Assembly (NCBI RefSeq): GCF_007164725.1
Contig: NZ_AP019697.1
Location: 788,001 to 852,000 of the forward strand
DNA length: 64,000 bases
Reading direction: 5' to 3'
Origin: Dialister hominis
GTDB lineage: Bacteria; Bacillota; Negativicutes; Veillonellales; Dialisteraceae
Part shown: piece after piece, positions 1-64,000 of the stretch
Layout: each line of letters starts with the position of its first letter
Numbering within the stretch: position 1 is the first letter of the stretch
Notes under the pieces: model-generated
What the model was told of the DNA's origin: nothing
Databases searched by the model: none
Seen by the model: the letters and a program-made list of their open reading frames with translations, nothing else
Translations under genes and position numbers: made by a program

Positions 1-2
1 AG

Positions 3-125
3 CCGATGAATGTAAATTTCGGACTTATGCCGCAGCTGGAGAAAAGAGTGCCTAAGAAAGAAAAGAACCAGCGCATTGCTGACCGTGCATTAGAAGCAAT
101 TGACAATTTTATAGAAAATCACTAA
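3..125 (+). CDS. trmFO: TrmFO, tRNA (uracil-54-C5)-methyltransferase, C-terminal fragment
   Basis: Only the last 40 codons are in the window, read in the frame that starts at base 3 and ends at TAA 123-125. The peptide contains NVNFGLMPQLEKRVPKKEK and ends in a helical tail, which matches the C terminus of the folate- and FAD-dependent methyltransferase that makes ribothymidine at tRNA position 54. The active-site part lies upstream of the window, so the call rests on this C-terminal motif. A terminator follows directly. Confidence 0.75.
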   Translation, partial: PMNVNFGLMPQLEKRVPKKEKNQRIADRALEAIDNFIENH

Positions 126-132
126 GAGAACT

Positions 133-163
133 GGGCAGTCATATATGGCTGCTCTTTTCTTTT
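133..163 (+). terminator. Rho-independent terminator after trmFO
   Basis: An 8-bp stem (133-140 with 147-154, two G-U pairs) with an ATATAT loop is followed by TTTTCTTTT. It ends the trmFO transcript. The first MITE copy is inserted only a few bases downstream. Confidence 0.7.
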
Positions 164-173
164 GCTGAAATGA

Positions 174-598
174 GGCTTATAGGACATTTCGTGTTGTTTT
201 TATAGTCGATGAGCCCCGCGTTTATCGGGCCCCATCGTCATTTTAAGATTTTCAGTAATTATTAAAGGGTGGACAAAACGTGTTGGTAAAAAGCCTCAAA
301 CCCCTGATAAATACAGGATAAAATGGGATTTTACCTTTTCAGTGTGAATAATCTTCTGGAAAGATTATCGTTATGAAAAATAGATGCCCTTATTGTGTCT
401 TTATCTGCTGCTGATGCGGAAAAGTGCGCATTTGAACACAAATCTGGAAGTGCTGAGAATATGGGCGCTTTTACGCTTCCAGCTAATAGTGATGAGATGG
501 ATTACAGTGCAGCTCGGGCGTATTTCAGTATGCCCCGTATTCTGCCCTTAATACAAGCATAATATAAATTTTTACCAACACGTTTTGTCCTATAGCCC
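174..598 (+). mobile_element. 425-bp MITE, copy 1 (non-autonomous, ISL3-like ends)
   Basis: This non-coding element is repeated at 25935-26359 with about nine mismatches in 425 bp (about 98% identity). Its ends are imperfect inverted repeats: GGCTTATAGGACATTTCGTG on the left and, read inward, GGGCTATAGGACAAAACGTG on the right. It is flanked by the 8-bp direct repeat TGAAATGA (166-173 and 599-606). GG-starting ends and an 8-bp target duplication are typical of the ISL3 family. A third end motif lies inside at 271-292 and is a perfect 22-bp inverted match to 569-590. No ORF inside looks real. The ISL3 element at 46432 has different ends, so it is probably not the mobilising partner. Confidence 0.85.
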
Positions 599-695
599 TG
601 AAATGAAAACCTTTTGGCGCATTGATTCATTAATGGAATGTGAATATGATAAAATAAGGATAAATTATGAAAATGTTCCATTTCATGGAGGAAAA

Positions 696-1835
696 ATGAA
701 AAAAGTCATATTTGACGTCGATGGCGTACTTCTTAGTGAAGAAAGATATTTTGATATAGCAGCACTGACTGTCTGGGAAATTTTATACAGCCCGAAGTAT
801 ATGGGCATGCCGGCAGAAAAGGATAATTTTATTGTTGGCACGGTCAATGAAGGACGCATTGCAGAATGCAGGAAAAGCGTGTGGGGAAATGGCACGCTCA
901 TATCCTGGCTGAAGGCAAGAGGGATCAACTCAAACTGGGATATGGTTCATGCTGCGCTGATTACGATTTTCTGGATCATGGCAGAAGTTTATTCTGCCCG
1001 CTCCGGCGGAGAAAAAGTGGCATTCCGTCTGGAATCGGAGAAAGATGTGCAGGAGACAGGGAAAATATTGATGGGGATTCCTGTTCCGTCTGCGGATAAG
1101 ATATTAGAGAAATGGGAGAAGACAGTGCCGGAGGGGATTTACGGAGAAGATGTCATTCATACACTGGCAGCAGCAATGGCTCCGTCTTTTGCCAATCCGG
1201 ATACATGGGCAGAATTGAGATCTTCTTTTTGGAAAATCCATACGTCAGCTTTTCAGGAATGGTACCTGGGGGATGATAATTATATCCGCTATCTCCATAA
1301 AGCGCCATACAGCGGCGGGAAGCCGGGATTCCTGGACAGGGAAACACCGCTTGCTCCGCCTTCTGGCATAAAGAATATGTTTGAAAGATTGAAAGAAAGC
1401 GGTTATGAGCTTGGGGTTGCGACGGGACGTGCCCGGATTGAAATGGAAGTCCCTTTTAAAACCTATGGCTGGTATGAAGAGTTTGAATCAAACTATTTAG
1501 CGACTGCGTCTGATGCGGTAGATGAATCAAAAATGTACGGAGGAAGTGTTCCTGATAAACCGCATCCTTTTATCTATTTGTGCGCTGCTTATGGCAGAAA
1601 TAAGGAAAATTATCCTGCATATATGGCAGGAACAATTGCGCGCGGCAGCGAAGATGAGATTTATGTCTGCGGGGATTCCTTCTCGGACCTGCTGGGAAGC
1701 AGAGCTGCAGGCTTCAGGTTCATAGGAGTGCTGTACGGAGCAGAGAAAGATAAGACTGCCAGCCTTTTTGAAAAAGAAGGCGTTCCTTACGTGCAGAACG
1801 TACTCGAAATCCCGGATTTATTATCCGGAATCTGA
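696..1835 (+). CDS. HAD-superfamily hydrolase (phosphatase-like)
   Basis: A 379-residue protein with the HAD motifs in order: FDVDGVL at residues 6-12 (nucleophile D7, acid/base D9), ATGRA in the middle as motif II, and GDSFSDLLGSRAAGF from residue 326 as motif IV. About 240 residues separate motifs I and II, so it carries a large cap domain, and the substrate cannot be read from sequence. The reading frame is open back to 585 inside the MITE, but ATG 696 is preceded by GGAGG and starts exactly at the HAD motif (MKKVIFDVDG), so I chose it. It is a single gene between the MITE and the holB operon. The family is secure; the substrate is unknown. Confidence 0.85.
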   Translation: MKKVIFDVDGVLLSEERYFDIAALTVWEILYSPKYMGMPAEKDNFIVGTVNEGRIAECRKSVWGNGTLISWLKARGINSNWDMVHAALITIFWIMAEVYSARSGGEKVAFRLESEKDVQETGKILMGIPVPSADKILEKWEKTVPEGIYGEDVIHTLAAAMAPSFANPDTWAELRSSFWKIHTSAFQEWYLGDDNYIRYLHKAPYSGGKPGFLDRETPLAPPSGIKNMFERLKESGYELGVATGRARIEMEVPFKTYGWYEEFESNYLATASDAVDESKMYGGSVPDKPHPFIYLCAAYGRNKENYPAYMAGTIARGSEDEIYVCGDSFSDLLGSRAAGFRFIGVLYGAEKDKTASLFEKEGVPYVQNVLEIPDLLSGI

Positions 1836-1862
1836 CATGCATTCTGGCAGAAGTGCTAACTT

Positions 1863-1891
1863 TTGCAGTCATTCTTCATGCATGGTAGAAT
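1863..1891 (+). promoter_or_regulatory. Promoter of the holB-ricT-trmN6-rsmI operon
   Basis: TTGCAG (1863-1868), a 17-nt spacer and TAGAAT (1886-1891) with an extended TGG just before the -10. It lies 43 nt ahead of the GTG start of holB. Confidence 0.55.
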
Positions 1892-1933
1892 TAAAGTGTA
1901 TTACTTAACTAACAGCGTATATGGAGGTACCAG

Positions 1934-2950
1934 GTGTCACTCTTTCTTCCGCATATTTATGGACAGGAAAAAGTTCAGAAGGAATGGAAATCCTTGCTGA
2001 AAAACAACAGGTTTCCTCATACCCTGATCCTATATGGGGATGACGGGCTGGGCAAGACGACAGCAGCATTTGATCTGGCGGGAATTCTTACAGGAGAATC
2101 TGAAAAGATTTCCGGAGAATTTGATGAATTGCACATATCATCCGCCAGAGAAGAGATGACGCTCCCGATGGCTGGAAACAGGCTGTGGTATCTTCGCCCC
2201 GGGAAGATGGAATTGAAAGTAGAGCAGTTCCGTACATTTCTTGAAAGCATGGCGTCCTTTGATGAAAAGGCTCATGTCTGCATTATCGATGAATGCCAGT
2301 TCATGAGAGCGGCTGCTGCAAATATTATGCTCAAAACCCTTGAGGAGCCTCAAAGCAATGTTTATTATATTCTGATTTCTACGGATCTGAACTCCATTCT
2401 TCCGACAGTGATTTCCAGAAGCGAGAAATTTGCCTTTACCCCGCTTGGAAGGGAAGAATATCTTGCACTTCTCCAAAGGGAAAGCAGCAAATACCCGGTG
2501 CCGGTGAATATGACTCCTGATATGCTTTACCAGCTTTCAGAAGGAAACCCGGGCATTACTTTGGAAATTTGCAGTGAAAAAGATAATGCACAGCCTGATG
2601 CAGCCATGTCGTTCTGGGAAACCATTACGGATAATCCCCGTTCATTTTCTGCATTAAGCGGGCATAAATGGAAAGACAGAGATGAATTCCATCAAATGCT
2701 CCGCTGGATCATCCTGGTCGGGCGGGATATACTCGTGCTGGCTGAAACCGGTGACCAGAACCGGGCAAGGTGCATGTCGGTCATGGGACGCGAGATGGCT
2801 GTTTCCCGGAAGTGGAATGGCAAAGTCATGCAGGTGATGGAAGTTTTCCGCGATGCGGAGCTCGCATATACGCATTATATTAATATAAAAAATATTTGGG
2901 ATATGATTCTTATCCAATTGAAGAATATACAGAGAGGCAGAAAAGAATGA
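1934..2950 (+). CDS. holB: DNA polymerase III delta-prime subunit (HolB-like clamp-loader protein)
   Basis: A 338-residue AAA+ protein beginning with the clamp-loader pattern IYGQEKVQKEW and FPHTLILYGDDGLGKT (P-loop near residue 35), then a Walker B-like CIIDECQFM, KTLEEPQSNVYYILISTD and a sensor-1 region VISRSEKF. It would act in the complex that loads the beta sliding clamp. Two things are unusual: the segment that normally holds four zinc-binding cysteines has none, and the SRC motif reads SRS. The start is GTG 1934, seven bases after GGAGG. Its stop overlaps the next ATG (ATGA). The order holB-ricT-trmN-rsmI is common in Firmicutes and supports the call. Confidence 0.85.
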   Translation: MSLFLPHIYGQEKVQKEWKSLLKNNRFPHTLILYGDDGLGKTTAAFDLAGILTGESEKISGEFDELHISSAREEMTLPMAGNRLWYLRPGKMELKVEQFRTFLESMASFDEKAHVCIIDECQFMRAAAANIMLKTLEEPQSNVYYILISTDLNSILPTVISRSEKFAFTPLGREEYLALLQRESSKYPVPVNMTPDMLYQLSEGNPGITLEICSEKDNAQPDAAMSFWETITDNPRSFSALSGHKWKDRDEFHQMLRWIILVGRDILVLAETGDQNRARCMSVMGREMAVSRKWNGKVMQVMEVFRDAELAYTHYINIKNIWDMILIQLKNIQRGRKE

Positions 2951-3786
2951 ATCAAGTTATAGGTGTCAGATTTAAGCCTGCGGGTAAAATATATTACTTT
3001 GATTCCAACAATCTTGATTTGCATATAGATGATGGAGTTATTGTTGAAACATCCAGGGGACTGGAATACGGTTATGTTGTCCTTATGCCAGATAAAGTCA
3101 GCGAGGAGGATATGCCGCAGAAACCGGTCATCCGCAAAGCTACGATTAAAGATATGGCGCAGCTGGAAAGAAACAAGGAGCGCGAGCAGTCAGCCTACGA
3201 AATCTGTCTTAAGAAAATAGAGAAGTTCAAGTGTCCTATGAAGCTTCTCCGCGCTGAATATACCTTTGACCGGAATAAAATCGTTTTCTTCTTTACGTCT
3301 GACGGACGAGTCGACTTCAGGGATCTTGTCAAAGAGCTGGCGTCTGTGTTCCATACCAGGATTGAACTGAGGCAGGTAGGCGTAAGGGATGAGGCTAAAC
3401 AGGTGTCCGGAATCGGCCCCTGCGGGAGACCTTTATGCTGCGCAACATTTCTCGGTGATTTTGCACCGGTTTCCATTAAGATGGCAAAGAATCAGGGCCT
3501 TTCCCTGAATCCGACGAAGATATCCGGTGTATGCGGGCGCCTCATGTGCTGCCTGCGTTATGAAAACGACCAGTATGTACATGACGGATGCAAGAAGAAG
3601 GGCTGCTGCCATAGAGATAAGGGGAATGAGAAGATGTTCCGGGTCGGCATGAAGGCGATTACGGAAGAAGGTGCGGGACAGATTCTCTATGTCAATACAC
3701 AAAAACATACAGTTAAAGTGCAGTTGGAGGGGCAGAAGACAAAGACTTTCCCCTGGGACGAGGTAGAGCAGGCTGAAAATGGCTGA
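2947..3786 (+). CDS. ricT: PSP1-domain protein RicT (YaaT)
   Basis: A 279-residue PSP1 family protein. The core has clustered cysteines: C159, C164, C165 (GPCGRPLCC), C196, C201, C202 (GVCGRLMCC), and a further C215, C220, C221. In Bacillus the homologue joins RicA and RicF in a complex that binds 4Fe-4S clusters and affects RNase Y specificity and development; the role here is inferred. The start at ATG 2947 overlaps the holB stop by 4 nt. An upstream in-frame start at 2896 lies inside holB and adds 17 unrelated residues, so I rejected it. The 3' end overlaps trmN6 by 8 nt. Confidence 0.9.
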   Translation: MNQVIGVRFKPAGKIYYFDSNNLDLHIDDGVIVETSRGLEYGYVVLMPDKVSEEDMPQKPVIRKATIKDMAQLERNKEREQSAYEICLKKIEKFKCPMKLLRAEYTFDRNKIVFFFTSDGRVDFRDLVKELASVFHTRIELRQVGVRDEAKQVSGIGPCGRPLCCATFLGDFAPVSIKMAKNQGLSLNPTKISGVCGRLMCCLRYENDQYVHDGCKKKGCCHRDKGNEKMFRVGMKAITEEGAGQILYVNTQKHTVKVQLEGQKTKTFPWDEVEQAENG

Positions 3787-4531
3787 TGAATGGGTATTGA
3801 ATGAGGGAGAAAGACTCGACGATTTAGTCAGGGATGATATGAAACTCATCCAAAGGCCGGATCATTTCTGCTTCTCTGTAGATTCTGTATTACTGGCTCA
3901 TTATGTAGAGCCTAAGAAAAATGATGTCATCGCCGATCTTGGAACAGGCACAGGTGTTATTGCACTGCTTGTCTCTTCACTCGGCGGCAATCATATTGCG
4001 GCTTTTGAACTGGACCCTGTAATGGCGGATCTGGCAAGAAGGAATGTGGAAGGGAATCATAAAGAAGCGCAGATCAAAGTCATTGAAGGAGATTACCGGG
4101 AATCTTCCCGGCAGTTCGATTCCGGAAAATTCTCTCTGGTACTGGCTAATCCGCCTTATCGGGAAGTGGGGACTGGAAGAATGAGTGCCAAAAGCGGGGT
4201 GGCCAGCGCCAGTTATGAAATGAATGCGACGATGGATGACGTATTCAAGACAGCGCAGTATCTTCTGAAATACGGCGGACGGCTGGCTATGGTACACAGG
4301 GCGGACAGGACGGCTGACCTTATCACTATAGGAAGAAAGTATCATATGGAGCCTAAACGCATGCGCTTTGTCTATGCCAGAAAAGGCCATACGGCAGTCA
4401 GGGTACTGATAGAATGGAGATACGGGGGGCATGCAGAACTTGTCGTAGAACCGCCGCTTCTTCTTCATAATGATGATGGTTCTTACACAGAGGAAGTCTG
4501 TGAGATATATGGGAGGAAAAGTCATGAGTGA
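3779..4531 (+). CDS. trmN6: tRNA1(Val) adenine-37 N6-methyltransferase (TrmN6-like)
   Basis: A 250-residue class I SAM-dependent methyltransferase. The SAM-binding loop DLGTGTG is at residues 53-59 and the N6-adenine/glutamine-methylase motif NPPY at 124-127. The N terminus (DDLVRDDMKLIQRPDHFCFSVDSVLLA) is typical of the YfiC/TrmN6 group that methylates A37 of tRNA1(Val). The ATG overlaps the last codons of ricT by 8 nt and the stop overlaps rsmI by 8 nt, so the genes are translationally coupled. The exact tRNA target is inferred from the family. Confidence 0.85.
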   Translation: MADEWVLNEGERLDDLVRDDMKLIQRPDHFCFSVDSVLLAHYVEPKKNDVIADLGTGTGVIALLVSSLGGNHIAAFELDPVMADLARRNVEGNHKEAQIKVIEGDYRESSRQFDSGKFSLVLANPPYREVGTGRMSAKSGVASASYEMNATMDDVFKTAQYLLKYGGRLAMVHRADRTADLITIGRKYHMEPKRMRFVYARKGHTAVRVLIEWRYGGHAELVVEPPLLLHNDDGSYTEEVCEIYGRKSHE

Positions 4532-5372
4532 AGTGGAGAAGGGGACACTTTATCTGGTACCGACGCCGATCGGCAATCTGCAGGATATAACCTATCGCGC
4601 CGTTGATATATTGAAGAATGCAGATATCATAGCGGCCGAAGATACAAGGCACACACGGATTCTTTTAGAACACCTGGGGATACAGGGACACCCGGTATCC
4701 TACCATGAGCATAATAAAAAAGAAGCCGGGCCCAAACTGATTGAAGCTTTGAAGGAAGGACACTCTGTTGCGCAGGTCAGCGATGCAGGGATGCCGGTCA
4801 TATCCGATCCGGGAGCTGATTTAGTCCGCCTGGCGCTGGACGAGGGGATTCCCGTCGTCCCGCTTCCGGGTCCCAATGCTGCTTTGACAGCCCTTGTCGC
4901 ATCCGGACTTGATGCCCGCCAGTTTGCTTTTATCGGGTTTCTGCCTAAAATTACGGCCAAACGTAAAAAGCTTCTGGCAGATATTTCAAGAGTGCCGCTG
5001 ACGCTCATTTTCTATGAAGCGCCTCACCGCATCAAAGAGACCATGGACGTACTCATTCAGTCGCTCGGAGACAGAAATGCGGTAACGGCGAGGGAACTGA
5101 CTAAAAAATTCGAAACATTTGAACGCGGGACTCTCGCAGAACTCAGAAGCGGGATGAACGAGAACGATCCCCGCGGCGAGTATGTCATTCTGGTTGAAGG
5201 CTGGAATGAATCCATGGAAAAAGAGGATGAAGAAGAGACATCCTGGCAGGATGCCGCTGTGACTTTGGCGGAAGGAATGCCGCTCAAGGAAGCTGCACGC
5301 AAAGTCTCCGGCCGCTACAATGTTTCGCGAAGAGAGGTTTACCAGTATCTTCTGAAGCATAACGATCATTAA
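4524..5372 (+). CDS. rsmI: 16S rRNA (cytidine-1402-2'-O)-methyltransferase RsmI
   Basis: A 282-residue tetrapyrrole-methylase-fold protein with the RsmI signatures GTLYLVPTPIGNLQDITYRA at the N terminus, AAEDTRHTRILL, VSDAGMPVISDPG and PLPGPNAALTALVASG. RsmI modifies C1402 in the ribosomal decoding centre. The C-terminal 50 residues include a short helical region (ARKVSGRYNVSRREVYQYLL). ATG 4524 follows GGGAGG and gives the normal family N terminus; the earlier in-frame ATG at 4470 is inside trmN6. It is the last gene of the operon, with a metG promoter directly downstream. Confidence 0.93.
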   Translation: MSEVEKGTLYLVPTPIGNLQDITYRAVDILKNADIIAAEDTRHTRILLEHLGIQGHPVSYHEHNKKEAGPKLIEALKEGHSVAQVSDAGMPVISDPGADLVRLALDEGIPVVPLPGPNAALTALVASGLDARQFAFIGFLPKITAKRKKLLADISRVPLTLIFYEAPHRIKETMDVLIQSLGDRNAVTARELTKKFETFERGTLAELRSGMNENDPRGEYVILVEGWNESMEKEDEEETSWQDAAVTLAEGMPLKEAARKVSGRYNVSRREVYQYLLKHNDH

Positions 5373-5401
5373 TCTGATCAGGCTGCCTGCATTTTCCTTT
5401 T

Positions 5402-5434
5402 TTGACTTTTATCTTTTTATCAGAATGGTATAAT
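5402..5434 (+). promoter_or_regulatory. metG promoter
   Basis: A perfect TATAAT (5429-5434) is preceded by TGG, an extended -10. A TTGACT at 5402-5407 is 21 nt upstream, too far for an ideal pair, so the extended -10 probably carries recognition. Confidence 0.5.
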
Positions 5435-5512
5435 AAAAAGATATTAATAGAATATGAATAAGATGTCCCAGCCAATATAAATTATAAAAAGAGGGATCGG
5501 GAGGAAACATTT

Positions 5513-7483
5513 ATGAGTGAAAAACCGAAATATTATATTACGACACCAATTTATTATCCTAGCGCAAAACTCCATATCGGTCATACGTACTGCACATCGA
5601 TAGCCGATGCTGTAGCACGTTTCAAACGCCTTGACGGATATGATGTGTTCTTTTTGACCGGTTCTGACGAACATGGACAGAAAATTGAACAGAAAGCAGA
5701 AGAAGCCGGAGTAACGCCTATCCAGTACGTCGACGGCATTGTCGCTTTATTCAAACAGCTATGGAAAGAACTCAATATTACCAATGATGACTTCATCAGG
5801 ACAACCGAGGAAAGACATAAGAAAGTCGTACAGATGCTTTTCCAGCGCGCTTACGACAAGGGCGACATCTATCTGGGCAAGTATGAAGGATGGTACTGCA
5901 TTCCTGATGAAACATTCTGGCCTGAAAACAAATTGACGCCGGAACACATTTGTCCTGACTGCGGCCGTCCGCTGCAGAGAGTAAGCGAAGATGCTTACTT
6001 CTTTAAGATGTCAAAATATGCCGATCAGTGGCTTAAATACATTGATGAACATCCGGACTTCATTCAGCCGGAATCCCGCAAGAATGAAATGGTGCAGTTC
6101 GTTAAAAGCGGTCTGGAAGATCTCTGCGTGTCCCGTACAAGCTTTACATGGGGCATCCCTGTTCCCTTTGATCCCAAGCATGTCGTATACGTCTGGTTTG
6201 ATGCGCTCGTCAATTATTTGACAGCAGCAGGCATTGTTGACGATCCTGAAAAATTCCACAAATTCTGGCCGGCAGATGTTCATCTGGTAGGAAAGGAAAT
6301 TGTCCGCTTCCACAGCATCATCTGGCCGATCATGCTGATGAGCCTTGGCATTGAAATCCCGAAAAAGATTTACGGGCATGGCTGGCTCATTGTTGATGGC
6401 GAAAAGATGTCCAAATCCAAGGGCAATGTCATCGATCCGATTCCGCTCCTTCAGGAATTTGGTTCGGATGCGATCCGCTATTATCTCCTCAATGATATCC
6501 AGCTTGGACAGGATGGCAACTTCAGCCGTGACCGCCTGATTGGAAGAATCAATTCCGACCTGTCGAATGATTTAGGAAATCTCTTGTACAGAACGCTTTC
6601 CATGGTTGAGAAATACAGAGGCGGCGTCCTGACAAATGGCGATGCATCCGGAGATCAGGCTGTTGCAGATGCATCTGCAGACATCGAAGAAAAAGCTAAG
6701 CAGACACTGGAAGAATTCCGCAGCGGAATGAGCAACTGGAAAATCAATGATGCAATCAAGGCAGTATGGACTTTTATCCGTGCCCTGAATAAATACATTG
6801 ACGTAACCGCCCCCTGGATTCTGGCAAAGGATGAATCCAAAGCAGGGGCACTCGATGCTGTACTTTATCATCTCTGCGAAGGACTCCGTTTTGTTTCCCT
6901 TATGGCAGAACCGGTGATTCCGATTGCGTCTGAAAAGATCTGGAATCAGCTCGGACTGAAAGATTTCAAGGATGCTGATTACAAAGATCTCGTATGGGGC
7001 GGAATTGCTGACGGCACCGTGGTTCACAAAGGCGACCAGATCTTCCCGAGAATTGAAATAGAGGAAGATGAAGAGGAAAAGGCAAAACCAGTCAAAAAAG
7101 CCAAGAACAACAAGAAGGCAGAAAAAGCATCTTCTTCCAAAAAAGAAGCAGAAGAGAAAACTGAAGAAATCGATATTTCCGAATTCTTTAAGACCGATCT
7201 TAGAGTAGCGGAAATTATGACAGCGGAAAAGGTTGAAAAATCCAACAAGTTGATCAAGATGACAGTATCACTTGGCGGCGATGATACAAGAACAGTGGTC
7301 AGCGGAATTTCCCAGTACTACAAACCAGAAGATCTTGTCGGCAAACATGTCATTTTTGTTTCCAACCTCAAACCTGCCAAATTGATGGGAATCGAATCGC
7401 AGGGAATGATTCTGGCAGCTTCCAAGGACGGAGAGCTGCAGGTGCCATTTGTAGACATGCCTGCTGGAAGCAAAGTCAAATGA
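5513..7483 (+). CDS. metG: Methionyl-tRNA synthetase
   Basis: A 656-residue class I synthetase. The HIGH motif is at residues 21-24 and KMSKS near residue 297. The zinc-knuckle region contains ICPDCGRPLQ near residue 145. After the anticodon domain comes a Lys/Glu-rich linker (residues about 515-545, low complexity), then a C-terminal tRNA-binding/dimerisation domain starting at IDISEFFKTDLRVAEI, as in the long two-part bacterial MetG. It charges tRNA(Met) and initiator tRNA in the cytoplasm. GGGAGG upstream supports the ATG at 5513. The stop overlaps the tatD start (ATGA), a frequent metG-tatD pairing. Confidence 0.97.
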   Translation: MSEKPKYYITTPIYYPSAKLHIGHTYCTSIADAVARFKRLDGYDVFFLTGSDEHGQKIEQKAEEAGVTPIQYVDGIVALFKQLWKELNITNDDFIRTTEERHKKVVQMLFQRAYDKGDIYLGKYEGWYCIPDETFWPENKLTPEHICPDCGRPLQRVSEDAYFFKMSKYADQWLKYIDEHPDFIQPESRKNEMVQFVKSGLEDLCVSRTSFTWGIPVPFDPKHVVYVWFDALVNYLTAAGIVDDPEKFHKFWPADVHLVGKEIVRFHSIIWPIMLMSLGIEIPKKIYGHGWLIVDGEKMSKSKGNVIDPIPLLQEFGSDAIRYYLLNDIQLGQDGNFSRDRLIGRINSDLSNDLGNLLYRTLSMVEKYRGGVLTNGDASGDQAVADASADIEEKAKQTLEEFRSGMSNWKINDAIKAVWTFIRALNKYIDVTAPWILAKDESKAGALDAVLYHLCEGLRFVSLMAEPVIPIASEKIWNQLGLKDFKDADYKDLVWGGIADGTVVHKGDQIFPRIEIEEDEEEKAKPVKKAKNNKKAEKASSSKKEAEEKTEEIDISEFFKTDLRVAEIMTAEKVEKSNKLIKMTVSLGGDDTRTVVSGISQYYKPEDLVGKHVIFVSNLKPAKLMGIESQGMILAASKDGELQVPFVDMPAGSKVK

Positions 7484-8256
7484 CCGGACTTTTTGATACG
7501 CACGCCCATCTCTATGACAAAGCGTTCGACAAGGATCGTGAAGACGTCATTGCCCGGATTTTCAAGACACTGGATTATGTCGTCATTCCATCAGAGGATC
7601 TGGAGACAAGCCAGAAGGCAGTCCGCCTAGCCGATACGCATGAAGGAATTTATGCCGCTGTCGGCATTCACCCTCAGGTGACAAACGGCGCATCAGATGA
7701 AGTGCTCGCTGAGATTGCCCATCTGGCAAAGACTCATGATAAGATCAAGGCAATCGGGGAAATCGGACTCGATTATCACTATCTCTATACGGATAAGGAT
7801 ACCCAGAAGTATTGGTTTGAAAGACAGATCCAGATGGCAAAGGAACTGGACCTTCCTATCCTTATTCATGACAGGGAAGCTCATGGAGATGTTCTGGAAA
7901 TATTGAAGCGCAATGCAGACAGCCGCCTTCGCGGCATTCTGCACTGTTTTTCAGGGAGCATAGAAACGGCAAAGGAACTGATGAAGCTTGGCTTCTACAT
8001 CTCTTTTGCAGGACCTGTGGTCTTTTCAAAGAGCATAAAGCTCAAAGAAGTTGCTGCAGATATTCCCATGGACAGGCTGCTGATTGAAACTGACAGCCCG
8101 TACCTGACACCGCCTCCTTATCGGGGAAAAAGAAATGATCCGTCCAACGTACTCCTGGTTGCTGAGGAGCTGGCAAGGATCAAAAATATGGATGTTCAGG
8201 AACTGATTGATATTACCCGCGAAAATGCCATGAAAATTTATCAGATTCATCAATAA
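7480..8256 (+). CDS. tatD: TatD-family metal-dependent deoxyribonuclease
   Basis: A 258-residue TIM-barrel amidohydrolase-fold nuclease. Metal ligands are visible as FDTHAHLYD at the N terminus, AIGEIGLDYHY, ILIHDREAH, ILHCFSG and LIETDSPYLTPPPYRGKRNDP near the C terminus. TatD/YcfH proteins act as 3'-5' DNases or phosphodiesterases in DNA repair; the physiological substrate is uncertain. The start overlaps the metG stop by 4 nt, and the transcript ends at a terminator 3 nt after the stop. Confidence 0.93.
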   Translation: MTGLFDTHAHLYDKAFDKDREDVIARIFKTLDYVVIPSEDLETSQKAVRLADTHEGIYAAVGIHPQVTNGASDEVLAEIAHLAKTHDKIKAIGEIGLDYHYLYTDKDTQKYWFERQIQMAKELDLPILIHDREAHGDVLEILKRNADSRLRGILHCFSGSIETAKELMKLGFYISFAGPVVFSKSIKLKEVAADIPMDRLLIETDSPYLTPPPYRGKRNDPSNVLLVAEELARIKNMDVQELIDITRENAMKIYQIHQ

Positions 8257-8259
8257 AAA

Positions 8260-8287
8260 GGGTGCGCCATCTGAGGCGCATCCTTTT
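8260..8287 (+). terminator. Rho-independent terminator after tatD
   Basis: GGGTGCGCC pairs with GGCGCATCC (one G-U) around an ATCTGA loop, followed by TTTTT. The remaining 160 nt to mazG contain an AGGTATATAG leader and a weak TGATAGAAT (8344-8352) that may be the mazG promoter. Confidence 0.85.
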
Positions 8288-8447
8288 TGCTTATAGAATA
8301 TCCGTGAAGATTTCTGCATTTATTTTATTCTCTTCGATGAACATGATAGAATAAAGAAAATCAAGTTGATAATCTTGCCTGAACGCTGTGAATAAAGCGC
8401 TCAAAAAAGGGTTTAAATTGCAGTTTCCCGCATTTAGAGGTATATAG

Positions 8448-9533
8448 ATGAAAATTAGTACAGCTTTAGACTTATTGATGGATAAGGGCTTGCTGTCAGA
8501 GGAAGATACATTCACTATTGTACGAGATAATGAGGCCGGGAGTGTATCACTTCAGCTCAAGCATCCCTTGATTGTATTATTTTCAAATGCTCAGAATCTT
8601 AAATCATTTTCTGCCAGATTAGAAAGATTATACACAAAAGATTCTTCTGTATTGGCAATTGATCCGATTGGAACTATTTTAAGGCTTTCCGTGGAAGAAT
8701 TTTCCAATCACACAATGGATTCTGATTTTATTTTCTTCTTCGACAGCAGGAAGGCCAGGACGCAGCCGCTTCATCCTTTTTCATTGAAGCAGATTGATGA
8801 TGTTGTTGGACGGCTTCTTGCTCCTGGAGGGTGCCCGTGGGACAGGAGCCAGGATCATATGTCCCTCAGGACGTACTTCCTTCAGGAAGTGTATGAAGTC
8901 ATCGATGCAATCGATAAAAACGACATTCCTAATTTAAAAGAAGAGCTTGGGGATGTACTGTTTCAGGTCGTCATTCATGCAAAGCTCTGTGAAGAAGAAG
9001 GCCAGTTTTCCATGCAGGATGTAGTCGATGGCATATCCGAAAAAATGATAAGAAGACATCCCTTCGTTTTCGGAAATTCATCCTCTGAAGAGCTCGATCA
9101 GGCTTTTGAAACATGGGAAAAACGTAAGAGAATTGAAAAAAACAGGCAATATCTGTTATCCGGAGTGCCTAGGAGCTTGCCAAGTCTGCTTCTAGCGTGT
9201 ATAATTCAAAAGAAAGTTAGTTCCAACGGACTGGAAGAAGTGTTCTTTTCAGAAAGTTTCCCAGAGGATGTACGAAGGAAAATCTGCGATATTCTTGACG
9301 CAGAAGACCAACGAACCGGAGAATTCAGCGCGGGTGCTTTTCTTTTCGCTTTAGACCGTGTACTTTGCGAAAGAGGGATCGATCCGGAGCTGGCATTACA
9401 CAGTTATACTGTGAATTTTATGGATCGGTTGAGATCATTTGAGTCGGATCTTCAGAAATCCGGCAAAACCCTTGCTGACATGACTCCTGAGGATGCTCAG
9501 AAATCCTGGAAAAAATTCAACGGAAATAGTTGA
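8448..9533 (+). CDS. mazG: MazG-family nucleoside triphosphate pyrophosphohydrolase
   Basis: A 361-residue protein. Residues about 110-225 form the MazG domain: [19 protein letters not shown], then the metal-binding helices with E147, E150, E165/E166 and D169 ([12 protein letters not shown] ... [12 protein letters not shown]) and RRHPFVFG. The C-terminal part keeps [20 protein letters not shown] of the second MazG half but is degenerate before it. The first ~105 residues are not a tetrapyrrole-methylase domain as in YabN-type fusions, and I do not recognise them. MazG hydrolyses (d)NTPs to NMP and PPi, and in some species lowers ppGpp. The neighbouring HU gene is a common context. Confidence 0.9.
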
Positions 9534-9597
9534 TTACTTCTGTCCGAAAGAACTAAGGGCGAGGATTTCGCCAATTATTAAAGGAGGATGTTTAGTT

Positions 9598-9897
9598 ATG
9601 AACAAAACAGAACTCATCGCAGCAGTTGCCGAAGAAGCAGAAATGACTAAGAAAGATGCGGAAAAGGCAGTCAAAGCCGTTATTGATGTCATCTCTGACG
9701 CTCTTGTTCAGGGAGATAAGGTTCAGCTCATCGGTTTTGGTACTTTCGAAGTTCGTGAACGTGGTGCACGTGTTGGTCACAATCCTTCCACTCAGAAGGA
9801 AATCAAGATTCCTGCATCCAAAGCTCCGGCTTTCCGCGTATCCAAACAGCTGAAAGAAAAAGTAAACGTAGTAAAAGCAAAGAAAGCAAAGAAATAA
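9598..9897 (+). CDS. hup: HU-family DNA-binding protein
   Basis: A 99-residue histone-like protein that begins [21 protein letters not shown] and contains the HU arm signature [20 protein letters not shown]. It bends and compacts DNA as a dimer. The Lys/Ala-rich tail (VKAKKAKK) adds about eight residues beyond a minimal HU. The start ATG 9598 has AAGGAGG at 9581-9587; an open frame upstream to 9493 overlaps mazG and is not part of the protein. Confidence 0.95.
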
Positions 9898-9911
9898 GAA
9901 TGAATTAAAGG

Positions 9912-9939
9912 ACCACCTCAGAATTGAGGTGGTTTTTTA
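9912..9939 (+). terminator. Rho-independent terminator after the HU gene
   Basis: Perfect 9-bp stem ACCACCTCA / TGAGGTGGT with a 4-nt loop followed by TTTTTT. Confidence 0.9.
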
Positions 9940-9963
9940 ATTTATCATACTTCCTGACTATGT

Positions 9964-9969
9964 TATAAT
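9964..9969 (+). promoter_or_regulatory. -10 element of the glycosyltransferase gene
   Basis: TATAAT sits 32 nt before the ATG at 10001. No good -35 is visible at the right distance. Confidence 0.4.
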
Positions 9970-10000
9970 TTGAACAAGACGAATGAAAAGGGGAAGTATA

Positions 10001-11104
10001 ATGGCGAATCAAGGGCGAAAGCTTTTTATTTTAACAGCAAGTATAGGAACCGGACACAGCCAGGCGGCCCGGGCCATAGCAGAGGCTGTTAAACGACTCC
10101 ATCCGGAAGACTCTGTCAGTGTTCTGGATTTTGTTTCGAGCAATATGTTCTCTATTGACCATATCATCAAGGATACATATCTGAAAATGATCGATGTATT
10201 TCCCGAATTATATGATCATCTGTACAGTGATTCCCAGAGCAGCAAGTTTGGGCAGCTCTCGCAGAAAATGCTTTCGCTTACCTTCAAGCGCAGGATGAAG
10301 AGTTTGATAGAAACTTTAAAACCGGATGCCATGATTTTCACACACCCGTTTCCTGCCGGTGCGGCTGATCTTCTGAAACAGGATCAGAATATTTCGTTTC
10401 CCATGCTTGGAGTAATCACGGATTTTGATATTCATCAGCTTTGGGTAGACCATTACCTGGATGGTTATTGCGTCGCAACCCCGGATTTGAAAACTCTTTT
10501 GGAAAGCTACCATATTCCGCCTGAAATCATTCATGTGACAGGGATTCCTGTACGCAGGGCTTTCTATGAAAAAGCTGCAGAGGGAAAGCCTTTCGAAAAG
10601 GGCACGGTTCTTGTTATGGGCGGAGGCCTCGGGCTTGGAAATGTCATCGATAATATAACCCGCCTGGATGAAGTGAAGGAAATTTCAAAGTTTATCGTCA
10701 TCACAGGGAAAAATATTAACTTATATGAAAAAGTTGCCATGCTTTCTGAAAAGCTTCATCATCCGGTAGAGCTCCACAGCTATACCAACAAGGTTGCTGA
10801 GATTATGGCAAGAAGCGAGCTTCTGGTTACGAAGCCTGGAGCACTCACCTGCACGGAAGCATTGGTTATGCATCTTCCGATGGTTCTGGTAAACACACTT
10901 CCCGGACAGGAACGGGCCAATGCCATGCATATGAAGAATCAGGGATGCGCTGAATGGGTCAAGAGGGATGAACTGCCGTCTACGGTTAAACATATTCTTA
11001 CCAATCCTGATTTGAGACTCCGCATGTCTAAAGCCTGCGGCGAATCGCTCCCCGACAGTGAAAGTGATGTTGTCAGGATTCTCTATGATATGATGAACAA
11101 ATAA
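10001..11104 (+). CDS. ugtP: Processive diacylglycerol glycosyltransferase (MGDG synthase / UgtP family)
   Basis: A 367-residue GT28-type glycosyltransferase. The N terminus LFILTASIGTGHSQAARAIAEA is the acceptor-side glycine loop of the MGDG synthase/UgtP family. The C-terminal half has VLVMGGGLGLGNVID, ELLVTKPGALTCTEAL and LPMVLVNTLPGQERAN, the nucleotide-sugar site. Such enzymes add glucose or galactose to diacylglycerol at the inner leaflet; the sugar and product cannot be told here. ATG 10001 has GGGGA at a good distance, so I prefer it to the in-frame ATG at 9983. The gene appears monocistronic. Confidence 0.85.
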   Translation: MANQGRKLFILTASIGTGHSQAARAIAEAVKRLHPEDSVSVLDFVSSNMFSIDHIIKDTYLKMIDVFPELYDHLYSDSQSSKFGQLSQKMLSLTFKRRMKSLIETLKPDAMIFTHPFPAGAADLLKQDQNISFPMLGVITDFDIHQLWVDHYLDGYCVATPDLKTLLESYHIPPEIIHVTGIPVRRAFYEKAAEGKPFEKGTVLVMGGGLGLGNVIDNITRLDEVKEISKFIVITGKNINLYEKVAMLSEKLHHPVELHSYTNKVAEIMARSELLVTKPGALTCTEALVMHLPMVLVNTLPGQERANAMHMKNQGCAEWVKRDELPSTVKHILTNPDLRLRMSKACGESLPDSESDVVRILYDMMNK

Positions 11105-11135
11105 CGTCCTGTCGAAGGATCAATAGCATGATGTG

Positions 11136-11185
11136 ATAAAACCGGTTTAATAAGCTGCATGGAGAGCTTATTGAACCGGTTTTAT
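11136..11185 (+). terminator. Long hairpin, probable terminator after ugtP
   Basis: Two 21-nt arms (11136-11156 and 11165-11185) pair completely with one G-U around an 8-nt loop. The second arm ends GGTTTTAT, a short U stretch. It is centred in the gap before uvrB. Confidence 0.7.
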
Positions 11186-11259
11186 CCATAAGTCATATTT
11201 GCATAAGATATTGATATGGCAAAGAGCTTTTCCATGTACAAAACAAATATTCTTTTACG

Positions 11260-11268
11260 TGATATAAT
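11260..11268 (+). promoter_or_regulatory. Extended -10 promoter of the uvrBAC run
   Basis: TGATATAAT (TG, one base, TATAAT) lies 47 nt before uvrB. No consensus -35 and no clear LexA palindrome is visible. Confidence 0.55.
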
Positions 11269-11315
11269 ATAGAAATAGAGAATATTCGATTATTGAACTG
11301 GATACGAGGAAATTT

Positions 11316-13424
11316 ATGGATAGATCAAGAATAGAACGAGAATATATCGAGCCGATGATTCCATTCAAGCTGAAAGCACCCTTTCAGCCGACAGGAGATC
11401 AGCCAAAGGCAGTGAAGTCACTGGTCAATGGATTGAATGAAGGGCAGTGGGCTCAGGTACTGCTTGGTGCAACAGGCACAGGCAAGACTTTTACCATGGC
11501 CAAGGTCATTGAAGAAGTGCAGCGGCCAACATTGATTATTTCTCCTAATAAGACACTTGCGGCACAGACGGCCAGCGAGTTCAAGGATTTCTTCCCAGAT
11601 AATGCTGTTTATTATTTCGTATCCTATTACGATTATTATCAGCCGGAATCCTATGTGCCACAGACGGATACCTATATTGAAAAGGATTCGTCGCGAAACG
11701 AGGAAATCGACCGTTTGCGCCATTCTGCGACTATGGCGCTTTTTGAGAGAAGGGATGTCATTATCGTGGCATCTGTCTCCTGCATCTACGGTCTCGGCGA
11801 TCCGGAAGACTACAGCACGATGGGATTGTCGCTCCGTCCGGGTGAAGAAATAGAGCGCGATAAGATTATCGAAAAATTAGTGAATATGCAGTATATGCGC
11901 AATGATATGAATTTTACGCGCGATACGTTCAGGGTGAGAGGGGATACGATTGATGTATTTCCCGCATCTGAAAACAATATAGCTGTCCGTATTGAGATGT
12001 TCGGTGATGAAATCGATTCGTTAACCGAATTTGACGTACTGACAGGCGAAACAGTGGCAGAGAGAAACCATATAGGCATATTCCCTGCGTCGCACTATGT
12101 AACAAGCTCGGACAAGCTCAGGAAGGCAATTACTTCCATTGAAGCTGAGCTGGATCAAAGGCTGAAGGAATTAAGATCGCAGGATAAGCTCTTGGAAGCA
12201 CAGCGCCTCGAGCAGAGGACAAATTATGACTTGGAAATGATGCAGGAAGTCGGCTATTGTTCCGGAATAGAAAATTACTCCAGGCATATGTCCAACAGGA
12301 AACCCGGGGAACCGCCATTTACGCTGCTTGATTATTTTCCGGAAGATTTTCTGATTATGATTGATGAATCCCACGTAACCGTGCCTCAGCTGCGCGCTAT
12401 GTATAATGGCGACCAGTCACGCAAAAAGACCTTGGTGGACTATGGCTTCCGCCTTCCAAGTGCACTGGATAACCGACCGCTTACTTTTGATGAATTCACA
12501 GAAAGAATCAATCAGATTATTTATGTATCGGCAACACCCGGTCCTTATGAAATGGGGGTTCAGACAAATCTGGCGGAGCAGATCATAAGGCCGACCGGAC
12601 TTTTGGATCCGAGCATCGAAGTGCGGCCTATAGAGGGACAGATGGATGACCTCCTTGGGGAAATACACAAGAGGGAAGAAGTCCACGAAAGAGTCCTGAT
12701 CACTACATTGACTAAAAAGATGGCAGAGGACCTGACGGATTTTCTGACAGAAGCAGGCGTAAAAGTCAGGTACCTCCATTCTGATGTCGCCACAATTGAA
12801 AGAGCCGAGATCATCAGAAATCTTCGTGCCGGTGTGTTTGATGTGCTTGTCGGCATCAATCTTCTCCGCGAGGGCCTTGATATGCCTGAAGTATCGCTCG
12901 TTGCCATTTTGGATGCTGACAAGGAAGGATTCCTTCGTTCAGAGACCTCAATGATCCAGGTCATCGGACGCGCTGCCCGAAACGAACACGGGCATGTCAT
13001 CATGTATGCAGACAGAATTACCAAGTCGATGAAGTATGCCATCGATGAAACCAACAGGAGAAGGCAGATACAGGATGCGTATAATAAGGAGCATCATATT
13101 ACGCCGCATACGGTACAGAAAAGGGTCAAGGACCTGATAGATTTGACGAAAGTCGAAGAAAAGCCGTCTGATTATGGCAGCGAAAGTACTAAGACAGAAA
13201 AGACGACAGATGAAGAGTTATATGCCCAGATGAAGGAAACTGAGAAAAACATGAAAAAAGCTGCCAAGTCACTGGAGTTCGAAGAGGCAGCCATGCTTCG
13301 TGACCGTTTAAGCAAGCTTCGTCAGGAATGGACGAATAGATATGGTTCAAGGGCAGATGCCGCATTGAAAAGGCAGGAATCAGCCAAGAAACGTATCAAC
13401 AGGCCTATGAAAAAGAGAATCTAG
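11316..13424 (+). CDS. uvrB: Excinuclease ABC subunit B
   Basis: A 702-residue helicase-like damage-verification subunit. It starts with [17 protein letters not shown], has the P-loop GATGTGKT at residues 51-58, the beta-hairpin segment [21 protein letters not shown], the DEAD-like IDESHVT, and motif VI as QVIGRAARN. The C-terminal UVR domain ([23 protein letters not shown]) binds UvrC. ATG 11316 follows GAGGA; an internal ATG at 11355 would also give a plausible N terminus but lacks a ribosome site. It heads a B-A-C set of all three excinuclease subunits. Confidence 0.98.
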
Positions 13425-13495
13425 CCTGATGACAGTTTGATACGCATCTGCGGCTTGACGCACTGGAAAATCTTGTCATGTTATGAGGAGAATGT

Positions 13496-16354
13496 ATGGA
13501 AAAAGGAATTGTTATACAAGGGGCACGTCAGAATAACCTGAAGAATATCAATCTGACACTCCCCAGAAACCAATTGATTGTATTTACCGGACTTTCCGGA
13601 TCCGGGAAGTCTTCACTCGCTTTTGATACGATTTATGCAGAAGGACAGAGAAAATATGTAGAATCTCTCTCTGCTTACGCCCGTCAGTTCCTGGGGCAGA
13701 TGAATAAGCCGGATATTGATAAGATTTCCGGCCTGTCTCCTGCCATATCCATCGATCAGAAATCAACGAGCCGTAATCCAAGATCCACCGTAGGCACGGT
13801 TACTGAGATTCATGATTACCTGCGTATGCTGTATGCGCATGCCAGCAGAGCTTTTTGTCCGAATTGCGGAAAACCGATACAGCGCCAGACCATCGACCAG
13901 ATCGTGGATGCACTGGAAGCACTGGGGGACTGCACAAAACTTCTTATATTAGGGCCGGTAGCTGTCGGGAAAAAGGGGACACATAAAAAGCTGCTGGAAG
14001 AGCTCAGGAAAGAAGGGTATGTCAGGGTACGGATCGATGGAGAAGTCGCTGTCCTGAATGATGACATTGATCTGGAGAAGAACAAGAAACATACCATTGA
14101 AGTGGTAGTAGACAGGATCATCATCAAAGAGGGAATTACACAGCGCCTGACTGATTCTGTTGAAGCAGCTCTTAAGCTGGGAGACGGAATGATGGTTGCG
14201 GGAGTGATTGGCGGCAAAGACCACATTTTCAGTACGCATTTTGCATGCCCGGAATGCGGGATTTCACTGCCTAAGCCTGAGCCCAGGATTTTCTCATTCA
14301 ACAATCCTCTTGGTGCATGTCCTGCATGCACGGGGCTCGGAGCTTCCCTGGAAGCTGATTTCAGCCGTATTCTTCCGGAACACGGCCTGTCATTCCGTCT
14401 GGGGGCCATCAAGCCATTTCCATACAACAAGGAAAGCTGGCTCTATAAACAGCTGGATGCGTTCCTTAAATCGTATAGTTTGGGAATGGACAACTGCTTC
14501 GATGATCTGCCGGAAGAAGCGCAGATGGAATTCGAATTCGGCGGTACAGAGCTCCTGACGTTCCAATACACGAATCAGGATGGCGAAACGAAGACGTATC
14601 AGCGGACATTTGAAGGAATTGTCCCCATGACGAAACGGCGCTATGAGGAAGCATGGACGGAAAAGATGAAGGAAACTCTGTCCAACTATCTCATCGAAAA
14701 ACCGTGTCCTGTCTGCCATGGCGCACGTCTCAGGCCCGAAAGCCTTGCGTTCCATGTCGGAAATAAGAATATTGCTGAACTGTCCGCTATGCCGGTTGCT
14801 GATTTGATTCCTTTCCTCGAAAATCTCGATTTGACGGAAAAGGAGAAGGTCATTGCAGACCAGATTCTCAGGGAAGTAAAAAGCCGTTTAAGCTTCTTGT
14901 CCAATGTCGGTCTGGAATATCTTACGCTCTCAAGAAATGCGATGACACTTTCCGGCGGGGAAGCGCAGCGCATCCGTCTTGCTACACAGATAGGGTCCGG
15001 GCTTGTGGGAGTCCTGTATATATTGGATGAGCCGTCCATCGGACTCCATCAAAGGGATAACGACCGTCTCCTTGCCACTCTTAAGGGAATGCGAGACCTG
15101 GGAAATACCCTGATCGTGGTAGAGCATGATGAGGATACGATCCGTACGGCAGACTGGGTCGTTGATATCGGTCCTGGTGCAGGTGAAAAAGGCGGATATA
15201 TTGTTGCTGAAGGCACGCCTGAAGATGTAAAAAATACACCTGGTTCCATAACCGGGGCTTATCTGAGAGGTGAAAAATATATACCGCTTCCTGAAAGCAG
15301 GAGGAAGGGAAACGGGCTCTACCTGACAATCCGCGGGGCAACAGAACACAACCTGAAAAATATAGATGTAAAAATCCCGCTTGGAGAGATGACGGTTGTC
15401 ACAGGCGAATCGGGATCGGGCAAGAGTACCCTGATCAATGAGATTCTCTACCAGGGACTGTCAAATATCAAAAACCATACATCATATGGAACCGGCTCCT
15501 ACAAGAGCATGGAAGGAACCGAATACATTGATAAAGTCATTGATATAGATCAGCAGCCGATCGGGCGCACACCCCGGTCGAACCCGGCAACTTATACGGG
15601 AATCTTTACGGATATCAGGGAGCTCTTCAGCCAGACTTCAGAAGCCAAGATGAGAGGGTATAAGCCTGGAAGATTCAGCTTCAATATAAAGGGCGGACGC
15701 TGCGAAGCTTGTCATGGCGACGGCATCATCAAAATTGAGATGCAGTTCCTCTCGGATGTCTATGTTCCCTGCGAAGTCTGTCATGGGGCAAGGTATAACA
15801 GAGAAACTCTTGAAGTGCGGTATAAAGGGAAAAATATCTCAGACGTACTGAATATGACTGTTGATGAAGCCATTCCGTTCTTCGAGAATCATGATAAGAT
15901 CCTTCGCAAGCTCTTAACACTGCAGGAAGTCGGGCTGGGTTATATCCGTCTGGGACAGCCGGCTACCACGATGTCCGGCGGCGAGGCGCAGCGTGTAAAG
16001 CTGGCTACGGAACTGATGAGAAGAGGAACGGGTGATACCCTTTACATCCTCGATGAGCCGACTACAGGACTTCATAGTGAAGATATACGCAAACTGCTTA
16101 TCGTACTGCAGAAGCTGGTCGATCAGGGGAATACAGTTGTCATTATCGAACATAATCTCGATGTGGCAAAAGTAGCTGACTACATTATCGATCTCGGTCC
16201 AGAGGGCGGCGATAAAGGCGGTGAAGTCGTTGCAGAAGGAACTCCTGAGGAAATCTGTCAGGTTTCCAGATCTTATACCGGCCAATATTTGAAGCCTGTC
16301 ATCGACCGGACTATAGAAATAATGAAGAGGCATAAGGATGATAGAAGTCAATGA
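13496..16354 (+). CDS. uvrA: Excinuclease ABC subunit A
   Basis: A 952-residue twin ABC ATPase that scans DNA for lesions and hands it to UvrB. P-loops are GLSGSGKS at residues 32-39 and GESGSGKST in the second half. Both signature motifs are present ([16 protein letters not shown] and [15 protein letters not shown]). Zinc modules are seen as [14 protein letters not shown]...CPAC and CEACHGDG...CEVCHGARY. The length is normal. It lies 71 nt after uvrB and overlaps uvrC by 17 nt, so co-transcription with both is likely. Confidence 0.98.
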
Positions 16355-18212
16355 TAAAATCCGGGCTAAAGTCGAAGCACTTCCTGACTCGCCCGGTGTA
16401 TATAGATGGAAAGATAAGGACGGCCGTATCATCTATGTCGGGAAAGCAAAGAACTTAAAAAACAGGGTTCGTTCCTATGTCAGAGAGGACAAGAATCGTT
16501 CGCCTAAAGTTGCAGCGATGATACGGCATGCTGATGATCTAGATATCACCATGACTGGATCTGAGATGGAAGCACTGATCCTGGAATGCAATCTGATCAA
16601 GGAAATGCACCCTAAATATAATATTTCCTTGAGAGATGACAAGTCATATCCATATGTCAAAATCACGACGGGGGATGAATGGCCGCGCATCTTCGTAACA
16701 AGGAATATACGAAGAGACGATCATGCTAAATATTACGGCCCGTTTACGGATGTAGGCAGCCTTCGCAAGACGCTGAGTGTTTTGCGGAGATACTATCCTA
16801 TCCGTACATGCCGTTCCATGAAAGTGCCGCGACCCTGCCTTCAGTACCACCTGCATCTTTGCTGTGCTCCGTGCTTCAATTACTGCACGAAGGAAGAGTA
16901 TCAGCGGTACGTAAAGACCATCTGTGACCTGTTTGAAGGCAAGAGCACAGAACTGGTAAAGGAATTGCAGCAGAAGATGGAGCAGGCATCAGAAGCACTG
17001 GAATATGAGAAGGCTGCAGAATTCAGGAATCAGATCAGGGCGATTCAGAGCGTTCAGCAGAGACAGAACATCATCTCCAACGAAGGAGACTTTGACGTTG
17101 TCGGAATGGCAAGAGATGGAAGCCATACCGGCCTTGAAGTCTTTTACATCCGCTATGGCAGAATGGTTGGAAAAGAAAATTTCAGTATTCCGGAAAGCGC
17201 TGATGAGCAGGATCAGGACATTATTACAGTCTTTATCAAGGATTTCTATGCCGGGAATCCGATGTCCGTTCCGAAGGAAATCATTCTTCCCATGCTGCCT
17301 AAGGACTCTGAGCTTCTGCTGGAATGGCTGAAGCAGATCAAAGGAACGGAAGTGAAGATGATTGTTCCTGAAAGAGGCTTCAAGAGAAAGCTGAAAGACA
17401 TGGCTATGGCAAATGCCAAAAAATATCTTTCTGATAAGAAACTGCAGTGGGAATATCAGGATGCCAGAGAACAGGGCGCTGTTAAGAAGCTGAAGGAACT
17501 ACTGAACCTGCCCCGTCTTCCCGAGCGAATGGAATGCTTTGATATATCTCATAATCAGGGGGCCGAAACGACCGGCTCAATGGCTGTTTTCGAGCATGGA
17601 CGTCCCGCAAAAAGCGAGTATCGCAAATTCAAACTGGTAACCACGCAGGGACATGCAGATGATTTCAAATCCATGGCGGAAGTGATGCAGCGAAGATATG
17701 GAAATAGAAAAGACTGGCCTGAACCAGATCTCATTGTTCTTGATGGCGGGCTTGGGCAGCTGCATGCGGCCCTTCCTGTAATCAGAAATGCGGGCTGCAA
17801 CGCGCCGGTCATCGGGCTTGCTAAAAGAATAGAGGAAATCTATGTGGAAGGCAGTGATGTTCCTGTTGTGCTTGATCATCACGAGCCTGCGCTGCAGCTT
17901 CTTCAGTTCATCCGCGATGAAGCGCACCGCTTCGTAATTACGTATCATAGAAGCTGGACGAATAAACGCAATACAGAGTCTATCCTTGATCATGTGGAGG
18001 GAATCGGGCCGACACGAAGGAATGCCCTCTGGCATGCTTTTCGTTCCCTGGATGAAATGAAAAAGGCGACAGAAGAAGAACTGGCAAGCGTTCCGGGAAT
18101 GAATAAGAAAGCCGCGGCCAATTTGTACCGCTTTTTCCGCTTGAGAAAAGACGAGAAGCAGATGGTGATTGCGGGGATACATGCAGATCCTTCCGGGGCA
18201 AATCAGCCATAA
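16338..18212 (+). CDS. uvrC: Excinuclease ABC subunit C
   Basis: A 624-residue dual-incision nuclease. The GIY-YIG domain is at the N terminus ([24 protein letters not shown]), followed by a UVR motif ([17 protein letters not shown]), the RNase H-like 5'-incision domain ([20 protein letters not shown] ... [11 protein letters not shown]) and C-terminal helix-hairpin-helix repeats ([26 protein letters not shown]). Its ATG overlaps the uvrA 3' end by 17 nt. No clear terminator follows. Confidence 0.97.
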
Positions 18213-18240
18213 GGAATTTCTGCCTGCCTAAGCAAAAGGA

Positions 18241-18270
18241 TTGTTATGCTTTTCATTGATATGGTATACT
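18241..18270 (+). promoter_or_regulatory. Candidate upstream promoter of rpmF
   Basis: TTGTTA (18241-18246), an 18-nt spacer and TATACT (18265-18270) with extended TGG. It is the weaker of two promoters in the 310-nt gap between uvrC and rpmF. Confidence 0.4.
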
Positions 18271-18379
18271 GATACACAGCATTACAACGGAATTCTTTGT
18301 ATGAAGATTTCTTTTCAGGACGCTCCCTCAGTGTTCAGCAATATGTCATGGAAAATACCGTATAGAATGAATGTTATCC

Positions 18380-18408
18380 TTGACAAATGGCATAACTCTT
18401 CGTATAAT
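18380..18408 (+). promoter_or_regulatory. Full-consensus promoter of rpmF
   Basis: TTGACA (18380-18385), a 17-nt spacer and TATAAT (18403-18408). Transcription would begin near 18415, giving a leader of about 108 nt before the rpmF ATG. The leader holds no gene I can identify; the yceD/DUF177 gene that usually precedes rpmF is absent. Confidence 0.8.
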
Positions 18409-18523
18409 GATGAAGTTGATAATTTACTCTAAGTTGATTAGAGCAGTGCACCGAAATCGTAATTGAAGTGCAGCGAAGACGAATAAAACGGCATAACGGC
18501 CGATAGGTAAGGAGGTGCTAGAA

Positions 18524-18709
18524 ATGCCGGTTCCGAAGACAAAAAGTTCTAGATCCCGTCGTGATAAAAGACGTGCTAATTGGAAGCTGACTGTTCCGGG
18601 TCTTGTGGAATGCCCACAGTGCCACGCAATGAAAAAACCTCATCATGTATGCCCGGTATGCGGTTTCTATAAAGGCAAACAAGTCATTACAAAAACTGTA
18701 GAAGGTTAA
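18524..18709 (+). CDS. rpmF: 50S ribosomal protein L32
   Basis: A 61-residue basic protein, MPVPKTKSSRSRRDKRRAN at the start, with a four-cysteine zinc ribbon (C30, C33, C43, C46). This is the zinc-binding form of L32. ATG 18524 is eight bases after AAGGAGGT; the nominal GTG at 18515 lies inside that ribosome site and is not the start. Confidence 0.97.
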   Translation: MPVPKTKSSRSRRDKRRANWKLTVPGLVECPQCHAMKKPHHVCPVCGFYKGKQVITKTVEG

Positions 18710-18716
18710 TAAGAAG

Positions 18717-18742
18717 ACGTCTCTCCTGTAGAGGCGTTTTTT
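18717..18742 (+). terminator. Rho-independent terminator after rpmF
   Basis: ACGTCTCT pairs with AGAGGCGT around CCTGT, followed by TTTTTT. Confidence 0.85.
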
Positions 18743-18785
18743 ATTGTGTTATTTTGTATATTACATGGTGAAAAATGCCTTTATA

Positions 18786-18794
18786 TGCTATAAT
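18786..18794 (+). promoter_or_regulatory. Extended -10 promoter of the ABC importer operon
   Basis: TGCTATAAT, 102 nt before the first binding-protein gene. The -35 region is poor. No riboswitch or T-box could be made out in the leader. Confidence 0.5.
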
Positions 18795-18895
18795 TATCGA
18801 AAGTCATCACTAAAACAGCATATCGGTTCCATAATTGTTCTTATTGATTGTGGAAATTTGATTTGTTTTAGATTTAAGAATGGAGGAATAGTAGA

Positions 18896-19891
18896 ATGGT
18901 AGGGAAAAATTGGAAGAAAATCTTAGCTGTCGGGATTTGCGGATTAATGGCAGCAGGTGTAATCGCAGGTTGTGGAAACAACTCCGGGAGCTCCGGAAAC
19001 AGCGGTAAAATGAAGGTTGGCGTTGTACAGATCGTGCAGCATCCTGCACTGGATGAATCCAACAAGGGCTTTGTCGATGCATTAAATGAAAGCGGCCTGA
19101 AGGACAAAATCGAAATAGACCAGCAGAATGCGCAGGGAGATCAGTCGAACCTCAGATCTATTGCTAACAGATTCGTATCTGGCGACTACAAGCTTATTGC
19201 GGCCATTTCAACGCCTGCAGCACAGGCTATGGCCAATGCAACAAATAAAATTCCGATCATTTGCACCGCAATTGCAGATTTTGAAAATGCAAAACTGATG
19301 AAGTCTGAAAAACAGCCTGACAGCAATGTGACCGGTACTCATGACAGGGGACCGCTCGATAAGCAGGTTGCTTTGATCAAGGAAATTCAGCCTAATATCA
19401 AGAAATTAGGAATCATCTATAATTCAAGTGAAATCAATTCAGTGATTCAGGCCCAGAAACTTAAAGATGCCTGCAAGCCATTAGGCATCGATGTCATTGA
19501 ACTGACCGTAAACAGTGTCAATGATGTACAGCAGGTTGCCGAAGGCTTCCTGGGTGGAAAAGTAGATGCAATTTTCGTGCCAACGGATAATATTATTGCT
19601 TCTTCTATTCCGACACTCATGGCAGTTGCCAATAAGGAAAAGATTCCGGTATACGGCGCTGAGCAGGGACATGTAAAATCTGGTGTTCTGGCTTCTGAAT
19701 CAATCAGCTTCTACGACATCGGGCACCGTGCCGGTGAAATGGCAGCCGAGATCCTCAAGGGAAACAAGACAGTAAAAGACTTCCCTGTTGAAGGTGCTGA
19801 CAAATCTAAGTTATATATCAATAAGAATGAAATGGACACGCTCGGAATCAAGATTCCTCAATCGGTTCTTGACAGGGCTGAAATGGTATGA
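18896..19891 (+). CDS. ABC transporter substrate-binding lipoprotein (ABC_sub_bind family)
   Basis: A 331-residue periplasm-facing lipoprotein with a signal peptide ending in the lipobox VIAGC (acylated C26), then a Ser/Gly linker and a two-lobed binding domain (MKVGVVQIVQHPALDESNKGFVDALNESG). This is the ABC_sub_bind (PF04392) fold, seen in TrpX-type systems of Gram-positive bacteria. The ligand may be an aromatic amino acid but cannot be read from sequence. A permease and ATPase of the matching type lie downstream. GGAGG upstream of ATG 18896 supports the start. Confidence 0.85.
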   Translation: MVGKNWKKILAVGICGLMAAGVIAGCGNNSGSSGNSGKMKVGVVQIVQHPALDESNKGFVDALNESGLKDKIEIDQQNAQGDQSNLRSIANRFVSGDYKLIAAISTPAAQAMANATNKIPIICTAIADFENAKLMKSEKQPDSNVTGTHDRGPLDKQVALIKEIQPNIKKLGIIYNSSEINSVIQAQKLKDACKPLGIDVIELTVNSVNDVQQVAEGFLGGKVDAIFVPTDNIIASSIPTLMAVANKEKIPVYGAEQGHVKSGVLASESISFYDIGHRAGEMAAEILKGNKTVKDFPVEGADKSKLYINKNEMDTLGIKIPQSVLDRAEMV

Positions 19892-19911
19892 TTTAAGAAG
19901 GGATTCAGGAA

Positions 19912-20952
19912 GTGGCCTCGAAACTTAAAAAGCTCTGGTGGCTTATGCTTGTTTTTGCAGTCTGCAATATAGCAATAGCCTTAATTCTCTTTTTTGGCAA
20001 TAAGCAGAAATCTCCGGAGGAAAGCACAAAACCTATACCGCAGAAAAACGTATACAGTATTGGTGTTCTGCAATCCGAAAGCCTGCCTGAACAGGATAAA
20101 ATGGTAGCCGGGGCTTTAGCAGGATTGGAATCCAGCGGTTACGCGAATGGAGAAAGACTTCATATCGAAGTGATCAATGCCAATGGGGATGACAAGAAGC
20201 TTGAACGGGGCGCCAAGAAATTTTCCTCGAATAAAAAAGATCTTATTATAGCTGTCGGTACGGATTCGGCCAAGGCTCTTGCCAAAGTGACCAAAAACAT
20301 ACCGGTCGTAGGTGTTGGAGTATATCTTTTCAAAAGTGACGAGGTTTTCAAATCCCACGAAAACTTTACAGGCATCTCGGATACTCCGCAGGTACTGACG
20401 CAGATAAGAACGGCTGCGCAGTGTTTCCCTGTGAATAAGCTTGGAATCCTGTACGATCCCACAGATGAGGATTCAGTGCTCCAGCTTAAGATTTTGAGAG
20501 CAGTTTCAGAACAGAAAAATATCAGTCTTTTCGAGGTTGCTTTTAATCCGGACCAGAGATCGGATATCCAGATCCGTAAATTTTTGGGCAATGTGAATGC
20601 TGTTTATATTCCGGAGGATCCCGCCGTACTCAAGAATTTTGATGCAGTGGTAAAGATTTTGACACCCGCGGGAATTCCTATTATCGGTGAACAGATGGAG
20701 ATGGTGAAGAAAGGTGCTCTGATATCGGTTTCACCGTCCTATTACCGTATGGGATTTAGCGGGGGCAGAATTGCTGCCAGACTCTTAAGCGGGAATTTCC
20801 TGCCGGAGAACATTCCGATTACCCGTCAAATCGATCCTGATATGGTTATCAATATGAAACAGGCGGACCTGCTTCATATCAAGCTGCCCAGTGACGTATG
20901 GCAGCGGGCAAGAAAACTGTACTTGTATGATAACCAGCCAGCAAGACCTTGA
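19912..20952 (+). CDS. Second ABC_sub_bind binding-protein homologue, membrane-anchored
   Basis: A 346-residue paralogue of the preceding lipoprotein, 20 nt downstream. Instead of a lipobox it has a single hydrophobic anchor (LWWLMLVFAVCNIAIALILF, residues about 8-27), then a linker and a domain starting YSIGVLQSESLPEQDKMVAGALAGLE. It is too divergent to be a recent duplicate. It may present a second ligand to the same permease or act as a sensor. The start is GTG 19912; AAGAAGGGA upstream is an adequate ribosome site. Confidence 0.75.
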   Translation: MASKLKKLWWLMLVFAVCNIAIALILFFGNKQKSPEESTKPIPQKNVYSIGVLQSESLPEQDKMVAGALAGLESSGYANGERLHIEVINANGDDKKLERGAKKFSSNKKDLIIAVGTDSAKALAKVTKNIPVVGVGVYLFKSDEVFKSHENFTGISDTPQVLTQIRTAAQCFPVNKLGILYDPTDEDSVLQLKILRAVSEQKNISLFEVAFNPDQRSDIQIRKFLGNVNAVYIPEDPAVLKNFDAVVKILTPAGIPIIGEQMEMVKKGALISVSPSYYRMGFSGGRIAARLLSGNFLPENIPITRQIDPDMVINMKQADLLHIKLPSDVWQRARKLYLYDNQPARP

Positions 20953-20997
20953 TTTAAATCCGGAGACTGCTGTCCTCGCATTTTACAGGTAGTTAAC

Positions 20998-21033
20998 AGG
21001 CGGCAGCGGTAGAACAGCGCTTGCCGCCTTTAT
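20998..21033 (+). terminator. Hairpin between the second binding protein and the permease
   Basis: AGGCGGCA (20998-21005) pairs with TGCCGCCT (21022-21029) with a partly paired interior, followed by only TTTA. Probably a partial terminator or mRNA-processing hairpin that lowers permease/ATPase expression relative to the binding proteins. Confidence 0.5.
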
Positions 21034-21078
21034 TGATTGACAGGCAATTCGCTTGATTAAAGGAGGGAGATTGTATCT

Positions 21079-21960
21079 ATGGTAGATTTAGCAATATCCA
21101 CAGTGGCACAAGGGCTCATGTGGTCAATTCTGGCAATCGGTGTATTTCTTTCCTTCAGGGTGCTTGATGTGCCTGATATGACTTGCGAAGGCAGTTTCCC
21201 TTTGGGCGGAGCCATTGCGGCTTCAATGATTGCAGCAGGTGTTTCACCCTGGGCCGGACTGGCCGCAGGTGCATTGGGCGGGCTCATCGCAGGGGTTGTT
21301 ACCGGCGTTCTTTACACGAAGCTTAAGATTCCTGCTATTCTGGCCGGGATCCTGACAATGATCGCTTTATATTCCATCAATCTTCACGTGATGGGGAAAG
21401 CGAATATTTCGCTGCTCCGTGCCGATACGGTATTCTCAACAACATCTGAAATGCTTCACATCAGCATGTCTGCAGCTGGTTTTGTCGTTCCGCTTATTAT
21501 GATGGCTGTGATTATCGGTTTCATTTACTGGTTCTTCGGAACAGAACTTGGCATGTGCATTCGTGCTACGGGCTTTAATCCGCAGATGGTTCGTGCACAG
21601 GGTGTCAATACAGACACGATGACAATTATCGGATTATTCATCAGCAACGCGCTCATCGGACTCTGCGGTGCGGTTGTTGCACAGAATAATGGGTTCGCTG
21701 ATGTCGGGATGGGGATTGGCACAATCGTTATCGGCCTTGCTTCCGTCATCATCGGCGAAGTTATTTTAGGCGCTGACAGCTTCTCCGCTTCGCTTGCTGC
21801 TGTCGTTCTGGGGTCCATTCTTTACAGAGTGGTCATTGCAGGTGTACTTTATCTCGGAATGCCACCAAATGATTTGAAACTGTTTACTGCGATTATTGTC
21901 ATGCTGGCACTTGCAGCACCGATGATCAAAGATAAAGTGAATATGGGGAAGGCAGGCTGA
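21079..21960 (+). CDS. ABC transporter permease (TrpY/BPD_transp_2 type)
   Basis: A 293-residue integral membrane protein with about eight to nine hydrophobic segments. Residues include FLSFRVLDVPDMTCEGSFPLGG near the N terminus and MCIRATGFNPQMVRAQGVNTD in the central cytoplasmic loop, both characteristic of permeases paired with ABC_sub_bind proteins. It has a strong AAAGGAGGG ribosome site. The ATPase gene starts 4 nt after its stop. Confidence 0.88.
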   Translation: MVDLAISTVAQGLMWSILAIGVFLSFRVLDVPDMTCEGSFPLGGAIAASMIAAGVSPWAGLAAGALGGLIAGVVTGVLYTKLKIPAILAGILTMIALYSINLHVMGKANISLLRADTVFSTTSEMLHISMSAAGFVVPLIMMAVIIGFIYWFFGTELGMCIRATGFNPQMVRAQGVNTDTMTIIGLFISNALIGLCGAVVAQNNGFADVGMGIGTIVIGLASVIIGEVILGADSFSASLAAVVLGSILYRVVIAGVLYLGMPPNDLKLFTAIIVMLALAAPMIKDKVNMGKAG

Positions 21961-21964
21961 ACAG

Positions 21965-22753
21965 ATGTTAAACGTTTCTCATATCAGCAAGACCTTTTTT
22001 AAAGGAACCATCAACGAAAAGAAAGCTTTGAACGATCTTTCTCTGACACTCAATGACGGGGATTTTTGTACTGTTATTGGAGGCAACGGAGCCGGCAAGA
22101 GCACGCTCCTGAACTCTATCGCAGGCGCGTATCTTCCGGATTCAGGAACTATTGAAATCAACGGCAAAGATGTCACTAAAATGAGTGAATATAAGAGAGC
22201 CAAGTTTATAGGCCGCGTATTCCAGGATCCGCTTAAAGGAACTGCGGCAGGAATGCAGGTGGAGGAAAATCTTCTGCTGGCATCCAGAAGAGGGGAAAGC
22301 CGCCGTCTGCGCTGGGCATTCTCTGCTGGCGATCATGACAAGTACAAAGCAATGGTATCCAGGCTTGATCTGGGACTTGAAGATCGTCTCTCTACGCGCA
22401 TCGGATTGCTTTCAGGCGGGCAAAGACAGGCGCTGACACTTCTTATGGCCACGATTAAAAGGCCGGAAGTACTGCTTCTTGATGAACCAACTGCCGCGCT
22501 TGATCCGAAAACAGCAGCAAAGGTTTTGAAAATTACGGATGAAATCGTGCATGAACAGCACTTAACGACCTTGATGATCACTCATAATATGAAAGATGCC
22601 CTGAAGTATGGCAACAGGCTTATCATGATGAATAATGGCAGGATCATTGCTGATTATTCAGAAGATGAGAAGAAGAATCTGACCATTGATGATCTTCTCA
22701 AGAAATTTGAGGAAACGGCAGATGCTGTAAGCGATCGTATCGTTTTAGGCTGA
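21965..22753 (+). CDS. ABC transporter ATP-binding protein (TrpZ-type)
   Basis: A 262-residue ABC ATPase: Walker A GGNGAGKST, a Q-loop in RVFQDPLKGT, the signature as LSGGQRQAL (not LSGGQQQR), Walker B VLLLDEPTAAL, and the H-loop in TLMITHNMKD. It powers the importer made with the preceding genes. The next gene has its own promoter, so this closes the operon, although no clear terminator is visible. Confidence 0.92.
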   Translation: MLNVSHISKTFFKGTINEKKALNDLSLTLNDGDFCTVIGGNGAGKSTLLNSIAGAYLPDSGTIEINGKDVTKMSEYKRAKFIGRVFQDPLKGTAAGMQVEENLLLASRRGESRRLRWAFSAGDHDKYKAMVSRLDLGLEDRLSTRIGLLSGGQRQALTLLMATIKRPEVLLLDEPTAALDPKTAAKVLKITDEIVHEQHLTTLMITHNMKDALKYGNRLIMMNNGRIIADYSEDEKKNLTIDDLLKKFEETADAVSDRIVLG

Positions 22754-22781
22754 TGAATCATCAATTCATTTGCTTATTCTC

Positions 22782-22810
22782 TTGCAAAATTCACGCATGG
22801 CAGGTATAAT
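22782..22810 (+). promoter_or_regulatory. rpsO promoter
   Basis: TTGCAA (22782-22787), a 17-nt spacer and TATAAT (22805-22810). Confidence 0.75.
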
Positions 22811-22824
22811 AACTAGCGTGTGAA

Positions 22825-22868
22825 CTGTATCCCGGTTTTTCGCATCTCCGGCGATGACTTAGATACAG
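22825..22868 (+). promoter_or_regulatory. Structured rpsO leader, candidate S15 autoregulatory site
   Basis: CTGTATC (22825-22831) pairs perfectly with GATACAG (22862-22868); inside it CCGG (22832-22835) pairs with CCGG (22848-22851). The structure starts close to the predicted transcription start and ends 26 nt before the rpsO ATG. S15 commonly represses its own mRNA through leader structures that differ between clades, so this is a reasonable candidate. Confidence 0.5.
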
Positions 22869-22894
22869 CAATTTATATTTTTTAGGAGGCTATT

Positions 22895-23164
22895 ATGCTT
22901 ACAAACGAAGTAAAGAAAGAAATTATCGAACAGTATGCTGTTCATGAAGGCGACACCGGATCTCCGGAAGTACAGATCGCAATTCTCTCCAAGAGAATCG
23001 CTCTTCTGACCGAACATCTGAAGATGCACAAGAAAGACCATCATTCCCGCCGCGGACTGCTGAAAATGGTTGGCCAGCGTAGAAACATGCTTGACTACCT
23101 CCGCCGCAAGGACATTGAACGTTACAGAACTCTTGGACAGAAACTCGGATTACGTCTGAAATAA
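22895..23164 (+). CDS. rpsO: 30S ribosomal protein S15
   Basis: An 89-residue protein of standard length with the S15 core [45 protein letters not shown]. It binds the central domain of 16S rRNA early in 30S assembly. It has its own promoter and terminator and sits upstream of pnp, the usual partner. Confidence 0.98.
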
Positions 23165-23171
23165 GAAATGA

Positions 23172-23209
23172 AAAAATCCCTCCTGCTGTATCCAGCAGAA
23201 GGGATTTTT
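23172..23209 (+). terminator. Rho-independent terminator after rpsO
   Basis: AAATCCCT..CTGCTG pairs with CAGCAG..AGGGATTT around TATC, followed by TTTTT. Confidence 0.9.
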
Positions 23210-23284
23210 CTATATGTGTAAAATTTTTTCATACAACTTCTAAAAGATTAATCATTATGCTGTCTTAAAACTGTTTCAGCAGAC

Positions 23285-23314
23285 TTGTTAAAATTTTAGA
23301 TTTTATTATATAAT
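23285..23314 (+). promoter_or_regulatory. pnp promoter
   Basis: TTGTTA (23285-23290), an 18-nt spacer and TATAAT (23309-23314), 41 nt before the pnp ATG. Confidence 0.65.
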
Positions 23315-23355
23315 AAGGAGTACATAAAATTATTTGTATAACAGGAGGAATAGGG

Positions 23356-25443
23356 ATGTTTAAGACATTTCAAATGGAACTTGCCGGCCGACAGTTAGTC
23401 GTTGAAACTGGTAAAATGGCAAAACAAGCAAATGGAGCTGCGTTAATTCGCTATGGTGATACAGTCGTACTCGTAACTTCTACAGGAAGCAAAGAAGCGC
23501 GTGAAGGAACAGATTTCTTCCCTCTGACTGTAGACTATGAAGAAAAGATGTATGCTGTAGGTAAAATGCCGGGAGGATTCCTGCGCAGAGAAGGAAGACC
23601 AGGAAATTCTGCGATTTTGAACGCACGCCTGATCGACCGCCCTATTCGTCCGCTTTTTGATAAAAGATGCCGCAATGATGTGCATGTAGTTGCGACTGTA
23701 CTCTCTGTTGATTATGATAATGCGCCGGAACTTTGCGGTATGCTTGGCGCATCCGTTTCCCTAGGCATTTCTGATATTCCGTGGGATGGACCTATTGCAG
23801 GTGTCAGAGTAGGCAAAGTCAACGGTGAATACGTCATCAACCCGACTCAGGAACAGATGGAAGCATCTACTATGACTGTAACTGTTGCCGGTTCCGAAGA
23901 AGCTATCATGATGGTTGAAGGCGGCGCTAAAGAAGCTCCGGAAGAAGAAGTTCTGGATGCTATTATGTTTGGCCATGAAAGCATAAAGGAACTTTGCCGC
24001 TTCCAGAAGCAGATTATTGCTGAAGTCGGCAAACCGAAACGTACTCTTGTATTTGCTGATATCCCGGCAGAAATTGAAGAAGCAGTAGAAGCTTATGCAA
24101 CTGATGCTCTCAAAAAGGCTGTTTTTGATGCAGATAAATTGAGACGTGATGGCAATATCGATGCTGTCAAGAAAGATGCAAAGGAACACTTTGCTGAAAT
24201 TTATCCGGACAATGGCGCAGACGTTGCAGAAAGTCTCGATCATTTGACAAAGAAAATCGTCCGCAAGATGATCTCCAACGAACATATCCGCCCGGATGGA
24301 AGAAAGCTGGATGAAATCCGTCATATTACCTGTGAAGTAGGACTCCTTCCACGTGTCCATGGCTCCGCACTCTTTACCCGCGGCCAGACACAGGCTCTGT
24401 CCATTACCACACTGGCTCCTATGTCTGAAACACAGACCATTGATGATCTGACACCTGTTACAGAAAAGAGATATATTCATCAGTACAACTTCCCGTCTTA
24501 CAGCGTAGGCGAGACAAAGGGCTCCCGCGGTCCTGGCCGTCGTGAAATCGGTCATGGCGCTCTTGCTGAAAGAGCTCTGCTTCCGGTTATTCCATCTGTA
24601 GATGAATTCCCATATGCAATCCGTGTCGTTTCTGAAATTCTTGAATCCAACGGATCATCTTCCCAGGCTTCCGTCTGCGGAAGCACCATGTCCCTGCTTA
24701 ATGCAGGCGTACCGCTGAAAGCTCCGGTTGCAGGCATTGCTATGGGCCTGATTGAAGATGGCGGCAACTTTAGCATCCTTTCCGATATCCAGGGCATGGA
24801 AGATGCTCTTGGCGATATGGACTTCAAGGTAGCAGGAACAGCAAAGGGCATTACAGCTATTCAGATGGACATCAAGGTACATGGCCTGTCCCGCGATATT
24901 CTTCTGGCAGCATTGAAGCAGGCTCATGAAGGACGTCTGTTTATCCTTGGCAAGATTGCTGAATGCATTGATAAGCTGGCAGAACATCTTTCTGCATATG
25001 CTCCAAAAATTATTACTATCACAATCCCGGTTGAAAAGATTCGTGATGTTATCGGAAGCGGCGGAAAGACGATCAACAAGATCATCGCTGAAACCGGTGT
25101 CAAGATGGATGTTGAAGAAGATGGAAGAATTTACATCGCTTCTCCGGATGAAGGCGCTGCCAACAAGGCCAGAAAGATTGTTGAATCCCTGACCAAGGAA
25201 GTCCAGGTGGGAGAAACATACCTGGGCAAAGTAACAAAGCTGATGAAATTTGGCGCATTTGTTGAAATCCTTCCGGGCAAAGAAGGCCTGGTTCATGTTT
25301 CCCAGCTCGCACTGCATCGTGTAGAGAAGCCGGAAGACGTCGTTAAAGAAGGCGATGAAATTATGGTTAAGGTAACTGAAATTGATGACAAGGGACGCAT
25401 TAACCTTTCCAGAAAAGCACTCCTTCTGGAGAAAAAACAATGA
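23356..25443 (+). CDS. pnp: Polyribonucleotide nucleotidyltransferase (PNPase)
   Basis: A 695-residue 3'-5' phosphorolytic exoribonuclease. Two RNase PH-like domains flank an all-helical domain; residues such as [22 protein letters not shown] and [15 protein letters not shown] are visible. The KH domain contains [15 protein letters not shown] and the C-terminal S1 domain starts at [20 protein letters not shown]. It takes part in mRNA turnover. AGGAGG lies before ATG 23356 and the stop overlaps dut by 4 nt. Confidence 0.98.
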
Positions 25444-25889
25444 GCCGTATCCGCGGATTTGAAGTTGTAAAAGCTTGGGAAATGAAGGGAATCCACCTCC
25501 CTGAAAGAAAAACAAGCAAATCTTCCGGGTATGACTTGGAAAGTGCCGAGGACGTAATCCTTGCCCCGCATAAAACCACCGTTTTATCTACCGGCCTGAA
25601 GGCATATATGCAGGAGGATGAATATCTTGCTGTCTATATCAGATCAAGCCTGGCAATCAAGCACGGAATTGTTCTTATCAACAGCACAGGAATCATAGAC
25701 GCTGATTATTATAATAATCCTGACAATGAAGGACATATTATGATTGCCGTATATAATACGACGGATAGTGCGTTTACCGTCAATAAGGGCGATCGTATTG
25801 CGCAGGGAATATTTGCAAAATATTATAAAGCAGATAATGACAGCGCGGATGGAACAAGAACTGGTGGAGTAGGAAGCACTGGAACTTAA
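25440..25889 (+). CDS. dut: dUTP diphosphatase (trimeric dUTPase family)
   Basis: A 149-residue protein with the family motifs [12 protein letters not shown] (motif 1), [27 protein letters not shown] (motifs 2 and 3), GDRIAQGIF (motif 4) and [11 protein letters not shown] (motif 5, binding the phosphate chain). It removes dUTP and supplies dUMP. Motif 3 is slightly divergent (IIDADYYN rather than VIDSDYRG), seen also in other Firmicutes. It is coupled to pnp through ATGA at 25440-25443. Confidence 0.93.
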
Positions 25890-25900
25890 AAGAAAGCCGG

Positions 25901-25934
25901 TCAATGGTGGTATTTTATACCACCATTGATTTTT
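25901..25934 (+). terminator. Rho-independent terminator after dut, with the MITE in its T tract
   Basis: A perfect 13-bp stem (25901-25913 with 25917-25929) is followed by TTTTT at 25930-25934. The MITE target duplication TGATTTTT (25927-25934) covers the end of the stem and the whole T tract, so insertion took place within the terminator. Confidence 0.9.
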
Positions 25935-26359
25935 GGCTTATAGGACATTTCGTGTTGTTTTTATAGTCGATGAGCCCCGCGTTTATCGGGCTCCATCGGC
26001 ATTTTAAGATTTTCAGTAATTCTTAAAGGGTGGACAAAACGTGTTGGTAAAAAGCCTCAAACCCCTGATAAATACAGGCTAAAATGGGATTTTATCTTTT
26101 CAGTGTGAATAATCTTCTGGAAAGATTATCGTTATGAAAAATAGATGCCCTTATTGTGTCTTTATCTGCTGCTGATGCGGAAAAGTGCGCATTTGAACAC
26201 AAACCTGGAAGTGCTGAGAATATGGGCGCTTTTACGCTTCCAGCTAATTGTGATGAGATGGATTACAGTGCAACTCGGGCGTATTTCAGTATGCCCCGTA
26301 TTCTGCCCTTAATACAAGCATAATATAAATTTTTACCAACACGTTTTGTCCTATAACCC
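25935..26359 (+). mobile_element. 425-bp MITE, copy 2
   Basis: Same length and orientation as the copy at 174-598, with about nine substitutions and no indels. Flanked by the 8-bp direct repeat TGATTTTT (25927-25934 and 26360-26367). It ends 27 nt before the NUDIX gene, so that gene's promoter must lie inside the element or the gene must be read through from upstream; a TATAAA near the right end could serve as an outward -10. Confidence 0.88.
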
Positions 26360-26385
26360 TGATTTTTTATAGGGGAGGAAATCTT

Positions 26386-26916
26386 ATGAGTGTGGAAATA
26401 GAAAAACAGCTCTCACGTAAAGAGATTTATGATGGACATATCATCCATGTATGCGTGGATCAAATCGATTTAGCCGGGAAGAAGAAAATCCGGGAGGTCG
26501 TCCTCCACTCAGGCGCATCTGCCATTGTTCCTGTGACGCAAAATGGCGGAATCATTTTTGTTAAACAATACCGCTATCCGGTGCAGCAGGCGCTTCTGGA
26601 AATTCCGGCAGGCAAAATGGATCCCGGCGAAACCCCGGAGGACTGCGCTTCCCGTGAAATGGAGGAAGAAATAGGATATCAGGGATCATTGATCAAGCTT
26701 GGAATGGTATATACGACACCTGGCTTCAGTAATGAGGCCATACATCTTTACCTGGCAAGAGATCTTGTTAAAACGCATCAGCATCTCGATGAAGGTGAAT
26801 ATCTTGATATCATTGAGCTTCCGATTGAAACTGTCCGGGAATATGTGAACAAGGGATTGATGCAGGATGCCAAGACACTTTCTGCTTTGGCAATTGCCTC
26901 TCAATATCTGAAATAA
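26386..26916 (+). CDS. nudF: NUDIX hydrolase, ADP-ribose pyrophosphatase type
   Basis: A 176-residue protein with a perfect Nudix box: G76, E82, R90-E91, E94-E95, G97 (GKMDPGETPEDCASREMEEE). Preceding residues IFVKQYRYPVQQALLEIPAG and following GMVYTTPGFSNEAIHLYLARDL are typical of the ADP-ribose/sugar-nucleotide pyrophosphatase branch that yields AMP and ribose-5-phosphate. GGGGAGG precedes ATG 26386. It is isolated between the MITE and a perfect terminator. Confidence 0.9.
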   Translation: MSVEIEKQLSRKEIYDGHIIHVCVDQIDLAGKKKIREVVLHSGASAIVPVTQNGGIIFVKQYRYPVQQALLEIPAGKMDPGETPEDCASREMEEEIGYQGSLIKLGMVYTTPGFSNEAIHLYLARDLVKTHQHLDEGEYLDIIELPIETVREYVNKGLMQDAKTLSALAIASQYLK

Positions 26917-26917
26917 G

Positions 26918-26959
26918 AAAAGCTGTGAAAAACGAGCGCTCGTTTTTCACAGCTTTTTT
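26918..26959 (+). terminator. Perfect-palindrome terminator after nudF
   Basis: Two 20-nt arms (26918-26937 and 26938-26957) are exact reverse complements centred on CGAGCGCTCG; the right arm runs into TTTTTT. Confidence 0.92.
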
Positions 26960-27043
26960 GCTGCAGGAATACTCGGCTTTCATAAAAGACAGTTATCCAT
27001 AAAAATATAATTGAAAGCAGTTATTATAAATTAATTAAATAAG

Positions 27044-27062
27044 TTAGGCGTATCTTATCTAA
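27044..27062 (+). promoter_or_regulatory. DtxR/IdeR-like operator candidate upstream of the chelatase operon
   Basis: TTAGGCGTATCTTATCTAA is 19 nt long, has GTTAG/CTAAC ends (with one flanking base on each side) and matches about 12 of 19 positions of the DtxR consensus as I remember it. It lies about 50 nt upstream of the -10 at 27111, in an AT-rich gap of 270 nt. Metal-responsive control is a hypothesis. Confidence 0.3.
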
Positions 27063-27110
27063 CAATACGCAGAATAATATTTCAATATGTTTAAAATAAC
27101 ATTGGAATAG

Positions 27111-27116
27111 TATAAT
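27111..27116 (+). promoter_or_regulatory. -10 element of the cobN-like operon
   Basis: TATAATAAAA 83 nt before the start codon; the -35 region is poor. The leader between is AT-rich with no structure I can support. Confidence 0.4.
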
Positions 27117-27198
27117 AAAAAAGAAGAAATCAAAAAAATTTGATTCTTTCTAAATCATATAGAATAGTATATTTATATAATATTAACGAGGGATGAAA

Positions 27199-30100
27199 AT
27201 GGGTAATGGCGTTGTATATATAACAAACCATGATCGCAAATATTCGTCAATGAAGAGAGTTTGTGATGAACTTAAAGCGGAAGGTCAGATTTCGGCCCAA
27301 TGCCGCACATTATTTATTGAAGACGGAGCGGAATGGGATGCTTCTCTGGCTGCAGCTATGCAAGGTTCAAATCTGGTTATAGTTCATTTGATGAAAAATG
27401 CTATGAACACACCTTTATGGAATCATTGCAGGGATTTTTTATGTGACAATAAGGTCCCTTTTTTTATTGATGCTAACGATGGAGATGTACAGGACAGCCG
27501 GTTTATTGATGATGATAAGCTGGCACGGTTTAAACTTTACTGCTTGTACGGGGGGCCTGAAAATTATAAAAATCTGTGGCTTTATGCGGAATCTTTCAAT
27601 GATGAGCATAAAGCAGATCCGCCGCTTCCCGAAATCTCACCGGAATCAGGGATTTATGCACCATTTGTCAAAGAAAGCTTTATGGAAAGTGCAGAAGATT
27701 ATCTGAAAATTCGTGTAAAGCCGCAGCAGGTCATTATAGGCCTCCTGTTTTACAGAGATGAATGGATAGGCGGCGATTTAAAGTATCAGGATGATTTCAT
27801 GGCTGCCGCTGAGAAGCAGGGCTGTGCCGTAATTCCTGTTTTTGCCAACAGCCAGATGGGATCTTCTAAAAATGAGAAATCCTTGTCCAAAGCCATTCGC
27901 AAGTTTTTTATGAAGGACGGGAAACCGATCATTGATGTGCTGGTCACGACGATGAAATTTTCCCTGACTGGGACTGGCAAGACTGATATTGGTACATTAA
28001 AAGAACTGAATGTTCCTATTATTGATGCTTATACGCTTCTTACTCCCGAAGAGGACTGGAAAGCGGATCCGGAAGGCATGAATGCTGTTGAAGTATCGAT
28101 TTCTGCTGCCCTTCCTGAGCTTGACGGCGTCATTCACGGTGTGCCTGTCGCAGGAAGAATCAAGGAAAATGGTCTTCTAGAGTATCGTCCGATTCATGAA
28201 CGTATAGCAAGAATCGTATCGAAAGCATACAAATGGGGACATCTTCACCGCATGAAGAACAGCTATAAAAAAATTGCTTTGATTTTTCATAATTTCCCCG
28301 CAGGGAATGCAAATATCGGGAGCGCTTCCGGACTGGATACGATGGAGAGTGCTGTTCTTCTGCTGCAGAAGATGCAGAGCGAAGGCTATAGGATCCAGCA
28401 GATCCCTGACTCGGGTGCTGATCTTCTGAAATCAGTGAACTCACATGTAACAAATGATATTGCTATGATGACAGATAAGCAGTATGAAGAATCCATGAAG
28501 TTATCCGGCGAGAATTACCAGGACTTTTTCTCTGAGCTTCCTGTCGCAGTACAGCAGGATATGGAACATACATGGGGGAAAGCACCCGGGGATGTCATGC
28601 TGGATGATGATGGAAATTTCCTGATTCCCGGATTTGAAAACGGAAATGTATTCATAACCGTCCAGCCGTCCAGGCAGTACGGGATGGATGCAGTCAAGCT
28701 TTATCATGACCCGAAAATACCTCCAACGCATCAGTACCTGGCATTTTATCACTGGCTTAGAGATGTATGGAAGGCTGATGCGGTAATCCATCTGGGAACT
28801 CATGGGAATCTTGAATGGCTCTCGGGAAAGAGTGTAGGGCTGGACGATGAAAGTTACCCTGATATTGCGCTGAATGATCTTCCTAATATATATCCTTACC
28901 TGATGACAATCACAGGTGAAGGGATTATCGCAAAAAGACGGTCCTCAGCATGCCTGATCGGGCATCTTCCGGCTCCTATCGCAGAGGCAGGGGCATATGA
29001 TGAACTGGCTGAACTGGAAAAGACATTGGATGAATATGCACAGCTCAAGAGGGGAACTTCGGATATAAGCGGCATTGAAGCAGATATAAGAAAACTGTCT
29101 GTGGCTGCAAAGCTTGATGAAGAGGTACATTATGATGAAAGTGAGCCATTTGAGGACTATGCAGCTCATCTGCATGCATATATAGAGGAACTGAAAGACA
29201 GCGAAGTCCACGTGGGACTTCATATACTGGGGAAAGCACCGGAAGGAAAGCTGCTACTTGACTGCGTACTGCAGATATTAAGACTGTCTAATGGGGATAT
29301 TCCGTCTGTTTTTGAACTGTGGGCCAAAAAATATAATCTGACGCTGGATGATATTCAGACGCATCCGGATGAAATTTATGAGCCTCTGCATATGACGAAA
29401 AGCCAGTTAATGGAGAAAATTCGTGAGGAAACGCGAAAAGTCATTTCCTTCGCGATAGAATCCATGCAGCAAGAAGACTGTATTGAACAAATTATGAACC
29501 TTCCTGAAGCACAAGGCAGTGATGCATGGAAACAGGAATCGAATAAACTGCTGGATTTCGTTATACATGAGCTGATTCCGTCAATCCACAGGACTTCGGA
29601 TGAAATGACAAACACGATTTCTGCATTATCCGGGCAATATATAAATCCAGGACCTTCCGGGTCACCTAATACAGGAGGCGCAGGACTGCTCCCTTCAGGA
29701 AGAAACTTCTATGGCGCTGATCCCAGGACACTTCCATCCCCAGCCGGATGGAATTTAGGCGTAAAGCTGGGAGACAGGACTATCGCCAAATATATTGCTG
29801 AAAAAGGGCATTACCCGGAAAATATAGGAATGGTTTTATGGTCAGGGCCAAATATGAGAACCTTTGGCCAGGATATCGCCGAATTCCTGTACTTGCTGGG
29901 GATTAAGCCGGTATGGCAGAAGGGCAGCTTAAAAGTCACAGGATTAGAGGTTATACCGCTTAATGAACTGAAGAGACCGAGAATAGATGTTACTGCAAGA
30001 ATCAGCGGACTTTTCCGTGACACGCTTCCGCAAATTTCCAAATTGCTGGATCAGGCAGTTATGATGGCTGCAGAACAGGACGAAGGAAATGAAGAAAATT

Positions 30101-30921
30101 TTGTAAGAAAGCATATATGCAGTGATGCAGAAGTTCTTAAAGCTAAAGGTAAAGAGGAGACTGAAGCATGGCGGACTGCATCGTACAGAATATTTGGCAA
30201 TGCCCCGGGGACTTATGGCGCAGGTGTCAATGTGATTCTTGATACCCGTGAATGGGAAAACACGAAAGACCTTGCTGATGTATATGTCAGATGGGGCGGA
30301 CATGCTTTTGGAAAGGGAGCTGACGGATGTTTTGAACCTGAGCTTTTCAAAAAGCAGCTGGCGCGCATAGATCTGACTGTAAAAAACGAAGAGAATCCCG
30401 ACAGCAATATTATGAGTTCAGATGATTATAATGCATTCCATGGAGGCATGATTGCTGCAGTGAAAAGTCTGTCCGGTAATTCACCCGAATCCTATGTGGG
30501 GGACAGCACGAACAGAGGCAATGTTAAAATCCGTACCGTCAACGAAGAAGTCAAACGTATTTTCAGGAGTGAGTCCATGAATCCTAAATACATCAAGGGT
30601 TTAATGGAGCATGGTTATAAAGGCGCATCCGATCTTGCCAACAGGATGGCAATCAGCTTCCAGTGGGATGCTACCAGTGATGTAATAGATGACTGGATGT
30701 ATGATCAATATGCCGAAAAGTACGCGCTGGATCCTGAAATGAAAAAATGGATGGAAAAGGTGAACCCCTGGGCACTGAAAAATATAGCCGAAACACTTCT
30801 GGAGGCGGAAAAACGCAAGATGTGGAATGCCAAGGATAGTATGAAGAAAGAATTGGAGAAGTTATATTTATCTATCGAAGGAACCCTTGAAGAAGACGAC
30901 GATGACGATGACGAAGATTAA
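27199..30921 (+). CDS. CobN / magnesium-chelatase H-like large metallochelatase subunit
   Basis: A protein of about 1240 residues of the CobN/ChlH/BchH family. The family core is clear: [20 protein letters not shown] (near residue 530), [13 protein letters not shown] and [41 protein letters not shown] and [11 protein letters not shown]. This subunit binds the tetrapyrrole and carries out metal insertion or removal with AAA+ partners, whose genes follow directly. It ends in an acidic run ([10 protein letters not shown]). ATG 27199 is five bases from GAGGGA; an in-frame ATG at 27193 overlaps that site. The oxygen-independent B12 pathway here uses CbiK, so the substrate need not be a corrinoid; heme or another metal is possible. 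Confidence 0.88.
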
Positions 30922-30977
30922 TGCAAGAATTTAATGTCACAAAGATAGAACTTAATCATTTACTGATAGGAGTCAAT

Positions 30978-32006
30978 ATGAAAAGAAGAGATGTATTTCC
31001 TTTTACCGCAATTATCGGACAGGATATGATGAAGCTGGCTTTGGAACTGAATGTGATTAATCCAAGATTGGGAGGAGTGCTGATCCAGGGAGAAAAGGGG
31101 ACTGCCAAATCTACTGCAGTCAGGGCTCTGGCGGACCTTCTGCCTCCCAGAAAGTGCATAGACGGATGCCGCTATCATGACGATCCTAATGACAAATCCA
31201 ATTGGTGTGATGAATGCAGTGAAAAATATAAGGATGTGGAACCACCGGTAAAGCTCCAGTCCATGAAAGTAATCGAACTTCCGGTGAGTGCTACTGAAGA
31301 CAGAGTTGTTGGGACATTGGACATTGAAGCAGCTATAAAGACAGGAAACAAATCATTCGAGCCCGGGATTCTGGCTGATGCCAACCGGAATATCCTGTAT
31401 GTCGATGAGATAAATCTGCTGGATGACCATATTGTAGATGTTCTTCTTGACTCCGCAGCAATGGGAATCAATACAATCGAAAGAGAAGGCATTTCCTATT
31501 CCCATCCTGCGCGTTTCTCTCTGGTCGGGACAATGAATCCGGAAGAGGGGGATATTCGTCCGCAGCTTCTCGATCGATTTGCCCTGTCGGTAAAAGTAAC
31601 AGGGGAACAGGATCCTGAGAAGAGAGCCGAAATTATAAAAAGGCGCCTTTCTTACGAAACCGATCCGGAAGAGTTCGTCAATCAGTGGAAGGATGAGCAG
31701 GAAAAGGAAGTCAGCCGTATAGAGCGTGCTATGGATCTTCTGCCGCGTATTTCTATTTCAGACGACATGCTCCTGATCGCAGCGAAGATCGCAATTATTC
31801 TAAAGGTCGATGGACACAGAGCTGATATTACATTGATAAAAACTGCTGAAACCATAGCTGCTTTGGAAGGGCATCTTGAAGTTTCCAAAGAAGATATTAG
31901 AAAAGCTTCACGCTTAGCATTGCCGCACCGTATGAGGAGACGCCCGTTTGAAGAACAGGAGCTTGATTGGTCAGAAGTAGATAAGGTCATTGATGATGAA
32001 GCGTAA
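30978..32006 (+). CDS. Magnesium-chelatase I-like AAA+ ATPase
   Basis: A 342-residue AAA+ protein of the ChlI/BchI type: [15 protein letters not shown] at the start, Walker A GEKGTAKS (residues 38-45), a cysteine-containing insert ([10 protein letters not shown]...CDEC), [12 protein letters not shown] as Walker B, and sensor region [22 protein letters not shown]. It would power the CobN-like subunit together with the D-like protein. ATG 30978 has AGGAGT and matches family N termini; an in-frame ATG at 30921 overlapping the previous stop adds 19 unrelated residues. It overlaps the next gene. Confidence 0.9.
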
Positions 32007-33900
32007 TGTATATCCTTTTTCCGCCATAACAGGTATGGAGAAGGCTAAAAAGGCTATTTTGATTAATCTGGTGAATCCTCATGCGGGAGGCCTCATTATA
32101 TCCGGTAAGAGCGGGTCGGGAAAATCAACTTTGGTACGCGGGGCAAGAGATTTGATTGATGATCCATGGGTCGAACTGCCTGTCAGTGTAACGGAAGACC
32201 GCCTCCTGGGATCTATAGATACAGAAAAGGCGGTTAAGACAGGAGAACGGACTCTTCTTCCGGGACTCGTTGATGAAGCCAATGAGGGGATTCTATACAT
32301 AGATGATGTGAATCTCCTGCAGTCTGATTTATTGTCAATTGTTTTGGATATTCAGCAGAATGGCAGTTACAAACTGGAACGGGACGGACTGTCTGTAGAG
32401 AGGAAGTCCCGCTTTACCATCTTGTCGGTAATGAATCCTGACGGCGGATCGCTCCCTTCATCAGCCCTGGACCGATTCGGACTTTTTGTAAATATAGAAG
32501 GCACGGAAGGTATCAAGGACCGGGAAGAGATTATCCGGCGCGTTCTTGCATACGAGAATGATGGAATCGGATTCAGAAATAAATGGGCTGATGCAAACTC
32601 CGTATTAAGGGAAAAAATCAGGAATGCAAGGGAAATCCTGCCTGAAGTAGAGTGTCCGGATGCCATGATCCAGCTTGCTGCGGTATATTCCCTGAAAGCA
32701 AATGTTTCAGGTCATAGAGCCGATATCTATCTGATCGAAGCTGCCAAAGCGATTGCTGCCTTATATAATCGCATGTTCATTATGCCGAAAGATATTGAAG
32801 AAGCTGCTGAATTTGTCCTGCCCCACAGGATGAGAAAACCTGATACGGAGAGGAACAATACTCCGCAGACTGAGCAGAACAAAGAGCAGGAGCAGGAAAA
32901 AAAGGACAAGCCTGAAAATAATGAACAGCAGGCTCCGAAGAATGAGGATTTAAGACCAGCGCAGTTAAATGACACGCAGGATGAATCAAATGATGACAGT
33001 GAACCGGAAGATAATACGGAAAATGCCCCTGCTCCCCGGGAAGATCAGGTCGATCAGGCGGATTTAAGTGTAGTACTGCCTCCTATGTGGATTCAGCCCC
33101 AGAGATTGAGGCTTAAGAAAAGCGGGGATGGAAAACGTGAATTCGTACTGACAGACAAGAAACAGGGAAGATATGTAAAGTCGAAGCTTCCCAGGGAAAA
33201 AGTGTCAGACATTGCATTTGACGCTACACTTAGAGCAGCTGCGCCTTACCAAAAAGCCCGTCATTTATTAAATAAGGATCTGGCATTTGTCATCAAGAGC
33301 AGGGATCTTAGAGACAAGGTAAGAGAAAAACGTACGGGACATGTCTTTTTATTCGTTGTTGATGCCAGCGGATCAATGGGTGCTAAAAAGCGGATGAGCA
33401 TAGTCAAGGGCGTTATTTTCAAAATGCTCCTTGAGGCCTATCAGAAAAGAGACAGGGTAGGCATGATAGCCTTCAGAAAGAAGAAAGCCGAAGTCCTTCT
33501 TCCAATAACAAGAAGTGTCGAATTTGCACAGAAAAAGCTGGCGGACCTTCCTACCGGCGGAAAGACCCCTCTGGCAAGCGGTCTCCGGAAAGCGGAGGAC
33601 GTGCTCGATATGCTTTACCGTCAGGAACCAACTCAGGAACCGGTTGTCATTCTTATAACTGATGGACGAGCCACGGCTGGCTCAAATCCTGATTCGGATC
33701 CTGTAGCAGATGCTTTAAGAGAAGGAGCCCGCCTGAGAAGAAGAAATCTGCCAATTGCAGTCATAGATACGGAAAGCGGATATATCAGGCTGGGACTGGC
33801 AGAAAAATTAGCAGATATTATGGGAGCATCTTATTTCCATGTAGATAAACTATCCGAAGATTCCCTGCTGCATATCTGGAGAACGACGACAGAGGATTAA
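31996..33900 (+). CDS. Magnesium-chelatase D-like AAA+/VWA protein
   Basis: A protein of about 634 residues. An N-terminal AAA+ domain ([14 protein letters not shown]-loop GKSGSGKS at 37-44, [13 protein letters not shown]) is followed by a Pro/Glu/Gln-rich acidic linker (residues about 280-365) and a C-terminal VWA domain with the metal-ion-dependent adhesion site DASGSMG (near 456), [11 protein letters not shown] and ITDGRAT. This is the ChlD/BchD layout that bridges the I-ring to the large subunit. Starts at TTG 31990, ATG 31993 and ATG 31996 are all possible; 31996 best parallels the I-subunit N terminus. It overlaps the I gene, so the three are coupled. Confidence 0.88.
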
Positions 33901-33924
33901 TCATTTAAAGATTTTCTAACATGA

Positions 33925-33933
33925 TGGTATAAT
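33925..33933 (+). promoter_or_regulatory. Extended -10 promoter of the ABC exporter gene
   Basis: TGGTATAAT, 90 nt before the exporter ATG. It suggests separate transcription from the chelatase operon, although no terminator separates them. Confidence 0.5.
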
Positions 33934-34023
33934 TTTAGAAGCATAGATAAATTCCGTTTTATTTAAGGGAGGCACAGGCAGGCTTTATTCCTGAAATCAT
34001 ATAAAGCTCCAGAGGTATATTTT

Positions 34024-35769
34024 ATGGTAAAAAGTTTTCTGAAGTATTATAAGCCTTACATGACAATACTCATTGGCGTCATTATCGGTACATTTGTCAT
34101 GGCCGGTCTTGATCTTATCTTTCCTATTGTTGTCAGATACTTGATTAATGAGATACTGCCGTCAAAGAATATGCACCAGCTGTTCATAGGATCAGGGGTA
34201 TTGCTCTTTTTATATATTGTTAATTTTATCGTGCAGTATGCAGTGCAGTATTATGGGCATATTATGAGTGCTTCCATAGAGCACGATATGAGATCGGAAT
34301 TATTCAGGCACATAGAAAAGCTCTCTTTCCACTACTTTGATAATGAGAAGACGGGACAGCTTCTTTCAAGAATTACAAGTGATGTAACGGAAATCAGCGA
34401 TCTGGCATTCAGAGGACCTAATGACGTGCTTCTTTGCGGTGTCATAATGGCAGGAACTTTAATAGTCATGCTGCTTATGAACTGGAAACTTGCGATTATT
34501 ATTGGTACATTGCTGATTGCCAAGAGTATTCACACAGTAAAAGTAAACCGTGCTATGAAAAAATCATTCCGGAAAAACCGTGTGAAAGCCGGAGAAGTGA
34601 GTGCTCGCGCAGAAGAGAGCCTTTCTGGTATCCGTCTGGTTAAAGCTTTTGCCCAAGAAGGGTTCGAGTTAAAACGTTTTATAGATAAAAGCAGGGAATT
34701 AAGAGATACAAAATTTGAATCATACCGTCTTGTTGCTTATTTTTCCAGCGGCATTAATTTCTTTACCAATATCATTAACGTTGTCGTTTTATTAGGCGGC
34801 GGGATGATGATTGCCGGCGGGACCTTGACGGTCAGCGATTTTGTCGCATTCCTGCTTTATGTCAATATCTTCATGCGCCCTGTATTCCGTCTGACAATTC
34901 TTGCTGAAGTTTATCAGCGGGGGATGGCAGGCTTCCATCGATTTGAGGAAATTATGAAGACAGAGCCGCTGATTAAGGACAGCAGAGAACCGGCCAGTGT
35001 AAAAGATATCCGAGGAGATATCGTGTTCGAAAATTTGTCATTTGGATATGATCCAAATCATCTCGTCCTGCATGACCTCAATCTCTCTATTCCGGCAGGC
35101 CAGACGGTCGCTTTTGTCGGAGAAACCGGGGCAGGGAAAAGTACTCTTGTAAACCTGCTGCTCAGATTTTATGAACCGACAAAAGGGCGTATTACACTGG
35201 ATGGAAAGAATCTCAAGGATTTCCGGCAGCAGGATTTAAGGCGGCAGATTGGGATTGTGCAACAGGATGTATTCCTGTTCAGTGACTCGATTGCAGAGAA
35301 TATCAGCTATGGCAAGGAAAATGCAACAAATGAGGAAATCGAAGAAGCAGCCAGACTTGCCGCTGCAGACAGCTTCATCAACAACCTTCCTGAAGGCTAT
35401 CACACAAAAGTTGGTGAACGCGGCGTCAAGCTTTCTGGCGGGCAGAAGCAGAGAATTGCAATTGCACGTGTCTTTCTGAAGAATCCGCCTGTTGTTGTTC
35501 TTGATGAAGCAACATCCGCACTGGATACGCAGACGGAGAAAGTAATCAAGGAAGCACTCGACAGGCTCGCTGCTGATAGAACAACAATTATTATTGCACA
35601 TCGTCTTTCTACCGTAAGGAATGCAGACTGCATCTGTGTTCTTGATCATGGAAAGATTATAGAAAAAGGAACCCATGATGAACTGATTGCCGGAAAGGGA
35701 AAGTACTTTGAACTTTATCAGGCCCAGCAGAAAAAAATCCGCCATGAGGAACCTTTTGAAGAGGCATAA
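34024..35769 (+). CDS. ABC exporter, fused permease and ATPase (MsbA/LmrA-like)
   Basis: A 581-residue half-transporter that would act as a dimer. The first ~320 residues hold six membrane segments (MTILIGVIIGTFVMAGLDLIF, LLFLYIVNFIVQ and others). The ATPase domain has Walker A VGETGAGKST (near 367), signature LSGGQKQRIAIARVFL, Walker B VVVLDEATSALD and the H-loop in TIIIAHRLST. The family moves lipids, peptides or drugs and the cargo is not predictable. Its position after the chelatase operon raises a possible link to tetrapyrrole or metal export. A convergent terminator follows. Confidence 0.9.
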   Translation: MVKSFLKYYKPYMTILIGVIIGTFVMAGLDLIFPIVVRYLINEILPSKNMHQLFIGSGVLLFLYIVNFIVQYAVQYYGHIMSASIEHDMRSELFRHIEKLSFHYFDNEKTGQLLSRITSDVTEISDLAFRGPNDVLLCGVIMAGTLIVMLLMNWKLAIIIGTLLIAKSIHTVKVNRAMKKSFRKNRVKAGEVSARAEESLSGIRLVKAFAQEGFELKRFIDKSRELRDTKFESYRLVAYFSSGINFFTNIINVVVLLGGGMMIAGGTLTVSDFVAFLLYVNIFMRPVFRLTILAEVYQRGMAGFHRFEEIMKTEPLIKDSREPASVKDIRGDIVFENLSFGYDPNHLVLHDLNLSIPAGQTVAFVGETGAGKSTLVNLLLRFYEPTKGRITLDGKNLKDFRQQDLRRQIGIVQQDVFLFSDSIAENISYGKENATNEEIEEAARLAAADSFINNLPEGYHTKVGERGVKLSGGQKQRIAIARVFLKNPPVVVLDEATSALDTQTEKVIKEALDRLAADRTTIIIAHRLSTVRNADCICVLDHGKIIEKGTHDELIAGKGKYFELYQAQQKKIRHEEPFEEA

Positions 35770-35790
35770 GCATTTAACAGGAAATTTGAA

Positions 35791-35829
35791 CAATAAAGAG
35801 GAGCCGGCTCAACCGGCTCCTCTTTATTG
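35791..35829. terminator. Bidirectional terminator between the ABC exporter and galU
   Basis: Two perfect 17-nt arms (35791-35807 and 35813-35829) starting CAATAAAGAGGAGCCGG around a 5-nt loop. T- and A-rich ends serve both convergent genes. Confidence 0.9.
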
Positions 35830-35836
35830 CTGAATG

Positions 35837-36721
35837 TTAAATTTTATTATCCATGAGCAATGACTTCAGATATTGACGGAATTCAGGACCGATATCGTCC
35901 CTTCTCAGGGCAAATTCCACGGTTGCCTTTAGATATCCAAGCTTATTCCCGGTATCATAGCGCTTTCCTTTAAAGTTATAAGCATAGACGTTTCCGTTTT
36001 TGGCCATGACACGCAGGGCATCTGTCAACTGAATTTCCCCGCCTTTTCCGGGCTTGGTCTGCTCCAGGATTTTGAAAACTTCAGGAGTGATGACATAACG
36101 GCCCAGTGCAGCAAATCTGCTGGGAGCTTCCTCAATGGAAGGCTTTTCAATCATATTCTTAACCTTGAGGAGATCGGGATTTTCTGTTGGCGTTCCGTTG
36201 ATAATGCCATAGGAAGATACCTGCTCCGGACGTACGAGCTGGCAGCCGATGATCGTTCCGCCTGTTTTGTCATATTGGGAAATTAATTGCTTAAGTGCAG
36301 GTTCGCCGGAACCATTATAGACAACATCGTCGCCTAAAATGACACCGAATGGTTCCCCGTCCATAAATTCTTTAGCGCAGAGAATCGCGTCTCCAAGACC
36401 CCGCATATATTGCTGGCGTGTGTAATGAATCTTAACGGAAGCAACCTGACGGACTTCTTTCAATAAATCCATCTTTCCGGATTCATAGAGATGCTGTTCA
36501 AGTTCAGGAGAAGAATCAAAATGGTCCTCAATAGCTCTTTTGGCATGTCCCGAAATGATCAAAATCTGTTCAATACCGCTGGCCTTTATTTCCTCAACGA
36601 TATATTGAATGGTCGGTTTATCAACGATAGGAAGCATTTCCTTAGGCATCGCTTTCGTTTCCGGAAGGAAGCGTGTCCCGAATCCTGCTGCAGGAATGAC
36701 AGCTTTTCTGATTTTTTGCAT
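35837..36721 (-). CDS. galU: UTP-glucose-1-phosphate uridylyltransferase
   Basis: A 294-residue nucleotidyltransferase with KAVIPAAGFGTRFLPETKAM at the N terminus (nucleotide loop), KEMLPIVDKPTIQYIVEE, VILGDDVVYNG and IQLTDALRVMA, all GalU hallmarks. It makes UDP-glucose for glycolipid and envelope polysaccharides, possibly including the substrate of the glycosyltransferase at 10 kb. AGGTGA lies upstream of the ATG. It is monocistronic, divergent from the amino-acid ABC genes. Confidence 0.96.
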   Translation of the reverse strand: MQKIRKAVIPAAGFGTRFLPETKAMPKEMLPIVDKPTIQYIVEEIKASGIEQILIISGHAKRAIEDHFDSSPELEQHLYESGKMDLLKEVRQVASVKIHYTRQQYMRGLGDAILCAKEFMDGEPFGVILGDDVVYNGSGEPALKQLISQYDKTGGTIIGCQLVRPEQVSSYGIINGTPTENPDLLKVKNMIEKPSIEEAPSRFAALGRYVITPEVFKILEQTKPGKGGEIQLTDALRVMAKNGNVYAYNFKGKRYDTGNKLGYLKATVEFALRRDDIGPEFRQYLKSLLMDNKI

Positions 36722-36803
36722 AACTTTTCACCTCAAATAGTTTAGAGACTCCTGCTGTTTGAAGAGTCTGGAACCTGAAACTATATTTATGTCTTATTCA
36801 ATT

Positions 36804-36831
36804 AGTATAGCATAATCGGTTTTATTTTGAA
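36804..36831 (-). promoter_or_regulatory. galU promoter
   Basis: On the minus strand: TTCAAA (36831-36826), a 16-nt spacer and TATACT (36809-36804) preceded by TGC. Confidence 0.5.
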
Positions 36832-36931
36832 TTTAAGGATTTGATCCAGGTCTTTCTTAAACATCCAGTTCATAAAATCTTGGCTTTAAAAGATGAAAAA
36901 TAATAATTTATACGATTTATGCAGAATTTAA

Positions 36932-36960
36932 TTGACTTAATTGTATAATTATGCTATATT
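36932..36960 (+). promoter_or_regulatory. Promoter of the amino-acid ABC transporter genes
   Basis: TTGACT (36932-36937), a 17-nt spacer and TATATT (36955-36960) with extended TGC. An overlapping TATAAT at 36944 is too close to the -35. Confidence 0.65.
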
Positions 36961-36986
36961 CAGATGCATAGAAAGGCGTGAGAATA

Positions 36987-37739
36987 ATGACTGATAAAAA
37001 GCAGATTATATACGAAGTCAAGCACCTGCAAAAATCTTTCGGCAATGTCGAAGTACTCAAGGATATAAATATGAAAATAGAGAACGGGGAAGTTTGTACG
37101 ATCATAGGACCGTCCGGATCCGGGAAAAGTACGCTTCTTCGCTGCCTGAATTTACTTGAAAAGCCGACAGGCGGTGAGCTTTGGTTTGAAGGCAAGAGGG
37201 TCAATGAAAAGACGGATGTCAAAATGCTGAGAAGAGATGTCGGCATGGTATTCCAGTCATTCAATCTTTTCCCTATGTTTACAGCGCTTGAGAATGTTAT
37301 GTATGCGCCAATCCATATAAAAAAGATGCCCAAAAGCCAGGCTCGTGAAGAGGGGATGGAACTGTTGGCCAAAGTCGGTCTGGAAAACAGAGCTGATTAT
37401 TATCCGGGAGAGCTTTCCGGAGGTCAGCAGCAGCGTGTCGCTATTGCACGCGCTCTTGCGATGAAACCTAAGATGCTTTTATTTGATGAACCGACATCCG
37501 CTTTGGATCCTGAACTGGTAGGGGACGTTCTTTCAGTTATGAAAGAGGTAGCCCTGGCTGGAATGACGATGGCAGTTGTTACACATGAAATGCAGTTTGC
37601 AAGATCCGTTTCCAACCATGTTGTTTTTATGGATCAGGGGTATATCGTAGAAGAAGGAAATCCGGAGGATATATTTACTCATCCGAAGGAAGAAAGAACG
37701 CAGACATTCCTTAAACGGTTGCTGCATGCAGATATATAG
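36987..37739 (+). CDS. Polar amino-acid ABC transporter ATP-binding protein (GlnQ/HisP-like)
   Basis: A 250-residue ABC ATPase of the polar amino-acid class: [16 protein letters not shown], Walker [27 protein letters not shown], signature [17 protein letters not shown], Walker [15 protein letters not shown] and H-loop [10 protein letters not shown]. The following gene encodes its permease. No binding protein is encoded next to it, so that component must lie elsewhere. ATG 36987 fits better than GTG 36978, which overlaps the ribosome site. Confidence 0.93.
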
Positions 37740-37753
37740 GAGATGACATTATT

Positions 37754-38446
37754 ATGGATTTGGTAATTGATACAGCGGTTAAATATAATGACATCTTTAT
37801 GTCCGGCGCTAAAATTACGATTATTATTTCATTGCTTTCCTGCTTTTTCGGCCTTTTACTGGGGATTATTCTTGCATTCATGAAAATCTCCGGCATTAAA
37901 ATTCTGCAGGCAATTGCTACTGTTTATGTTGAAATTATCAGAGGTACGCCAGTACTCGTACAGATTTCGCTCGTGTTCTTCGGGCTTCCATTCCTTGGAA
38001 TCCATTTCCCGAGTTTCCAGATCTTAGGCGTTGATTTTGAACGCTTGTCTGCAGGTGTGTTGGCGCTTATTATCAATTCCGGGGCTTATGAATGTGAAAT
38101 TGTAAGATCGGGCATTCAGTCGATTCCTAAGGGGCAGCTCGAAGGGGCAATGTCGCTCGGGTTTTCCAAATGGGAATCAATGATCCGGATTATCATCCCG
38201 CAGGCGATTCGTAATATTCTTCCGGTCATCGGCAATGAATTTGTTACACTTATCAAGGAATCCTCTCAGGTTTCCGTCATCGGTATGGCAGATCTGATGT
38301 ATACGGCTACCACGATTCAGGGAATCAGCTTCCAGCCGTTCCCGCCGCTGGTTATCGTTGCATTGTATTACTTCATCATGACATTCTTCGTATCTATGTG
38401 TCTTAAGGTTCTTGAAAGACGTTTAAAGGTTAAGAGCGTCAGGTAA
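37754..38446 (+). CDS. Polar amino-acid ABC transporter permease (HisM/GlnP-like)
   Basis: A 230-residue membrane protein with about five hydrophobic segments and the inner-membrane motif ALIINSGAYECEIVRSGIQSIPKGQLEGAMSLG (EAA-type loop contacting the ATPase). VEIIRGTPVLVQISLVFF is typical of the His/Glu/Gln family. The gene begins 14 nt after the ATPase stop and is followed by a terminator, so this is a two-gene unit. Confidence 0.93.
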   Translation: MDLVIDTAVKYNDIFMSGAKITIIISLLSCFFGLLLGIILAFMKISGIKILQAIATVYVEIIRGTPVLVQISLVFFGLPFLGIHFPSFQILGVDFERLSAGVLALIINSGAYECEIVRSGIQSIPKGQLEGAMSLGFSKWESMIRIIIPQAIRNILPVIGNEFVTLIKESSQVSVIGMADLMYTATTIQGISFQPFPPLVIVALYYFIMTFFVSMCLKVLERRLKVKSVR

Positions 38447-38458
38447 TTGAGTTTAAAA

Positions 38459-38500
38459 CTTCTATCTGGAAGGATTCATATTCCGGATAGAAGCTTTTTA
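38459..38500 (+). terminator. Rho-independent terminator after the permease
   Basis: CTTCTATCTGG pairs with CCGGATAGAAG (one G-U) followed by CTTTTT. Confidence 0.85.
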
Positions 38501-38571
38501 ATTAGGATGAAATTTTCAGGCATATGCTAAAAGCACCCGGCATTAAAGGAATAAATAAAAAATGTAATATT

Positions 38572-38604
38572 TTAAAACGTTTTCATGGAGTTGAGTGTTA
38601 TTAT
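38572..38604 (+). promoter_or_regulatory. Extended -10 with an overlapping cre-like palindrome
   Basis: TTAAAACGTTTTCA (38572-38585) differs at one position from the catabolite-response consensus TGWAANCGNTNWCA. It covers the -35 region of TGTTATTAT (38596-38604). Control of the MgtC-like gene by a CcpA/LacI-type repressor is possible. The rest of the gap has nothing else I can name. Confidence 0.4.
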
Positions 38605-38659
38605 ATTTATAGGGAAAAGAATTGGAATTTGTATTTCAATGTGAGTTGAGGTGGTGGCT

Positions 38660-39352
38660 TTGGATACATTAGATGCTCTTTTTAAGGAATGGAGCATTGG
38701 GGGAATATGTTTTCGCCTGCTGATGGCGACTGTGGCTGGCGTTATCATAGGAATGGACAGAGAATATAAAAATAAGGGCGCCGGTGTAAAAACCCACGCG
38801 CTTGTCTCTATCGGAGCCGCTATGGCAATGATATTAAATGAGTATGTTTTGCGAAATTATCCTGCATCCAATACAGATCTGACACGTCTGGGAGCGCAGG
38901 TTATCAGCGGAATCGGCTTTCTTGGTGTAGGTACGATTATTGTCACGGGCAGAAATGAAGTCAAAGGGCTGACAACGGCAGCCGGATTGTGGGCATGTGC
39001 CATCATAGGACTCTCAGCAGGCATCGGTTTCTTTGAGGGGACTATCATTGCACAGATTTTTGTAATCTTTGTATTAAGAGTGCTGGAGCCTGTAGATAAG
39101 CATCTGCGGACGCAGGCTAAGGATTTTGACCTGTATGTTGAGTTTAGCGATGTCCAGTCAATTAAAGCATTTCTGATGGACGTAAGGAAGAAGGGCGTGG
39201 AGATTACAAACTTCAATGTATTTAAAGAAAAGCATGGAGCGGCTGCTCTTGCCGCAACTATGACCATGAAGGTGCCGCATCATGGTGAGAAGGGGAAGTA
39301 TATTTCCTATTTGCAGACCGTTGAGGGAATCTCCTATGTTCATGAAATTTGA
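38660..39352 (+). CDS. MgtC/SapB-family membrane protein
   Basis: About 230 residues. The N-terminal two-thirds match MgtC: FRLLMATVAGVIIGMDREYKNKGAGVKTHALVSIGAAMAMI, then TRLGAQVISGIGFLGVGTIIV and GLTTAAGLWACAIIGLSAGIGF, with about five membrane helices. A ~80-residue soluble C-terminal domain, ACT-like in appearance, follows. MgtC proteins are linked to magnesium limitation and ATP-synthase control in some species, but many family members have no known function. GAGGTG at 38648 is well placed for TTG 38660; GTG 38651 lies inside it. Confidence 0.88.
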   Translation: MDTLDALFKEWSIGGICFRLLMATVAGVIIGMDREYKNKGAGVKTHALVSIGAAMAMILNEYVLRNYPASNTDLTRLGAQVISGIGFLGVGTIIVTGRNEVKGLTTAAGLWACAIIGLSAGIGFFEGTIIAQIFVIFVLRVLEPVDKHLRTQAKDFDLYVEFSDVQSIKAFLMDVRKKGVEITNFNVFKEKHGAAALAATMTMKVPHHGEKGKYISYLQTVEGISYVHEI

Positions 39353-39399
39353 AATGTTTTAAATTTCTGCCGGAATTACAATTAAGTTCTGCTAATTTC

Positions 39400-39428
39400 T
39401 TGACAAACTAATTTTATAAGGTTATAGT
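39400..39428 (+). promoter_or_regulatory. thrS promoter
   Basis: TTGACA (39400-39405), a 17-nt spacer and TATAGT (39423-39428). Confidence 0.75.
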
Positions 39429-39434
39429 GTTTAT

Positions 39435-39655
39435 ATTAAATGTAGTGCAAGAGACATGACATTTCAGACAGGCATGCCAAGAGAGTCTATGGCTGGTGTG
39501 AATAGACGATGCAGTCGATCTGTTACCACTCTTAAACAGAAAGATCTGAAATCTTTCCGGTGAACACCGTTATATGTCAGAGTGAAGCTTAGGCTTTAAT
39601 TTGGGTGGAACCACGGAATATACCTTTCGTCCCTTACGGGACGGAAGTTTTTTGT
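39435..39655 (+). promoter_or_regulatory. T-box riboswitch (threonine-specific) upstream of thrS
   Basis: The T-box sequence GGGTGGAACCACGG is at 39603-39616, directly before an intrinsic terminator (39624-39633 pairs with 39637-39646, then a T-rich tract). The stem I region lies at about 39440-39535. An ACC triplet at 39525-39527, followed by A and positioned on the 3' side of stem I, is a threonine codon and the likely specifier. Uncharged tRNA(Thr) would favour the antiterminator and allow thrS transcription. Confidence 0.92.
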
Positions 39656-39704
39656 TTTGTTGGATGTATCCCGAAACAGATTTTATAGAAAGGGTGAAAT
39701 TGTT

Positions 39705-41612
39705 ATGGTTACAATTCATTTGAAAGATGGAAAGGAAAAGCAGTTTGAAAGCAATGTTGCACTTTCCGAAGCTGCAAAAGCTATCTCCAACAGCTTGGGG
39801 AAAGAGGCCGTTGTAGCTAAAGTTGATGGCGAATTGACCGATCTTCGTGATCCGATCGTGGATGGGGCCACTGTGGAATTCTTCACAAAAAAGGATCCGG
39901 AAGGGCTTTTCACACTCAGACATACTGCAGCGCATGTAATGGCTCAAGCAATCCAGCATTTATATCCAGGCGTAAAATTTGCAATTGGCCCGGCTATTGA
40001 TGATGGATTCTATTATGATATTGACTCTGAACATGTCTTCAGCCAGGAAGACTTTGATGCCATTGAAAGAGAAATGGCAAAGATCAGCAAGGAAAATATT
40101 CCGCTGGTAAAAAAGGTTTTGCCGAGAGCAGAAGCATTGGAATTCTTCAAAGAAAAGAATCAGGATTATAAAGTCATGCTGATTGAAGACCTTCCGGAGG
40201 ATGCTGTCATTTCCTTATATGAACAGGGAGATTTCACAGACCTTTGCGCAGGCCCGCATATGAAAGCAACCGGCAAAGTCAAGGTATTTAAGCTGATGAC
40301 CGTTGCAGGTGCTTACTGGCGCGGCGATGAACACAACAAGATGCTCCAGCGTATTTATGCGACTGCATTCTTCAACAAAGAAGATCTTGAACATTTCCTC
40401 TTTGTACGTGCAGAAGCAGAAAAACGTGATCATAGAAAACTCGGAAAACAGCTTGACCTCTTTTCCTTCCATGAAGAAGGACCTGGTTTCCCGTTCTTCC
40501 ATCCAAAGGGAATGGTTCTCCGCAATCAGCTGATGGAATATGAAAGACAGCTGTTCAAGGAATTCGGCTATGTTGAAATCATGACACCAGTCATCCTCTC
40601 CAAGAAGCTGTGGATCCAGTCCGGCCATTGGGATCATTATAAAGAAAATATGTACTTCACCAAAATTGATGATGAAGACTATGCAATTAAGCCGATGAAC
40701 TGCCCGGGAGGAATTCTTTACTTCAAGAGCCAGCAGCGTTCCTATCGTGATCTCCCGATGCGCGTCGGTGAATTCGGCCTTGTACACAGACACGAGCTGC
40801 ACGGAGCCCTTCATGGATTATTCCGCGTCCGCTGCTTCACACAGGATGATGCGCATATCTTCATGACTCAGGATCAGATGAAGGAAGAAGTTATCAAGTG
40901 CATGTCTATGTATAAGAAGATGTATGGAGTTTTCGGCCTTGAATACCATGTAGAACTGTCCACCCGTCCTGAAAACTCAATGGGCAGTGATGAACTTTGG
41001 GAAATTTCGACAAATGCACTTCGTGAAGCTATCGAAATTGCCGGCGTTCCGTATCAGATCAATGAAGGCGACGGTGCATTCTATGGACCTAAGCTGGATT
41101 TCCATGTACAGGATTCCCTTGGAAGAACATGGCAGTGCGGCACGATCCAGATGGATATGCAGCTTCCGGAAAGATTCGACGTCAATTATGTCGGTGAAGA
41201 TGGAAACAAACATCGTGCTGTCATGCTGCATCGTGCAGGATACGGCTCTCTTGAACGTTTCATCGGCATCCTGATTGAACATTATGCCGGCGCTTTCCCG
41301 ACCTGGATTGCTCCTGTACAGGTTAAGGTTATCCCGGTAACTGAAAAGAATCTGGAATATGCAAAGGCTGTTGCAGACGCTATGTCTGAATCTGATATCC
41401 GTGTAGAAGTCGAAGAAGCCAATGAAACACTCGGATACAAGATCCGCAAGGCACAGATGGAAAAGGTTCCTTATATGCTGATTGTCGGCGACAAGGAAAT
41501 GAAGTCTCATACAGTTTCGATCAGAAGCAGAAAAAATGGCGATGAAGGTTCTACGCCGGTTGCCATGTTTGTTGCCAATCTGATTCGTGAAATTAAAACC
41601 AGAGAAGGCTGA
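39705..41612 (+). CDS. thrS: Threonyl-tRNA synthetase
   Basis: A 635-residue class II synthetase. An N-terminal TGS domain (HLKDGKEKQFESNVALSEAAKAIS) is followed by the editing domain (LFTLRHTAAHVMAQAIQHLYP) and the catalytic core with KPMNCPGGILYFK, LPMRVGEFGLVHRHE, RVRCFTQDDAHIF and VMLHRAGYGSLERFIGILIEHY, then the anticodon-binding domain. ATG 39705 follows AAAGGG; an earlier in-frame TTG at 39657 lies in the terminator region of the T-box and is unlikely. Expression should be T-box controlled. Confidence 0.97.
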   Translation: MVTIHLKDGKEKQFESNVALSEAAKAISNSLGKEAVVAKVDGELTDLRDPIVDGATVEFFTKKDPEGLFTLRHTAAHVMAQAIQHLYPGVKFAIGPAIDDGFYYDIDSEHVFSQEDFDAIEREMAKISKENIPLVKKVLPRAEALEFFKEKNQDYKVMLIEDLPEDAVISLYEQGDFTDLCAGPHMKATGKVKVFKLMTVAGAYWRGDEHNKMLQRIYATAFFNKEDLEHFLFVRAEAEKRDHRKLGKQLDLFSFHEEGPGFPFFHPKGMVLRNQLMEYERQLFKEFGYVEIMTPVILSKKLWIQSGHWDHYKENMYFTKIDDEDYAIKPMNCPGGILYFKSQQRSYRDLPMRVGEFGLVHRHELHGALHGLFRVRCFTQDDAHIFMTQDQMKEEVIKCMSMYKKMYGVFGLEYHVELSTRPENSMGSDELWEISTNALREAIEIAGVPYQINEGDGAFYGPKLDFHVQDSLGRTWQCGTIQMDMQLPERFDVNYVGEDGNKHRAVMLHRAGYGSLERFIGILIEHYAGAFPTWIAPVQVKVIPVTEKNLEYAKAVADAMSESDIRVEVEEANETLGYKIRKAQMEKVPYMLIVGDKEMKSHTVSIRSRKNGDEGSTPVAMFVANLIREIKTREG

Positions 41613-41614
41613 TT

Positions 41615-42058
41615 ATGTATAAAGAATTCCAGAGCGCTGATGTAGCCAGAGCAGCCATCAGGATGGCACTCTCTGAAAACAGAAGCGATGAAAACGAGCT
41701 TCGTGAAAAACTGGCAAAAAGTGGAATTCGTGCTGTTGCAGTCAACTTTGGCGGCAAGTTCCTGGATATCATCCCTAAAATTTATGAGTCTGCCATTGTT
41801 GCAGCCCAGCGTCAGCATGTTATCTCTGATACACATGTTGGCGATGGGTCCGTTGTCGGAGCCATGGAATCCGCTATCGAGCAGATCAAGCTTATGGCGA
41901 TGGGGATGAACGTAGGCGGCAAGATTGGAATTGCCAGATGGAAGGAACATCTTTGTGTTGCTGTATTCGTTGAAGTAGGTGTTTTACATTTCAACGAAGT
42001 AACTTTAGGAATGGCACATAGAGTTCTTAGAAATGACTTGACAGATGAAGATGATTGA
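41615..42058 (+). CDS. HutP family protein
   Basis: A 147-residue protein starting 2 nt after the thrS stop, so probably under the same T-box. It resembles the HutP family: DVARAAIRMALSENRSDENELREKLAKSGI, AVAVNFGGKFLDIIPKI, GMNVGGKIGIARWKEHLCVAVFVEVGVLHFNEVTLGMAHRV. HutP of Bacillus is a histidine-activated RNA-binding antiterminator of the hut operon. The members found outside hut loci, like this one, have no established role. RNA binding is inferred. Its last codons contain the infC promoter. Confidence 0.8.
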   Translation: MYKEFQSADVARAAIRMALSENRSDENELREKLAKSGIRAVAVNFGGKFLDIIPKIYESAIVAAQRQHVISDTHVGDGSVVGAMESAIEQIKLMAMGMNVGGKIGIARWKEHLCVAVFVEVGVLHFNEVTLGMAHRVLRNDLTDEDD

Positions 42059-42066
42059 GGTATTAT
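42038..42066 (+). promoter_or_regulatory. infC operon promoter inside the hutP-family gene
   Basis: TTGACA (42038-42043), a 17-nt spacer and TATTAT (42061-42066). The -35 lies in coding sequence. Transcription should start near 42073. Confidence 0.7.
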
Positions 42067-42072
42067 AGCAAA

Positions 42073-42195
42073 AGTGATTTATTAAAGCAGAAGTGATCCG
42101 CTTCTCACCTTACAAGGCTAAGAGCTACTAGGGTTTAAACAATGATTTAAAAGCGGACAGCTCATGCTGCCCGCTTTTATTATTTAATGATTTCA
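42073..42195 (+). ncRNA. infC leader, L20-type attenuator
   Basis: The leader ends in an intrinsic terminator: AAAAGCGG (42149-42156) pairs with CCGCTTTT (42171-42178), with inner CAGC/GCTG. Upstream, CCGCTT (42098-42103) can pair with AAGCGG (42151-42156) as an alternative structure, and GAAG..CTTC forms a small hairpin. This layout, with CTTCTCACCTTACAAGGCTA, matches the leaders through which L20 controls the infC-rpmI-rplT operon in Firmicutes. Confidence 0.75.
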
Positions 42196-42212
42196 TTTCG
42201 GGGGTGAAAAGA

Positions 42213-42722
42213 ATAGGTAAGGAACTCAGTATCAATGAAGAAATACGAGCCAGAGAGGTTCGTGTTGTCAGCGATGCAAACGAACAGTTGGGGATCATGA
42301 CGCTTCATGAAGCGATCAGTCTGGCTGAAGAAAAAGGCCTTGATCTCGTGGAAGTTGCTCCAAACGGGCATCCTCCAGTATGCCGTATTATGAATTATGG
42401 CAAATACAGATATGAACAGCAGAAACGTGATAAGGAAGCAAAAAAGAAACAGAAGGTTTTCCAGATAAAGGAAGTTAAGCTTCGTCCGAATATCGAAGAC
42501 CATGATTTCTTTGTCAAATTAAAAAATGCACAACGCTTTTTGTTGGATGGTAATAAAGTCAAAGTTACCATTATGTTTCGGGGTAGAGAAATGACTCATC
42601 CTGAATTAGGTCAGGATGTTCTCGATCGCTTTGCAAAAGAGTTGGGAGACTCAATTGTTCGAGAAAAACCACCGAAAATGGAAGGGCGCAATATGACTAT
42701 GATTATCGCCCCGAAAGCATAA
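42213..42722 (+). CDS. infC: Translation initiation factor IF-3
   Basis: About 169 residues: [25 protein letters not shown] at the N terminus, the basic linker ([18 protein letters not shown]) and the C-terminal domain ([23 protein letters not shown]). It binds 30S subunits and proofreads initiation. Reading starts at ATA 42213: the only strong ribosome site, GGGGGTGA (42199-42206), ends six bases before it, and the GTG at 42204 lies inside that site. A rare start codon that IF-3 itself discriminates against is the known basis of infC autoregulation. rpmI and rplT follow. Confidence 0.9.
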
Positions 42723-42738
42723 TAAAGGAGAGAATAAA

Positions 42739-42936
42739 ATGCCGAAAATGAAAACCCGTCGCGCTGCGGCAAAACGTTTTACAGAAACCGGATCCGGTCA
42801 GTTCAAGAGAAATAAAGCTTTCAAGAGCCACATTCTCGAAAAGAAGTCCCCAAAGAGAAAGAGAAATTTCAGAAAAGCAGCACTGGTTTCTAAGTCTGAT
42901 TACAAACGTGTAGCGAAACTGCTGCCGAACGGCTAA
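42739..42936 (+). CDS. rpmI: 50S ribosomal protein L35
   Basis: A 65-residue very basic protein, [20 protein letters not shown] at the start and [20 protein letters not shown] in the core, standard for L35. It lies between infC and rplT with AAAGGAGAG as ribosome site. Confidence 0.97.
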
Positions 42937-42954
42937 TAAGGAGGATTTAAGAGA

Positions 42955-43305
42955 ATGGCAAGAGTAAAAAGCGGCGTTACCGCACATGCAAGACATAAGA
43001 AAATTCTGAAACTGGCTAAGGGTTATAGAGGTGCACGTCATACTCAGTTCAGAAAAGCAAATGAACTGGTTATGAAGGCTCTCTACTATGCAAGAAGAGA
43101 CCGCAGATCCAAGAAGAGAGAATTCCGTAAGCTTTGGATCGTTCGTATCAATGCAGCAGCTCGTCTCAACGGCCTGACCTACAGCAAACTGATTGCCGGA
43201 CTTACAAAAGCTGGCATTGAAGTAAACCGCAAGATGCTGTCTGAACTCGCTATCAATGATCCTGCAGGCTTTGCAAAGATCTGCGATGCAGCTAAGAACG
43301 CTTAA
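42955..43305 (+). CDS. rplT: 50S ribosomal protein L20
   Basis: A 116-residue protein: [39 protein letters not shown] and [19 protein letters not shown]. It is an early 23S rRNA-binding protein and, in Firmicutes, the repressor that acts on the infC leader. The last gene of the operon, followed by a strong terminator. Confidence 0.97.
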
Positions 43306-43333
43306 TTAGGACTGCTTCAAAACTTTGAACTAA

Positions 43334-43386
43334 AAAATCAGTTATCAATATCCGGGAAATCCTGGTATTGATAACTGATTTTTCAT
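43334..43386 (+). terminator. Rho-independent terminator after rplT
   Basis: Long stem beginning AAAAATCAGTTATCAATA and its complement TATTGATAACTGATTTTT, extended inside by CCGGG/CCTGG with AAAT as the loop; U-rich end. The IS1182 copy starts 15 bp downstream. Confidence 0.9.
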
Positions 43387-43400
43387 TATAGTATAAAAAA

Positions 43401-45211
43401 GGGGCTGTGACAAAATGGTTAATCATTTTGTTGCAGCCTCTTTTTTGCGTCTTTATTTCATCATTTTTAGCTCTGCTGTAAGCCTTTTACGTAAAAATGC
43501 GCGTAAGCCCCCTTACCCCCATAAGACTTTTAATTATATTGTCTTAGGCGGCAATCCTTATACGCATTATTTTTGTGATGTATTTCCTTAAATTATAGCC
43601 AAGTGCTACCAGGTATAACTCGGCTTTTACAGAATCTATCCCTTTTCTGACGATTCTTTTGTACCATCTGTCATGTTTCATGATTCCAAAAGTTCCTTCA
43701 GCCTGGATTGACCGGTTCATTCTTAGCAGGGCTCCATGGATGCTTTCCAGATTATCCTGAACCTCCTGGTACATGTTATTCCGTTCTCTGCTCAATGAGA
43801 TTCTTTTGTTCTTCGGGGTCTTTTTACATTGCTCTGCCAGCGGGCATCCTTGGCAGTCTTCGCATTCAAATACTTCCTCCTGCCTGCCGTATAAGTTCCC
43901 TCTGACCAGATGTCTATAGATAAATTTGAAAGCCCTGTCATTTGGACAACGGATGGTTCCATTCTCATCAACTCTAAAGTTTATTGGCCGAAACGGATTG
44001 GTATGGTATTTCTTGTCTTTCGTTTCTTTCTTGTACATGGGGAATTTCATATACTTTTCCATACCGTGCTGCTCGCAATAGATGTAATTGTTGAAAGATC
44101 CATATCCTGCATCTGCCACAGGATACTTAGGATAAGCCCCATAGACTTCGTGGAATTCCTCCATCAGCGGTACGAAGCAATCCATATCTGAACGATACTG
44201 GTTAACATCAATTACGGCAATAAATTCATCGGCAACACCTATTTGGACATTGTATGCAGGCAGAAGCTGATCATTTCCCATGTAGTCCGACTTGATTCGC
44301 ATGAATGTTGCATCCGTATCGGTCTTCGAATAACTGTTTCTGGAAGTACCGCATATCTGTATCTTCTCAACATATTCTTCAAGTTTTGATGTATATGCCT
44401 TAAGCTGCTCATACTTGCGTTGATGATCGGACTTGCGATGCCCGCTTCCATGAACAAAGGCCGTCTCATCAATCTGCCAGATTTCTTTTAATTTATCCAA
44501 TACCAGACGCAGATAGTCCGGAGCGTATTCTGTATTGATGTTTACACTCATATGGTCATACTTAAGATCATCATTGAGTAACTCAAAAAGGCTGGTAATC
44601 TTGGCAAAAAGCTTGTAGCGGGATTTTTCAGCGGATTTCTTCCATACCCAGCTGTATTTATTTGCGTTCGCTTCAAACTTGGAACCGTCAATATATATAT
44701 GCTGCAAATCCACGTTGAGTTTGCCGCAGAGTTCTTTCGTAATTGAATAAAAGATATCCTTGAGAGAATACTTAAGAAAGCCCTTCACGAAATGACAGAA
44801 TGTCCGATAGGATGGGGCTTCATAATTCATCAGGTACATATATCTGATATTAACCCTGCAATTATCTTCAAGTTTTCTAAAAGAGCAATATCCTTCTTCT
44901 GCGAAACCATAGATGATCGTTTTCAGCATGTTGACGGGATTATACCTGGGTCTGCCAGCGCCACGCGTCGGTATGTAACGAAGGTACTTTTTAAGATCGA
45001 TTTCCTCCATAAATCTGTCATACATTAAAACAGGATCATCGACATTGAGAATCTCAGAGGGAAACATTGGCAAAATGCCTTGTTCTGCGGTAAAATGATT
45101 GCTAGTGTTGTTATTTTTCATTGTAAAAAATTATAACACGAAAGGCTCTGCCCCGGACCAAATGATCCGGGGCAGAGCCCTTTTTGTTGGGATGAATTTT
45201 GTCACATCCCC
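43401..45211 (-). mobile_element. IS1182-family insertion sequence, copy 1 (intact)
   Basis: An 1811-bp element with ends GGGGCTGTGACAAAAT (left) and, read inward, GGGGATGTGACAAAAT (right), carrying one full transposase gene on the minus strand. Both ends also hold terminator-like hairpins: 43403-43438 with a T tract after it, and 45144-45179 followed by TTTTT. The flanks are not a direct repeat: the 16 bp before the left end (ATTATAGTATAAAAAA) are the exact reverse complement of the 16 bp after the right end. The element therefore lies at the centre of a palindrome. A near-identical copy is at 56947-58760. Confidence 0.9.
43544..45121 (-). CDS. IS1182-family transposase
   Basis: A 525-residue DDE transposase. 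N-terminal helix-turn-helix region (FPSEILNVDDPVLMYDRFMEEID, GRPRYNPVNMLKTIIYGFAEEGYCS), YIDGSKFEANANKYSWVWKKS with the first acidic residue, VADAGYGSFNNYIYCEQHG with the second, a cysteine cluster (CEDCQGCPLAEQCKK) and RMNRSIQAEGTFGIMKHD with the last. On the minus strand TGTTATAAT is only about ten bases upstream of ATG 45121, and no ribosome site is present, so a leaderless or read-through-driven mRNA is possible. The C-terminal RGTNS-like end region is intact, in contrast to copy 2's frameshift. Confidence 0.93.
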   Translation of the reverse strand: MKNNNTSNHFTAEQGILPMFPSEILNVDDPVLMYDRFMEEIDLKKYLRYIPTRGAGRPRYNPVNMLKTIIYGFAEEGYCSFRKLEDNCRVNIRYMYLMNYEAPSYRTFCHFVKGFLKYSLKDIFYSITKELCGKLNVDLQHIYIDGSKFEANANKYSWVWKKSAEKSRYKLFAKITSLFELLNDDLKYDHMSVNINTEYAPDYLRLVLDKLKEIWQIDETAFVHGSGHRKSDHQRKYEQLKAYTSKLEEYVEKIQICGTSRNSYSKTDTDATFMRIKSDYMGNDQLLPAYNVQIGVADEFIAVIDVNQYRSDMDCFVPLMEEFHEVYGAYPKYPVADAGYGSFNNYIYCEQHGMEKYMKFPMYKKETKDKKYHTNPFRPINFRVDENGTIRCPNDRAFKFIYRHLVRGNLYGRQEEVFECEDCQGCPLAEQCKKTPKNKRISLSRERNNMYQEVQDNLESIHGALLRMNRSIQAEGTFGIMKHDRWYKRIVRKGIDSVKAELYLVALGYNLRKYITKIMRIRIAA

Positions 45212-45233
45212 TTTTTTATACTATAATCCTTGA

Positions 45234-46166
45234 TTAAATCGTATTTGCGGAACCGAGGACAGCTTCAATCTTATGCATGACCATCTGTTTGACAGCTTCG
45301 CGTGCTGGTTTCAAGTATCCGCGCGGGTCAAAGTTGGATGGGTCTTCAGCAAGAGCTTTTCTGATGGCACTTGTCATCGCAAGACGAATGTCTGTGTCGA
45401 TATTAATTTTGCATACAGCCATAGTCGCAGCTTTTCTCAGCATATCTTCAGGAACACCCTTGGCACCGAGTACTTTTCCGCCATAGGCATTGCACTGTTC
45501 AACAAATTCCGGAATAACGGTGGAAGCACCATGAAGAACGATCGGATAATCCGGCAGAAGTTTTCCAACCTTTTCCAGGCGGTCATAATCCAGATAGGGG
45601 TCGCCTTTGTATTTATAGGCGCCATGGCTTGTGCCGATGGCGATAGCAAGGGAATCGCAGCCAGTCAGTTCAACAAATTCTGCTGCCTGATCAGGATCAG
45701 TGAAGATTGCATCTTTTGCATCTACACTGACCAGGTCTTCTACTCCGGCCAGTCTTCCTAATTCTGCTTCAACCACAACACCTTTATCGTGAGCATATCC
45801 AACAATCTGTTTCGTGATTCTAACGTTTTCTTCATATGGGTGTTTTGAACCATCATACATGACGGAGGAGAATCCGCCATCAATGCAGGCTTTGCAGATT
45901 TCATAGGAAGAGCCATGGTCGAGATGAAGAGCAGTTGGGATTTCCGGATAATCCTGAAGAGCAATTTTTACAAGTCCTACAATATATTCCTGGCCTGCAT
46001 AGTTGCGTGCACCTTCGGAAGCCTGAAGAATAACTGGTGAGTTCTCCTCTTTGGCTGCTTCCATGATTCCCTGAATAATTTCCATGTTGTTGACGTTGAA
46101 AGCGCCTATTGCATAGTGTCCTTCATACGCTTTTTTGAACATTTCAGTTGTTCCAACGAGCGGCAT
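45234..46166 (-). CDS. fba: Fructose-bisphosphate aldolase, class II
   Basis: A 310-residue zinc-dependent aldolase: MPLVGTTEMFKKAYEGHYAIGAFNVNNMEI, TALHLDHGSSYEICKACIDGGFSSVMYDGS (first zinc His and Asp), VVVEAELGRLAGVED (Glu), AIGTSHGAYK, VLHGASTVIP and NIDTDIRLAMTSAIR. It cleaves fructose-1,6-bisphosphate in glycolysis. ATG 46166 has GGAGG eight bases upstream; five extra in-frame residues from 46181 are not needed. The IS1182 copy ends only 22 bp after the stop and splits what looks like its terminator palindrome. Confidence 0.96.
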   Translation of the reverse strand: MPLVGTTEMFKKAYEGHYAIGAFNVNNMEIIQGIMEAAKEENSPVILQASEGARNYAGQEYIVGLVKIALQDYPEIPTALHLDHGSSYEICKACIDGGFSSVMYDGSKHPYEENVRITKQIVGYAHDKGVVVEAELGRLAGVEDLVSVDAKDAIFTDPDQAAEFVELTGCDSLAIAIGTSHGAYKYKGDPYLDYDRLEKVGKLLPDYPIVLHGASTVIPEFVEQCNAYGGKVLGAKGVPEDMLRKAATMAVCKINIDTDIRLAMTSAIRKALAEDPSNFDPRGYLKPAREAVKQMVMHKIEAVLGSANTI

Positions 46167-46210
46167 ATTTGTTTCCTCCATTTCAAATAATGCAAGAATA
46201 ATTCTATCAG

Positions 46211-46255
46211 TACATGACTTTCAGAAAAGTCATGTAATCATTCTTCTTTATTATA
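46211..46255 (-). promoter_or_regulatory. fba promoter region with a palindromic operator candidate
   Basis: On the minus strand TATAAT (46255-46250) is followed by a palindrome with perfect 10-bp arms, TACATGACTT / AAGTCATGTA (46211-46220 and 46227-46236). Its place just downstream of the -10 suggests an operator or a 5' leader hairpin. The rest of the 46256-46431 gap shows nothing I can name. Confidence 0.45.
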
Positions 46256-46431
46256 CTGAAAGAATCAATAGATTTCCATGGGATTTAAATAAAGATATGA
46301 AATGTTGAGCGCCCTAAATCTGCCTTCCTTACAGCGTCTGGGGGATTACTGTAATTGGAACTGGAAAAATACATCCGGAAAGATATTCGTTATTTTTATC
46401 GTTCAGCTGATGCTTAGGACCAGAATATTTT

Positions 46432-47893
46432 GGTTCTTCACGCTTTCTTGTGGGATAAAAATAATAACATATAAAATTGGCATTGAAAAAGAGCATTATC
46501 TACTCCAAAATGTAAGTTGCCTAAAACTACGCACGGAGGTCGAATAATGCTCTTTTATTACCATAATGAAATCACTTTTAATTGTCAATATTATCGCACA
46601 GAAAATATCACTAACCATCCAAATCCTCATTGCCATACCCGAGTTACCAGTCTACGGACTGCCAGAGATTTTTCCTGTCCGCACTGTCACTCCCGTATGT
46701 ATAGTTATGGGGCTTTTTCTGTACTCATCAAGGATTTTCCAGATCTTCCTAAGCAAAAGAAGTATATAGAGTTCTCGGGGCACAGATTCCGCTGCACATC
46801 CTGCGGGGAGACCATAACGGAAGATATCCCCTGCCAATGCCCTTTCACACGCGTTACTTGGGATATGGCCTTGTGGATTATCCATCTGCTTAAGTGTCAT
46901 ACATCCATTTCTGCCATTTCGGCCATGCTCTCTGTACATTGGAGTACCATACAGAAAATACAAAAGCATATCATGGATAAGGCGTTGGCTGCCTTTGAAA
47001 CCTGCCTGAAGAAAAGTAACTATCGCCCACGGTATTTGGCCGTAGATGAGTTCGCTATCCATAAGGGCCATCGCTATGCCACCTGCGTTATGGATTTGGA
47101 AACGGGATTCATCTTGTGGGCCGGCCTGGGTCGCTCCATGGCAGATTTTGAGCACTTCTTTAAGAGCATTGGCCTTTCGCTTCTTTCCAGGCTAAAAGCG
47201 GTGGCCATGGATATGAACGCATCCTTTAACAGGCTGTTCCAGAAATATTGTCCGAAGGTCCCCATCGTTTATGACCGGTACCATATGCAGGCACAGTTTG
47301 GGCGTGATGTTATGGGAGCCGTGCGCCTGGAGGAAGCACAAAAGCATAGGCAGGAAGCAGAAGCATTAAAGGAATATACGAAAGAAACTAATAATCCAGA
47401 GCTCCAGAAGATGGCCAGGGAAAAGAGCCATGAAGAAAGGAAGCTTTATACCGAATTAAAGAAATCCCGATGGATACTGTTAAAGAAGGACGACCACCTG
47501 AATGAAAGGCAGAAAACTCATCTGTTGGATATCCTGAGCGAGCATAGGGATTTGGCGATTTGTTATGCCATGAAGCAGGAGATGACTCGTCTGTTCACAT
47601 TGACTGACTATGAAGAAGCTCTCGCCGGATGGACAAAATGGATTCAGGCTGGACTGGAGAGCGGGATTCCTGCCCTGGTAAAGTTTGCCCGGCAAAAGCA
47701 GAAGCGAATCAAGGGACTGGCTGCTCATGCCCTGTATCCTATCAATACGGGGAAGCTTGAAGGATTCAATAATAAGATCAAGGTACTAAAAAGAATCGGA
47801 TATGGGTACCGAAACATGGATTATTTCTTTACCCTTATCCGATTCCATTCTTTACCTAAAAATTATTCATCCCCCCAATTTCCGTGAAGAGCC
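46432..47893 (+). mobile_element. ISL3-family insertion sequence, complete
   Basis: A 1462-bp element bounded by the 8-bp direct repeat AATATTTT (46424-46431 and 47894-47901). Ends are imperfect inverted repeats: GGTTCTTCACGCTTTCTTGT on the left and, inward from the right, GGCTCTTCACGGAAATTGGG. It carries one transposase gene whose stop codon lies within the right repeat. The insertion is in non-coding DNA between fba and yajQ. Confidence 0.93.
46547..47887 (+). CDS. ISL3-family transposase
   Basis: A 446-residue protein: N-terminal zinc-finger region (CHTRVTSLRTARDFSCPHCHSRMYSYG; FRCTSCGETI), helix-turn-helix, then the DDE core with YLAVDEFAIHKGHRYATCV and VAMDMNASFNRLFQKYCPKVPIVYDRYHM, ending GKLEGFNNKIKVLKRIGYGYRN with the final Glu. 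Full length with no frameshift, so possibly active. ATG 46547 follows GGAGG. A 13-bp inverted repeat (46487-46499 with 46544-46556) would pair over the start codon in read-through transcripts. Confidence 0.94.
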   Translation: MLFYYHNEITFNCQYYRTENITNHPNPHCHTRVTSLRTARDFSCPHCHSRMYSYGAFSVLIKDFPDLPKQKKYIEFSGHRFRCTSCGETITEDIPCQCPFTRVTWDMALWIIHLLKCHTSISAISAMLSVHWSTIQKIQKHIMDKALAAFETCLKKSNYRPRYLAVDEFAIHKGHRYATCVMDLETGFILWAGLGRSMADFEHFFKSIGLSLLSRLKAVAMDMNASFNRLFQKYCPKVPIVYDRYHMQAQFGRDVMGAVRLEEAQKHRQEAEALKEYTKETNNPELQKMAREKSHEERKLYTELKKSRWILLKKDDHLNERQKTHLLDILSEHRDLAICYAMKQEMTRLFTLTDYEEALAGWTKWIQAGLESGIPALVKFARQKQKRIKGLAAHALYPINTGKLEGFNNKIKVLKRIGYGYRNMDYFFTLIRFHSLPKNYSSPQFP

Positions 47894-48089
47894 AATATTT
47901 TAGCATTTTGATAGAAAAAAGAAGTTAATTTATATAAATGATAGCAAATATTAAAAGTTGCCAATGCATGAGAAAAGATTTAGAATTTAATTAAAAGTTC
48001 TATTTTCCTTTGAATCCTATAGAAAAAATAAAGCATGTCAAAATTAATTGGAATTTAGCTAAAAATATAAATCCCGATGACGTTGAATA

Positions 48090-48098
48090 TGGTAAAAT
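48090..48098 (+). promoter_or_regulatory. Extended -10 promoter of yajQ and the cobalamin genes
   Basis: TGGTAAAAT, 82 nt before the yajQ ATG. The 47902-48089 stretch after the ISL3 element is AT-rich with no recognisable gene or cobalamin riboswitch. Confidence 0.45.
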
Positions 48099-48179
48099 GA
48101 AAAGGTATGGTTTTCCTTTATTATAAGGTGAACTTCACAAGCGTAACAAACTTTCACAATATATAGACAGGAGGTTGCT

Positions 48180-48671
48180 ATGGCAAAGGATTATTCATTC
48201 GATGTTGTTTGCCGCACAGATATGCAGGAAGTGGCTAATGCGGTCAATCAGGCGTCCAAGGAAATAGGTACGAGGTACGATTTCAAGGGGAGCAAAAGCT
48301 CTGTCACTTTAGATGACGGTCATATTACTTTAATTGGTGATGATGATTTCAAGCTGAGATTGGTCAGGGAAATCATTAACGGCAAGCTTGTCAAGAGAGG
48401 CATTTCTCTGAAAAATTTAAAAGAGCAGAAGAAGGAAGCTGCTGCCGGGGGAACTGTACGTCAGGTACTTGAACTCCAAAATGGAATCTCATCAGAGCTT
48501 GCAAAAGAAATTGTCAAAGAGGTCAAAGGTTCCAAGATTAAAGTCGCTGCTAAAATTAACGGTGATGAAGTTCGTGTAACAGGGAAAGACAAAGATGATC
48601 TCCAGGCATGCATTGCCTTTTTGAAGAAGCTGGATCTTCCGGCTGATTTGCAGTTTGTAAACTATAGATAA
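48180..48671 (+). CDS. yajQ: YajQ-family nucleotide-binding protein
   Basis: A 163-residue protein with two ferredoxin-like repeats: MAKDYSFDVVCRTDMQEVANAVNQASKEIGTRYDFKGSKSSV and a second half around AAKINGDEVRVTGKDKDDLQACIAFLKK. YajQ proteins bind nucleotides, and cyclic di-GMP in some species. AGGAGG lies before ATG 48180. It ends 14 nt before cbiD and is probably co-transcribed with it, which is not a usual pairing. Confidence 0.93.
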   Translation: MAKDYSFDVVCRTDMQEVANAVNQASKEIGTRYDFKGSKSSVTLDDGHITLIGDDDFKLRLVREIINGKLVKRGISLKNLKEQKKEAAAGGTVRQVLELQNGISSELAKEIVKEVKGSKIKVAAKINGDEVRVTGKDKDDLQACIAFLKKLDLPADLQFVNYR

Positions 48672-48685
48672 TCGAGGGAGTTATA

Positions 48686-49801
48686 ATGACGCCAGAGGAA
48701 ATGATAGGTAGAACGTTAAGGGAAGGCCATACGACAGGAGCTACGGCTGCTGGCGCAATGAAGGCCGCGATTCTTGCCATCAGAGGAGAATTTCCGAAGC
48801 AAGTATCAGTATTATCCCCGCAAAGGAAAGAAATTGTTATTCCGGTCGAATCTGCATCTGCAGAGGGTACTGTCGGCACGGCTACCTGCATTAAGGATGC
48901 CGGAGATGATTTGGACTGCACGAATGGCACTCCCATTGTTGTCACTGTCGAACTGACTGACACCAAGGGTATGGAACTGAAAGCAGGAAAGGGAGTCGGT
49001 ATCGTAACCAGACCCGGACTGCAGGTCAAGATAGGAAAGCCTGCAATCAATCCGGGCCCGCAGATCATGCTCCGCTATGTTTTTGAAGAACTCATCGGAA
49101 AAGACAAGGGATGCATCGTTACGATATCTATTCCTGAAGGGGAAGAGCTGGCGAAACAGACTTTAAACCCGGCAATCGGGATTAAAGGCGGCATCTCTGT
49201 ACTGGGGACGACAGGAATTGTAAAACCGATGAGTGAGGATGCATATAAGAGATCTTTGGCACCGCAGGTGCCGGTTGTCTGGGCAGACGGATACAGGACG
49301 GCTGTGCTCTGCCCCGGACGCATCGGTGAAAACGCTGCTAAAATAATGGGAATTCCGGAAGGAGCCATTATTGAAACCAGCAATTTCATTGGGTTTATGA
49401 TGGAGCAGTGCATTGCACGCGGCTTTGAAAAGATGATCCTTGTGGGTCATATGGGAAAATTGGTCAAGGTCGCATCAGGCAGTTTCCATACGTATAATCG
49501 AAACAGCGATGGCAGAATGGAGACAATGGCGGCATATGCAGCTGCAAATGGGGCATCAAAAGAAGTCGTACGTGAAATTTTAGATTGCAATACGACAGAT
49601 GGTGCAGCTATTATTATTCACAGAGAACATCTTGATATGATTTATTCACAGATGGCAGAAAGAGCCCAGGTAAGATCCGAACGCTATATTTTTGGAAAAT
49701 CAAGAGTGGGTGTCATATTTGCCGGGATGGATGGAACCATTCAGGCAGTCAGCTCACATGCTAAGGATATATTGGAGGAAGAGGGATGGAACATACATTA
49801 A
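48686..49801 (+). CDS. cbiD: Cobalt-precorrin-5B C1-methyltransferase
   Basis: A 371-residue protein: LREGHTTGATAAGAMKAAILAI at the N terminus, VGIVTRPGLQVKIGKPAINPGP, and GHMGKLVKVASGSFHTYNRNSDGRMETMAAYAA in the C-terminal half, all typical of CbiD. It methylates C1 in the oxygen-independent B12 pathway and marks this as the anaerobic route. It is the first of eight contiguous cbi genes and overlaps cbiE by 16 nt. Confidence 0.96.
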   Translation: MTPEEMIGRTLREGHTTGATAAGAMKAAILAIRGEFPKQVSVLSPQRKEIVIPVESASAEGTVGTATCIKDAGDDLDCTNGTPIVVTVELTDTKGMELKAGKGVGIVTRPGLQVKIGKPAINPGPQIMLRYVFEELIGKDKGCIVTISIPEGEELAKQTLNPAIGIKGGISVLGTTGIVKPMSEDAYKRSLAPQVPVVWADGYRTAVLCPGRIGENAAKIMGIPEGAIIETSNFIGFMMEQCIARGFEKMILVGHMGKLVKVASGSFHTYNRNSDGRMETMAAYAAANGASKEVVREILDCNTTDGAAIIIHREHLDMIYSQMAERAQVRSERYIFGKSRVGVIFAGMDGTIQAVSSHAKDILEEEGWNIH

Positions 49802-50409
49802 TTGTTGCAGGCATAGGGCCGGGAGGAAAGGATTTTATTCTTCCCAAAGCTCTGACTGCAATAAAACGTGCTCATTACCTCGTCGGAGGTCACAGGGCGC
49901 TTTCTGATTATGCATCTGAAAATCAAGAGACTTATGCCGTTACGGGTAAACTCGCACCTCTTGCACAGTGGATTAAAGAGGCTCTCAGTAAAGATGATGT
50001 AGTTGTCATGGTCAGTGGTGATCCGGGATACTATAGTCTTCTTCCCTGGCTGAAGAAACAGTTTCCGGAGTGTCCTTTGACTGTTATTCCCGGAATATCT
50101 TCTGTGCAGGCCGCATACTGCGCTTTGGCACAGCCATGGCAGGGATCTGAATGGCTGAGTTTTCACGGCCGTGTTCCGGATGATGACAAGCTTATGTTTT
50201 CTGAAGGCAGGAAATTATCCTTTTTAACGGACGGTGTACATAATCCTGCTTTTATAGCGGAATATCTTATGGGCAAGGGCTGGCCCGGCGAGACACCGGC
50301 TTCTGCCTGCGAACATCTATCTTACGAGAATCAGCACATTGTTACGTCAACTTTGTCTGAAATTGCAAAGCTGGATGGATTTGAAGAATCGGTAATGGTG
50401 GTGGGATAA
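49786..50409 (+). CDS. cbiE: Cobalt-precorrin-7 C5-methyltransferase
   Basis: A 207-residue tetrapyrrole methylase: LIVAGIGPGGKDFILPKALTAIKRA with the glycine loop, VGGHRALSDYA, VVMVSGDPGYYSLLPWLK as the SAM-binding motif, and VIPGISSVQAAYCALAQPW. It corresponds to the N-terminal half of CobL; cbiT downstream supplies the other half. ATG 49786 follows GGAGGAAGAGG. Its TAA shares one base with the cbiT ATG. Confidence 0.94.
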   Translation: MEHTLIVAGIGPGGKDFILPKALTAIKRAHYLVGGHRALSDYASENQETYAVTGKLAPLAQWIKEALSKDDVVVMVSGDPGYYSLLPWLKKQFPECPLTVIPGISSVQAAYCALAQPWQGSEWLSFHGRVPDDDKLMFSEGRKLSFLTDGVHNPAFIAEYLMGKGWPGETPASACEHLSYENQHIVTSTLSEIAKLDGFEESVMVVG

Positions 50410-50981
50410 TGGCAGCATTCGGAATTGAAGATTCAGAATTTATACGTGGGAAGGTGCCCATGACAAAAGCTGAAATCAGGGCTATGGTCATGGTTAAAGC
50501 TGCAATCCAGGATAACGATATCGTTGCTGATATTGGTGCAGGAACCGGCTCATTGACCATAGAAGCAGCTTTATGTGCAAAGTCCGGCAAGGTCTTTGCG
50601 ATTGAAAAGAATCCTGAGGGCATTCAGTTAATTAAGCAGAATGCAGAAAAGTTTGGCTACCAAAATATCATTGCAATCGAAGGCAGCGCACCTGATGCAA
50701 TGGATGGACTTCCACCTCTTGATGTAATTATCATAGGCGGCACCAGCGGCAATATGCATAAAATATTGGATAATGCGGAAAATCTCTTGAAAAAAGGCGG
50801 AAGAATCGTACTGACCGCAGTCACAGCTGAGACTACGGGTGAAGTTGTCAGAGAATTCAAAGACCGCCCTTTCAAGTTTGAGGGATTCCAGATGCAGATC
50901 AATCGTCTCCGCAAGCTGGGGAGATATCATCTTTTCGATCCGCAGAGTCCAGTTTTTATATTTACAGCAACTAAAATTTGA
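50409..50981 (+). CDS. cbiT: Cobalt-precorrin-6B C15-methyltransferase (decarboxylating)
   Basis: A 190-residue class I methyltransferase. IRGKVPMTKAEIRAMVMVKAAIQDNDIVADIGAGTGSLTIEAAL holds the SAM-binding loop (DIGAGTG), and DVIIIGGTSGNMHKIL follows. It methylates C15 and removes the C12 acetate carboxyl, acting with CbiE. It starts on the cbiE stop codon and is followed by cbiF after 9 nt. Confidence 0.95.
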   Translation: MAAFGIEDSEFIRGKVPMTKAEIRAMVMVKAAIQDNDIVADIGAGTGSLTIEAALCAKSGKVFAIEKNPEGIQLIKQNAEKFGYQNIIAIEGSAPDAMDGLPPLDVIIIGGTSGNMHKILDNAENLLKKGGRIVLTAVTAETTGEVVREFKDRPFKFEGFQMQINRLRKLGRYHLFDPQSPVFIFTATKI

Positions 50982-50990
50982 GGAGGATTT

Positions 50991-51767
50991 ATGTTAGGGA
51001 AACTTTACTTTATCGGCGCCGGTCCGGGAGACCCGGAATTAATCACGGTCAAGGGAAAAAGAATCATTTCTGAAGCAGATGTAATCATCTATGCTGGTTC
51101 TCTGGTTAATCCGGAAGTATTGAACTGCAGGAAAAATGGTGCTGTTGTTTATAACAGTGCAGAAATGAATCTGGACGAAGTGTTGAAAGTTGAATTGGAA
51201 GCTTTAAATAAGGGGCTTGAAGTCGCTCGTGTTCATACAGGCGATCCGGCTATCTATGGTGCGATTCAGGAACAGATGGATGGTCTCCGTGCTGCCGGCA
51301 TCAACGAAGAACAGTTTGAAGTCATTCCTGGAGTCAGCTCTTTCCTTGCAACTGCAGCTGCTTTGAAGCAGGAATACACACTGCCTTCCATATCGCAGAC
51401 TGTTATTATTACCCGTATGGAAGGAAGAACACCAGTGCCTCCAAAGGAAAAATTAGCTTCTTTGGCTGCGCATCAGGCAACCATGTGCATTTTCCTTTCT
51501 GTTCAGGCGATCGATAAAGTAATGAGCACTCTTAAAGAAGGCGGTTATCCGGGAGATACACCTGTGGCTATCGTATCCAGAGCCAGCTGGCCTGACCAGA
51601 GAATTTTCCGCGGTACGATTGATACGATTGCTGATATCCTTCATAAAGCAGGGGTTGTCAGACAGGCCATGATCGTCGTTGGCAAAGTTCTTGACACAGA
51701 CTATGAACTTTCTAAGTTGTATGACAGCAAATTTACCACGATGTTCCGTAAAGGGACTGAAGACTAA
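50991..51767 (+). CDS. cbiF: Cobalt-precorrin-4 C11-methyltransferase
   Basis: A 258-residue tetrapyrrole methylase: LYFIGAGPGDPELITVKGKRII, VIIYAGSLVNPEVL, VARVHTGDPAIYGAIQEQMD, VIPGVSSFLATAAALKQEYTLPSISQTVIITRMEGRTPVP. These are the CbiF/CobM signatures. It has AGGAGG ahead of ATG 50991. Its stop shares a base with the cbiG ATG. Confidence 0.96.
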   Translation: MLGKLYFIGAGPGDPELITVKGKRIISEADVIIYAGSLVNPEVLNCRKNGAVVYNSAEMNLDEVLKVELEALNKGLEVARVHTGDPAIYGAIQEQMDGLRAAGINEEQFEVIPGVSSFLATAAALKQEYTLPSISQTVIITRMEGRTPVPPKEKLASLAAHQATMCIFLSVQAIDKVMSTLKEGGYPGDTPVAIVSRASWPDQRIFRGTIDTIADILHKAGVVRQAMIVVGKVLDTDYELSKLYDSKFTTMFRKGTED

Positions 51768-52837
51768 TGAAATATGCCATTGTTTCTGTTTCGAAAACCG
51801 GTGCCCGGTTAGGCGCAAAAGTCAAAGCGGGCATTTCGGGTGATGGAACCCTGTATGAAAGAGCGGGATCGGAAAGTGGTCAGGTAGCCGTTTATTTCAA
51901 GAGAACGATGGATCTTATTACCGAAATATTCGCGCTTTATGACGGGATCATTTTCATCATGGCATCTGGAATTGCAGTGAGAGCCATAGCGTCTCATGTA
52001 GTCAGCAAGGCCAGCGACCCTGCGGTTCTGGTTATGGATGAGTGCGGAATTCACTGTATCTCGCTATTGTCAGGACATTTAGGCGGAGCCAATGCGTGGG
52101 CAAGAGAAGTAGCTGCAGCAACTGGTGCCGAAGCGGTCATAACTACAGCAACGGATGTTCATGACCATAAGGCTCCGGATGATATTTCCCGCGAATTGAT
52201 GATGAGAGTCGAGCCATTGCAGGCTTTGAAGCCGGTAAACAGTTTAATTGCTGAAGGCAAAGTATTTGCCTGGTTCCTCGATTCAGAAATACCGGATGCA
52301 GATATCATAAGGAACAAACTAGATAAGCTCGGTATAGAGTGTTTAGATATAAATCTTCTCTCAAAAGCAGATTATGCAGGCTGTGCAGTTATATCCGAGA
52401 AAAGTTTCAATATATCCAAGCCTCACGTTTATTTGCGCCCTAAAAACCTGTATATCGGGATAGGATGTAAACGCGGCACTCCCGAGAAGAATATATATGA
52501 TGCTTTTCAGGATTGCCTGAAGAAAATAGGGGCTTGTGAATATCAGGTAGTTTCTCTTGCCAGTGTAGATTTGAAGGCGGATGAAAAGGGACTGCTTGAT
52601 TTTGCCAGGCACATGAATTTGCCTATACATTTTTATAGGCCTGAAGAATTAAAAATAATCACGGATGAGTATCAGTTGGAAAAGTCATCATTCGTAGAAA
52701 AAACAATAGGAGTTGGAAACGTATGTCAATCAGCAGCACTAATGGAATCAGCAAAGGGCCGAACAATTCTTCCGAAAACAAAGTATGTGGGGGTAACAGT
52801 GGCAGCAGCCATGGGGTTATCTACGTTATCGGAATAG
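51767..52837 (+). CDS. cbiG: Cobalt-precorrin 5A hydrolase
   Basis: A 356-residue protein that opens the delta-lactone ring of cobalt-precorrin-5A, releasing acetaldehyde. The N-terminal region has IIFIMASGIAVRAIASHVVSKASDPAVLVMDECG and ISLLSGHLGGANAWAREVA; the C-terminal domain has LYIGIGCKRGTPEKNIYDAF and ends VPKTKYVGV-like (ILPKTKYVGVTVAAAMG). The C-terminal end is conserved, so the frame to 52837 is real, yet the cbiH start codon lies 115 nt before this stop. Confidence 0.94.
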   Translation: MKYAIVSVSKTGARLGAKVKAGISGDGTLYERAGSESGQVAVYFKRTMDLITEIFALYDGIIFIMASGIAVRAIASHVVSKASDPAVLVMDECGIHCISLLSGHLGGANAWAREVAAATGAEAVITTATDVHDHKAPDDISRELMMRVEPLQALKPVNSLIAEGKVFAWFLDSEIPDADIIRNKLDKLGIECLDINLLSKADYAGCAVISEKSFNISKPHVYLRPKNLYIGIGCKRGTPEKNIYDAFQDCLKKIGACEYQVVSLASVDLKADEKGLLDFARHMNLPIHFYRPEELKIITDEYQLEKSSFVEKTIGVGNVCQSAALMESAKGRTILPKTKYVGVTVAAAMGLSTLSE

Positions 52838-53547
52838 GACCAGGATATAAGGAAGAAATGACACCAAGAGCTGTCGACGCTCTTGAACAGTCTGATATCA
52901 TTGTCGGATACAATACTTATATTGCTCTCATAAAAGATCTTATCGGTGATAAGGAAGTAGTCGGCAATGGCATGCGCCAGGAAGTGGACCGCTGCCAGAA
53001 GGCTGTCGATCTGGCCGTCGAAGGCAATAAGGTCGCAGTTGTTTCTTCCGGGGATCCGGGTGTTTATGGCATGGCCGGACTGGTTCTGGAACTCATCCAG
53101 AAAGTTGATGCACAGAAGAGACCGGAATGCATTGTCATTCCTGGCCTTACCGCTGCGAATACCTCTGCAGCTGCTTTGGGAGCACCTCTCATGCATGACT
53201 ATGCAGTTATCAGCCTTTCCGATCTTATGACTCCGTGGAATCAGATCAAAAAGAGAGCTGATTTTGCAGCTCAGGGTGATTTTGTTATTGCCATTTACAA
53301 TCCTAAGAGCCGCGGCCGTGCTACATACCTGAATGAGATCAGAGATATTGTCATGAAATATCGCAAGCCTGAAACTCCGGTAGGCATCGTCCGCAAGGCC
53401 GGACGTCCGGGAATGAACTGGACGATCACGGATCTTGAAAAACTTCCTGATGAAGATGTCGACATGCAGTCCACGGTTATCATCGGAAACAGCAATACCT
53501 ATGTAGCTGATGGCAAAATGATTACTCCAAGGGGGTACAAGCTTTGA
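52723..53547 (+). CDS. cbiH: Cobalt-precorrin-3B C17-methyltransferase
   Basis: A 274-residue tetrapyrrole methylase. The conserved domain begins only at residue 32 (VIYVIGIGPGYKEEMTPRA), followed by VVSSGDPGVYGMAGLVLE and VIPGLTAANTSAAALGAPLMHDYAVISLSDLMTPW. The first 31 residues are Ser/Asn/Gly-rich and are encoded in a second frame over the 3' end of cbiG. No ATG, GTG or TTG lies between 52723 and the conserved domain, and TAGGAGT is nine bases before ATG 52723, so the 115-nt overlap appears genuine. Confidence 0.92.
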   Translation: MSISSTNGISKGPNNSSENKVCGGNSGSSHGVIYVIGIGPGYKEEMTPRAVDALEQSDIIVGYNTYIALIKDLIGDKEVVGNGMRQEVDRCQKAVDLAVEGNKVAVVSSGDPGVYGMAGLVLELIQKVDAQKRPECIVIPGLTAANTSAAALGAPLMHDYAVISLSDLMTPWNQIKKRADFAAQGDFVIAIYNPKSRGRATYLNEIRDIVMKYRKPETPVGIVRKAGRPGMNWTITDLEKLPDEDVDMQSTVIIGNSNTYVADGKMITPRGYKL

Positions 53548-54362
53548 TTTGGATTATTTCCGGAACTCAGGACGGACGAGAACTTGGCGCCGAACTTGCT
53601 GATCGGGAAAATTTGAAGAACCCGGATGAACGAAAGGGGATCCTTATGACGGTCGTAAGCCAGTATGGCAAAGTTTTGGCCGAACATACCGGAATTGATA
53701 TAGAGGTCGGGCGTTTCACGAAGCCTGATATGGTCCGTATTATTCATGATAAGGATATCGAATTGATTATAGACGCCAGCCATCCTTATGCCGCAATTGT
53801 CTCTGAGACGGCTTTCAGTGCATGCAGGGAAACCGGTATCCAGTATATCCGTTACGAAAGACCTGAAATTCCTCTGCCGGATTACGATAAACTTTACGTA
53901 GTAAAAGACGAAAATGAGGCGGCCGAACTGGCAGGACGTTTGGGAAACAGCATCCTCCTTACGACGGGATCCAAGACACTCAGCACATTTGTCAATTCCA
54001 AAGCCCTCGAAGGCAAAGAAATATGGGCGAGAGTACTTCCCACTTCCGGTGTAGTCAAAATGTGTGAAGAACTCGGCATGAAAGCTAAGAATATACTGGC
54101 AGTGCAGGGACCGTTCTCCTATGAGATGAACATGGCAATGATTCATGATTACAAAGCTGATGTTCTGATTACAAAGAACAGCGGATTAGTGGGAGGCAGC
54201 GATAAAAAGCTTGAGGCTGCTATGAGCGCAGGCATTGCTGTTATAGTTATCGAAAAACCGAAGTCTGTACTTACCGGAGTGCCTGTTTTTAACAATACGC
54301 AGGATGTATTGAGTTATATGGAGGATCACTATGGACTTTATAAAGAACCCAAGAGCAATTGA
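53544..54362 (+). CDS. cbiJ: Cobalt-precorrin-6A reductase
   Basis: A 272-residue protein: MIWIISGTQDGRELGAELAD, TVVSQYGKVLAEH, IDIEVGRFTKPDMVRIIHDKDIELIIDASHPYA, YIRYERPEIPLP and ILAVQGPFSYEMNMAMIHDYKADVLITKNSG (CbiJ/CobK signatures). It reduces the ring with NADH or NADPH. The start is TTG 53544, overlapping the cbiH stop, with AAGGGGG upstream. It overlaps cbiC by 32 nt. Confidence 0.93.
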   Translation: MIWIISGTQDGRELGAELADRENLKNPDERKGILMTVVSQYGKVLAEHTGIDIEVGRFTKPDMVRIIHDKDIELIIDASHPYAAIVSETAFSACRETGIQYIRYERPEIPLPDYDKLYVVKDENEAAELAGRLGNSILLTTGSKTLSTFVNSKALEGKEIWARVLPTSGVVKMCEELGMKAKNILAVQGPFSYEMNMAMIHDYKADVLITKNSGLVGGSDKKLEAAMSAGIAVIVIEKPKSVLTGVPVFNNTQDVLSYMEDHYGLYKEPKSN

Positions 54363-54993
54363 AGAAAAGAGCATGGATTTGATTGATCCATTTATTTCTG
54401 ATATTGATTTAACTGATGAAGAAGTTACCGTTTATTCACGGATGATTCATGCGTCCGGAGATGTAGACTACGGTCATCTTATTCGTACGAGCGAGAATGC
54501 TGTAGAAGAGGGCATCAAAGCATTAGCTAAAGGCTGCAATATCTATTGCGATGTTAATATGGTTAAAGCCGGCATCAACAAGAATGCACTGAAAGTTCTG
54601 GGAAGTGAAGTATTCTGCCGTGTTTCCGATCCGGAAATTGCTAAAATCGCAAAAGAAAAGAATATTGCCCGCTCCATGGCCGCAATGAATTCTTTCGGAA
54701 CTGATCTGAATGGCGCTATTATTGCTGTAGGCAATGCTCCGACGGCCCTTTATGAAGCTATCCGCATGACACTGGAAGATGGAATTAAGCCGGCGCTGAT
54801 TATCGGCATCCCGGTTGGCTTTGTAGGAGCTGCTGACTCCAAGGAACAGCTGATCAGGAAAGCTCCGTGCCCTTATATCACAGTAAGAGGCACGAAAGGC
54901 GGAAGTTCCATCGTGGCATCCTGCGTCAATGCACTTATGTACAATCTGGTAAAACGCGATAACATGCTTTATATAGAAGGCAAAAAGAAATAA
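54331..54993 (+). CDS. cbiC: Cobalt-precorrin-8 methylmutase
   Basis: A 220-residue protein: AIEEKSMDLIDPFI, VYSRMIHASGDVDYGHLI (with the catalytic His), IYCDVNMVKAGINK, IIAVGNAPTALYEAIRM and ALIIGIPVGFVGAADSKEQL. It shifts the C11 methyl to C12 to give cobyrinate. Last gene of the cbi run, closed by a terminator. Ribosome site GGAGG at 54320 inside cbiJ. Confidence 0.96.
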   Translation: MDFIKNPRAIEEKSMDLIDPFISDIDLTDEEVTVYSRMIHASGDVDYGHLIRTSENAVEEGIKALAKGCNIYCDVNMVKAGINKNALKVLGSEVFCRVSDPEIAKIAKEKNIARSMAAMNSFGTDLNGAIIAVGNAPTALYEAIRMTLEDGIKPALIIGIPVGFVGAADSKEQLIRKAPCPYITVRGTKGGSSIVASCVNALMYNLVKRDNMLYIEGKKK

Positions 54994-55000
54994 CTCTTGA

Positions 55001-55037
55001 GAAGCACTGATGCGCATTGGAGATCAGTGCTTCTTTC
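55001..55037 (+). terminator. Rho-independent terminator after cbiC
   Basis: GAAGCACTGAT (55001-55011) pairs perfectly with ATCAGTGCTTC (55023-55033), followed by TTTCT. The following 95 nt to the permease show no clear promoter or riboswitch. Confidence 0.85.
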
Positions 55038-55132
55038 TATAGCTGTTTCTGGTGCTCTGAATCATGTGGTTCAATAATGATTTGCCTAACTTTTGTCTCA
55101 AAGGCCGCTGGCTTTACTAGGAGGAAAATTAT

Positions 55133-56140
55133 TTGAACGAGATAGAAACGGATGAGACGATAAAAAGCAAAAGTCTCAAAATAATTATTATTCTTTTTTT
55201 CACCGGGTTTACTATATTTGCGATGGTAGCAAGCCTTACCCTGGGCTCCGTAGATATTTCTTTCTCAACTATCGTGCATACACTCTTGGGAAATGTCCAG
55301 ACTACTGATGAAATGGTAATCTGGAATATCCGGTTCCCCAGAAATATCGTAGGAGCCCTTGTCGGGGCCAACCTGGCTGTCTCAGGGGCTATACTTCAGG
55401 CAGTCATGAAGAATCCCCTTGCAGATCCTGGAATCGTCGGTGTTTCAAGCGGTGCCGGATTGGCAGGCGTTATCATGCTCATATTTATGCCGGAAGCGTC
55501 TATCCTTCTGACTCCCGTCGCTTTTGTGGGGGCTATGCTTTCTGCGGCAGCTGTTTATGCGCTGGCCTGGAAAAATGGGATACGGCCGACACGAATCATA
55601 CTGGCAGGGGTTGCAGTCAGCGCCTTTCTGGGAAGCGGAATATCTGCCCTGCTGGTGTTCTATTCTGATAAAGTGCAGGGGGCTCTCCTTTGGATGGTCG
55701 GTGGTTTATCTGCAAGAAGCTGGCCGCAGGTAGAGACGCTTTTCCCATACACGATACTGGGGCTTGTTCTTGCCCTGGCCGGATGTAAAGCGCTTACAAT
55801 CCTGAGCCTTGGTGATGAAACGGCAAGAGGGCTTGGTGTGCCTGTCGAGCGTGTACGATTTTCCATGACCGCAGTGGCAGCTCTTTTAGCGGCAGGGGCC
55901 GTCAGCGTTGCTGGATTGATCGGGTTTGTAGGACTCGTGGTCCCGCATATTGTCAGATTGATTATCGGAACGGATTACAAGTATGTCATTCCCGGATCAG
56001 CTATTTTGGGAGCGGGCGTCCTTGTATTCTGCGATACTCTGGGCCGTGTTGCTTTTTCTCCAATAGAAATACCTGCCGGCATTATTATGGCATTTTTAGG
56101 AGCTCCGTTTTTCCTGTACCTGCTTAGGAGGAGTTCATGA
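55133..56140 (+). CDS. FecCD/BtuC-type ABC transporter permease
   Basis: A 335-residue permease with about nine to ten membrane helices: IWNIRFPRNIVGALVGANLAVSGAILQAVMKNPLADPGIVGVSSGAGL, LAGVAVSAFLGSGISALLVF and VAGLIGFVGLVVPHIVRLIIGTDYKYVIPGSAILGA. The family imports cobalamin, heme or iron-siderophores; location after cbi genes favours a corrinoid or cobinamide. It begins with TTG 55133 after AGGAGG. It overlaps the ATPase gene by 4 nt. Confidence 0.92.
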   Translation: MNEIETDETIKSKSLKIIIILFFTGFTIFAMVASLTLGSVDISFSTIVHTLLGNVQTTDEMVIWNIRFPRNIVGALVGANLAVSGAILQAVMKNPLADPGIVGVSSGAGLAGVIMLIFMPEASILLTPVAFVGAMLSAAAVYALAWKNGIRPTRIILAGVAVSAFLGSGISALLVFYSDKVQGALLWMVGGLSARSWPQVETLFPYTILGLVLALAGCKALTILSLGDETARGLGVPVERVRFSMTAVAALLAAGAVSVAGLIGFVGLVVPHIVRLIIGTDYKYVIPGSAILGAGVLVFCDTLGRVAFSPIEIPAGIIMAFLGAPFFLYLLRRSS

Positions 56141-56925
56141 TGAGTGATGATATTGCTATTAAAATATCCGATGTACATGTTTCATTTGGAAATCATCATG
56201 TGCTTAAAGGAGCGAGCGGAGAAATCAAAAAGGGGAGCATTGTTACCTTTTTGGGGAGAAACGGCTGCGGGAAATCAACACTGCTGAAAGTCGTAACCGG
56301 AAATTTAAAGCCGGAAAACGGATCCATTGAAATTGAAGGGCGTACATTGTCCAGCTTTTCCGCCTCCGAGATGGCACAGAAAGTTGCTTTCCTGCCTCAG
56401 GTTCATGAAATCCCACGGGATATGACGACTGAGGAATTGGTAGCATGCGGCAGGTATCCATACCAGCACTGGTGGACAGGTGTTTCCGAGCACGATCGGG
56501 AAATCATTGAACTTGCTATGGAAAAAACAAATACGATACATTTGAAAAATCGTATTGCGGCCAATCTTTCCGGCGGTGAAAGACAGAGAGTCTGGATTGC
56601 CATGGCTCTGGCACAGGAACCTGAAATTTTGATTCTGGATGAACCTACCACGTATCTGGATATCTGCCATCAGCTTGAAGTGCTGGAGCTGATAGAAAAA
56701 CTGAATCAGGATGAGAAATTGACCGTAGTGATGGTTCTTCATGATATTAATCAGGCGATACGTTATTCCCAGGATATCCTCGTGCTTGAAGATGGTATTA
56801 TCAAATATCATGGGAATCCTGTTGAAATCATGACACATGAGACAATCGGTGAAATATTCAAGGTGGATGCGGACATAGAAATAAGACAGGGCAGGCCCAG
56901 TGTTATAGTCAACGGGCTGCTTTAA
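56137..56925 (+). CDS. BtuD/FecE-type ABC transporter ATP-binding protein
   Basis: A 262-residue ABC ATPase: Walker A LGRNGCGKST, Q-loop in VAFLPQVHEIPRDMTTEELVACGRYPYQHW, signature LSGGERQRVWIAMALAQEP, Walker B ILILDEPTTYLDICHQ and H-loop VMVLHDINQAIRYS. All typical of the cobalamin/iron-chelate class. It follows the permease directly; the cognate binding protein is probably the convergent lipoprotein at 58791, now separated by an IS copy. Confidence 0.93.
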   Translation: MMSDDIAIKISDVHVSFGNHHVLKGASGEIKKGSIVTFLGRNGCGKSTLLKVVTGNLKPENGSIEIEGRTLSSFSASEMAQKVAFLPQVHEIPRDMTTEELVACGRYPYQHWWTGVSEHDREIIELAMEKTNTIHLKNRIAANLSGGERQRVWIAMALAQEPEILILDEPTTYLDICHQLEVLELIEKLNQDEKLTVVMVLHDINQAIRYSQDILVLEDGIIKYHGNPVEIMTHETIGEIFKVDADIEIRQGRPSVIVNGLL

Positions 56926-56946
56926 ATCAATCTGCCTAAATGAAAA

Positions 56947-58760
56947 GGGGCTGCAACAAAATGGTTAATCATTTTGTTGCAGCCTCTTTTTTGCGTCTTT
57001 ATTTCATCATTTTTAGCTCTGCTGTAAGCCTTTTACGTAAAAATGCGCGTAAGCCCCCTTACCCCCCATAAGACTTTTAATTATATTGTCTTAGGCGGCA
57101 ATCCTTATACGCATTATTTTTGTGATGTATTTCCTTAAATTATAGCCAAGTGCTACCAGGTATAACTCGGCTTTTACAGAATCTATCCTTTTTCTGACGA
57201 TTCTTTTGTACCATCTGTCATGTTTCATGATTCCAAAAGTTCCTTCAGCCTGGATTGACCGGTTCATTCTTAGCAGGGCTCCATGGATGCTTTCCAGATT
57301 ATCCTGAACCTCCTGGTACATGTTATTCCGTTCTCTGCTCAATGAGATTCTTTTGTTCTTCGGGGTCTTTTTACATTGCTCTGCCAGCGGGCATCCTTGG
57401 CAGTCTTCGCATTCAAATACTTCCTCCTGCCTGCCGTATAAGTTCCCTCTGACCAGATGTCTATAGATAAATTTGAAAGCCCTGTCATTTGGACAACGGA
57501 TGGTTCCATTCTCATCAACTCTAGAGTTTATTGGCCGAAACGGATTGGTATGGTATTTCTTGTCTTTCGTTTCTTTCTTGTACATGGGGAATTTCATATA
57601 CTTTTCCATACCGTGCTGCTCGCAATAGATGTAATTGTTGAAAGATCCATATCCTGCATCTGCCACAGGATACTTAGGATAAGCCCCATAGACTTCGTGG
57701 AATTCCTCCATCAGCGGTACGAAGCAATCCATATCTGAACGATACTGGTTAACATCAATTACGGCAATAAATTCATCGGCAACACCTATTTGGACATTGT
57801 ATGCAGGCAGAAGCTGATCATTTCCCATGTAGTCCGACTTGATTCGCATGAATGTTGCATCCGTATCGGTCTTCGAGTAACTGTTTCTGGAAGTACCGCA
57901 TATCTGTATCTTCTCAACATATTCTTCAAGTTTTGATGTATATGCCTTAAGCTGCTCATACTTGCGTTGATGATCGGACTTGCGATGCCCGCTTCCATGA
58001 ACAAAGGCCGTCTCATCAATCTGCCAGATTTCTTTTAATTTATCCAATACCAGACGCAGATAGTCCGGAGCGTATTCTGTATTGATGTTTACACTCATAT
58101 GGTCATACTTAAGATCATCATTGAGTAACTCAAAAAGGCTGGTAATCTTGGCAAAAAAGCTTGTAGCGGGATTTTTCAGCGGATTTCTTCCATACCCAGC
58201 TGTATTTATTTGCGTTCGCTTCAAACTTGGAACCGTCAATATATATATGCTGCAAATCCACGTTGAGTTTGCCGCAGAGTTCTTTCGTAATTGAATAAAA
58301 GATATCCTTGAGAGAATACTTAAGAAAGCCCTTCACGAAATGACAGAATGTCCGATAGGATGGGGCTTCATAATTCATCAGGTACATATATCTGATGTTA
58401 ACCCTGCAATTATCTTCAAGTTTTCTAAAAGAGCAATATCCTTCTTCTGCGAAACCATAGATAATCGTTTTCAGCATGTTGACGGGATTATACCTGGGTC
58501 TGCCAGCGCCACGCGTCGGTATGTAACGAAGGTACTTTTTAAGATCGATTTCCTCCATAAATCTGTCATACATTAAAACAGGATCATCGACATTGAGAAT
58601 CTCAGAAGGAAACATTGGCAAAATGCCTTGTTCTGCGGTAAAATGATTGCTAGTGTTGTTATTTTTCATTGCAAAAAAATTATAACACGAAAGGCTCTGC
58701 CCCGGACCAAATGATCCGGGGCAGAGCCCTTTTTGTTGGGATGAATTTTGTCACATCCCC
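56947..58760 (-). mobile_element. IS1182-family insertion sequence, copy 2 (defective)
   Basis: 1814 bp, near-identical to 43401-45211 with three single-base insertions in homopolymers and a few substitutions. The left end reads GGGGCTGCAACAAAAT, making the left hairpin (56949-56984) perfect. The right-end hairpin is 58693-58728. No direct repeat and no palindrome is visible in the flanks. It lies in the 3' gap between the transporter ATPase and the convergent binding-protein gene, so it interrupts no gene and supplies terminators to both. Confidence 0.9.
57091..58669 (-). pseudogene. IS1182-family transposase, frameshifted
   Basis: The coding sequence equals the intact copy except for one extra A in an A-run near 58151-58156 (T-run on the coding strand). 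The N-terminal frame (from ATG 58669) therefore stops after 179 residues with KLFCQDYQPF instead of continuing KLFAKITSLF. The remainder stays open in another frame down to 57091. A couple of further substitutions exist (for example KGID to KRID). Without ribosomal slippage it would give no full transposase. Confidence 0.88.
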
Positions 58761-58790
58761 TTTCTTTAATATGAAATCGGATGCAGCCAT

Positions 58791-59723
58791 TTAGCCGTTA
58801 TAGGCCAGATCATACAGCTTCTCCATGGCTTCTGGTGTTCTTACACCAGGATTTAGCAGAAAGAGATCCGAGGGGAGGAAGAAGACCTTATGATTTTCTA
58901 CAGCTTTCAAATGATTCCATGCAGGATTTGAACGCATGTCTTCATCCATCTTCTTGTTGATTTCATCAGCATTTCCCATCGTCACAACAAAGATGATATC
59001 CGGGTCGTCTGCAGTCAGCTGTTCAAGAGAATAAGGAACGGTTTTCCCAGTCAGATTAATATTCTTATGGGAAACGACGACATTGTTCATTTTCAGCAAT
59101 TCTACCATAGATGCACAAATCGATTCAGGAGTTTCGGCAGTAATTGATTTGCCGGTAGCTCTTAATACGGCGACTCTGGCTGGTGTCTTTGCAGATGCCT
59201 TTTTTTCTATATCAGACATCTTGTTATTATAATCAGCTACAATCTTTTTTGCGGCATCTTCCTTGCCATAAACCTGTCCCATAAATTCCAGCAAAGGAAC
59301 GTTATCCTTGATTCCATCATAATTAATCAGGATATAGGGAATCTTGTTGCTTTGAAGCAGCGATTCAAGTTTTGCATCATGACTTTTCTCGCCGATAACA
59401 AAGTCCGGCTTCATTCCCACCAAGGTTTCCATATTGATATGCTGGATAGTGCCGATGATTGGGAGAGATTCTGCCTCAGGAGGAATCGGGCTTGTGGTTA
59501 CAGGTCTTGCAACAGAAGTGCCGCCGACACTATAAGCCATGTTCAGCAGGGGAGCGGTCAGCGTGACGACTCTCTTCGGCTGGGCTTTCATTGTTACCGT
59601 ATGCTCCTCATATTTGTATTGAATGGAACCCTTCTCAGAGGATGTACCTGAAGTTGCACATCCTGCAAGAGCGAAACAGAGTGCAGCCGATACAAGAAGC
59701 GTGCAAATCTTTTTTGGAGACAT
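58791..59723 (-). CDS. Cobalamin/iron-chelate ABC transporter binding lipoprotein (BtuF-like)
   Basis: A 310-residue class III binding protein. Signal peptide with lipobox ALAGC (acylated C22), then YEEHTVTMKAQPKRVVTLTAPLLNMAYSVGG and INMETLVGMKPDFVIGEKSHDAKLESLL, characteristic of periplasmic binding proteins for B12, heme or siderophores. Likely partner of the permease and ATPase at 55.1-56.9 kb, though on the other strand. GGGGAAAA precedes the ATG. cbiK lies upstream on the same strand. Confidence 0.9.
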   Translation of the reverse strand: MSPKKICTLLVSAALCFALAGCATSGTSSEKGSIQYKYEEHTVTMKAQPKRVVTLTAPLLNMAYSVGGTSVARPVTTSPIPPEAESLPIIGTIQHINMETLVGMKPDFVIGEKSHDAKLESLLQSNKIPYILINYDGIKDNVPLLEFMGQVYGKEDAAKKIVADYNNKMSDIEKKASAKTPARVAVLRATGKSITAETPESICASMVELLKMNNVVVSHKNINLTGKTVPYSLEQLTADDPDIIFVVTMGNADEINKKMDEDMRSNPAWNHLKAVENHKVFFLPSDLFLLNPGVRTPEAMEKLYDLAYNG

Positions 59724-59803
59724 TTTTCCCCTTTCTACGAATATAGTTCGTCTGCAGAAGCAGAATAAATATCAAGCCTGATGGATTTTATTGGAGGATT
59801 GTT

Positions 59804-59845
59804 AAAAGAACCTCCTCGGCATAGAATGACGGAGAGGTTCTTTTT
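59804..59845 (-). terminator. Terminator after cbiK (minus strand)
   Basis: AAAAGAACCTC pairs with GAGGTTCTTTT around an interior with a second short stem. On the minus strand it follows the cbiK stop within 25 nt, so cbiK and the lipoprotein gene may be separate units or partly coupled by read-through. Confidence 0.75.
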
Positions 59846-59863
59846 ATCATATCACAAATGGGA

Positions 59864-60853
59864 TTATTTCTGCAGTGCGGACAGCGCTTCTTCAGCTCTG
59901 TTCACATAGATCTGACGGACATTCTTGTTTTCACCAAGTCCATGGATGTAAGTCTTTACAGTAAATCCGTCTTTTTCAAGGATGCTCTTATGAGAATCCG
60001 GATCACTGCCAGCCATATCATTATTTGCATGATCACCAGCGACCATCATGATTGGCATCAGGGTAACTGTCGTATAACCGCCAGCTTTCAGCTTCGGGAT
60101 GACATCTTCAAGATTCGGACGGCCTTCTACGGAGTATACGAACACATTATTCATACCGAGCTGCTGCAGACGATCCTGAATAACAGAATAGTAAGCATTG
60201 CCCGGATGCGGGGTGCCATGAGCCATAATCAAGGTAGCTTCATGCGGTCCCATTTTCGGAATTTGGCTCTTGAGAGCATTTAAGAATTCTACGATCTGAT
60301 CTGGTTCACCTTCGGTGCCCTGGAAATACATAAGAGGCATTGCAAGAGAAAGTTTCTTGAAGTTATTAGCCTGCATCTTGGTAATGATAGAGTCATAGCT
60401 GTATTCCATGCCAGGAATAACATCGAGAGAAACGACGGCAACACGTGTATATCCGTCTGCTTTCAGTTTAGCAAACGCTTCCTCAGGCGTTAACTTCTGA
60501 ATTCCTTCCTTTGCCTTGACTCGATCGATGATGATATGGGAGGTATAAGCTTCATATACAGGTACCCCGGGATTGGCTTCCTGAATGGCTTTTTCTACTG
60601 CATCAATGGTTTTGGCACGAGTGTCTTTAAATGTTGTGCCAAATGTCATTACGAGAATGGCATCTTTGTTTGGCGCATTCTTCATTGCGGGGTTTTCAGA
60701 TGTCCAAACACCTACGGTAGATGCTTCGCGAAGAGCTGGTGTAACATCCTTGACTTCCGGATTCAATTCATAGGCACTTGTCGAAAAACTGGCACCCAAT
60801 GCACAAAGTGCAGCCATAGAGGCAACCACCATACGTCTAACTCCTTTTTTCAT
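59864..60853 (-). CDS. cbiK: Sirohydrochlorin cobaltochelatase CbiK, exported form
   Basis: A 329-residue class II chelatase. DAILVMTFGTTFKDTRAKTIDAVEKAI begins the catalytic domain; metal-site histidines are H212 (IMAHGTPHPGN) and H275 (VAGDHANNDMAG), with Glu in VEGRPNLEDVI. The first 27 residues (MKKGVRRMVVASMAALCALG then AxA at STSA) form a classic cleavable signal peptide. An exported CbiK is known in Desulfovibrio (CbiKP), where its role is debated between cobalt/iron-tetrapyrrole handling and transport. AAAGGAGTGA precedes the ATG. Confidence 0.93.
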   Translation of the reverse strand: MKKGVRRMVVASMAALCALGASFSTSAYELNPEVKDVTPALREASTVGVWTSENPAMKNAPNKDAILVMTFGTTFKDTRAKTIDAVEKAIQEANPGVPVYEAYTSHIIIDRVKAKEGIQKLTPEEAFAKLKADGYTRVAVVSLDVIPGMEYSYDSIITKMQANNFKKLSLAMPLMYFQGTEGEPDQIVEFLNALKSQIPKMGPHEATLIMAHGTPHPGNAYYSVIQDRLQQLGMNNVFVYSVEGRPNLEDVIPKLKAGGYTTVTLMPIMMVAGDHANNDMAGSDPDSHKSILEKDGFTVKTYIHGLGENKNVRQIYVNRAEEALSALQK

Positions 60854-60969
60854 TAGAAAATCACTCCTTTTGCTAAAATTCTGATAGAAATAGAATTATA
60901 AGCAACTCGAGAGAGAATCTGAGCATTTCCCAAGTACTTGATCACAGTCTTGAGTTGTTTTATATCATA

Positions 60970-60998
60970 ACTTTAATACAGGATTATTCTAAAGTCAA
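60970..60998 (-). promoter_or_regulatory. Candidate cbiK promoter
   Basis: On the minus strand: TTGACT (60998-60993), a 17-nt spacer and TAAAGT (60975-60970). The cbiK-mreB gap (60854-61301, 448 nt) is otherwise AT-rich. At 61161-61213 the minus strand has fragments resembling cobalamin-riboswitch boxes, but in the wrong order and upstream of this promoter. Confidence 0.35.
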
Positions 60999-61259
60999 CA
61001 AAAAACACAGAATTAATTAATATATCAATAGAAATAAATTAGAACAATCGGTACGTTTGAAAACATTTATAAATTAAGGTTTAGAATATAAAGCTGCATA
61101 CCAGGAAATAAAAGGAAAATGAAAAATAATACGCTTCTTCTTCAGGATGATTAAAAGCAACAGGAAACCATCCGGAATTTCACCTGGAAGAGCAAATAGC
61201 AAAGCAGGTCTTCTTTACAACAGATAAGCTGGTTTTTGATGATTGTTATACCACAAACA

Positions 61260-61268
61260 TGATATAAT
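61260..61268 (+). promoter_or_regulatory. Extended -10 promoter of the mre genes
   Basis: TGATATAAT, identical to the element before uvrB, 33 nt before mreB. The -35 is weak. Confidence 0.55.
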
Positions 61269-61301
61269 AAATTGTATTACTATAGAAAGGTATAAAAATG
61301 T

Positions 61302-62336
61302 ATGAAAGCATTTTCCGCATTAACGAATAAATTAGGAATCGATCTGGGCTCCTCTCAAGTCCGTATTTTTCGTGATGACAGAGTGGTATTAGAAGAATCC
61401 AGCGTTGCCGTAGTGGATAACATCAACGGCAGAGTTCTGGGATTTGGCACAGACGCATTGATCCGATACCATGAAGAGCCAGAAAATCATTACTTGGCAT
61501 GGCCTGTAAAAAACGGTTCTATTGCTGATTATAACATTGCAAAATCAATGCTGCGCTATTTTATCAATAAGGCGCTTCATCATTCGGTCAGCCGTCCATC
61601 CGTAATGATAGCGGTTCCCTGTGAGACAAGTTCGGTAGCAAGGCATGCATTAGTGGACGCCTTGATGCATGCAGGCGCGAGGCAGGTTTATTTAATCGCC
61701 TCTCCGGCTGCAGCAGCTATCGGGGCTGATTTCAATCTTGAGAATTCCTCGACGATTTTATCCATGGTCATAGGCCGGGATGTTACAAATGTCGGATTAT
61801 ATTGCTGCGGCGGCATCGTCTCTCAGGTGGGAGATGCCTTTGGCGGACATAATATTGATGTTGGAATCTGTCAGTATCTTCAGGATAAATATAATGTCCT
61901 GATAGGAATAGAGCAGGCTGAAAAATTAAAGAGTGAAGTGATTTCTTTAACCCGCGGAGGGAATCAGGATACTTTTACCATACGAGGCAGAAGGATCAGT
62001 GATGGGGTAGAAGTTGTCATCGAACTGTCCCTCGAAGAGCTGAGCCCTGTTATGAAAAAAATCATGAAGCCTGTCTTATCGTCTGTTAAAAGGGCTATAG
62101 CAGAAGCAACACCGGATATGGCAGGCGATCTGCTGAAGAATGGCCTGCTCCTTTCTGGCGGCAGCGCACTATTGTCCGGATTAAAGGACTGGCTTTCTTT
62201 TGAATTGGGGATTCCTGTGCTCGTTCCGGATAATCCCGCAGATATTATTTCAGAAGGCTGCCTGAAAGCTTTTGACAAGCAGAAACATCTTTCTCTCTTG
62301 ATAGAGAATGGTGAAAAATATTATGGAGGCGCTTAA
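61302..62336 (+). CDS. mreB: Divergent MreB, actin-like shape-determining protein
   Basis: A 344-residue actin-fold protein followed by mreC and mreD. The fold is clear (KLGIDLGSSQVRIF, VMIAVPCETSSVARHALVDALMHAGARQVYLI, QYLQDKYNVLIG, GLLLSGGSALLSGLKDWL). Nucleotide motifs are altered: the usual IEEPMAAAIG reads IASPAAAAIG (131-140), losing the catalytic Glu, and DIGGGTT reads IGRDVTN (157-163). It may bind but not hydrolyse ATP. ATG 61302 is 4 nt after an out-of-frame ATG at 61298, which is better spaced from GAAAGG but yields only ten codons. Confidence 0.9.
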   Translation: MKAFSALTNKLGIDLGSSQVRIFRDDRVVLEESSVAVVDNINGRVLGFGTDALIRYHEEPENHYLAWPVKNGSIADYNIAKSMLRYFINKALHHSVSRPSVMIAVPCETSSVARHALVDALMHAGARQVYLIASPAAAAIGADFNLENSSTILSMVIGRDVTNVGLYCCGGIVSQVGDAFGGHNIDVGICQYLQDKYNVLIGIEQAEKLKSEVISLTRGGNQDTFTIRGRRISDGVEVVIELSLEELSPVMKKIMKPVLSSVKRAIAEATPDMAGDLLKNGLLLSGGSALLSGLKDWLSFELGIPVLVPDNPADIISEGCLKAFDKQKHLSLLIENGEKYYGGA

Positions 62337-62338
62337 TC

Positions 62339-63250
62339 GTGATATTTTTTGATAGGAAGAAGATAGTATTTGCCATTCTTCTTTTTATATTTGCAGGAGC
62401 TTGCGGCTGGTTCTGGAGGCACAGAGAATATATTCCCTTTGTTTCCCAGCCTCTTTCCACCGGAGCAGCACCCTTTGAATATGGGGTAAGCCGCGCAGCC
62501 TGGAATACAAGAGATGGATTGGGAATCCTTTCTCAGGTTCTGAATAACTGGAAAGAATTGGATTCTCTTAAAAAAGAAAACGAGAGCCTGAAAGCTGAAC
62601 AGTCAGGTTATAGTGAAATATTGGCTGAAAACATAAGGCTCAGGAGTCTCTTGCAATTCAAGCAGGGTTATAAGCAGTACAATATGCTTGGAGCATCAGT
62701 CATTACGAGAGATTATGGCGGATGGACACAGACCATGGTGATTGACCGCGGAGAAGACAGCGGTTTAAAGAAGTATATGCCGGTTATTGTTCCGCCCGGT
62801 CTGGTCGGATTCATCAGCGAAGTCTATGAAAATTCAGCCCGTGTTCAGCTTCTTCTTGATCCAAGGACTACAGTTGGCGGCATTGTAGAGAGACCGGCTT
62901 CCCGTGTCGTTTCTATGGTATCGGGAAACAGCGGCAGTCCTGACAAGCTTGCCTTTATAAATCTCGCAAGAGAGGCAGATGTCCTAAAGGGTGATGTTAT
63001 CATCACTTCGGGCTATGGCGGAGTTTATCCGAAGGGTCTGGTTATTGGAACAGTTTCTAATGTTGATGTGGATACGATAGGCGGAAGCCAGGTCGCATAT
63101 ATAACGCCGGCTGCTGATTTTTCTCATTTAGAAGAGGTATTCGTTATTACGGATCAAGTACAAAAAACAGCACCCGGGAGTATTACGGCTAATGCACCTA
63201 AGCGTGAACCGCCAATGAACCCCAACAAGGTGCAGGCAGGTGAGAAATAA
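62339..63250 (+). CDS. mreC: Rod shape-determining protein MreC
   Basis: A 303-residue bitopic protein: one N-terminal membrane segment (KIVFAILLFIFAGACGWFW), a coiled coil at about residues 70-100 (ELDSLKKENESLKAEQ) and the MreC beta domain (VITRDYGGWTQTMVIDRGEDSGL, VPPGLVGFISEVYENSARVQLLLDPRTTVGGIV). A low-complexity tail follows. It links cytoplasmic MreB to the periplasmic elongation machinery. GTG 62339 has GGAGG nine bases upstream; the stop overlaps mreD. Confidence 0.95.
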   Translation: MIFFDRKKIVFAILLFIFAGACGWFWRHREYIPFVSQPLSTGAAPFEYGVSRAAWNTRDGLGILSQVLNNWKELDSLKKENESLKAEQSGYSEILAENIRLRSLLQFKQGYKQYNMLGASVITRDYGGWTQTMVIDRGEDSGLKKYMPVIVPPGLVGFISEVYENSARVQLLLDPRTTVGGIVERPASRVVSMVSGNSGSPDKLAFINLAREADVLKGDVIITSGYGGVYPKGLVIGTVSNVDVDTIGGSQVAYITPAADFSHLEEVFVITDQVQKTAPGSITANAPKREPPMNPNKVQAGEK

Positions 63251-63741
63251 TGAGTTCTTTTTCGATAACGATTTTCATACTTGTCGTTATTTTTATTCAG
63301 GCTTCATTTGCTCCAATGCTTTTTCATGGATTGGTCCAGCCGGATCTGATCCTGACCAGTATTGCCATTGCAGCACTTCTTTTTGATAAAAGGAAAGCTT
63401 TTGCCATAGCAATGGCCGGCGGGCTCATTCAGGACATTATCATTGGCAACTTTTTTGGCCTTCATTTACTGCCATACTTATTGATAACAGCGCTTCTGGT
63501 CAGATTTGGAAGAGGAAGATATACACGCCACTGGTATATATCTTTGCTTGCTGTTGTTATGGCAACGATTGTGTACTTGCTGTTCTCCAGTTTGATTTTG
63601 TGGTGGGGAGGAAGTCATTATCTTTCCTATTCCTACTTCTTGAGTCTAGGTATTCCGCTGACTTTCTTAAATGGTCTTTCGTCTATAATCCTTTATAATT
63701 TATTGTGGAGGATGAAGCGTGAAAGTGAGCCCAAATGGTGA
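63250..63741 (+). CDS. mreD: Rod shape-determining protein MreD
   Basis: A 163-residue integral membrane protein with about five helices: SITIFILVVIFIQASFAPMLF, PDLILTSIAIAALLF, FAIAMAGGLIQDIIIGNFFGLHLLPYLLITALLV. The GGLIQDII segment is typical of MreD. It overlaps mreC by one base and the PBP gene by 7 nt. Confidence 0.93.
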   Translation: MSSFSITIFILVVIFIQASFAPMLFHGLVQPDLILTSIAIAALLFDKRKAFAIAMAGGLIQDIIIGNFFGLHLLPYLLITALLVRFGRGRYTRHWYISLLAVVMATIVYLLFSSLILWWGGSHYLSYSYFLSLGIPLTFLNGLSSIILYNLLWRMKRESEPKW

Positions 63742-64000
63742 AAAGAAAAAACATACCAACTTTTTTGACAAGCTTATTAAAAAATAAAGAAGAATCCAGA
63801 TATGCCCGGATGATTTATGCTGCAATCATTCTCTTGTTCATATTGTCAGCCAGATTATTTTACATGCAGGTGGTCGAGGGCAGTTACTATAAAGAAGAAG
63901 CAGATGGAAACAGAATCCGCAGTATTCCTGTTCAGGCTACCCGCGGAGTCATGTATGACAGGAACGGAGTCATTCTGGCAGGTTCAAGGCCTGCATACAG
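63735..64000 (+). CDS. mrdA: Penicillin-binding protein 2 (class B transpeptidase), N-terminal fragment
   Basis: The first 88 codons are in the window; the rest lies beyond its end. A basic N terminus (MVKRKNIPTFLTSLLKNK) precedes one membrane anchor (MIYAAIILLFILSARLFYMQ) and the start of the PBP dimerisation domain (VVEGSYYKEEADGNRIRSIPVQATRGVMYDRNG). The last motif is shared by PBP2 and SpoVD/FtsI proteins, and location after mreBCD indicates the elongation enzyme PBP2. Start ATG 63735, or GTG 63738, overlaps the mreD stop. Confidence 0.9.
   Translation, partial: MVKRKNIPTFLTSLLKNKEESRYARMIYAAIILLFILSARLFYMQVVEGSYYKEEADGNRIRSIPVQATRGVMYDRNGVILAGSRPAY

Follow-up and report, generated by a model that had tools for sequence, protein, structure and literature searches.

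A periplasmic CbiK is already known as a protein: it has been described in Desulfovibrio vulgaris (PMC4063343), and its solved structures (CbiKP; PDB 2xvx, 2xvz) dispose of the premise, made in the preliminary description of the present locus, that CbiK acts always in the cytoplasm. An association with an importer has been reported at the level of gene control in Desulfovibrio, where a single B12 element reportedly controls both cbiK-cbiL and btuCDF (PMC545781), and at the level of gene order in Sulfurospirillum multivorans, where cbiK-btuC-btuD-btuF lies in a corrinoid operon and is reported to be induced together (PMC7755780). For Salmonella CbiK (PDB 1qgo), two histidines are reported to be important for cobalt insertion (PMC7689651). 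The CbiK fold also occurs in an exported protein of P. gingivalis, FetB (PDB 9b86). FetB, which we take to be the same protein as IhtB, is described under the latter name as a heme/iron-uptake lipoprotein. In the Iht system, a CbiK-like lipoprotein is reported to be paired with a receptor of the TonB type and with an ABC importer (PMC10913741).

The protein considered here is the CbiK encoded in a 64,000-nucleotide stretch of Dialister hominis DNA (the window; the term refers to the whole stretch that was analysed). It shares with CbiKP the fold and, by prediction, export, and differs from it in having a conserved extension of ~35 residues, in lacking His96, and in that cbiL lies ~215 kb from cbiK (btuF being adjacent to cbiK, and btuCD near). 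It is not filed as CbiKP because His96 is absent; it may work like CbiKP. D. vulgaris presumably also has a cytoplasmic CbiKC, and there is no second CbiK in the window genome. Compared with IhtB/FetB, window CbiK has the fold in common, but lacks a lipobox and is linked to cbi genes. The S. multivorans B12 unit is alike in placing cbiK next to btuCDF, and belongs to another phylum with a different gene order. Salmonella CbiK is alike in fold and in Glu89, His145 and His207; unlike window CbiK, its chain starts at the domain, with neither signal peptide nor extension, and its position 83 is His where window CbiK has Asp144. In the literature search (titles and the beginnings of abstracts among the matches listed), no paper dealt with an exported CbiK that is the only chelatase or with one from Negativicutes, nor was any paper on a 'cobaltophore' found. 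Within that scope, three things are without a description: a B12 maker whose only CbiK/CbiX is exported, the spread of this state in Negativicutes, and its tie to BtuFCD there.

The chelatase gene and its neighbors

The features of the locus are the following (positions of the window):

48686-54993, + strand: cbiD, cbiE, cbiT, cbiF, cbiG, cbiH, cbiJ and cbiC, upstream of btuC-btuD (open reading frames, family matches)
55133-56140, + strand: btuC-type FecCD permease (PF01032, 322.8 bits)
56137-56925, + strand: btuD-type ATPase (PF00005)
57091-58669, - strand: IS1182-like transposase in two frames, between btuD and btuF (open reading frames, domain match)
58791-59723, - strand: BtuF/IsdE-like substrate-binding lipoprotein (PF01497, 122.2 bits; lipoprotein Cys22 invariant in 9 aligned proteins)
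59804-59846, either strand: terminator-like hairpin, flanked by A/T tails, in the gap from cbiK to btuF (found by eye; absent from the pattern scan)
59864-60853, - strand: cbiK, a CbiK-family class II chelatase of 329 residues with an N-terminal signal peptide (open reading frame, PF06180 at 265.7 bits, fold matches)
59867-60667, - strand: CbiK catalytic domain, residues 63-329 (PF06180, alignment to Salmonella CbiK)
60668-60772, - strand: conserved N-terminal extension, residues 28-62 (alignments; AlphaFold model, with a helix at 39-45 and a strand at 50-53)
60773-60853, - strand: predicted Sec signal peptide, residues 1-27 (sequence, a crude rule, conservation among relatives)
60864-60869, - strand: Shine-Dalgarno-like AAGGAG, ten bases before the cbiK ATG

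The PF06180 match covers residues 65-324 and is far above its cut-off of 26.2 bits. Alignment places E150, H212 and H275 of window CbiK at E89, H145 and H207 of the Salmonella enzyme, so that the catalytic Glu/His/His set is kept; these three residues are unchanged in 146/146 signal-peptide CbiK copies of the wider survey. The AlphaFold model (pLDDT 88.0) has the bilobal CbiK fold and superimposes on Salmonella CbiK (1qgo) with Z 34.9 and 1.4 A over 257 residues, on the periplasmic D. vulgaris CbiK with Z 35.0 and 1.3 A over 259 residues (35% identity), and on P. gingivalis FetB with Z 31.4. The NCBIfam equivalog for sirohydrochlorin cobaltochelatase (NF047852) scores 204 bits against a cut-off of 400, which is why the protein is filed as a member of the PF06180 family and not as the equivalog. 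The ~35-residue extension behind the signal peptide appears, in the model, to be partly folded onto the CbiK domain; by alignment, it is retained even in the signal-less CbiK copies of two relatives (G009 and G010).

Residues 1-27 are built like a Sec signal peptide, with a positive n-region, a hydrophobic core and the sequence S-T-S-A|Y at the predicted cleavage site. There is no lipobox at Cys16/Cys17 (Leu precedes Cys), and the sequence is accordingly not classed as a lipoprotein signal. Signal calls were made by a crude rule of our own, which treats signal peptides and membrane anchors alike. The rule passes window CbiK and 69/72 BtuF/BtuB-type proteins, and it also passes 60/387 cytosolic proteins and 363/5000 shuffles of window CbiK, so that one sequence taken by itself does not settle the matter. 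More weight falls on conservation: a signal-passing CbiK behind an extension is found at 78/80 named loci (with a permissive choice of start), and alignments show the cleavage-site region and the extension to be conserved in most relatives. It is on sequence and conservation together that window CbiK is predicted to carry an export signal of the periplasmic CbiKP type. The chelatase with an export signal that had been claimed for this locus is therefore borne out, as a PF06180 protein with a predicted Sec signal conserved in relatives. So are its claimed neighbors, an adjacent BtuF-like lipoprotein and a nearby FecCD permease and ATPase, with the detail that btuC and btuD lie on the other strand, where they end the cbi operon.

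The gene for the BtuF-like lipoprotein follows cbiK by 140 bases on the same strand, and cbiD-E-T-F-G-H-J-C-btuC-btuD (48686-56925) converges on it. (Within this operon cbiG, cbiH, cbiJ and cbiC were assigned by family match, cbiE, cbiF and cbiH by a TP-methylase match, and cbiD and cbiT by eye.) The BtuFCD domain set (PF01497, FecCD, ABC ATPase) is complete in the window; the name designates the importer type and does not imply the substrate. Scores of the individual proteins stay below the NCBIfam cut-offs for the B12 transporter: 270.4 against 461 for BtuC and 126.5 against 281 for BtuD, with the lipoprotein scoring 132.9 as IsdE (cut-off 298.65) and 48.8 as BtuF (cut-off 234). No cobalamin riboswitch was found near cbi and cbiK, at the Rfam gathering threshold over the whole window or in an E-value search of 47500-62000. 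The only Rfam gathering match of the window is a ribosomal protein L20 leader at 42079-42188 (+). A strong inverted repeat 3' of btuD (56945-56988) came out of the pattern scan as terminator-like on both strands. Besides the split IS1182-like transposase, an intact-looking copy of 525 residues is at 43544-45121 (-). A second transposase of 456 residues, ISL3-like by eye, lies at 46517-47887 (+), and pieces of it are also found near cbiL (L045).

B12 genes of the genome and of its relatives

The window genome is a single contig of 2,407,548 bases (2.41 Mb) and 99.97% complete. The search for a second chelatase that the preliminary description had named as the key question was run on all of it: PF06180 has one match, which is the window cbiK, and CbiX (PF01903) has none. 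CbiM, of the CbiMNQO cobalt importer, is likewise without a match over cut-off in this genome. The run exbB-exbD-tonB-cbiL-cbiA-btuR is at C1:1.06 Mb (L045:7589-12131; exbB and exbD by eye), the TonB system thus adjoining cbiL, far from cbiK. A sirC-like gene opens the run sirC-like-hemA-hemC-cobA/hemD-hemB-hemL at C1:0.77 Mb (hemA, hemB, hemC and hemL by eye). The sole detected CbiK/CbiX of a cell that has corrin-ring genes of the anaerobic B12 pathway, cbiL included, is thus one that bears a predicted export signal.

This configuration is shared by relatives. Within the order, cbiL is over cut-off in 53/61 genomes, and 19 of these 53 have exactly one CbiK gene, of the signal-peptide type, and no CbiX outside CbiK (all 45 rows of CbiX matches in the order fall inside CbiK genes, as compared by eye). 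The 19 comprise 5 genomes of the window's family, 13 of family f2 and 1 of f3. (In G014, counted among the 13, cbiK is split in two frames, L055:8707-9720.) Two genomes of genus g3 in the window's family depart from the pattern, G009 with one CbiK that lacks a signal and G010 with one that has it and one that does not; G011 (75% complete) has none. G030-G032 have two CbiK genes each and 28 f4 genomes have three or more by count; where sequences in these two groups were inspected, one copy has the signal peptide and the others do not. The cobalt importer searched for was CbiM, which is over cut-off in 10 and missing from 43 of the 53 cbiL-bearing genomes. By family, it occurs in 0/8 (the window's own), 8/13 (f2), 0/4 (f3, with two weak matches) and 2/28 (f4); its presence in 8 of 13 cbiL-bearing f2 genomes means that not all of these organisms would need a cobalt carrier.

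In the class as a whole (380 genomes) CbiK is found in 346 genomes (340 over cut-off) and cbiL in 330 (counted at E 1e-40; 329 are over its cut-off). The two occur together in 314 genomes, CbiK without cbiL in 25, cbiL without CbiK in 16, and neither in 25, for an odds ratio of 19.6 that is not corrected for kinship. (For this table 7 weak CbiK matches were removed, against 6 that score below the family cut-off, so that one genome may differ.) The proposition that exported CbiK is always accompanied by CbiL is rejected by the 25 CbiK genomes without cbiL over threshold, some of which are incomplete. Forty genomes outside the order, a hand-picked subset of those with a single CbiK and cbiL, were also inspected. 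In 36 of the 40 CbiK has a signal peptide, and in 35 it is also the only detected CbiK/CbiX, G371 alone of the 36 having a separate CbiX; a clear signal is lacking in G078, G080, G087 and G378.

Linkage to the importer was assessed on 153 CbiK genes, after 50 of the 203 distinct genes had been dropped for flanks under 2 kb. (Four loci, L095, L112, L117 and L125, were reset by hand to the signal class, having a signal peptide in frame.) A signal peptide is present in 53 of the 54 CbiK genes that are in an operon run with btuF/btuC, and in 63 of the 99 that are not. Among CbiK genes in a run with cbiL, 15/16 have the signal when btuF/C is also in the run and 0/24 when it is not; the 24 belong for the most part to two related paralogues of the Veillonella type, so that independent cases are few. 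Phylogenetically independent pairs give 2 to 5 concordant for signal and btuF/C linkage against 0 to 1 discordant, changes on independent branches too few for significance.

The arrangement cbiC-btuC-btuD > < btuF < cbiK is kept in the inspected genomes of the window's family, f3 and f4, sometimes with other open reading frames between, or with a contig break. In four f2 genomes the order is btuF-btuC-btuD-cbiK-cbiD, running on beyond cbiD, and one of them (G020) has a BtuB-like gene preceding btuF. A module cbiK(signal)-cbiL-btuF-btuC-btuD recurs in at least 6 other families, its CbiK coming from more than one lineage; it resembles the set of cbiK-cbiL and btuCDF reported for Desulfovibrio (PMC545781). 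In G371 it is a second and separate unit beside a cbi cluster that has its own cbiL and the CbiX match. The importer was searched for genome-wide by way of BtuC, and the CbiK-linked BtuC type is present in 18 of the 19 genomes with a single signal-peptide CbiK (the exception, G022, is 82% complete).

One relative has lost both elements. In G010 the arrangement is cbiC-btuC-btuD > < btuF < cbiK(signal). In G009, of the same genus and 94% complete, the same flanking genes are present, btuC, btuD and btuF are gone, and CbiK lies 60 bases after cbiC with an N-terminus that still aligns, but in which the hydrophobic core is broken, leaving no signal. No BtuC-like gene was found in G009 at E 1e-20, and cbiL is still present. 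In the tree, the CbiK of G009 is the sister of the second copy of G010, which also has no signal (support 99). This is most simply explained if one copy lost its signal once and G009 later lost its exported copy together with the importer. Coupling of the two would predict such a joint loss, but the case amounts to a single event and may also reflect gene replacement. (Two further CbiK genomes without BtuC, G022 and G024, were left out as incomplete assemblies.)

Where cobalt may be inserted

The domain with its catalytic residues, the predicted signal, the lack of another detected CbiK/CbiX, the gene linkage and, in one relative, the linked loss are read directly from the sequence; from them we infer location, substrate, direction of transport and the exit of sirohydrochlorin. 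The best explanation, advanced tentatively, is that cobalt is loaded onto sirohydrochlorin in the periplasm and that Co-sirohydrochlorin is imported by BtuFCD for CbiL. CobA-HemD and the SirC-like dehydrogenase would make sirohydrochlorin in the cytoplasm, from where it would pass to the periplasm (we know of no sirohydrochlorin exporter). Exported CbiK would there load it with Co(II), the BtuF-BtuC-BtuD importer encoded next door would carry Co-sirohydrochlorin back, and CbiL would methylate the returned compound. Sirohydrochlorin could then be thought of as a self-made cobalt carrier, a consequence of periplasmic loading followed by re-import. As part of this explanation, and no more firmly held, the window protein would be an exported class II chelatase with intact catalytic residues that serves as the organism's cobalt-insertion enzyme. 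The earlier suggestion that it acts on periplasmic tetrapyrroles and supplies the transporter would be the best-supported reading of window CbiK. The extension to many Negativicutes, that they make B12 by a two-compartment pathway in which an intermediate doubles as cobalt carrier by way of a dedicated BtuFCD, is the more doubtful proposal. Several observations run counter to periplasmic loading and re-import: 63 signal-peptide CbiK genes lie outside btuF/C runs; G016 has a signal-less CbiK and keeps btuBFCD, with cbiL missing; G379 has the module with a CbiK that lacks an in-frame signal (there is a hydrophobic stretch in a neighboring frame); and G080 and G087 are single-CbiK genomes without the signal.

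If periplasmic loading is correct, a large class of bacteria of the gut and mouth carries out one step of a central vitamin pathway outside the cytoplasm, and the BtuFCD-type importers encoded next to cbi genes transport an intermediate, not finished B12. Annotation of these genes as B12 salvage may then mislead models of vitamin exchange. Moreover, the cobalt supply of B12 makers that are without a CbiM-type importer would become testable by single gene deletions.

That exported CbiK instead has a periplasmic role with heme, iron or other tetrapyrroles (as a hemophore or dechelatase, like IhtB/FetB), a SirC/Met8-type protein inserting cobalt in the cytoplasm, is thought rather unlikely. FetB is a close structural relative and the Iht system a parallel for the joining of a CbiK-like lipoprotein to a receptor and importer; the BtuF-like protein of the window scores nearer to IsdE than to BtuF; and four genomes (G083-G086) have an exported-looking CbiK and no cbiL over threshold (G083-G085 have cbiD, and two of these three also have cbiF). 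CysG has been described as a cobaltochelatase as well (PMC7018833). The SirC-like protein of the window genome scores 72.3 bits to the monofunctional SirC 3dfz against 44.4 bits to CysG, but keeps Asp107 and Pro136 at the positions of CysG D104 and P133, the marks of the chelatase-competent form, so that cytoplasmic cobalt insertion without CbiK may occur. What weighs against a heme or iron role is the co-occurrence of CbiK with cbiL across the class (subject to kinship), the position of CbiK in or beside cbi operons in many relatives, and the invariance of its catalytic residues. Heme binding in the manner of IsdE or of D. vulgaris CbiK was considered separately and is rejected, since the ligands are not conserved. 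His96 and His103, the heme-binding histidines of the D. vulgaris protein, correspond in window CbiK to Ser152 and to a position within an insertion, respectively. Met78 and His229, the heme ligands of IsdE, are replaced by Gln/Ala/Ser and by Met in 9 aligned BtuF-like proteins compared by eye.

A dual location, in which unexported or retained CbiK inserts cobalt in the cytoplasm, or the signal only anchors the protein at the inner membrane, is improbable. A cytoplasmic version is evidently enough in G009, and directly ahead of the domain there is an in-frame Met57 (MKNAPNK), with Met at this place in 12/20 aligned proteins, window CbiK included. Yet no Shine-Dalgarno sequence precedes Met57 in the window, or the matching Met of G004, G005 and G007, and most relatives have kept the cleavage-site region and the extension. 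Least probable is a division of labor in which BtuFCD salvages finished corrinoids and exported CbiK has a separate task in salvage or cobalt capture: BtuB-like receptor genes (before btuF in G020, with similar genes in others) and BtuC-like genes in genomes without CbiK or cbiL (e.g., G002) speak for it, but it leaves unexplained the missing cytoplasmic chelatase, the cbiK-cbiL-btuFCD module and the joint loss in G009.

Cobamide production is reported for Veillonella parvula and Sporomusa ovata (PMC8123684). V. parvula also has signal-less CbiK copies, and its case therefore does not show that exported CbiK suffices. Veillonella-type genomes have, in addition, a third, signal-less CbiK-like paralogue (L070:14406-15284, L072:10675-11568 and 11 similar), in which the catalytic Glu and the first His are lost (to Cys/Ser and Asn) in 13/13 copies; 10 of the 11 with enough flanking sequence are in a run with signal-less CbiK and cbiL.
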